From positions 1 to 33,197 of the forward strand of contig JAJDEC010000287.1 of assembly GCA_029259995.1 (NCBI GenBank): a DNA stretch of 33,197 nt, written 5' to 3'. Both the position numbers and the translations under genes were made by a program. Below, piece after piece: positions 1-33,197 of the stretch (position 1 is its first letter; every line of letters begins with the position of its first letter). Source of the DNA: Phycisphaerae bacterium. Lineage in GTDB: Bacteria; Planctomycetota; Phycisphaerae; UBA1845; UTPLA1. The notes below the pieces were generated by a model. That model searched no databases. It saw nothing but the letters and a program-made list of their open reading frames with translations, and was not told where the DNA came from.

Positions 1-208
1 GCGCGGCCAGCGCTGCATCCGTGAGTCCCCCCGAACGAACTGGCTTCGATTGAACCGGCGGTGCTGCTGCAGGCTCCGCAATCGCAGCCTGCGGCTGCGC
101 CGACGCCGATGCAGGCAGATACTTCGTGCAGATGACGTAAATACGCCAAACCAGCACGACGCTGCCGATCCCGAGGACCATCAGGACTTGCTTCTTACGC
201 TTGTCCAT
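1..208 (-). CDS. Truncated CDS (runs off left edge): short cytoplasmic N-terminus, one TM segment, Ala/Pro-rich periplasmic linker; position suggests a GspC/GspN/PilP-like inner-membrane component
   Basis: Manual minus-strand translation from ATG at 208: MDKRKKQVLMVLGIGSVVLVWRIYVICTKYLPASASAQPQAAIAEPAAAPPVQSKPVRSGGLTDAALAA...; open to the window edge; overlaps the end of the gspM-like gene. Confidence 0.7.
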   Translation of the reverse strand, partial: MDKRKKQVLMVLGIGSVVLVWRIYVICTKYLPASASAQPQAAIAEPAAAPPVQSKPVRSGGLTDAALAA

Positions 209-776
209 TCGCCCCCTCCTTCGTCGCGAGTTGCTCCGTCGCAAACGCCTCAACAGTGATGTCCGCCTTCAGAACTCGCGGCGAAGATGTCGTCACGTCC
301 GACGCAGGAAAGACGGAAAACTCGACGACGCGAGCCGGAATTCGCTGATTCCGACAGCCGTGCATGTACGTCGCAATGCGCTGGTAGTCGCCGACGACGG
401 TCACGCGAAACAACGGATACCTGGCGTTATTGGCATCGCGCGGTCGTCTCGGCTCAATCTCGACGATCTGCAATCCGGCTTTGCGCGCTTCTTCACTCAG
501 TTGTGAAACAACGAGTCCGAGTTTTGCAGAATCGCGAATCCGGGCTTCGTAATCCGCACGACGCCTGGACAGTTGTTCGAGTTCGTTCGCATCGATCACT
601 GCGGCGGGCGCCTGTTGCGCCGACTGGTTCAGTGAGTCGGCGGCCGTTTGCAGCGTTCGAATTTCGGCGCCGACGCTCGAGCCGCGCATCAATGCGTACG
701 TCGAGGCGCCGATGACAAGCGCGATCGCGAACGCACAGCCAGCCCACTCCTTGATGCCCTGGACAAATCCGTTCAT
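195..776 (-). CDS. GspM/PilO-like secretion/pilus assembly protein
   Basis: Internal start MNGFVQGIKEWAGCAFAIALVIG (776) rather than the longer ORF start; N-terminal TM, coiled-coil, ferredoxin-like C-terminal part (LFRVTVVGDYQRIATYMHGC); ATGA overlap with upstream gene at 773-776. Confidence 0.75.
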   Translation of the reverse strand: MNGFVQGIKEWAGCAFAIALVIGASTYALMRGSSVGAEIRTLQTAADSLNQSAQQAPAAVIDANELEQLSRRRADYEARIRDSAKLGLVVSQLSEEARKAGLQIVEIEPRRPRDANNARYPLFRVTVVGDYQRIATYMHGCRNQRIPARVVEFSVFPASDVTTSSPRVLKADITVEAFATEQLATKEGANGQA

Positions 777-2449
777 TTTTCCTCTTTCGCAGCAGGGGCC
801 TCGTACGCCAACGAGATTTCGACGGACAGCGTGCCTCCGAACTTGCCGCCCTCCACATCGTTCCGACTCGAATTGACCAGTCGAACCGCGCTGGCGAACG
901 GACTCCGCTCCAGCGCCGTCAAGGCAATCTCGACGGTTTCGTCGTATGACTGCCCGCTGTGTGATCGCGACACTTCGCCGTCCAGAACAATACTGAGATC
1001 CGAATCGCTGCGACGCGTCGACATGCGAGTCACGCGAATTTCCTTTGGAAGGATCTGCGACAGTTCCTTGAAGATTCCAAGCCAATTGGGCGTCTCGCGC
1101 GAGAAAGCGTCGAATCGTTCTTTCAGTGCGTTGATCGTCGCACGATCCTGTTGGCGCTGCGAATTCGCAGCCACCATGGATTGCACACGCTGCATTTCGC
1201 TTTCGACATCTCCTACGGCCTGGCCGAGATGGCCGCCGACCTGGTTGAAGAGAAACGCGATTCCAAGCGTGGCTGCCGCAATGATGGGGCCCGCCTTGGT
1301 GGTTGACCGACGAATTCTCGCGATCCGCCGACGCTTCTTTTCATCTTCCGGCAGCAGTGCCGGGAGATCGGCCAGAAACTTGGCCGCAGCGCACGCCGGA
1401 CCGAATGATTCAATGCTTAAAGTCGGATTCGATTGCGAGCAGCGTGCATGATTCGCGAGCCACGCGGTTCGATCCACATTGATCTTGAGTCGCCCGGCAA
1501 GCGATTCCGCCAATCCGGGCAGCGCCGACCCGAGGCCGACGAGTTCTATCTGGCTGACATTTCCGCCGCCCTCCGTCGTCGCGGAGAACGTGAGCCATTG
1601 CGTCAGTTGCTGCGCGAATCGCTGCAGCGGCGGTTCCAGCAGGGGAAGAAGGCTCTTTCCCTTCAGATCCTGAATACCGATGTCGGCATCGGGGGCCGGA
1701 ATGCCAACACGATCTCTCAGGGCCAGCGCCTGCTCCTCCTGGAGCTGATGAACATCGTCGCCGGCGATGATGGGCCGCATCAGGGCTTTCGTGAAGTCAT
1801 TGATGCCGACCTGCAATTCCGTTGTGAGGCAGGGTCCGGCGTCGCCCACGATGATGAGCGTCGAATAGGCTCGATCGACGTGCAGCGTCGCCGTTGCACC
1901 AGCACCATCGTCCGACCTGGCGCATACCGACAGGCGCGTCAGCGCGACGGCGGACGACGTGACGTTGATCAAATGTCGTTTTGTCTGTTGGGCGAACGCA
2001 ACCGCCGCGTCGGCGACTTCCTGTTTGACGGCCGCTGCCCGAACGGAAATCGTTTCGCCCTTTGACGCGGGTTCCAGTGAAGGTCGTATGTCGACGACCG
2101 CGTCCGACATCGGGAAATGCAGCTGCTGCGAGAGCTTGAGCCGCACGGCCTCGTTCAATGCCCGGCCTTCAAGATTGGGCATTTCAAAATAATGGCAGGC
2201 AACATCCCCGCCGCCCACGATGACAATCATCTCGGCGCCGCGCCAATCCAGTCGTTCCTGGACTGCGTCGGCCGCCGCATCGAGCGCGAGTTGATCGAGC
2301 AACGAAGATGTTTCAGAATTGGGGTCGTTTGGAGCGATCTCGATCGCGTCAACGCACTCGACCGCCTGATCGCCGGATTGAATGACAAAATTCAATCGCA
2401 GGGATTCGGGGCGGGCTTCGACGATGATGAACTGGCGATCCTTCGACAT
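773..2449 (-). CDS. GspL-like protein: PilM (actin-like)-like N-terminus fused to PilN-like C-terminus
   Basis: 558 aa; N-terminal ATPase-fold-like region, single TM (AGPIIAAATLGIAFLFNQVGG), then PilN-type region (LPKEIRVTRM...DLSIVLDGEV). Confidence 0.7.
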   Translation of the reverse strand: MSKDRQFIIVEARPESLRLNFVIQSGDQAVECVDAIEIAPNDPNSETSSLLDQLALDAAADAVQERLDWRGAEMIVIVGGGDVACHYFEMPNLEGRALNEAVRLKLSQQLHFPMSDAVVDIRPSLEPASKGETISVRAAAVKQEVADAAVAFAQQTKRHLINVTSSAVALTRLSVCARSDDGAGATATLHVDRAYSTLIIVGDAGPCLTTELQVGINDFTKALMRPIIAGDDVHQLQEEQALALRDRVGIPAPDADIGIQDLKGKSLLPLLEPPLQRFAQQLTQWLTFSATTEGGGNVSQIELVGLGSALPGLAESLAGRLKINVDRTAWLANHARCSQSNPTLSIESFGPACAAAKFLADLPALLPEDEKKRRRIARIRRSTTKAGPIIAAATLGIAFLFNQVGGHLGQAVGDVESEMQRVQSMVAANSQRQQDRATINALKERFDAFSRETPNWLGIFKELSQILPKEIRVTRMSTRRSDSDLSIVLDGEVSRSHSGQSYDETVEIALTALERSPFASAVRLVNSSRNDVEGGKFGGTLSVEISLAYEAPAAKEEK

Positions 2450-2521
2450 CCATGTCTCCGAAACGCGTCTCTCGACACGAGGACTCTGCTGACTTTCGCT
2501 GATCGATGGCGTTCGTCGACG

Positions 2522-2953
2522 CTACTCCGCTCGAACCTCGACGATGCGCCGGAATCCCGACCAGGGGGCAGTCCCGACATCCGGCCGTCCCGCCGCCTGA
2601 TACAAGGGCGGACTCACACTGGACTGCGTCACGGCGACGCGTCCTGTTGAAAGTGCGGGATCGTCCGCCGGGTTCCCGTTGTCTGATATCGTTCCAATGG
2701 CCCCGTCACTATCGAAATCATTTGCGGGCGATGCATTCAGTTCGCGTAAAGCCATCTCAATGCCGCTTTCAGCGGCATAAAATGCGCTGGTTCCGTAGAA
2801 ATGCGACAGGGCGCTGAGCGATGTCGATGCTGACAACTGAAACAACCACAGCGCGTATGAGCCGATAACCAGGAGTGCGGCAACAAACGCGATGATCGCA
2901 ACGCCTCTCCGCCTTGTTGGATGGTTCCTTGATGGGGGCTGTTTACGGGTCAC
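2522..2953 (-). CDS. Minor pseudopilin, GspK/PilX-like (short)
   Basis: 143 aa; RRG|VAIIAFVAALLVIGSYALW with no Glu at +5, followed by AAESGIEMALRELN typical of GspK/PilX. Confidence 0.7.
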   Translation of the reverse strand: MTRKQPPSRNHPTRRRGVAIIAFVAALLVIGSYALWLFQLSASTSLSALSHFYGTSAFYAAESGIEMALRELNASPANDFDSDGAIGTISDNGNPADDPALSTGRVAVTQSSVSPPLYQAAGRPDVGTAPWSGFRRIVEVRAE

Positions 2954-3596
2954 TCATCACCTCGTCCATGAACGATCGAAGGTAGATCGACGTTCGAATC
3001 CCCAGTGCCTCTGTACCTCGGGCCAGATCGATTTCGACGGTTATCCGCCTGACGTCCGCGCGATCCGATGCCGAAAGCGGCAGCGTGCCGAGTGTCCCGG
3101 CAGTGCGGTCAGAATAAGTGAACGTCAGCCCTGTTGCGTCACGCAGCAATGGATGCCAACTCACCGTCGTGTCGTTCGACATCTCAATCGTCGATCCGTT
3201 GAGCCGGAATCCGTAGACATCGAATCGCAGTATCGAATCATCCGCCTCAAGAATCTGGGCATTGCCGTTCAAACACGGAGTCGCCGCCAATGGACACTCA
3301 TCCTGTGGTATCTCCCGAATGGTGCGAATCATGGTTTCGAGGGCCGCCCCCGCCGTGTCCACAAGTTCGGAACGCGCCGCCGTCTCCGCCCGAAATCGTG
3401 ACGCATTGAGTATCATCATTGCAGCCATGCCGCTGATAATCGCGCCGACGGCGATCGACACGACTAGCTCGATCAACGTAAACCCACGCCGGCTCGCGGC
3501 AGATCGCAAACGACTCGATAACGCCGATGAGGACGCACGCCGATACACGCCATGTGCGGGTCTGGATGGGCGGATGTCCGCAGTCACGATTGTCAT
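2943..3596 (-). CDS. Minor pseudopilin, GspJ/PilW-like
   Basis: 217 aa; prepilin motif RRG|FTLIELVVSIAVGAIISGM. Confidence 0.85.
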   Translation of the reverse strand: MTIVTADIRPSRPAHGVYRRASSSALSSRLRSAASRRGFTLIELVVSIAVGAIISGMAAMMILNASRFRAETAARSELVDTAGAALETMIRTIREIPQDECPLAATPCLNGNAQILEADDSILRFDVYGFRLNGSTIEMSNDTTVSWHPLLRDATGLTFTYSDRTAGTLGTLPLSASDRADVRRITVEIDLARGTEALGIRTSIYLRSFMDEVMSDP

Positions 3597-3616
3597 TGTC
3601 CCCCGAATGCACGGCG

Positions 3617-4054
3617 TCAGAAATCTGCAAAGACGCGTTCGATTTCAATGTCTGTCTGGTTTCCGATGACTTTCACTTTGACGAGCTTGTATCCCTGATC
3701 ACTGCCCGCCGGATTCAAGCCTGCGTCCACGAAAGACACACTGACTTCGCGCGAGAATGTCGTGAATCCCGAAATCGGCGATTCGTTCGGAAAATTTGAT
3801 GTCGTGACGGCGCTGTATCCATCCGTGCCCCGATATCGACGAGCGACGATTTCTTCCATTCGCTCGATCGCCAGCATGGACGCGATGGACTGCTGATAAG
3901 GTCGGATCGACTGATGTGACGCTTCGCCGTAGGCCGTCAACAACGTGGGCAGCGCAACAGACAGGATGATAATTGCCGCGACAGTCTCGATAATCGTCGC
4001 GGAGCGACGCCGAGTGCCGCGAATCAGAATCTTGTTAGCCGTCCTCATTCTCAT
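3617..4054 (-). CDS. Minor pseudopilin, GspI/PilV-like
   Basis: 145 aa; RRRS|ATIIETVAAIIILSVALP; position between GspH- and GspJ-like genes. Confidence 0.75.
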   Translation of the reverse strand: MRMRTANKILIRGTRRRSATIIETVAAIIILSVALPTLLTAYGEASHQSIRPYQQSIASMLAIERMEEIVARRYRGTDGYSAVTTSNFPNESPISGFTTFSREVSVSFVDAGLNPAGSDQGYKLVKVKVIGNQTDIEIERVFADF

Positions 4055-4057
4055 TGT

Positions 4058-4681
4058 TCAGAGCGCCAACTGTTCGACCATGCCGCCGACGGGATGCACG
4101 CGAACGGCCAGTCCGTTTGTCAGCTGCACTTCTCCATAACTCGTCAGAGCACCGCCGCTCGCGTCATAGGGGATGCCGAAGCTGTCGAATTCGATCTCAC
4201 TTGTGCTGTTGATCGAGACACCTGTGATCGACACGCCCGCAAAGGGCCCTGACCCGAAAACGACGGCCGACGTCGATTGATCCATCGGATGTGCGACGCC
4301 GACACGATTGGCCTTGCCGGGATTGTCTACATCCTCGATATAGAGCGTGTATTGATTGCCGCCGGAATCGATATCGACCCAGGTTCGCCGTCCGGACGCG
4401 AGCGCAAGGCGCTGCATGTATCGAATGTCGCCGGCCAGTCTCGCTCCGGCGGCGCTCGATCGCATTTCGCCGATGTACTGCAACGTCGGACCGCCGACGA
4501 ACACGGCCATGATGCCCAGAATGGAAATAACCGTCACCAACTCGATCAGCGTATATGCGGACCGCGTTGGCGACGGGTGCTTCGCGTACATGATGGTGTT
4601 CTGGATCGGTTTCGCCGCACGATGCGATCGTCGAGGCCGCGTCGCAAACATCGATCGCGTCATCGAATCGCCCCGGATCAC
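4058..4681 (-). CDS. Minor pseudopilin, GspH/FimT-like
   Basis: RSA|YTLIELVTVISILGIMAVFVGGPTL; actual start may be the internal Met at ~4591 (MYAKHPSPTRSAYTLIEL). Confidence 0.8.
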   Translation of the reverse strand: MIRGDSMTRSMFATRPRRSHRAAKPIQNTIMYAKHPSPTRSAYTLIELVTVISILGIMAVFVGGPTLQYIGEMRSSAAGARLAGDIRYMQRLALASGRRTWVDIDSGGNQYTLYIEDVDNPGKANRVGVAHPMDQSTSAVVFGSGPFAGVSITGVSINSTSEIEFDSFGIPYDASGGALTSYGEVQLTNGLAVRVHPVGGMVEQLAL

Positions 4682-4697
4682 GACCTAAGTTGAAATG

Positions 4698-4777
4698 CAG
4701 AATGATTCATTGAATGTGGCACAGGCCTCCGGCCTGTGGCGAACCGGCGAGTCGCCGGTTCCACAGAATGATTCATT
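4698..4777. repeat. Intergenic repeat element: two hairpins flanked by 14-bp direct repeats CAGAATGATTCATT
   Basis: Direct repeats 4698-4711 and 4764-4777; hairpin CACAGGCC-TCC-GGCCTGTG (4720-4738); hairpin GAACCGGCGA-G-TCGCCGGTTC (4741-4761). Confidence 0.85.
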
Positions 4778-4789
4778 CGTCCAACCCAC

Positions 4790-5221
4790 TTAGTATGCGT
4801 TCTCGCCGGCCGTGTTCGAGTTCGGCCAGATCTCGCCGGTCGCCACGTTGTATGACCAGCCGCCGGTTGTGCCCGTAACAGTGCCTTTCGACGTACCGGC
4901 AACAAGGTTGTTGCCCGTGCCGTCCGTGTCGTAAGGATTGTCCGGCACGCCGCCGTTCATAACGGAGTTGGCCGTCCCGAGAATCGTAATGCTCGGATAG
5001 GCGGCGTTGCCGCCCCCTGCCGGCGTTGCGGCGAACGCGTAGTAGTTCGCGACACCTGCCCGCAGCGCGCCCAGTGCGCCTTTACAGGCGGCCGAACGAG
5101 CATCGGCTCGATAGTCGAGGTAAACAGGCAGCGCGACCGCCGACAGAATACCGAGGATGACGATGACGGTGACCAGTTCGATCAACGTAAAGCCGCGTCG
5201 TTGTTGATTTCGATTTCGCAT
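4790..5221 (-). CDS. gspG: Major pseudopilin, GspG-like
   Basis: 143 aa; QQRRG|FTLIELVTVIVILGILSAVALPVYLDYRADAR; AGGAG ribosome-binding site upstream of the start. Confidence 0.85.
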   Translation of the reverse strand: MRNRNQQRRGFTLIELVTVIVILGILSAVALPVYLDYRADARSAACKGALGALRAGVANYYAFAATPAGGGNAAYPSITILGTANSVMNGGVPDNPYDTDGTGNNLVAGTSKGTVTGTTGGWSYNVATGEIWPNSNTAGENAY

Positions 5222-5290
5222 TTTCTGAAAACTCCTGTCGAAACACTCTTTCCCAAGAGAACGAATTTACTCACTTCAAGACATGCGCTT

Positions 5291-6514
5291 CTACGCAGTC
5301 CCGACTAGCTTCAGCAATTTCCACATCGGCATAAAGATGGCGAGGGCAAAGAAAAGAACGACGGCCGCGAGACTTACGACCATTATCGGCTCTACCAGCG
5401 TCGACATCATCTTGATGCTGCGCTGTGTCTGTTGCGCGTAGTACTTTCGGAGATAGTCGAATATCTGATCAGTGCGACCGGACTGTTCACCGATGGCGAG
5501 CATGCGCTTGACCAGGGGCGTCAGCCATCGGGTCCGGGAAAATGCATCCGTCAGAGATCGCCCGCCTTCGACGGCGCGCAGCATGCCGCGTACGTCGCTC
5601 CGCAGCGCTTCGTTGGTCATGCTGTCCGACGTCACACGCAACGCGTTCGTGATCGGAAGCGCTGCCCGGATCAGGAGATCGAGCAGCTCGATGAATCGGA
5701 CCATGTAGACACCGATCAGGAGATTGCCGAAGACCGGTAATCGAAGAAACTGCATATCGAGCCATGCGCGAACGGAACGGAAACTCAGTACGTGCCGCAT
5801 GGCGAAATAGGCACCCGTAAGTCCAATCGCGATGAGGATGTAGTGATTGATGATGGCGTCGCTGGTCCCGAGAAGGATCTTCGTCGGTAACGGAAGTTCG
5901 CTGTCGAATTTCGCGAAGAGTTCCTTGAATTGGGGCACAACGAACACAAGCAGAACGGCCGTCGCGAGCACCAACGTGATCACGACAAGCAGTGGATACG
6001 TCAGGGCCGATTTGATCTGGCTTCTGGTTTCGTTTTCCTGTTCGATATAACCCGCGAGGGAATTCATGACCTCCGGGACTTTTCCGGCGGATTCGCCCGC
6101 TGCAAGTGTCTTGGCGTAGATCTCCGGAAACATCTCCGGTTCCGCGTCGACGGCGTCCGCCAGTGTCCGACCACCTTCGATTCGACCGACGATACGGCCG
6201 ATTGCGGCGCGAAGAGGAGGAAATCCAGTCTGTTCGCCGACGGCCCGAAGTCCCGCAATGATCGGTATGCCGCTCTCCGCGACGGCCGCCATCTGGTGCG
6301 TAAAGTCGAGCAACGCGCGGCGCATCGCCTTTCCGCCCTTTGTCTTGCGAATCCGGGACGCCTTCCCCGCACCAGCCTTGGCGGGCGTGACGCGGATCGG
6401 CGTGCCGCCGCGGCTTTCAATCTTGGAAAACACGGCGCGCTCGTTGGCTGCGTCAAACGTTTCTTTGACACGTTTTCCGTTCGATGTCGCAAACTCTACA
6501 TGGAAAGTCGGCAC
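5291..6514 (-). CDS. gspF: Type II secretion / type IV pilus inner-membrane platform protein GspF/PilC
   Basis: 407 aa; GspF-type repeats (FTHQMAAVAESGIPIIAGLRAVGEQ; RFIELLDLLIRAALPITNALRV), C-terminal TM; downstream of gspE. Confidence 0.92.
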   Translation of the reverse strand: MPTFHVEFATSNGKRVKETFDAANERAVFSKIESRGGTPIRVTPAKAGAGKASRIRKTKGGKAMRRALLDFTHQMAAVAESGIPIIAGLRAVGEQTGFPPLRAAIGRIVGRIEGGRTLADAVDAEPEMFPEIYAKTLAAGESAGKVPEVMNSLAGYIEQENETRSQIKSALTYPLLVVITLVLATAVLLVFVVPQFKELFAKFDSELPLPTKILLGTSDAIINHYILIAIGLTGAYFAMRHVLSFRSVRAWLDMQFLRLPVFGNLLIGVYMVRFIELLDLLIRAALPITNALRVTSDSMTNEALRSDVRGMLRAVEGGRSLTDAFSRTRWLTPLVKRMLAIGEQSGRTDQIFDYLRKYYAQQTQRSIKMMSTLVEPIMVVSLAAVVLFFALAIFMPMWKLLKLVGTA

Positions 6515-6532
6515 GAATGCACTCCTCGATCG

Positions 6533-8200
6533 CTAGCATCGGCCCGCGATACGAACGATCTCTTCGACCGTTGTCAGTCCCTGGCGAATCTTGTTGACGC
6601 CGTCGTCGGCGAGAAATCGCATGCCCCGCTCCTTCGCAGCCGCACGAACGACTTCTGTCGGTTCACCGCGAACGATGAGTTCTCCATATTGGTCATTCAT
6701 CTCGAAAAGCTCGTACACGCCGATTCGCCCGACGTATCCGGTGCCAATACACCGGCGGCAGCCCTTGCCCTTCATCGGCTCGAAATCCAGCGCGTCGGGC
6801 TCGAGTCCGAGTGCCCGCAGATAATGCGCCGGCGGTGTATCCGGCGCCTGACACTCCGGACAAACCCGGCGACAAAGTCGCTGTGCCAGAACAGCAAGCA
6901 GGGACGACGAGATCAGATACTCCGCCACGCCGAGATCGCGGAATCGCGCGATCGCGCTGATGGAGTCGTTCGTGTGGACGGTACTCAGGAGCAAATGCCC
7001 CGTCAGCGCCGCCTGGACAGAGATTTGCGCCGTTTCGCGATCGCGGATTTCGCCGACCATGATGACGTCGGGATCCTGTCGCAACATCGATCGCAGGCCC
7101 GTCGCAAACGTGAGATTCGCTTCCGGATTGACCTGAACCTGGCGAATCGCGCTGGTGCGATACTCAACGGGATCTTCAATCGCGATGATATTCTTCTGCG
7201 GCGACGCGATGACCTTCATCGCGCCATACAAAGTTGTCGACTTCCCCGAGCCCGTTGGGCCCGAGACGAGAATCATCCCGTGTGCATTCGTGACGAGTCG
7301 CTGGAATCGCTCCAGAATCGCCTTGTCCATCCCCAATTCGCCAAGCGATATGGCTTCCGATTCGTTGCGAAGGATTCGAATGACGACGGCCTCGCCGAAA
7401 ATCGACGGAAGGATTGCAATTCGCAGAATGACTTCGGAGGAATCGCATATATGACTGATGGCCCCGTCCTGCGGCGCCCGCGATTGCGAGATGTCCAATC
7501 GGGCCAGCACCTTGATACGTGATACGAGGGCCCGATGCATACCCAGCGGCGGCGCGGCGATCTCGCGGAGGACGCCGTCCACACGAATACGCACGCGAAG
7601 CATCGACTCCGTCGGTTCAATGTGGATGTCCGACGCGCCCTGGCGAATCGACTCGTCGATCAAGTCATTGACGAGTCGGATGACCGGCTGCGATTCGTCG
7701 TCGACCTCTTCGTCGAAAGTGACTTCCATCAGTTGATCAGCGAGCGATGACGACTGGAGGTACTTGCTGGCGCCATAGGCGCGCTCGATCAGGCCGAGGA
7801 TGTCCTTGCGATTGCCGAGGACAACGTCGACTTCCTTCTTCGTCAGACGGCGAGCCTGGTCCACACCCGTGAGATCATTCGGATCCTCCATCACGAGCGT
7901 GATGAGATCGTCGAAATCAAACAACGGAAACATGATGTGACGACGCGCGAGATCCTCGGGAATGATCTCCGCGTTGTCGACCCGCGGAATGAAGTCGGAG
8001 ATATCGCAGAATGACATGCCGAGACGAAGCCCCTCGAGCGAGTGAAGCTGGCTGTCAGTCAGGACGCGCTTCGTTCGCAGGATGGTTCTAAGGTCCGTAT
8101 CCTGCTCAACGGCCAGCGACTCGAACTCCGCAAGACGCTTCGGCTCGATAATTTTCGCTTTTAGTATTTGATCGCGCAAGATGGCGGAGGGATCAAACAT
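6533..8200 (-). CDS. gspE: Type II secretion / type IV pilus assembly ATPase GspE/PilB
   Basis: 555 aa; Walker A GPTGSGKSTTLYG, Walker B region IMVGEIRDRETA, tetracysteine CRRVCPECQ...CRRCIGTGYVGRIGVYEL. Confidence 0.95.
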   Translation of the reverse strand: MFDPSAILRDQILKAKIIEPKRLAEFESLAVEQDTDLRTILRTKRVLTDSQLHSLEGLRLGMSFCDISDFIPRVDNAEIIPEDLARRHIMFPLFDFDDLITLVMEDPNDLTGVDQARRLTKKEVDVVLGNRKDILGLIERAYGASKYLQSSSLADQLMEVTFDEEVDDESQPVIRLVNDLIDESIRQGASDIHIEPTESMLRVRIRVDGVLREIAAPPLGMHRALVSRIKVLARLDISQSRAPQDGAISHICDSSEVILRIAILPSIFGEAVVIRILRNESEAISLGELGMDKAILERFQRLVTNAHGMILVSGPTGSGKSTTLYGAMKVIASPQKNIIAIEDPVEYRTSAIRQVQVNPEANLTFATGLRSMLRQDPDVIMVGEIRDRETAQISVQAALTGHLLLSTVHTNDSISAIARFRDLGVAEYLISSSLLAVLAQRLCRRVCPECQAPDTPPAHYLRALGLEPDALDFEPMKGKGCRRCIGTGYVGRIGVYELFEMNDQYGELIVRGEPTEVVRAAAKERGMRFLADDGVNKIRQGLTTVEEIVRIAGRC

Positions 8201-8645
8201 CGGACGGATCCCCCACGGCGACAGCTTCGCGATCCGACTCGGCAGCAGTGCCGGTCACGACAGAGTTGGCGACCTCGATCAGCCGCTTCTCATCGGCGCC
8301 GTTGGCGTCTACGAATTGCAGCCCGATCAGATATGTCGGCTTGTGATCGATCATTTCACAACGACGGGCAATCGCGCGAACCCGAATGACCTCGCTGGCC
8401 ACGCCGGCCACTTGCGAACCCGCCATCACGTGAACGATGACTTTCATTCGTTTGGGGACGAAGATCCCGCACTGAATCCCCAGTCCGCCGCCACTCACGT
8501 CCGTGACGGCGAGTCCCGACTGCGCATCGGGAACGGCAAGCCGGTATTGTTCGGCATGGTCCGCGTGCGGCTCGATTCGGGCCTCAATCGAGACTTCGTG
8601 CCTGACATATTGGCGCGCATGTGTGGCGTCTTGATTCGTGGTCAT
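8193..8645 (-). CDS. PilZ-domain c-di-GMP-binding protein
   Basis: Start MTTNQDATHARQYVRHEV at 8645; RxxxR (RQYVR) and D/NxSxxG (DVSGGG) motifs; overlaps gspE start at 8193-8200. Confidence 0.8.
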   Translation of the reverse strand: MTTNQDATHARQYVRHEVSIEARIEPHADHAEQYRLAVPDAQSGLAVTDVSGGGLGIQCGIFVPKRMKVIVHVMAGSQVAGVASEVIRVRAIARRCEMIDHKPTYLIGLQFVDANGADEKRLIEVANSVVTGTAAESDREAVAVGDPSDV

Positions 8646-8932
8646 ACTGTGGAATTCATCGGGTTCTTGCTCGTGACCATGAAGACATGCGTCAAATAAC
8701 GAATCCCCCGATCCGACGAATCTCGCAAAATCACTGGATTCTCGGGCCACTTGACGACCGATATCAGGGCGGCAGGTCGCGCAATCGAGCATTCACACGG
8801 AATAACAGTCGCCGCATCGAGCGGGATCCGGAACGCCTCCGCGAAAGGGAACGCTGAGAATGTCAATTCGCCCACAGCGAAATCGACGCATCGGGTCCGC
8901 GGATGGGGCGGACATCTGGACGATTTTGGCAC
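8642..8932 (-). CDS. Small hypothetical protein, translationally coupled to the PilZ gene (start uncertain)
   Basis: Up to 96 aa, GTG start at 8932; stop forms an ATGA overlap (8642-8645) with the PilZ start; better third-position GC than the competing N-terminal extension of the PilZ ORF. Confidence 0.45.
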   Translation of the reverse strand: MPKSSRCPPHPRTRCVDFAVGELTFSAFPFAEAFRIPLDAATVIPCECSIARPAALISVVKWPENPVILRDSSDRGIRYLTHVFMVTSKNPMNSTV

Positions 8933-9105
8933 AATCGTGTAAACATGAGCATGTTGAGGCGATGGTTGGTACGACGGCAGGTGCCTGGTTTGCGTTCAGG
9001 ACATATATCGTGCCAATTCCTATCTAGTGTGCAGGGCCTTACTGGATTCTCGGAATACTAAAGTCAGGGCGCTGGTGCCCATCAGTTCGCAGACGGCGGA
9101 TCGAA

Positions 9106-9969
9106 ATGCTCGCAATCAACATGCGTCTATCAAGTCGGATTCTCTCAATTTCCCTGCTATTGATCGCTATCGCGCCGTTTTCGGGGTGCACCGATCCGGC
9201 TCAGCGATTTGGTCGCACCTGGTACATCGATGGCGCCGGCAATTGGGGATTCGGCGCAATCGGCGTCCCGAACGGTCTGAAAGATCGTGGCTACAAAGGC
9301 GCCGTCACGAATCATCGATGGTCCCTCACGTTTAATCCGGCCCTCGATCAGACGCTGCGATTCATTGCAAGGGGATCGGGCAAGACGCTGGGCAATGAAA
9401 TCACACGCTACCTGCGCGACAATCCCGGGGCAGACGCCAATATCATCGCCCTGTCCGCAGGCACAGGTGTCGGAATCTGGGCCATCGAGAACGTCGATCC
9501 ACCTTACAAAGTGAACAACTATGTCATGACGGGATCAAGCCTGTCGGCGAAATACGATCTGAACCCCGCGCTACGAAACATGAAGGGCAAGATCATCTGC
9601 TACTACACGTCGAGCGATCCGGTTCTTCAGGGACCCGTGCGCGCGTTGGGAACCATTGACGGCACGTTCGACGATTCGGCCGGCCTCGTCGGCCTCAAGG
9701 GCCCGGGCTCGAAATCGAGTCGCGTCGTCAACATCGGTCGCACCGGCCGCCACGCCAGTCTCGGCTGGACAGGTGGGCATGCAGACTGCGTCACGGAACG
9801 GTTCGTCCGAGGGGAAATTTACAAATATATACTTCGCAGTCCGTCGCGCACGGCCGATCCCACGCCGACAACGGAAAGCGCCGCTCCCTATCGAGCCATC
9901 GTCGGTTCTCCGTCGAGTTCGCCTGAATTATCGATTCTCGCGCACGATTCTCGCGTCAATACACACTGA
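9106..9969 (+). CDS. Predicted lipoprotein, alpha/beta-hydrolase-like
   Basis: Signal peptide with lipobox-like FSGC (Met at 9106 or 9121); nucleophile-elbow-like ALSAGTG; candidate Asp (SSDPV) and His (TGGHADC). Confidence 0.7.
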   Translation: MLAINMRLSSRILSISLLLIAIAPFSGCTDPAQRFGRTWYIDGAGNWGFGAIGVPNGLKDRGYKGAVTNHRWSLTFNPALDQTLRFIARGSGKTLGNEITRYLRDNPGADANIIALSAGTGVGIWAIENVDPPYKVNNYVMTGSSLSAKYDLNPALRNMKGKIICYYTSSDPVLQGPVRALGTIDGTFDDSAGLVGLKGPGSKSSRVVNIGRTGRHASLGWTGGHADCVTERFVRGEIYKYILRSPSRTADPTPTTESAAPYRAIVGSPSSSPELSILAHDSRVNTH

Positions 9970-10106
9970 CGCTCCGGGCCATTCGCATCGCATCCTGCCT
10001 CGAATTCTGTTGTATATCCGTTATTGTTGGCAGCGTGCGGATTGTCGCCTAAACTTCCCGCAGGTAGTCATTTGCCATTAGGTCCCCCACCGTTGACGGA
10101 TCCGAG

Positions 10107-11513
10107 ATGAAGCTAAAGCTAGTTGTTTTTCTGCTCATCGTCGCCGCGTGCGTCGTCGGTTACATGACGATGACCGGCGGGGAAAACAAGCACGAGATCG
10201 AGTATTCCGAAGTGGTCAGTGGACCACTGACGTTTGCCGTGGAAACGCTTGGCACGCTGGAACCGCTGAGCGAAGTCATCGTGAGTTGCGAGGCGACAGG
10301 CAAGATCGTCGAGATCCTTCGCGACTTTGACGATCCCGTCGAGAAGGACGAAATCATCTGCCGCATCGATCCGGAATTGGTCGACGCCCAGCACGCCCAG
10401 TCCGTCGCGGCCCTCGCCACGGCAGAAAGCGCGGTCGCCGACGCGAAGATCGCATGCGAAGAGCAGCTTTCCCTGCTTCCAGTCCTCACGGAGCGAGCGG
10501 CCCAGGAGCTCGAGTCGGCAAAGTCCGCGCTTGAAATGGCGGAATTCAACTTCCAGCGACTGGATGATCTCTTTAATCGAAAGCAGGCGCCGAAGGCGGA
10601 GTGGCTCGCGACCAAGACGGCGTTCGATCAGGCAAAGGCCGCAGTGAAGATCGCACAAACGGCGTTGCAACAGGCGCAGAATAACGAACGCTTCATGCCG
10701 CCCCGGCTCGACCAGGCCCTCGTCAAGGCCAAATCCGACAAGGCGCGGGCACAGGCGCAGTTCGATACGACCAAGGCGCAGGTCGAGAAATGCGTTATCC
10801 GTTCTCCCATCGACGGTATCGTCCTGACGCGATTCCTCGACGTCGGAACCACTGTTAATCCGACGCTCCAGCCGCCGCCGCTCTTTCTGATCGCGCCGAG
10901 CCTCAGCCGCATGAAAGTCAGCGCTCGCGTCAGCGAGTCGGATATCGCCCACATCGAAGTCGGCCAGAAAGCCACATTTACCGTTGAGGGCAAACAACGA
11001 TCCAACTTCGAAGGCGCAATCCTTCAGAAACGCAACCAGCCCGAAATCATCCAGGGCGTCACGACGTACACCGTGATTCTCGAAGTACAGAATGACGCCA
11101 GGCGAACGCTGCTCCCGGGCATGAGCGTCAACGTCGTGATCGAATGTGTCCGCCACGACAATACGGAGAAGATCGCCAACAAGGCCCTGCGATTCCGTCC
11201 GCCGCTCGAACTCGAAGCACGCCGCAAACTTCTCGACGCGATGGAAGCGGCGTATCCGGCAGAACCGAAGAATTCCGACGGCACTCGCATCGACTATTGC
11301 CAGAAGTCTGCCGCATGGACGTTTGACGAGTTGAACAACACGTGGATGCCAGTTCCGCTGTGGACCGGCGTCACAGACAACTTTGAAACGCAGATCCTCG
11401 ATGGCGCCAAATCAGGCGACAAGTTCGTCCACAAATTCATCGAGAAAAGCTCCGCCGGTTTTAGTCTGAAGGAGGCGATCCGTCAGGCCAACCCGGCCGA
11501 ACGCAGTTTGTGA
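10107..11513 (+). CDS. HlyD/MacA-like periplasmic adaptor (membrane fusion protein)
   Basis: 468 aa; N-terminal TM, barrel-sandwich half (SCEATGKIVEILRDFDDPVEKDEIICRIDP), long coiled-coil, second half (CVIRSPIDGIVLTRFLDVGTTV); followed by ABC ATPase and permease. Confidence 0.92.
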   Translation: MKLKLVVFLLIVAACVVGYMTMTGGENKHEIEYSEVVSGPLTFAVETLGTLEPLSEVIVSCEATGKIVEILRDFDDPVEKDEIICRIDPELVDAQHAQSVAALATAESAVADAKIACEEQLSLLPVLTERAAQELESAKSALEMAEFNFQRLDDLFNRKQAPKAEWLATKTAFDQAKAAVKIAQTALQQAQNNERFMPPRLDQALVKAKSDKARAQAQFDTTKAQVEKCVIRSPIDGIVLTRFLDVGTTVNPTLQPPPLFLIAPSLSRMKVSARVSESDIAHIEVGQKATFTVEGKQRSNFEGAILQKRNQPEIIQGVTTYTVILEVQNDARRTLLPGMSVNVVIECVRHDNTEKIANKALRFRPPLELEARRKLLDAMEAAYPAEPKNSDGTRIDYCQKSAAWTFDELNNTWMPVPLWTGVTDNFETQILDGAKSGDKFVHKFIEKSSAGFSLKEAIRQANPAERSL

Positions 11514-11523
11514 TCCGACACGT

Positions 11524-12333
11524 ATGCCTGACGCCCCCGCCATTCATTCTGCCCCCATCGTCTCCACGATCGACGATCCGAGCCGGCCGATCACAGTCAA
11601 GCTGCGCGATCTGCACAAGACCTATGACTCCGGCGCCAACGCCGTCCACGCCGTTCGCGGCCTGAACGTCGACATTCCCGAGGGCCAGTACATCTCGATC
11701 ATGGGGGCCAGCGGTTCGGGCAAGTCGACGTTGCTCAACATTCTGGGCGCTTTGGATGTCCCATCGAAGGGCACGTATCACTTAGCCGGCAAGCTGACGA
11801 GCAAGCAGAGTCGTGACGAACTCGCAGCGCTGCGGAACGAGTACATCGGTTTCATCTTTCAGAACTTCAACCTGCTGACGCGCAGCACGGCCGTCGAAAA
11901 TGTCGAATTGCCGATGGTTTACGCCGGCGTGCCGACGCGAAAACGCCGCGCAGCCGCCCTCGCCGCCCTCGATAAAGTCGGCCTCGCCGATCGCGCAAAC
12001 CACCTGCCCTCGGAAATGTCCGGCGGCCAGCAGCAGCGCGTCGCCATCGCCCGATCCCTCGTCAATACGCCGCGCGTCCTGCTCGCCGATGAACCAACAG
12101 GCAATCTCGATACCCACACGAGCGGCGAGATCATGAAGATTCTCGACGAACTGCATACGAAAGACGGCCTGACGATCATCATCGTCACGCACGATCCCGG
12201 CGTCGCCGAATTCACGGAACGCGTTGTCGTCCTGCGCGACGGTCACATCATCGCGGATCAGGCAACACCGCGTTGCGGCGGACCGGCCGTGCCCGATGTT
12301 CGCGCCCTGTCCATGTCCATACCGGAGGCGTAA
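11524..12333 (+). CDS. MacB/LolD-type ABC transporter ATP-binding protein
   Basis: Walker A GASGSGKST, signature MSGGQQQRVAIA, Walker B VLLADEPTG. Confidence 0.95.
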   Translation: MPDAPAIHSAPIVSTIDDPSRPITVKLRDLHKTYDSGANAVHAVRGLNVDIPEGQYISIMGASGSGKSTLLNILGALDVPSKGTYHLAGKLTSKQSRDELAALRNEYIGFIFQNFNLLTRSTAVENVELPMVYAGVPTRKRRAAALAALDKVGLADRANHLPSEMSGGQQQRVAIARSLVNTPRVLLADEPTGNLDTHTSGEIMKILDELHTKDGLTIIIVTHDPGVAEFTERVVVLRDGHIIADQATPRCGGPAVPDVRALSMSIPEA

Positions 12334-12336
12334 GCG

Positions 12337-13560
12337 TTGTTCGCACTGTGGATCGAATGCTTCAAGATGGGACTTCGCGAGCTGTGGCGGCATCGCCTGC
12401 GCAGCTTCCTCACGATGATCGGCATGATCATGGGCGTGAGTGTCGTCATCATCTGCGTCAGCGTCGTCCAGGGCGTCAAGGACTCGCTGATCGGCGATAT
12501 CCGCAAGGCCGGCAAGAACATGATGTTCGTCTTCACGGAGGACACGCGCAAGGGCATCGGCACCATCGGCATCCAGGCCAACACGAATCTCAGCCGCGAC
12601 GACGCCGAAGCCATCGAAATCGAATGCGACGGCGTCTCGATGGCCAGCGGCGTGCAAGGCAGCAACGTCCTCATCGTCAGCGATACGAATACGGCGACCG
12701 TGCCAATTACTGGCGCCGATCACAAGTACACGGCCATCCGTAACTGGGGCATCGAACAGGGCCGCGATCTCGAACCGTTCGACTTGATCGCTTCGCGCCG
12801 CGTCTGCCTCATCGGTCAGACGACGATGCGCGAATTGTTCGGTGATCGGAACGCGATCAATCGAACCGTGCGCATCGGTCGAATCAATCTGAAAATCGTC
12901 GGCGTCCTCGAACCCAAGGGCGTTAACCCACTCGGCATGGACGAGGACAACGCACTGATCGTGCCGCTTCCGATCATGCTTCGCGACATCATGAATCGCC
13001 GCGAGCCCGACGCCATCCTCTGCTCAGCCAAGAGCGATGACGATGTTGAGTTCGCCGTACAGCAGATCACGCAGCTCCTTCGCCAGCGCCACAAACTAGG
13101 TGACGCGGACCGGAATGACTTTCGTGTTTCCACGTTGAAGGAAAAGGAAGAGCAGGCACGAACCATCAGTAATCAGATGACGCTGTTGATGTTTTTCCTT
13201 GCGCTCGTCAGCCTCATGGTCGGCGGCGTCGGCATCATGAACATCATGCTCGTGTCCGTCACGGAACGAACTCGAGAGATCGGCATTCGCATGGCGATCG
13301 GCGCATCAACCAAGGCCATCAATCGGCAGTTTCTGATCGAAGCCGCCGTCATCTCCACGGCGGGCGGAACTGTGGGCATCGTGCTCGGCGTGTCCGGCGC
13401 CGCGTATATTTCCAGCGCGATCGGTGTCCAGCCATTGATGTCCCCGACGATTGTCGCCATCGCCTTCGTCTTTTCGGCCGGCGTCGGCGTATTGTTCGGG
13501 CTGCTTCCGGCCCGTCGAGCGGCCGGGCTGAATCCGATCGACGCACTACGGCACGACTGA
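12337..13560 (+). CDS. MacB/FtsX-type ABC transporter permease
   Basis: 407 aa with TTG start; MacB periplasmic domain, C-terminal FtsX block (GGVGIMNIMLVSVTERTREIGIRMAIGA). Confidence 0.93.
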   Translation: MFALWIECFKMGLRELWRHRLRSFLTMIGMIMGVSVVIICVSVVQGVKDSLIGDIRKAGKNMMFVFTEDTRKGIGTIGIQANTNLSRDDAEAIEIECDGVSMASGVQGSNVLIVSDTNTATVPITGADHKYTAIRNWGIEQGRDLEPFDLIASRRVCLIGQTTMRELFGDRNAINRTVRIGRINLKIVGVLEPKGVNPLGMDEDNALIVPLPIMLRDIMNRREPDAILCSAKSDDDVEFAVQQITQLLRQRHKLGDADRNDFRVSTLKEKEEQARTISNQMTLLMFFLALVSLMVGGVGIMNIMLVSVTERTREIGIRMAIGASTKAINRQFLIEAAVISTAGGTVGIVLGVSGAAYISSAIGVQPLMSPTIVAIAFVFSAGVGVLFGLLPARRAAGLNPIDALRHD

Positions 13561-13639
13561 TCACGCGTTGAATCCCGACGCCGCCGCATTACGATGTCGA
13601 ATGGAATTGCCCGATTCGCCGTAATCGATCCAGGACACC

Positions 13640-15475
13640 ATGTACGAAAGAGAATCCAACCAGCGCACGGAGTCATCGGATCAGATTCCCGTGGAGATTC
13701 TCGCGCGCTTTGAAAAACCGAGCGCACGAACCGTCGCTCGAACGATGCTTCCCTGGGCCGAGCACTGCACGGAGTGCGCAATTCCACACTGCTATCAGAC
13801 GTGTGATCTGTACGAGGCGCGCGTCGATGGGAAATGTCGGCGATTCACCGATGGAATTGTCGGTATCCAGAATCCCGACGGCCTCAGCCCCGTGTTGTTG
13901 AAGATTCGATTCAAACAATGGGGCAAGCTTTTTGCCTACGGCAACGCGAAAACGCACTCGCTGGATCAGGTCCGCGCCGCGGAACGCAGCGACGCGCGAA
14001 TCGCAGGCATACTGAACGGATTGCCGGCGCCGGAACGCATCCGAAAGACACTCATCCGACTCCGATACGATCAGAAGAATCGTCGTGTGCGGACGGCAGC
14101 CGGTTCAGCGAATGCATTGACGCATTTTGTGTTCGAGTGCTACAACCCGCAGCCGCAGACGATCAGACTGTCAATGTCCGTGCTTCCACTCGACTTGCAG
14201 GAGCGAGACGGAACGCATTTTCAAACGCTCATACACGTCAAGCCGGGATATAACACGACACGAATCCCCGTCCCGGAGATTCTCCAGTTTGTTGACCTGT
14301 CGTCGCCCTACAAGATCGAATTGATCCCGAACGATGTTCCCGATGGAACGACGCTCGTATTCGGTATGCTCGATTTCGTTCGCGAGTCCGGCGTACCGAC
14401 GGCGTCAGAGTCGGAATCGGAAGATCACGAGCCCGCCTCGCCACGATGCAAATGCGTTGTGTGGGATCTCGACAATACACTCTGGCACGGCATCCTCGTC
14501 GAAGACGGCGCGGATGCATTGACGCTGGTCGACGGCGTAGTAGACGTGATCAAGGCGCTGGACGCCCGGGGTATTCTTCAGTCAATCGCAAGTAAGAACA
14601 ACGCCGACGAAGCGCTCGCCGTTCTGCGACGATTTGGAATCGAAGAATTCTTCCTGCATCCGCAGATTTCATGGGGACCGAAGAGCGAGGCAATGTCGCA
14701 GATCGCCGACAAGCTGAACATCGGCATGGACACGCTCGTTTTTGTGGACGATTCATCGTTCGAACGAGCGGAAGTTGGCGAGAACTGCCGGGACGTGCGC
14801 GTCATTGATGCGGCTCTCTTTCGGCGTCTCCCGGACGATCCGATGTTCGACGTTCCAGTGACGGATGAAAGCCGGAGCCGCCGACGCATGTATCGCGAAC
14901 AGGCGACGCGCGAGACGATCCGTGTCTCAGCAGGCACTGATTACAATGCCTTTTTGCGCGATTGCAACATCCGCGTCATTGTTTCTCCATTGTCCGCAAC
15001 CGACATCGATCGCGTCCATGAACTGACACAGCGGACGAATCAACTGAATTTCTCCGGAAATCGATACGATCGCTCTGTACTGGAGAAGATTCTCGCAGAC
15101 GGAAAGCCCGACGCGTGGGTGCTTCGTTGTGAAGATCGATTCGGCACGTACGGCACGATCGGATTCTGTCTCGTCGAAGCCGGTACGCCGATCATGACGG
15201 ATCTCATGTTCAGTTGCCGCGTTCAATCCAAGCGCGTCGAACATGCCGTCCTGACGTTCCTGCTGAATCACTATCGCGGCGATCCACCGCGCGACTTTCA
15301 CGCCAACTATCGCCAGACGCCGCGCAACGCACCGGCGGGCAAGGTCTTCGATGACTTCGGCTTCGAACGGCGCGGCGATTCTGATGGAATCGCTTGCCTG
15401 GTACTCCCCGCCGATCGCGCAATTCTCGACGACGGCTTGATCTGTGTAGTTCATAGTGCGGCGGAAATCGCATGA
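13640..15475 (+). CDS. FkbH-like HAD-IIIC family protein with N-terminal Cys-rich and beta-sandwich-like extension
   Basis: 611 aa; HAD motif VVWDLDNTLWHGILVEDG, VFVDDSSFERAEV, C-terminal FkbH block (ELTQRTNQLNFSGNRY); N-terminal CTECAIPHCYQTCDLYEARVDGKC. Confidence 0.85.
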   Translation: MYERESNQRTESSDQIPVEILARFEKPSARTVARTMLPWAEHCTECAIPHCYQTCDLYEARVDGKCRRFTDGIVGIQNPDGLSPVLLKIRFKQWGKLFAYGNAKTHSLDQVRAAERSDARIAGILNGLPAPERIRKTLIRLRYDQKNRRVRTAAGSANALTHFVFECYNPQPQTIRLSMSVLPLDLQERDGTHFQTLIHVKPGYNTTRIPVPEILQFVDLSSPYKIELIPNDVPDGTTLVFGMLDFVRESGVPTASESESEDHEPASPRCKCVVWDLDNTLWHGILVEDGADALTLVDGVVDVIKALDARGILQSIASKNNADEALAVLRRFGIEEFFLHPQISWGPKSEAMSQIADKLNIGMDTLVFVDDSSFERAEVGENCRDVRVIDAALFRRLPDDPMFDVPVTDESRSRRRMYREQATRETIRVSAGTDYNAFLRDCNIRVIVSPLSATDIDRVHELTQRTNQLNFSGNRYDRSVLEKILADGKPDAWVLRCEDRFGTYGTIGFCLVEAGTPIMTDLMFSCRVQSKRVEHAVLTFLLNHYRGDPPRDFHANYRQTPRNAPAGKVFDDFGFERRGDSDGIACLVLPADRAILDDGLICVVHSAAEIA

Positions 15476-16245
15476 GCATGCCGTTAAAGTCCCGGCTGAA
15501 GCGATGGGCCAATCGCCGACTGCGCCAGCCCTACTATCGCGCGTTCAGCGCCAAGACGATTCGATCGAACTTGAATCGGCCGATCGTTTCCTTCACGTTC
15601 GATGACTATCCGCAGTCGGCGTGGACTGTTGCCGGACGAATCCTGAATGATCACGATGTTCACGGAACCTATTACACGGCGCTCGGCCTCATGGATCAGA
15701 CGTCCCGGATCGGAAAGCTCTACACGCGGGACGACCTTCTCGCGACGCATGATGACGGCCACGAAATCGCCTGCCACACGTATTCGCATCCCAACCTGCG
15801 GAGAACGCCTGTGCGCAATTGCGTGGACGACATCGAGAAGAACCTTGCCGAGTTAAGACGCCTGGTACCGAATGGATCGCTTCAGAATTTCTCCTATCCG
15901 TCCGGCAGCATCAGCATCGGAAACAAGCGCGCCCTCACGCCCCGCTTCGACACGCTTCGAGGCGTCGAGGATGGAATCAACACGGGCGTGATCCATCTGA
16001 ATCTGCTTCGGGCCCGCCGCATATACGATGCCGACGGCTCGGCAGAAACGGACCGCATCTGGGTCGATCAGAATGCCGCCCGATGCGGCTGGCTGATCTT
16101 CTACACGCACGATGTCTGCGACGAACCCTCGGATGTCGGTTGCACGCCCCGACGATTTGAAACAGCCGTCCGGGCTGCGCTGGAGAGCTCGGCGGAAGTG
16201 CTGACAGTCGCCGAGGCCTATCAACGACTGACGGGGAAATCCTAG
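15472..16245 (+). CDS. Polysaccharide deacetylase (NodB-like)
   Basis: 257 aa; VSFTFDDYPQSAW and HEIACHTYSHPNL motifs; ATGA overlap with the upstream FkbH-like gene. Confidence 0.85.
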   Translation: MSMPLKSRLKRWANRRLRQPYYRAFSAKTIRSNLNRPIVSFTFDDYPQSAWTVAGRILNDHDVHGTYYTALGLMDQTSRIGKLYTRDDLLATHDDGHEIACHTYSHPNLRRTPVRNCVDDIEKNLAELRRLVPNGSLQNFSYPSGSISIGNKRALTPRFDTLRGVEDGINTGVIHLNLLRARRIYDADGSAETDRIWVDQNAARCGWLIFYTHDVCDEPSDVGCTPRRFETAVRAALESSAEVLTVAEAYQRLTGKS

Positions 16246-16352
16246 GGGAGTGCGGGCGTCTCGCCCGCAAGAACGTCCCGGTTCCCGCCCACAACAGGGG
16301 AGTGCGGGCGTCTCGCCCGCAAGAACGTCCTGAACACACGGGCGTCGCGCCC
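16244..16352. repeat. Hairpin repeat cluster: two 35-bp direct repeats AGGGGAGTGCGGGCGTCTCGCCCGCAAGAACGTCC and a third related hairpin
   Basis: Copies at 16244-16278 and 16296-16330 (period 52); each contains TGCGGGCG-TCT-CGCCCGCA; related GGGCG-TCG-CGCCC at 16340-16352. Confidence 0.9.
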
Positions 16353-16426
16353 ACACACCCCAACACCTGAACGACTCGCGAGATCTCGGCTACAATCCAC
16401 GCGTCAGCACGAACGACGGAGCAAAC

Positions 16427-17083
16427 ATGGACGCCCTCATTCCCAATCGATTCCTCATCAAGTCCGAGTTGGCGCTTTTGCATTTCAAGACCGATCCGCC
16501 CTTGAACGGAACCCTCGGCAAATGGCCCGATGAATCCAAACTCCCCGCGCTCTGCGAACTGGACAACGAGACGCCCTTTGCCGACGTATACGCCGGCTGG
16601 AACGCCAAGGGGATCTACATCGGCGTGCGCGTCAGCGGGAAAACGGAGGCGCTCAACTGCGATGCGTCGCAATTCTGGCGAGGCGACAACGTGCGCGTGA
16701 TGACCGACATGCGCGACACGCGGAACATCCGCCGCGCCACGCGATTCTGCCAGCAATTCTTCCTTCTGCCGAGCGATTCGAGTTCCGGAAGCAGCCGTCC
16801 GATCGCCGGCGGCGCCAAAGTAAATCGCGCCACGGAAGAAAGTCCCGTCGCCACGTCCAATGATCTCGTCATCGGTTCGAAACTCCGCAAGGATGGCTAC
16901 GATCTGACCGCCCTGCTCACAGCCGACGCCCTGAACGGATTCGATCCGTCGGAGAATCCGCGCATTGGCCTGTTCATCATCGTGGAGGACCTGGAACTCG
17001 GGCAGCAATCGTTGACGATCGGCGACGACATGAACTGGCACATCGATCCAAGCACCTGGCCGACGGCCGTCCTGAGCAAATAG
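16427..17083 (+). CDS. CBM9/DOMON-like sugar-binding fold protein without evident signal peptide
   Basis: 218 aa; FKTDPPLNGTLGKWPD...FADVYAGWNAKGIYIGVRVSGK...WRGDNVRVMTDMRDT pattern typical of CBM9-like domains. Confidence 0.6.
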   Translation: MDALIPNRFLIKSELALLHFKTDPPLNGTLGKWPDESKLPALCELDNETPFADVYAGWNAKGIYIGVRVSGKTEALNCDASQFWRGDNVRVMTDMRDTRNIRRATRFCQQFFLLPSDSSSGSSRPIAGGAKVNRATEESPVATSNDLVIGSKLRKDGYDLTALLTADALNGFDPSENPRIGLFIIVEDLELGQQSLTIGDDMNWHIDPSTWPTAVLSK

Positions 17084-17424
17084 CCTCACGCCCGCGCCGC
17101 ACACCGTCGGCATCGAGTCGAACACATTGCCAGGCGAATCCCGATTGCATTGTAGGCACAGGTCATCAATTGATCTGCGCAAGGCCCGACGACAGTCCCA
17201 TCACGTAGCGCCGAGCAGGAAATCAATAAGGAAGGCAAAGTGCCACCAGGCAGCGTCGCAGGCCTCGGGTTCGAACTGTTTCGTTGCGACCGATTGCGGG
17301 AATTTGCGAGAGTTTGCGGGAGTTTGCACGTGTTGCGACGTGAAGTTCACACCCGATCGACACGGTATGACAAGAATTCATCACGTGCAGGCGGACACTT
17401 GAGAAAATCTGTGATTCAGCCGAC

Positions 17425-18678
17425 TCAGATGGCCAGTACGGCACGAACCAATTGCTCCATGTTCGTCCGCTCATCGAACATGCGTCGCGCACGATCCAGC
17501 GCCCCCGCCGCACATCGATCGTACAACACGCGATCGCCGCGCATCCGCTGTATCGCCGCCGCCAGCGCTTTGACATCATCCGGCGGAACGACCAGACCGC
17601 ACTCGCCATCGACCACGGCTTCGGACATTCCGCCGACATCCGTCACAATGCACGGAATACCGCTCGCCAGGGCTTCAATCACGCTGTTCGACATGGACTC
17701 GCGCCGCGATGCATGGACATACAAATCGACATTTGCATAAATCGCATCGCGATCGGCGACGAATCCGGCCAGACGAACGCGATCGCCGAGCCCTGACTCG
17801 GCGGCGCGTGACGCCAGCGCTTCTCGATCCGGCCCGTCGCCGTAATACGTCAACTCGATCTTGTGATCATCGCGAGCGACGCATCCAAACGCATCCAGCA
17901 GCAGATCGGCGCCCTTGGCCTTTGTCACGCGACCGACCGTCGCGATGCGATGCGTCGTCTCTCGTGGGAAACCTGACTGGCGCGGACAGGCACCATTGTG
18001 AATCACATGACGTTTGTCACGATCGAAGGCGTATTCTCGCTCATACGATTCCGCGACGCGCTCACTGTTGTAGATCAATGTGTGGGAAAGCCGCGCGGGA
18101 AATCGATGACGCCAGATCGCACGACGACGCCAGAATCCGGGGCGCGGCACAACGCCGGCAATGCGGCCACCATGCGGCGGCGGCACTTCCTTCGGCGGCT
18201 GCCGCAAGCTGGAGACAACGCGCAAGCCGGCGGCACGGGCCGCAAAGACGGACGCGAGAAATGCCGAACCACTTGCCTGCTGCACGAAGAGCGCCGTGTC
18301 GGCGCCCGTTGCCCGAAACCATCGCATTCGGTCGACAACCAGTCCCGGACTCAGGCGACGATCGCCGGAAACGACCTCGTCAAGCCAGTCCGTCTTTTCG
18401 ACCGTGAGTTGATTCGGATGATACGCCTCAAGGAGTTGATGATAGATCGTCGAACCCGAGTAACCGACATGAACCTGAGCGCCGGCGTCGATCATGGCCG
18501 GAATAACCGTCTGAATGTGCTTCTCCGCGCCCCCCGTGTAGGTGACGCCGGCCACTTCAACATGATGCACGGCGAGAAGGACGACGCGGCGGCCTTCCGC
18601 GCCCGAGATGCGGGCGAATCGACGGTTCTCCCGCATCTCGCCTGGCGATTGTTCGATGTCCCTGATCTCCGTCGTCAT
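17425..18678 (-). CDS. Glycosyltransferase family 4-like protein
   Basis: 417 aa; HVEVAGVTYTGGAEKHI N-terminus; ATVGRVTKAKGADLLLDAF; EALASGIPCIVTDVGGMSEAVVDGECGLVVPPDD. Confidence 0.9.
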   Translation of the reverse strand: MTTEIRDIEQSPGEMRENRRFARISGAEGRRVVLLAVHHVEVAGVTYTGGAEKHIQTVIPAMIDAGAQVHVGYSGSTIYHQLLEAYHPNQLTVEKTDWLDEVVSGDRRLSPGLVVDRMRWFRATGADTALFVQQASGSAFLASVFAARAAGLRVVSSLRQPPKEVPPPHGGRIAGVVPRPGFWRRRAIWRHRFPARLSHTLIYNSERVAESYEREYAFDRDKRHVIHNGACPRQSGFPRETTHRIATVGRVTKAKGADLLLDAFGCVARDDHKIELTYYGDGPDREALASRAAESGLGDRVRLAGFVADRDAIYANVDLYVHASRRESMSNSVIEALASGIPCIVTDVGGMSEAVVDGECGLVVPPDDVKALAAAIQRMRGDRVLYDRCAAGALDRARRMFDERTNMEQLVRAVLAI

Positions 18679-18899
18679 GCAGACGCCCTGCCATCGCGTT
18701 CAAGGAAATCCACTCTGTCGTACGCCGGGCCCATGATACGGACATTCTTCCGCCAATGCATTGGGAATCGACGTTGGAGAATTGGGATTGCAATCGCATC
18801 GAGTATCCAACTCGCGGGGCCGTGGGCCGACGGCGCACGATTGCGCTGGCGAATTGAGATGTCGCCCGCGCGGAACAACGTCTTCAAACCCGGCACCAC
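18675..18899 (-). CDS. Possible small ORF between the large secreted protein and the glycosyltransferase
   Basis: 74 aa, GTG start 12 nt downstream of the preceding stop; stop overlaps the glycosyltransferase start as ATGA (18675-18678). Confidence 0.35.
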   Translation of the reverse strand: MVPGLKTLFRAGDISIRQRNRAPSAHGPASWILDAIAIPILQRRFPMHWRKNVRIMGPAYDRVDFLERDGRASA

Positions 18900-18911
18900 G
18901 GAAAAACCAGA

Positions 18912-21521
18912 TCAACCACCGAGTGTTGTCGGCAACATCGGTTCTGTCACACCTATGAATTCCGAATTGGGCACAAAGTCACCCAATGGGGCGAGAAGAT
19001 CTTCTTCGTCAATCGGCCATGTGGATTCATCACCCAGGCAGACGTCCAGCACAATCAGGTCGTGCACGCAGCCATTGCCTGGAACCTCGATTCGACCGAT
19101 CAGTCGATCGATTGGATTCGTATCCGCACAATTCGCCATCGCCTTGTCCCCTTCGCGCAGGCATCGCACAACGGCTTCCACACCTTCGGGCCGCACGAAC
19201 AGCAACTGGCGACGCCGCTCGCCCGAATCAACGTGGATGCCGAGACACCATTCCCGATGCCAATCCAACAAGTTGTTGAACACGACATCGCGATCAGTCT
19301 CTGAGGACCATTTCGCTGGAGCGGATCGATACGTGGCAGTGTCTTTGCGGGCTGGAATCGTGACGGCGATGTATCCGGTCCTGGCGCCGACGTCCGACGT
19401 CACGTGGATGCCGCTTGCACCTGTCGCGGCCGCCAAATCGAGCAGCGGCAACTTGTATCGCCAATCATCGCGCACATCGTCCCAATTAAACATGCGGCGA
19501 CCGTCCGTCTGGAGATTGTCCGTTGCGATAACGCCACTCTGCGGTCGCTTGTTGAGCGATGCGAGACCGCCGATCGGCTTCCGCGCCGTCGTCAGCAGCG
19601 ACGCCCTGAACGTTGGCGCGACGCCCGACGCCGCCACGCTCGTCACGATTTCAAGCGTATTCCAGCCTCGCAGGAGCCGGAGTCCCGTGTATGCGGATGT
19701 CTCTTGCCTGGTATCATCGGAGTCGGTGTTCAGATCGCCGCGAATGACGCGCCCATTGACGCGCACGCCAAGCGCTTGCTGCTGGTCCGTTCGGAGCTGC
19801 ACAATTTGATCGCCGGGAACATAGACCCAGCACGTGGCCCGAACGCGCTGATTCGGCCGGCTCCCGGAAACTGATTCCAGGGAAATGCGTGATGAATCCG
19901 ATACGACTGCCTGCCCCACGTCGCCTTCCGCAATCGGCATTTGCTGGAATGCACCGCCCGACTCGGAAGGTTCATACGGTCCGTCAATCCGCCACGATCT
20001 CAAGAAAGATTCCTCCAGCGGTAATTCGGCAACGTCGAGTCCCGCATACTCGTTGCGAGGCAGTCGATATCGCAAGGCCGAACGGCAGGAGAATCCGATG
20101 TGCGGACTGGGAGCGATCCCGGCGGTCACGGCGTCAACGGCTGCGGGTAATGTCGGGCTTGCGCCGGATTGCCGGCCCGCATCACTCATCATCCGATAGA
20201 CGATCTCAACAAAGTCGGACCAGCGTGCTCCGTGAGTCGTGCTCGCGGCAGTCGTCCCCTTTGGTCCCTGCCCGACGGGCGAAACATGAACATCAGTACC
20301 AACAGTTCCAACGGTTGAGGGTCGGATTGTTATGACGCCGTCAAACCAACCATCTCGATCCAACCTGGCCGCTCTGGGTCCCCAAGCGCCGTTCGGATAC
20401 TGGACGAAATCCGTGTCTTCGTCGTTCTTCAAGATTCGAATCGAAATGTCCAATCGAATCGCGCCTGACGTCGCCGCGGCGATCATTTTCCTGGTGATCG
20501 TCAGATGGTCGATCAGTCCGGCGAGTTCCTCATCTGAAAGCACCTGATCGCCGGCGGGCTGCTGGATAAGCGCGAGGACATCAAATCGTGTTACATCACC
20601 TGCGGGAGCGGACAGCTCGCACCGATCGATGTAGTCAATCAATCCGATCAATTCGCTGCCGATGATTTCAAAACATTCGGCGGCGCGAAACTGGGCGTCT
20701 TCATGGGGCGGATGAATCATCCGGCACTCTTCGAACTCGTCGTACGCGGGACGATAGAGACCGCAGAATTGAAGGTACAAACCCCATCGATAGTGCTCGA
20801 GAAAATTGCCGGACAGTCTGGATATGCGTCGAAGGTACTCGATCCGTCGAATCGATCGCCGCGCGAAACGCGCGACATCGACGTCGTCGCTGGATCGCAG
20901 TTTCCCGAACGCGTCAACAGCTGCGTCCTGCCGTCCGGCGAACTCGTCGATCATCGCGCCGAAATAGTCGCGCGCCGGCTGTTGCGTTGCCGCCCTGGCA
21001 AACTCCGCCAACGGGCCATTGAGACTCGTGCGATTGGGACCTCCGACCAACCTCGGATCGGGCATTCCCAACACGGCGACGACAACCATGTCGGCGTTCG
21101 ATTTCATGTGCAGCTTTGCCCGCACGCGCCCCGCTGCGAATTCCGGATTGGCTCGAATCGTATCCAGATTGATGACGTACGCCGTTGCTTCCGCCGAAAG
21201 GACCCAGTCCGGAAGCGCTTTGCCGCCGATTTCAATCGATAGCGTTGCCGGAACCTGATTGCCAGCCGCCGGCGGATTCGCGTCCTCGGCCGCCGCCTGC
21301 GGATTACTTCGCGGCTGTGCAGCGATGAAGACGAGCGGCTGAGGCGTCTGGCCCTGCGACGCGGACGACAATCGAAAGGACAGCTCCTGCACGCCGTTTT
21401 TTATCGTCGCATTGCCAAGCGGCACGACGGTGATTTCAGGATTCGGCGCGGCGCGGAGCGAGGATGTCAGAGCAATGACAATCGCTACGGCTGCAATAAT
21501 GGATCTGGGCGAGTGCTTCAT
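18912..21521 (-). CDS. Large exported protein of unknown function with TPR-like N-terminal part and jelly-roll-like region
   Basis: Start placed at MKHSPRSIIAAVAIVIALTSSLRAAPNPE (signal peptide) inside the 921-aa ORF; PGDQIVQLRTDQQQALGVRVNG...LLRGWNTLEIVTSVA resembles PA14/galactose-binding-type beta-sandwiches. Confidence 0.7.
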   Translation of the reverse strand: MKHSPRSIIAAVAIVIALTSSLRAAPNPEITVVPLGNATIKNGVQELSFRLSSASQGQTPQPLVFIAAQPRSNPQAAAEDANPPAAGNQVPATLSIEIGGKALPDWVLSAEATAYVINLDTIRANPEFAAGRVRAKLHMKSNADMVVVAVLGMPDPRLVGGPNRTSLNGPLAEFARAATQQPARDYFGAMIDEFAGRQDAAVDAFGKLRSSDDVDVARFARRSIRRIEYLRRISRLSGNFLEHYRWGLYLQFCGLYRPAYDEFEECRMIHPPHEDAQFRAAECFEIIGSELIGLIDYIDRCELSAPAGDVTRFDVLALIQQPAGDQVLSDEELAGLIDHLTITRKMIAAATSGAIRLDISIRILKNDEDTDFVQYPNGAWGPRAARLDRDGWFDGVITIRPSTVGTVGTDVHVSPVGQGPKGTTAASTTHGARWSDFVEIVYRMMSDAGRQSGASPTLPAAVDAVTAGIAPSPHIGFSCRSALRYRLPRNEYAGLDVAELPLEESFLRSWRIDGPYEPSESGGAFQQMPIAEGDVGQAVVSDSSRISLESVSGSRPNQRVRATCWVYVPGDQIVQLRTDQQQALGVRVNGRVIRGDLNTDSDDTRQETSAYTGLRLLRGWNTLEIVTSVAASGVAPTFRASLLTTARKPIGGLASLNKRPQSGVIATDNLQTDGRRMFNWDDVRDDWRYKLPLLDLAAATGASGIHVTSDVGARTGYIAVTIPARKDTATYRSAPAKWSSETDRDVVFNNLLDWHREWCLGIHVDSGERRRQLLFVRPEGVEAVVRCLREGDKAMANCADTNPIDRLIGRIEVPGNGCVHDLIVLDVCLGDESTWPIDEEDLLAPLGDFVPNSEFIGVTEPMLPTTLGG

Positions 21522-21677
21522 GTCATCCGTTTCGTCGATTCGCATCCTGTCTCTCGCTTGGTGAGGCGTTCGAATCAAGCCGCGGATTCGAACATTTGAT
21601 CTGAATTCTCGCCACATGCGCGTCCATATGCAACTCATCACGCACGATGCCTTGCAAAAGAAGTGTAACTCTTGCAT

Positions 21678-22544
21678 TCAAGGAATAGATGAATCGTCCC
21701 CACGAGGCGGCGCGGCCGAATTCTCATCCATCCACTGAAAATCTGCGTTGGTCCCTGAAGTTCGCGGCCTCTCGAATGACGCACTCGTCGCCGCTGTGGC
21801 GCGGCTCACGCGTCGACGAACGATGACGGAAAGGAAAAACAAGACGACGACGATTCCTGCCATCGCCGTCAGCAGATCGCGTCCGTCCAGACCGCTCGAC
21901 TGCGGAACAGCGCGATCCGGTGTTTCGAGTATCTCAACAGAACGGGCCACAAACAGCGGTCCCGCTCCTTCTTCGCCCGATTCCGTTCGAAAGGATCGGA
22001 TCTTGATGAAGAAACCCCTGACGCGGATCAACGATCGTTTCTTTGTTCTGGGCGCGGGATCGACAAGCACCAGCGTTGCGATGGCGTTGCTGCCGGCGAC
22101 GCCTATATCCCATTGTCGAAGGCGACCGAGCTCTGGACGCGTCGCGATGTCGTATGCAGGCTGTTCTAGCAGGAATCGTCCCTCGATACAGACGGGCTGT
22201 CCGCGGTAATCGCTGGGACGCTCCATCAGGTATTGCCATGGAACAATGTCGTTCTCGTTGCAGTCACTCTCCGCCAGAGCATCAGGGTTCTTGCGGAGAA
22301 ATTGACAGAACCAGTAAAATCCTTCGTCATCGAATGCGAACGTTCCATCCTTGACGCCGGAGAGCAGCACGACGCCCCCCCGTGTGTCGAGTGATGGATC
22401 GGCAGACGGCGCATCGCGTTCGGGCGGCGCGGCCACTAAGTCAGTACTCAATAGGAGGACAATCGCAAACAACGAGAGTCGCAACCAAGATATTCGATCA
22501 TGTGCAATGAAGGACATCATGTTCAGTGTCGATCGATTGGTCAT
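21678..22544 (-). CDS. Hypothetical exported protein with C-terminal TM segment
   Basis: Start MTNRSTLNMMSFIAHDRISWLRLSLFAIVLLLSTDLVAAPP at 22544; C-terminal TM DLLTAMAGIVVVLFFLSVIVRRRV; TGATG overlap with upstream gene. Confidence 0.75.
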   Translation of the reverse strand: MTNRSTLNMMSFIAHDRISWLRLSLFAIVLLLSTDLVAAPPERDAPSADPSLDTRGGVVLLSGVKDGTFAFDDEGFYWFCQFLRKNPDALAESDCNENDIVPWQYLMERPSDYRGQPVCIEGRFLLEQPAYDIATRPELGRLRQWDIGVAGSNAIATLVLVDPAPRTKKRSLIRVRGFFIKIRSFRTESGEEGAGPLFVARSVEILETPDRAVPQSSGLDGRDLLTAMAGIVVVLFFLSVIVRRRVSRATAATSASFERPRTSGTNADFQWMDENSAAPPRGDDSSIP

Positions 22545-25228
22545 CACTTCGAAGCTCGTTGGGCACGGGCAAGCAGATCCATGAGCTGCCCCTGCCACGG
22601 CGGTCCGCCCAATCGCGGCTCCCACGCCCGCTCGCTTTCGATGCCTGCGACGACTTCCGCCGCCTTGCCGTGACGCAGCTGATGCTTCAGCCAGTGATAG
22701 CGTGCTTCCCAGTAGACCTTCGGTGCATTGGCGCGCAGCGCCGGATCGGACAGGAGTTTTGCCCAGTGTTGTTCGGCTTCATCGGCCAGGCGTTCCGCTT
22801 CAGTCCCCGTCGCCGTCCCGATGAGCTGCTCGTGAATTCTCGCCGCGCGTCGGAGAAAAGTCCCGTTGTTGGGGGACGCACTGATCAGTGAATCGAGCAG
22901 CGTCTTGGCTTCGGGAAGCTGGTCCGCCGAAATCAGGGTATCGATCAGCGCCAATTGGGCGACGGTCACGTGTTTCCGATGCTCCGGTCGCTGTTCAAGC
23001 CACTCGATGAGATACTGAATCGTCGGCACGGTCTGTTCGGCGAGCCGCCTCGCCTCTTCGCGCCGGCCGAATCGACGAAGCTTTTCGATTTCTGCCTGCA
23101 TGTCGGCGGCAAGCGATATGAGAACGCCACCGAGGTCCTCGTCGATTCCCTGGCGAATGTACTGCTCCAGGGCTCGGTTCGCCTCCGAAGTCCGGGCCGT
23201 GGATTGATAACATCGGATACGTAATCCGAGTTGACGGGCATCGGGCTCCATGGTTTCGATCATGCCCAGGCACGCATCGAAATCGCGCAGGTCGTCGCCG
23301 GCATGAATCGACGCTGCCGCCAGGATGGCATCGCGTTGCCATCGTTTCAGCGTCTTGCGATCGGGTCCGCCGCCACGCTGCAGGGCGCGTCCTTCGCGCA
23401 TGGCATCCAGTTCGGCTTCGATCCGTTCGGCCAGGAATTTCCAGACATCGATGGCGGCTCGGGCCATGCGCTGCCTCGTGACGATCGTGGCGCTCTTGGG
23501 AACCTGTTCGTAGACGCGCTGCCGGCAACGGGCGGCATTGCGGCGCGCTTCCCAGTAGTTCGGCGATGCTTCGCGGACCTCGTTGTAGGACTCGATGGCC
23601 GTTTCGTACTGGCCGGCTTCTTCAAGAGACAGGGCCGCGACCCAGTTGGCTTCCGCGGCGAGTTCCGATTTGGGCATGCGCGCGTAGAGGAGCCGCGCCG
23701 CTACGGCCAAAGTCACATAGTCCTCGACGGCCTGCGTTTCGGCGGCAATCTGCTTCCAGGTCCGATATGCATAGTCATAGACGTGCGTCGCCACGATTTT
23801 CTCCGCGGGGCGCTGTGCCTCTTCCAGGAAGATCGCGGCAGCTTCTCGCAGCTTGGCCATTTGAAACAGGCAGACGGCCTTATTGAACCTGGCAAGATGG
23901 CGCTCCTCGTCGGCCGGATCGCGGGCGAGCAACTGATCCCACGCCGTGAGGGCTCTTTCAAAATCCCGATCGGCCATCCATCGGCCGGCTGCGATTCCCA
24001 ATTCGACAGTCGTCAACTCCGTCAGATTGCGTTCACTGCCGGCGATCTGGTTGAGGTAGACCTGAACGATCTCCGACCATATGCCGCCCTGGCGAGCAAG
24101 CTTGACGAACTCGGATTCGGCTCTCTTCTCGAGTTGAATGCGCGACGCATCTCCCTTGGGCATGCGCCTTGCCTCAACGACATAAGAGTACGCATGAATC
24201 AACGGGCCGAGTCGGATGTAGAATGCGGACTCGGCGTCGGCTGTCTCGTTTGCCAGATCGGCCAGGGCCCGTCGACCCGACGCGAACTGGCTGTCGGCAA
24301 TGAACGTCCGGGCCATCTCGTATTGTGCGCGGGACGTCATGCCGGCGGGCTGCGTCGATTGAATAATGCGGGCGAACTGATCGATCGCTTCATCGAACTG
24401 ACTGGACTCGCGTTTTGCAATCCCGAATCCCAACTGGGCGTTGTAACGAATCGACGGATCCCTCGCGTCCATCATCACGTCTTCGAACGATGATCGCGCG
24501 TCGGCGATCCAGTTTCCGCGTTTCGGCGTGCCGGGTTCGCTGAGCATGGCGCGATAAATGGCGCACCAGGCGCCGTTGAGCATTTTTCGTTGCAGCGTTG
24601 GACCGATTTTTCCGGCGAGACCGTACAGCAGATACGTTTCGTCGTTGTCGATACGAGAACGTATGTCCATGTCCTCGAGAACTTCGCCAGCGAGCGCGTA
24701 GAGACCGGCGGTCTCTTCCAGAATCGCGAGCGCGTGAGGGCGATCAAAGGACAGACCGCTCGATATCTCGAATTGATCGATATCGGGCCCCACCGCTCGA
24801 CGCAGCAAAAGATCCGCGAGTTCGATCCTCCACTGTGCCGCTCGGAACCTGCCCGGCTCGCCGTTCTTCTCGGCGACGTCGGCGGCGGCTCGTATGGAAT
24901 CTCGATAGGCGTCGGTCGCCCGCTCGATCAATCGGGCCCTGACGACGGCATCCTGCTCATCCGCAACGGCGCGCGCGGCCGCGCGAGCCAGGTGGATCCG
25001 GAGGAGCGGCGAACGATCGGCGATCAGGGGCTCGATCAATTCGGGCATGCCGCGGTCAACGAGCCCGGCAATCAGGGCCCGTTCTTTGCGACTGAGTTTC
25101 TCGTCGGACGCGAGCAGACGTGCGGGGGAGACAGTTGCCAGGATGAGCGCGCCCGTCAGGAGACCGACGAGCGAGCTGAATTGATCGCTGTTGCTTCGTT
25201 TCATGTGCATTCGCGGGTCGCTGGCCAT
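22544..25228 (-). CDS. Exported TPR/helical-repeat protein
   Basis: Start MASDPRMHMKRSNSDQFSSLVGLLTGALILATVSPARLLASDEK at 25228 (TGATG overlap with exbD); helical-repeat segments such as WDQLLARDPADEERHLARFNKAVCLFQMAKLREAAAIF and EEAGQYETAIESYNEVREASPNYWEARRNAARC. Confidence 0.8.
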   Translation of the reverse strand: MASDPRMHMKRSNSDQFSSLVGLLTGALILATVSPARLLASDEKLSRKERALIAGLVDRGMPELIEPLIADRSPLLRIHLARAAARAVADEQDAVVRARLIERATDAYRDSIRAAADVAEKNGEPGRFRAAQWRIELADLLLRRAVGPDIDQFEISSGLSFDRPHALAILEETAGLYALAGEVLEDMDIRSRIDNDETYLLYGLAGKIGPTLQRKMLNGAWCAIYRAMLSEPGTPKRGNWIADARSSFEDVMMDARDPSIRYNAQLGFGIAKRESSQFDEAIDQFARIIQSTQPAGMTSRAQYEMARTFIADSQFASGRRALADLANETADAESAFYIRLGPLIHAYSYVVEARRMPKGDASRIQLEKRAESEFVKLARQGGIWSEIVQVYLNQIAGSERNLTELTTVELGIAAGRWMADRDFERALTAWDQLLARDPADEERHLARFNKAVCLFQMAKLREAAAIFLEEAQRPAEKIVATHVYDYAYRTWKQIAAETQAVEDYVTLAVAARLLYARMPKSELAAEANWVAALSLEEAGQYETAIESYNEVREASPNYWEARRNAARCRQRVYEQVPKSATIVTRQRMARAAIDVWKFLAERIEAELDAMREGRALQRGGGPDRKTLKRWQRDAILAAASIHAGDDLRDFDACLGMIETMEPDARQLGLRIRCYQSTARTSEANRALEQYIRQGIDEDLGGVLISLAADMQAEIEKLRRFGRREEARRLAEQTVPTIQYLIEWLEQRPEHRKHVTVAQLALIDTLISADQLPEAKTLLDSLISASPNNGTFLRRAARIHEQLIGTATGTEAERLADEAEQHWAKLLSDPALRANAPKVYWEARYHWLKHQLRHGKAAEVVAGIESERAWEPRLGGPPWQGQLMDLLARAQRASK

Positions 25229-25680
25229 CAGCCATCGCCGCCCACGGAAAATTGTATGTTGGCGAATCCGGCTCCGACACAAGCATCCATCGCAGAAATA
25301 ACGTGTTGATACTCGACGTTCGGGCTTGCTTCGATCAGGACGCGGCCATCGGGATTTGCCCCTTCGTCCTGCTTCTTCTTGAGAATCGCTCGCAACGTCG
25401 CGAACGAGCCGTCGGGAAGCTGCGTGTCCATGATGAATATCTGACAGCCATGCCCGTCTTCTGTTTCGAGCAGCGCAATGTGTATCGTCGGAATAATCGT
25501 GACGCTTGCGCCGCCGCCGGGGCCGACCTGGGAAGGCAGCTCCGTCGGGAGCGATCCTTCCTCGACGGCGAGCCGCGCGCCGAGCATGAAGAATACGAGA
25601 ATGACCATGACGACGTCGACCATCGGCGCGAGATTGGGGGCATACGAGCGGCCTGGCGGTATGTCGCGTTTGAAATTCAA
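25228..25680 (-). CDS. exbD: ExbD/TolR family biopolymer transport protein (copy 1)
   Basis: 150 aa, TTG start; NLAPMVDVVMVILVFFMLGARLA TM with conserved Asp; C-terminal VLIEASPNVEYQHVISAMDACVGAGFANIQF. Confidence 0.88.
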   Translation of the reverse strand: MNFKRDIPPGRSYAPNLAPMVDVVMVILVFFMLGARLAVEEGSLPTELPSQVGPGGGASVTIIPTIHIALLETEDGHGCQIFIMDTQLPDGSFATLRAILKKKQDEGANPDGRVLIEASPNVEYQHVISAMDACVGAGFANIQFSVGGDG

Positions 25681-26120
25681 AGTCCATCCGCTCCTGATGA
25701 GCGCGGCACGGCACTGAATGTCACTTTCGTGACGCCGATGTCGCCGCAGCCGACCATGACTTGCTGGACATATTCAAACGGAAGCGTGCGATCCGCCCGA
25801 ATAATACAATTGACATCGGGCTGAATTCGCTTTTCTTCCGTCAGTCGATTGAGCACTTCATTCAAGGACATCGCCCTTTCCTCGACGATGAACTCGACGC
25901 CCTCCTTCTTGTCCTCCCGCGCATCGCGAACATTGACGACGAAACGATTGCCCAGATCCTGCCGGTCCTTTTCCTGCGCGGAGCGGGCGACGGGAAGATC
26001 GATGCGCGTGCTGCTCTCCCGCTCAACCATTCTCGTCGATAACAGGAAGAAGATCAGCAGACTCATCGTGACGTCGACGACAGGCGCCAGATTCACACGA
26101 ATCGGCGTCTCATCAGGCAC
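25677..26120 (-). CDS. exbD: ExbD/TolR family biopolymer transport protein (copy 2)
   Basis: 147 aa from GTG; NLAPVVDVTMSLLIFFLLSTRM TM with conserved Asp; CIIRADRTLPFEYVQQVMVGCGDIGVTKVTFSA; TTGA overlap with copy 1. Confidence 0.88.
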   Translation of the reverse strand: MPDETPIRVNLAPVVDVTMSLLIFFLLSTRMVERESSTRIDLPVARSAQEKDRQDLGNRFVVNVRDAREDKKEGVEFIVEERAMSLNEVLNRLTEEKRIQPDVNCIIRADRTLPFEYVQQVMVGCGDIGVTKVTFSAVPRSSGADGL

Positions 26121-26166
26121 ACTGGAAAGACCTTTGCGGCGAATGGCACGACTCCAAGATCGGCAG

Positions 26167-26184
26167 GCCGCCGAATCCGGCGGC
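26167..26184. repeat. Perfect inverted repeat GCCGCCG-AATC-CGGCGGC between exbB and exbD
   Basis: 7-bp arms, 4-nt loop, read directly. Confidence 0.8.
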
Positions 26185-26207
26185 TTACGTCATTCCTTCT
26201 TACGGCG

Positions 26208-27035
26208 TCACGCACGATGCGGCGCTGCGGACGATTCTCGTGCATCCGCGCCGCCCGGTGCACCCATGCCGCCCATGGCCGGCGTCGGCGCAGGGCGGAA
26301 ATACTCCAGGACGTCGATGACCGACGCGTGGGCCGCAACTGTCATGGAATCGACACGATTTCGACAAACGCCGAAACAGCCGAGCGCCAGGATGGCGACG
26401 ATCAGTCCCATGAGCGTGCTGACGAGCGCGATGCTGATTCCGCCTGCCAGTTCTTCCGGGCCGTAGGCGCCCTGGGTTTCCTGCATTTTCTTGAACGCCT
26501 CGATCATGCCGGCGACGGTTCCGAGCAAGCCAAGGAGCGGTGCGATATTTCCGATGATGTTGAGGTATTCGACACGACGGAAGAGCCGGCTCCGCCAGGC
26601 GCCGGCGCGCTCTTCGACGGCCTCCTGCATGGCGTCGAAGCCATGGCGGCCGTGGCGAAGGCCGATCGTCAGCACGTCGCCGAACATCGTTCGGCTGCCG
26701 GCGACGCGTTCGACGCACTCCTTGAATTTTCTCAATTCGATCAATTCTCGTGTGGCCCTGGTTTCTGATTCGTTGACCATCTTCGCCCAACGAATCGTCC
26801 AGAAATGCTCGATGATGAGGCCGACAACGATGATTGACAGGACGGTAATAATCGGGCCGATCCAACCATATCCCTGAATGACGACATCGAGGAACGACGT
26901 GACTTTGACGGGTTCATCCGTCGGCGAAGACAATATTGGATCGTCTTGCGCAGAGAGGGGCACCGCGACAGTGATGATGGATGCGGCAAGAACGGTCAGT
27001 AAGATGATTGTTCTGCGTCGAGCTGTCGAATTCAT
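26208..27035 (-). CDS. exbB: ExbB/TolQ/MotA family proton channel protein with N-terminal signal peptide
   Basis: 275 aa; VEYLNIIGNIAPLLGLLGTVAGMIEAFKKM and GGISIALVSTLMGLIVAILAL; signal peptide MNSTARRRTIILLTVLAASIITVAVPLSAQ. Confidence 0.92.
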   Translation of the reverse strand: MNSTARRRTIILLTVLAASIITVAVPLSAQDDPILSSPTDEPVKVTSFLDVVIQGYGWIGPIITVLSIIVVGLIIEHFWTIRWAKMVNESETRATRELIELRKFKECVERVAGSRTMFGDVLTIGLRHGRHGFDAMQEAVEERAGAWRSRLFRRVEYLNIIGNIAPLLGLLGTVAGMIEAFKKMQETQGAYGPEELAGGISIALVSTLMGLIVAILALGCFGVCRNRVDSMTVAAHASVIDVLEYFRPAPTPAMGGMGAPGGADARESSAAPHRA

Positions 27036-27071
27036 TCGTGTTCTCTGGGTTTCGTGATTCGGCTTGTCACA

Positions 27072-28211
27072 CTAATAGCGCCGGGCCCGGATGTCATCAA
27101 TCGTCACATGTTTGTAGGTTCCGCGGTTCTCGCGGGCAATTCTCTCGAGCACAATTTCCTGTCCGGATGCTTCTCGGTAATCCTCCAGGAACAGGATCGT
27201 ATTGATGATGGTCTGCTTGCTTCGATTCTTCGCGCGAATCGCCTTCAGGACTTCGTCATTCTGCTGATCAAAATCGCCGTCGGACAAAAGGAACATCACA
27301 TCCGGCGCCGGCTTGAACGACAAGCCCTGCTGAATCGCGGGAATCGGATTGGTTCGGCCCTCGGGAGAGACATTGTCAATCGCCTCGAACGCGTCGCGTT
27401 TGTTTTCGATCGTGGCTTTTCTCGGTGTGGGCGCCCACATTTCGGGCTTGCGTTCGGCAAACCAGAGGACGTTGAAACGCTGATCCTCGGAAAGTTCACC
27501 GATTGACTTCTTTAGTTCGGTCTTGAGCATTGCGATCGAGTCCATCATGGAGCCGCTTCGATCCATCACATACACGACGGAATCGGCCCGCTGTCCGGCG
27601 CCAACGCCCCAGAGGCTTCCGACGGGACCGCCGCCGGCGGCCGAGCCTTCGCCGAGGCCCGAACCGCTGTCGCCGCCCTGTCCGCCGCCAAAAAGCTGCG
27701 TACCGACGACGTCGCCGCGCTGAAGCGACTCGACGGGCACATCGCGCAGCCCCGCGTTACCGAGGTCGACTGCGGACATTTGGACAGAACCTTCCTCAGC
27801 GAGCAACGATGCAAGATCTCGGATTCGCTCTGACGCGTCGGAGGAATCGGGGCGATCGACATCGGCGTCGCCGGCGAAATTGAATCCGCCTTGCGGACCG
27901 GATCGATCGGCGTGAACGAGTTGGGCCGTGAAGTCGCCGGGAATGCCATAGGTCCCTGTGCCGACGGCCCACGTGATGAGGCTCAGGAGAATCAGCAGCA
28001 ATGCGTGAACCAGGAGGCTGAGACTGAGCGGCCCGAGACTATTGAGGATTCGCTCGCCCAGGGACTTCTTAGGTTCCGTCCGGGATGGTACGGGCCTTCG
28101 GAGTGGCGCGCGGGGAGCCGGCCGGTTGACAGCTTTGGAGACGGCGGGCGGTTCTAATTCAATTCCGGGGCGTTCGCCGACCAAAGGCGGGTACTCCTGC
28201 TGGTGGCGCAT
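27072..28211 (-). CDS. Membrane-anchored von Willebrand factor A domain protein with TonB-like N-terminal anchor
   Basis: 379 aa; Pro-rich cytoplasmic N-terminus, TM LGPLSLSLLVHALLLILLSLITWAV, Gly-rich linker, vWA MIDAS VVYVMDRSGSMMDS. Confidence 0.88.
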   Translation of the reverse strand: MRHQQEYPPLVGERPGIELEPPAVSKAVNRPAPRAPLRRPVPSRTEPKKSLGERILNSLGPLSLSLLVHALLLILLSLITWAVGTGTYGIPGDFTAQLVHADRSGPQGGFNFAGDADVDRPDSSDASERIRDLASLLAEEGSVQMSAVDLGNAGLRDVPVESLQRGDVVGTQLFGGGQGGDSGSGLGEGSAAGGGPVGSLWGVGAGQRADSVVYVMDRSGSMMDSIAMLKTELKKSIGELSEDQRFNVLWFAERKPEMWAPTPRKATIENKRDAFEAIDNVSPEGRTNPIPAIQQGLSFKPAPDVMFLLSDGDFDQQNDEVLKAIRAKNRSKQTIINTILFLEDYREASGQEIVLERIARENRGTYKHVTIDDIRARRY

Positions 28212-28263
28212 TGGTTCGCCTTGGGATCCATCCTGGAGCGAGCGACAATTCGCAAGAAGCTCC

Positions 28264-28295
28264 GCCGATTATATCGGCCGCAATGACTCAATCAA
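28264..28295 (-). promoter_or_regulatory. Sigma70-type promoter for the vWA-ExbB operon, with palindrome over the -10
   Basis: Minus strand TTGATT (28290-28295)-16 nt-TATAAT (28268-28273); inverted repeat GCCGAT-TAT-ATCGGC at 28264-28278. Confidence 0.6.
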
Positions 28296-28371
28296 ACGGT
28301 TGGCTTTGCAAATGCTTGCTGAATCGCCCCTTAGGATTATCCATGGATTGTGATTAAGGACCGAAAAGTCT

Positions 28372-28399
28372 TTGACGCGGGCATGATGCACGTGATAAG
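28372..28399 (+). promoter_or_regulatory. Candidate sigma70-type promoter for the divergent TPR gene
   Basis: TTGACG (28372-28377)-16 nt-GATAAG (28394-28399). Confidence 0.3.
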
Positions 28400-28557
28400 G
28401 TTAGACAGACGGAGGAAACGGAAAAGGCCCCCCGCCTGATCCGGAAGCAAACCCATCGGCAACACTTGCCGGTGAACGACAAACCGACGTGGCGACTGGC
28501 GGCGAATGACAGCCGACGCACGCTCCCCGAAGTCGCCACCATCATGGATGAAGACAT

Positions 28558-29763
28558 ATGACCCGATCCACGTCCCTTGGAGGACGGATCGCCGCTGACT
28601 CGCGGTCCGCAATAGCAGTGGTCGTCGCCATCTGGGCACTTTCCGTCACGGGGAGCCTGCGCGCCGATTCCCGCATCTCTGACGAGCCTGTCGAAGAACC
28701 CGTGATCACGCGAGGGGCGCTGCTCGAGCGCACTCGCCTGAAAATTCAGAGCGTCCACGACCACATCAATTCCGGGGAACCGGAAAAAGCAATGGCCCGG
28801 ATCGATCAGCTCGGCGGGATTATTCCCGAAGCGGAACGGCTCTATCTTCAGGGTCGGGCCCATCTGCAGCTGGGGGCGCATCTGACGGCGCGGACGAAAT
28901 TCCGCGAGGCGATTCGACGACGACCGCGATGCGGCGAGTTTTATTTCTGGCTTGGAATCAGCTATCAATCCGGCGGCGCGCATGCGCTGGCCGCCTCCAC
29001 GTTTGCAAAGGCGAACCTGAAGGGATTGGAATCATCGGAATTGCATGAGGCGTGGGCCGCATCCCTGATGGAGACGGTGGATGTTCTCGGAGACATCTCG
29101 CGAATGCGTTTCGAGTTGCCCGCGGAGGAATGGCAGGTCCACGGCGGCATTTTTCGAGACGGTGTACTCGTATCGTGCGTCAGGCCGGATGACAACGAAT
29201 GGGTGATCTCGCCTCGAACCAGTGCGCTGTATCACGCGCAACAGGCGGCCGCACTGGACGAATCCCGCGGCAGCGCATGGCTCATTGCCGGCGAGGCCTG
29301 GGCGCGAGCGGGTTTCCACGATGTGGCAAGTCTGCGCTTCATGCGAGCAGTTGAATTGCTGGATGGCGCCGAACTGTCGAAGTGTCATCAATTGTGGGCG
29401 GAGAGTCTTTTCTCCGCGGCGGATTATGACGGCTTCATCGATCACGCGAAGAAGAGCATTCGCAATTCGCCGAAGGACCCGCGGCTCGATCTGGCCGAGG
29501 CCTACGATCGAGCGGCCGCCGGACACGCACTCATCGGCGAAACGGACAAGCAAATCAACTGTCTGAAGTTTGCCGTGGAATTGAGGCCGAGCGTCGAGCG
29601 ACAGTTGCGATTGGCCGACGCGCTGTTGGCAACGGAGCGATCCGACGAAGCGACTGTGCGGTTGCGAGACGCAATGGCGATGAATCCGTCGCGATCGGAA
29701 AAACGACAAATTAAGCGCCGGCTGATTCGCGTCACGCAGTTAACAACGCCGGGGCGGCGATAG
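28558..29763 (+). CDS. Exported tetratricopeptide-repeat protein
   Basis: 401 aa; signal peptide (SAIAVVVAIWALSVTGSLRADS); TPR-like AERLYLQGRAHLQLGAHLTARTKFREAIRRRPRCGEFYFWLGISYQSGG. Confidence 0.8.
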   Translation: MTRSTSLGGRIAADSRSAIAVVVAIWALSVTGSLRADSRISDEPVEEPVITRGALLERTRLKIQSVHDHINSGEPEKAMARIDQLGGIIPEAERLYLQGRAHLQLGAHLTARTKFREAIRRRPRCGEFYFWLGISYQSGGAHALAASTFAKANLKGLESSELHEAWAASLMETVDVLGDISRMRFELPAEEWQVHGGIFRDGVLVSCVRPDDNEWVISPRTSALYHAQQAAALDESRGSAWLIAGEAWARAGFHDVASLRFMRAVELLDGAELSKCHQLWAESLFSAADYDGFIDHAKKSIRNSPKDPRLDLAEAYDRAAAGHALIGETDKQINCLKFAVELRPSVERQLRLADALLATERSDEATVRLRDAMAMNPSRSEKRQIKRRLIRVTQLTTPGRR

Positions 29764-29843
29764 GCGTGCCTCGCGCATCCGACGTTGCAACCAATTCACA
29801 TTGAGACGAGCACAAACGGCCTGGACGCACGAATGCCGTCACC

Positions 29844-30569
29844 TCATAGTTGAGGTTCCGCCAATCCGAATCGACCTAGCGTCTTGCGCAGATCTTTCGG
29901 CCATTCAGCCTGGACGGTTATTCTGTGCGTCGTTTCCGGATGAATGAATGACAATTCGGCGGCGTGCAGGCAAAGCCGGACGACATCGGGCATCTGCATG
30001 TCGCCGGCGTACATCGGATCTCCGAGTACCGGGCATCCAATTTCCGACATGTGAACACGTATTTGATGAAGCCGACCGGTCTTGGGGCGTGCTTCGATCA
30101 GCGATACATTTTGTTTTGTTTCGATAACGCGATACGCGGTGATGCTTGGTTTCCCATCGCGCCGGATCACGGCGCGTTTTCGCGTACTGACGACTTCCGC
30201 GATGGGCTTCTGGATGACGCCCTGAGGGGGTTTTGGCGCACCATTGACGATCGCCCAATATCGTTTCTTGATGAGCCTTTTTTCAAATTGCTCACGCAGA
30301 CTGGCGTAGGCCCTCGGCCGCAACGCCACAAGAACGAGCCCTGATGTGTCCTTATCAAGGCGATGCAGCAGTCCCCAGCCGCGATCGACACCCATATTCT
30401 GCAGCGCGTTGCCGTAGTCGCAGAAAAGGCCGTTCAAGAGGCTGTCGTTTGCGTGTTTCTTACCGGGTTGTGTAACGACGCGACCGGGCTTTTCGACGAC
30501 CAACAGTGTGTCGTCCTGCCAGCGGATTCTGAACGGTACGTCAGGATTGGGCTTGATTGAATATTCCAT
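29844..30569 (-). CDS. RluA-family pseudouridine synthase
   Basis: Start MEYSIKPNPDVPFRIRWQDDTLLVVEKPG at 30569; catalytic HRLDKDTSGL; RPKTGRLHQIRVHMSEIGCPVLGDPMYAG. Confidence 0.93.
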   Translation of the reverse strand: MEYSIKPNPDVPFRIRWQDDTLLVVEKPGRVVTQPGKKHANDSLLNGLFCDYGNALQNMGVDRGWGLLHRLDKDTSGLVLVALRPRAYASLREQFEKRLIKKRYWAIVNGAPKPPQGVIQKPIAEVVSTRKRAVIRRDGKPSITAYRVIETKQNVSLIEARPKTGRLHQIRVHMSEIGCPVLGDPMYAGDMQMPDVVRLCLHAAELSFIHPETTHRITVQAEWPKDLRKTLGRFGLAEPQL

Positions 30570-30888
30570 ATGGTCATTGAATCTAGGGGCAATTGTCGAT
30601 TTGGTCACGCTCCGACGAAACTTTGTCGCCCGGCAGGTGAATTTATTTGACGCGGCCAATGTGGGACTGCATACTTTCAACGAGTGAACCGGCATCGTGC
30701 CGGGCTATCAGTCGCGAGGTGCTTTGGGCCCAAAGGGTCGTCGCAACAAGGCTGGCCAAGCCTCCCATCAGGATTCGCCCCCCTTCATGCATTCCCTTTA
30801 TCCGGAGTAAATCGCAATTCCTCAGGAAGCCGTAGCGTTATGACGCGCCTACGCGCCCCCCTATTTCGCACCGGGAGGTTCTCGGCAG

Positions 30889-31248
30889 ATGTACGAAGAC
30901 ATGATGATTGAGTGTTTGGACTGTGGGCAGGAGTTCGCGCACTCTGCACAGGATCAAGAGCGCTATGCGGAACGCGGTTTCGAGCATCCGCCGAAGCGCT
31001 GCCGAGATTGTCGCGAAAAGCGGAAAGCCAACTCGCCGCAAGGCGGCGGCGGACCTCGTGGCGGAGGAGGCGGCCGAAGCGGACCTCGCAATTTCGATGG
31101 GAATCGGAATTTCGACGGCCCTCGCCCCGAACGTGAATTCCACGAGGCGGTCTGCTCCGATTGCGGGCAGACGACGACAGTTCCGTTCAAGCCGAAGCCC
31201 GGACGACCTGTCTTCTGCAGGGATTGCTATCGGGCACAGGCTCGCTGA
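30889..31248 (+). CDS. Small double zinc-ribbon protein with Gly/Arg-rich linker
   Basis: 119 aa; CLDCGQEF...CRDCREKRK and CSDCGQTTTVPFKPKPGRPVFCRDCY; linker GGGGPRGGGGGRSGPRNFDGNRNFDGPR; GGGAGG upstream. Confidence 0.85.
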   Translation: MYEDMMIECLDCGQEFAHSAQDQERYAERGFEHPPKRCRDCREKRKANSPQGGGGPRGGGGGRSGPRNFDGNRNFDGPRPEREFHEAVCSDCGQTTTVPFKPKPGRPVFCRDCYRAQAR

Positions 31249-31278
31249 CCCTCCGACGCATATTTGAAAATCAACTCG

Positions 31279-31322
31279 ACCGCCCTGCCGAGCATCGGAC
31301 TTTGCAGGGCGGTTTTCTTCTT
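31279..31322 (+). terminator. Rho-independent terminator after the zinc-ribbon gene
   Basis: ACCGCCCTGC (31279-31288) / GCAGGGCGGT (31304-31313) perfect 10-bp stem followed by TTTCTTCTT. Confidence 0.85.
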
Positions 31323-31447
31323 GTCATCGCCTTGATCAGGCACGGAAATGGCGATTGGCAATCTGGCTCCAATTGGCCATTTGTTGGAGCATCAGGCTTA
31401 CGCCGAGATTCAAATCCCGAGACTGCATCAGCGATTCAACATGCAAA

Positions 31448-31478
31448 TTGTGGCTTGGGTGCACGCTTGTGATATACT
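31448..31478 (+). promoter_or_regulatory. Candidate promoter for the aldehyde dehydrogenase gene
   Basis: TATACT -10-like (31473-31478) with weak -35 options (TTGTGG 31448-31453 or TGGCTT 31451-31456). Confidence 0.3.
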
Positions 31479-31598
31479 TATCGGAGTCGCGGACCGGTTA
31501 TTCAGGGTCCTGTGTCCGCACCTGTGGCGGGAGTGTCCGATCGAGTCACGTCCGGCCCTTTCACGAATCATCACATTCTTGCACCAGGAGGATCTCCT

Positions 31599-33068
31599 AT
31601 GGCCGTTGCTCCATCACCCGCCGGCGTCGAAATCAAATACAGAAAATGCCTGATCAACGGCAAATGGACGGATGCCGCCAGCGGCAAGACGTTCGAGACA
31701 ATCAATCCGGCCACGGGCGATCCCATCTGTGATGTGGCGGAAGCCGAGAAGGCTGATGTCGATATGGCCGTGAAGGCCGCTCGAAAGGCATTCGAGTCCG
31801 GCCCCTGGCCGAAGATGGACGCCTCCCAGCGCGGTCGGCTCATGTACAAGCTCGCCGATCTCATCGAAAAGAACATGGAAGAATTGGCGCGGCTTGAGTC
31901 GCTCGACAACGGCAAGCCGATTGCCGATTCGATGGCAGCCGACCTTCCATTGACGATTGCCTGCTATCGCTACTACGCCGGCTGGGCGGACAAGATTCAC
32001 GGCAAAGTCATTCCGGTCAACGGCCCCTATCACTGCTACACACGGCACGAGCCGGTCGGCGTCTGTGGTCAGATCATTCCGTGGAACTTTCCGCTACTGA
32101 TGCAAGCCTGGAAATGGGGACCTGCCCTGGCGCTCGGCAACACGATCGTATTGAAGCCGGCGGAGCAGACGCCGTTGTCGGCGTTGTACGTCGCGCAGCT
32201 GGCGATGGAAGCGGGCTATCCGCCGGGCGTCATCAACGTCGTTCCGGGATTCGGACCGGGGGCGGGTGCGCCGATCGCCTCGCATCACGATGTCGACAAA
32301 GTCGCCTTCACGGGTTCGACGGAAGTTGGTCATCTGATCATGGAGGCGGCGGCGAAAAGCAATCTAAAGCGCGTCAGCCTCGAACTGGGCGGCAAGAGCC
32401 CGAACATCGTTTTTGCCGACTCCGATCTGGATGCGGCCGTCGATGGTTCATTCTTTGCGCTGTTCTTCAATCAGGGCCAATGCTGCTGTGCGGGTTCGCG
32501 ATTGTTTGTCGAGGAGTCGATTCACGGGGAATTCGTCGATCGCATCGTGGCAAAGGCGAAGGCCCGCAAAGTCGGCGACCCGTTCGACAAGACGACGGAG
32601 CAGGGACCGCAGGTGAGCGACGAACAGTTCGGCAAGGTCATGGGTTACATCGAGAGCGGCAAGAAAGAAGGCGCGGACATGCGCTGCGGCGGCGGTCGCG
32701 TCGGCGACAAGGGCTACTTCATTCAGCCGACGGTCTTCGACAACGTGAAGGACGACATGAAGATCGCCCAGGAAGAGATCTTCGGACCGGTTCTCAGCGT
32801 GTTGAAGTTCAAGGACATCGACGAAGTCGTCGAGCGATCGAATCGTACGGCCTATGGGCTGGCTGCGGCCGTCTGGACGAAGGACATCCAGAAGGCATTG
32901 CGGATTTCCAGCGGCGTTCGCGCCGGCACGGTCTGGGTGAATTGCTACGACGTATTCGATGCGGCGGCGCCGTTTGGCGGGTTCAAGCAGAGCGGCATCG
33001 GCCGCGAGCTGGGCGAATACGCGCTATCGAACTACTCGGAAGTGAAGACGGTCACGATGAAGATCTGA
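31599..33068 (+). CDS. NAD(P)-dependent aldehyde dehydrogenase
   Basis: ATG at 31599 preceded by AGGAGG (31587-31592); [65 protein letters not shown]. Confidence 0.95.
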
Positions 33069-33080
33069 TGAAACAAGTGG

Positions 33081-33119
33081 TTTCCTCCGCGTGGTATGTA
33101 AGGTACCGCGCGGAGGAAA
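33081..33119 (+). terminator. Strong hairpin terminator-like structure after the aldehyde dehydrogenase
   Basis: TTTCCTCCGCGTGGTA / TACCGCGCGGAGGAAA, 16-bp stem with one T-G wobble and 7-nt loop. Confidence 0.7.
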
Positions 33120-33155
33120 TTCCCATCTTCCGAAACTCAATTCGGGGCCGCTGAA

Positions 33156-33197
33156 TTGGCATCATCCAAGGTGAAGTGGTACGAAAAGAATCTGGAC
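33156..33197 (+). CDS. Possible start of a CDS truncated by the right edge
   Basis: TTG-initiated open frame LASSKVKWYEKNLD..., no convincing ribosome-binding site. Confidence 0.25.
   Translation, partial: MASSKVKWYEKNLD

Follow-up and report, generated by a model that had tools for sequence, protein, structure and literature searches.

The operon described here very probably encodes a proton-powered motor of the inner membrane whose force arm is a TonB-like protein that ends in a vWA domain. It lies in a window of 33,197 nucleotides, by which we mean the whole stretch of DNA that was analysed, corresponding to contig C209 of a draft genome (5.09 Mb in 688 contigs, 85% complete) of a Phycisphaerae bacterium. 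The operon is a single run of genes on the minus strand, encoding the vWA protein, ExbB, ExbD-A, ExbD-B, a large exported TPR protein, an OB-fold/TM protein, a secreted TPR and PA14-like protein and a GT4 glycosyltransferase (Table 1). A preliminary description of this DNA had placed these eight genes on one strand, and all of them are indeed present. The junction overlaps that it listed are real as well, namely the four bases shared by ExbD-A and ExbD-B (25677-25680) and the stop/start overlaps at 25228 and at 22544; a gap of about 157 bases (21521-21678) lies between the TM protein gene and the secreted protein gene. The interval proposed for the operon, 18675-28211, holds the core genes and leaves out the GT4 gene, at whose first codon it starts. 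The relatives named below are planctomycete MAGs (Phycisphaerae, Planctomycetota), and statements about whole genomes rest on searches of genomes.

Table 1. Genes of the operon and of its divergent neighbour, with positions in the window and the evidence for each assignment.
Feature	Coordinates	Strand	Evidence
Candidate vWA force transducer, 379 aa	27072-28211	-	Pfam VWA_3 7.5e-11; invariant S65, H69
ExbB/TolQ-like motor subunit, 275 aa	26208-27035	-	MotA_ExbB 1e-26; PDB ExbB and TolQ chains
ExbD-A (TolR-like), 147 aa	25677-26120	-	ExbD 3.6e-18; ExbD tree clade A
ExbD-B (TolR-like), 150 aa, TTG start	25228-25680	-	ExbD 8.5e-19; ExbD tree clade B
Large exported TPR protein, ~894 aa with signal peptide	22544-25228	-	TPR_19 5e-12; synteny
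Exported OB-fold/TM protein, ~288 aa, family-specific	21678-22544	-	AlphaFold2 and Foldseek; alignment
Secreted protein, 869 aa from likely ATG, family-specific	18912-21521	-	AlphaFold2 and Foldseek
GT4 glycosyltransferase	17425-18678	-	Glyco_trans_1_4 1.7e-36; synteny in ~8 family loci
Divergently transcribed TPR protein, 401 aa	28558-29763	+	TPR_16 1.5e-7; cluster c8 in 9 loci

The window contains neither a tRNA nor an Rfam RNA. Elsewhere in it, genes for type IV pili or type II secretion occupy 773-8200 on the minus strand, including a PilM-like protein (a weak match just below the cut-off), a T2SSF membrane protein (5291-6514) and a T2SSE ATPase with an MshEN domain (6533-8200). An HlyD-type membrane-fusion protein and a MacB/FtsX-type permease, encoded on the plus strand at 10107-13560, form a MacAB-like export system.

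Relatives of the vWA protein are found in 58 of 61 near genomes. Across the phylum, a profile search at E 1e-15 finds them in 216 of 294 genomes, and outside the order two per genome are frequent. For the contig scan, a profile built from 18 diverse vWA proteins lacked a sufficiently conserved stretch, and a family-level profile from 15 loci took its place. Homologues of the window genes were mapped by iterated HMMs in 40 neighbourhoods of the same order, which together with the window make 41 loci. In 33 of the 41, window included, the core genes stand in the order vWA-ExbB-ExbD-ExbD-TPR; the gene cluster is therefore more than a chance arrangement and, being spread across the order, is not limited to close relatives. 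Among the eight exceptions, two (L052, L070) are interrupted by contig ends, two (L058, L062) keep ExbB and both ExbDs without a TPR match, and four (L051, L064, L065, L076) encode a vWA protein with a full TM helix and no ExbB or ExbD in the adjoining genes. Some anchored vWA relatives in later loci (L091, L092) also have no neighbouring ExbB/ExbD, and the pairing of vWA protein and motor, strong as it is, is thus not required at every locus. Several families of the order have an additional exported TPR gene of about 380 aa between vWA and ExbB (cluster c4; e.g. L056:4916-6034). This gene is missing from the family of the window, where a different TPR gene runs divergently; the latter is partly conserved beside the operon, and its membership is putative.

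The topology of the vWA protein is like that of TonB and TolA, with a short cytoplasmic N-terminus, one TM helix at about residues 62-80, a Gly-rich linker of about 130 residues and a C-terminal domain. Residues S65, H69, L76 and T80 of the helix fit the SHLS motif for docking on the motor, which in E. coli has the spacing S16/H20/L27/S31. In an alignment of 18 diverse relatives, no TM residue other than S65 and H69 is invariant. Ser-x3-His is present in all 39 vWA relatives with a full TM helix, whereas among the other TM segments of these loci 6 of 667 have it. The remaining positions fit the SHLS spacing too, with Leu at +7 in 18 of the 39 helices and Ser or Thr at +11 in 22. As a control, the secreted, unanchored vWA relatives of Isosphaerales (L094-L096) have neither the motif nor a nearby ExbB or ExbD. 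The docking of TonB and TolA on their motors through the Ser and His of this helix is established (PMC12204202). In two families (L053, L054), a CxxC-type stretch resembling a zinc ribbon precedes the helix in the cytoplasmic N-terminus.

The linker has 99-142 residues (median 131), with 18% Gly and 6.5% Pro. Mean beta propensity peaks about 24 residues past the His, where the motor box of TonB sits, a signal that is weak per sequence (12 of 36, compared with a mean of 4.2 and a maximum of 14 after shuffling). The MIDAS of the vWA domain is intact in the window protein, with D217, S219 and S221 as DxSxS, plus D311. One family (L071, L073, L075) keeps DxSxS and has GxAD in place of GxTx, and because the MIDAS Thr is lost there, metal-dependent binding by the domain may not be universal.

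The ExbB protein matches PDB structures of ExbB and TolQ, and its lumen Thr motifs are kept in 34 of 36 and 35 of 36 relatives under a strict pattern. ExbB and the two ExbDs obtain their best NCBIfam scores with the TolQ and TolR models, below the cut-off. In the ExbD tree, the copies separate into two deep clades, A and B, with 100/100 support; since each gene position falls within its own clade, the pair is, by this phylogeny, an ancient duplication. The proton-binding Asp is kept in every ExbD copy with a readable helix in both clades, and the two proteins may most simply be read as a heterodimeric rotor. The Zorya defence system (ZorA) was considered and rejected, as it produced a single ExbB match at E 0.0023 and nothing else.

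In the machine that we propose, and whose coupling we hold to be likely, an ExbB pentamer would enclose two ExbDs, probably a copy each of ExbD-A and ExbD-B, and would form the motor with them. The single TM helix of the vWA protein would dock on the side of ExbB via Ser65 and His69, as in TonB and TolA, and the linker would cross the periplasm, so that the vWA domain could grip a target in the periplasm or the outer membrane, where TonB or TolA would use its C-terminal domain. The large periplasmic TPR protein, a homologue of which is encoded in 34 of the 41 neighbourhoods, would be the most likely direct partner or adaptor of the vWA protein. The preliminary description had regarded both this protein and the secreted one as periplasmic partners; synteny supports the former, and the secreted and OB-fold/TM proteins, because they are specific to the family of the window, are probably accessory at best.

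These two proteins have no Pfam domain in their frames (921 aa for the secreted protein and 315 aa for the TM protein) and were assigned from structure models, with low whole-chain TM-scores, since single domains alone match. The AlphaFold2 model of the OB-fold/TM protein has Foldseek matches to OB-folds (best E 1.7e-5), and a C-terminal TM helix is predicted. The D-F-x-W of its cytoplasmic tail, invariant across the family, is possibly a docking motif. The secreted protein, modelled with a pLDDT of 77, is predicted to combine TPR-like helices with a PA14-like beta sandwich, and its model has partial Foldseek matches to PA14, GH3-PA14 and TPR; its full-length relatives are found only within the same family. 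The PA14 fold frequently binds carbohydrate. The GT4 gene follows the operon in the family, and its part in the machine is uncertain. The run of the family operon into these three genes is what would be expected if the machine served the assembly of surface polysaccharide or of an S-layer-like envelope, with the GT4 and the PA14-like protein as pathway-specific parts. Such an assignment, which concerns the task of the machine and not its coupling, is unlikely, as the downstream genes occur only in this family and cannot define the core function because other core-bearing families are without them.

A second possible task is gliding, by a focal-adhesion motor akin to AglRQS-Glt of Myxococcus xanthus, which would be compatible with coupling through the vWA protein and has been suggested by Williams-Jones et al. 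(PMC12204202). The myxobacterial M1 cluster likewise encodes one ExbB-like protein (AglR) and two different ExbD-like proteins (AglQ, AglS), GltG, the transducer, carries a TonB-like motif and interacts with AglR, and TPR proteins are involved (PMC3169522), a likeness drawn from shared motor folds. GltG differs from the transducer of the window in not being a vWA protein. Against a gliding role stand the lack of any recognised Glt protein in the family scans of the window and the near-universal occurrence of the system across the order, more than would be expected of a gliding trait; we consider this role quite unlikely. The near-universal occurrence, together with the failure to detect TonB or TolA, leads us to guess that a housekeeping function in the envelope, Tol-like or at the surface layer, is likelier than gliding.

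The absence of other transducers bears on the coupling itself. Profile searches found TonB_C and TonB_2 domains in none of 15 family genomes, and the window proteins contain no match to TonB_C. Neither a TolA-like domain nor TolB or Pal is encoded beside the operon; TolB_N exceeds the cut-off in 1 of the 15 genomes, and PD40 repeats, being widespread in every one of these genomes, were uninformative as a marker of TolB. Receptors with a Plug domain are present in 2 of 16 family genomes and were not found in the window's own genome, which is 85% complete. The statement that the window encodes no TonB, TolA or receptor, made in the preliminary description, therefore stands, and the profiles revealed no canonical TonB or TolA in the 15 genomes that could use the stator; a divergent TolA is possible, since the absence rests on profiles. 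Other MotA/ExbB loci of the same genome comprise one TPR-ExbB-ExbD-beta-propeller cluster and less clear ones without TonB. The former (L078, G000:C321, 2970-10898) encodes a 1073-aa TPR protein, ExbB, one ExbD and a 1072-aa PD40 beta-propeller protein, and no transducer was recognised in it.

It could nevertheless be argued that the motor powers another, unlinked or unrecognised TonB or TolA and that the vWA and TPR proteins are merely co-transcribed with it, for example as chaperone or quality-control proteins like those of Bat operons. The combination of TM-anchored vWA proteins with TPR proteins has a precedent in BatABCDE, where BatA and BatB (vWA) are paired with BatC (TPR), and at a few loci of the order vWA and TPR genes occur without ExbB/ExbD (L064; L076, where the TPR gene is small). 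Bat operons, to our knowledge, are without ExbB and ExbD, and family searches of the window gave no match to Bat families. The invariance of the motor-binding Ser and His, the order-wide linkage and the lack of TonB_C and TonB_2 make mere co-transcription very unlikely; the same three observations support the earlier proposal that the stator drives the vWA protein instead of TonB or TolA.

Compared with ExbB-ExbD-TonB, the window system shares the motor proteins, the Ser-x3-His helix and a single-span transducer with a periplasmic linker, but its transducer ends in a vWA domain instead of the TonB C-terminal domain, it has two distinct ExbDs, and Plug receptors are rare in its family. With Tol-Pal it shares the best-scoring motor models, below cut-off as they are, and a putative periplasmic TPR partner that resembles CpoB, whereas the other components of Tol-Pal are not encoded beside it.

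The closest likeness is to the 'vWA force transducers' that Williams-Jones et al. described from PVC bacteria in 2025 (PMC12204202, Fig. 4a,b; Tichowtungia family). These proteins have an SHLS helix, their genes stand together with a TPR gene, one tolQ and two tolR, they have been reported in Planctomycetes, and their function is unknown according to the authors (PMC12204202). The idea of a stator-driven vWA protein at such loci was therefore already published, together with AF3 models of other members, not of the window's, that place the TM helix on the motor via the same His (PMC12204202). Judged by sequence, the window operon belongs to this first class of the paper and is not a new kind of system, because, apart from the motor box, whose signal is weak per sequence, it has the defining features that can be tested in this way. 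These are an N-terminal SHLS-type helix, a linker (disordered or Pro-rich and of about 100 residues in the published class), a C-terminal vWA domain, and, in the neighbouring genes, a TPR protein, one TolQ-like protein and two heterologous TolR-like proteins. It differs from the published description in that its linker is Gly-rich and not Pro-rich, in that its vWA gene comes first in the transcribed order rather than downstream of TPR, tolQ and tolR, and in that three more genes follow in the window's family. The pairing of a membrane-anchored vWA protein with an adjacent ExbB gene would also fit the second class of the same paper (TPH-vWA), in which the protein's own helix acts as the rotor inside the ExbB pentamer and replaces ExbD, but that class has no tolR/exbD neighbours and no SHLS residues and carries a helix Asp, whereas the window operon has two ExbDs and an invariant S-x3-H, and the ExbD-replacing class is excluded, or at least extremely improbable, because none of the 39 helices holds an Asp or Glu. 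What the present analysis adds to that work are the statistics on motif and synteny, the absence of TonB and TolA from the profile searches, the ExbD split and the family-specific downstream module.

A bolder version of the preferred reading, in which the motor acts through the vWA protein, is that this protein is the only inner-membrane force transducer of the family, that it has replaced both TonB and TolA, and that it fulfils an essential housekeeping role at the outer membrane via the large TPR protein by MIDAS-dependent gripping. We hold this version to be rather doubtful. We know of no case in bacteria in which MIDAS-dependent gripping serves to transfer force across the envelope. The main text of the transposon papers on P. 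limnophila and V. spinosum does not mention the genes of the operon.

What is known about the energising of the outer membrane by the proton gradient comes mostly from Ton and Tol. The value of the present results lies in confirmation, in sharper predictions (S65/H69, the MIDAS and the ExbD heterodimer) and in naming the TPR protein as a candidate partner. If the reading is true, the same motor and docking motif would work with another gripping domain, and the head of the transducer would thus be interchangeable. Additionally, the planctomycetes, whose envelope biology is poorly understood, would gain a defined energised system.
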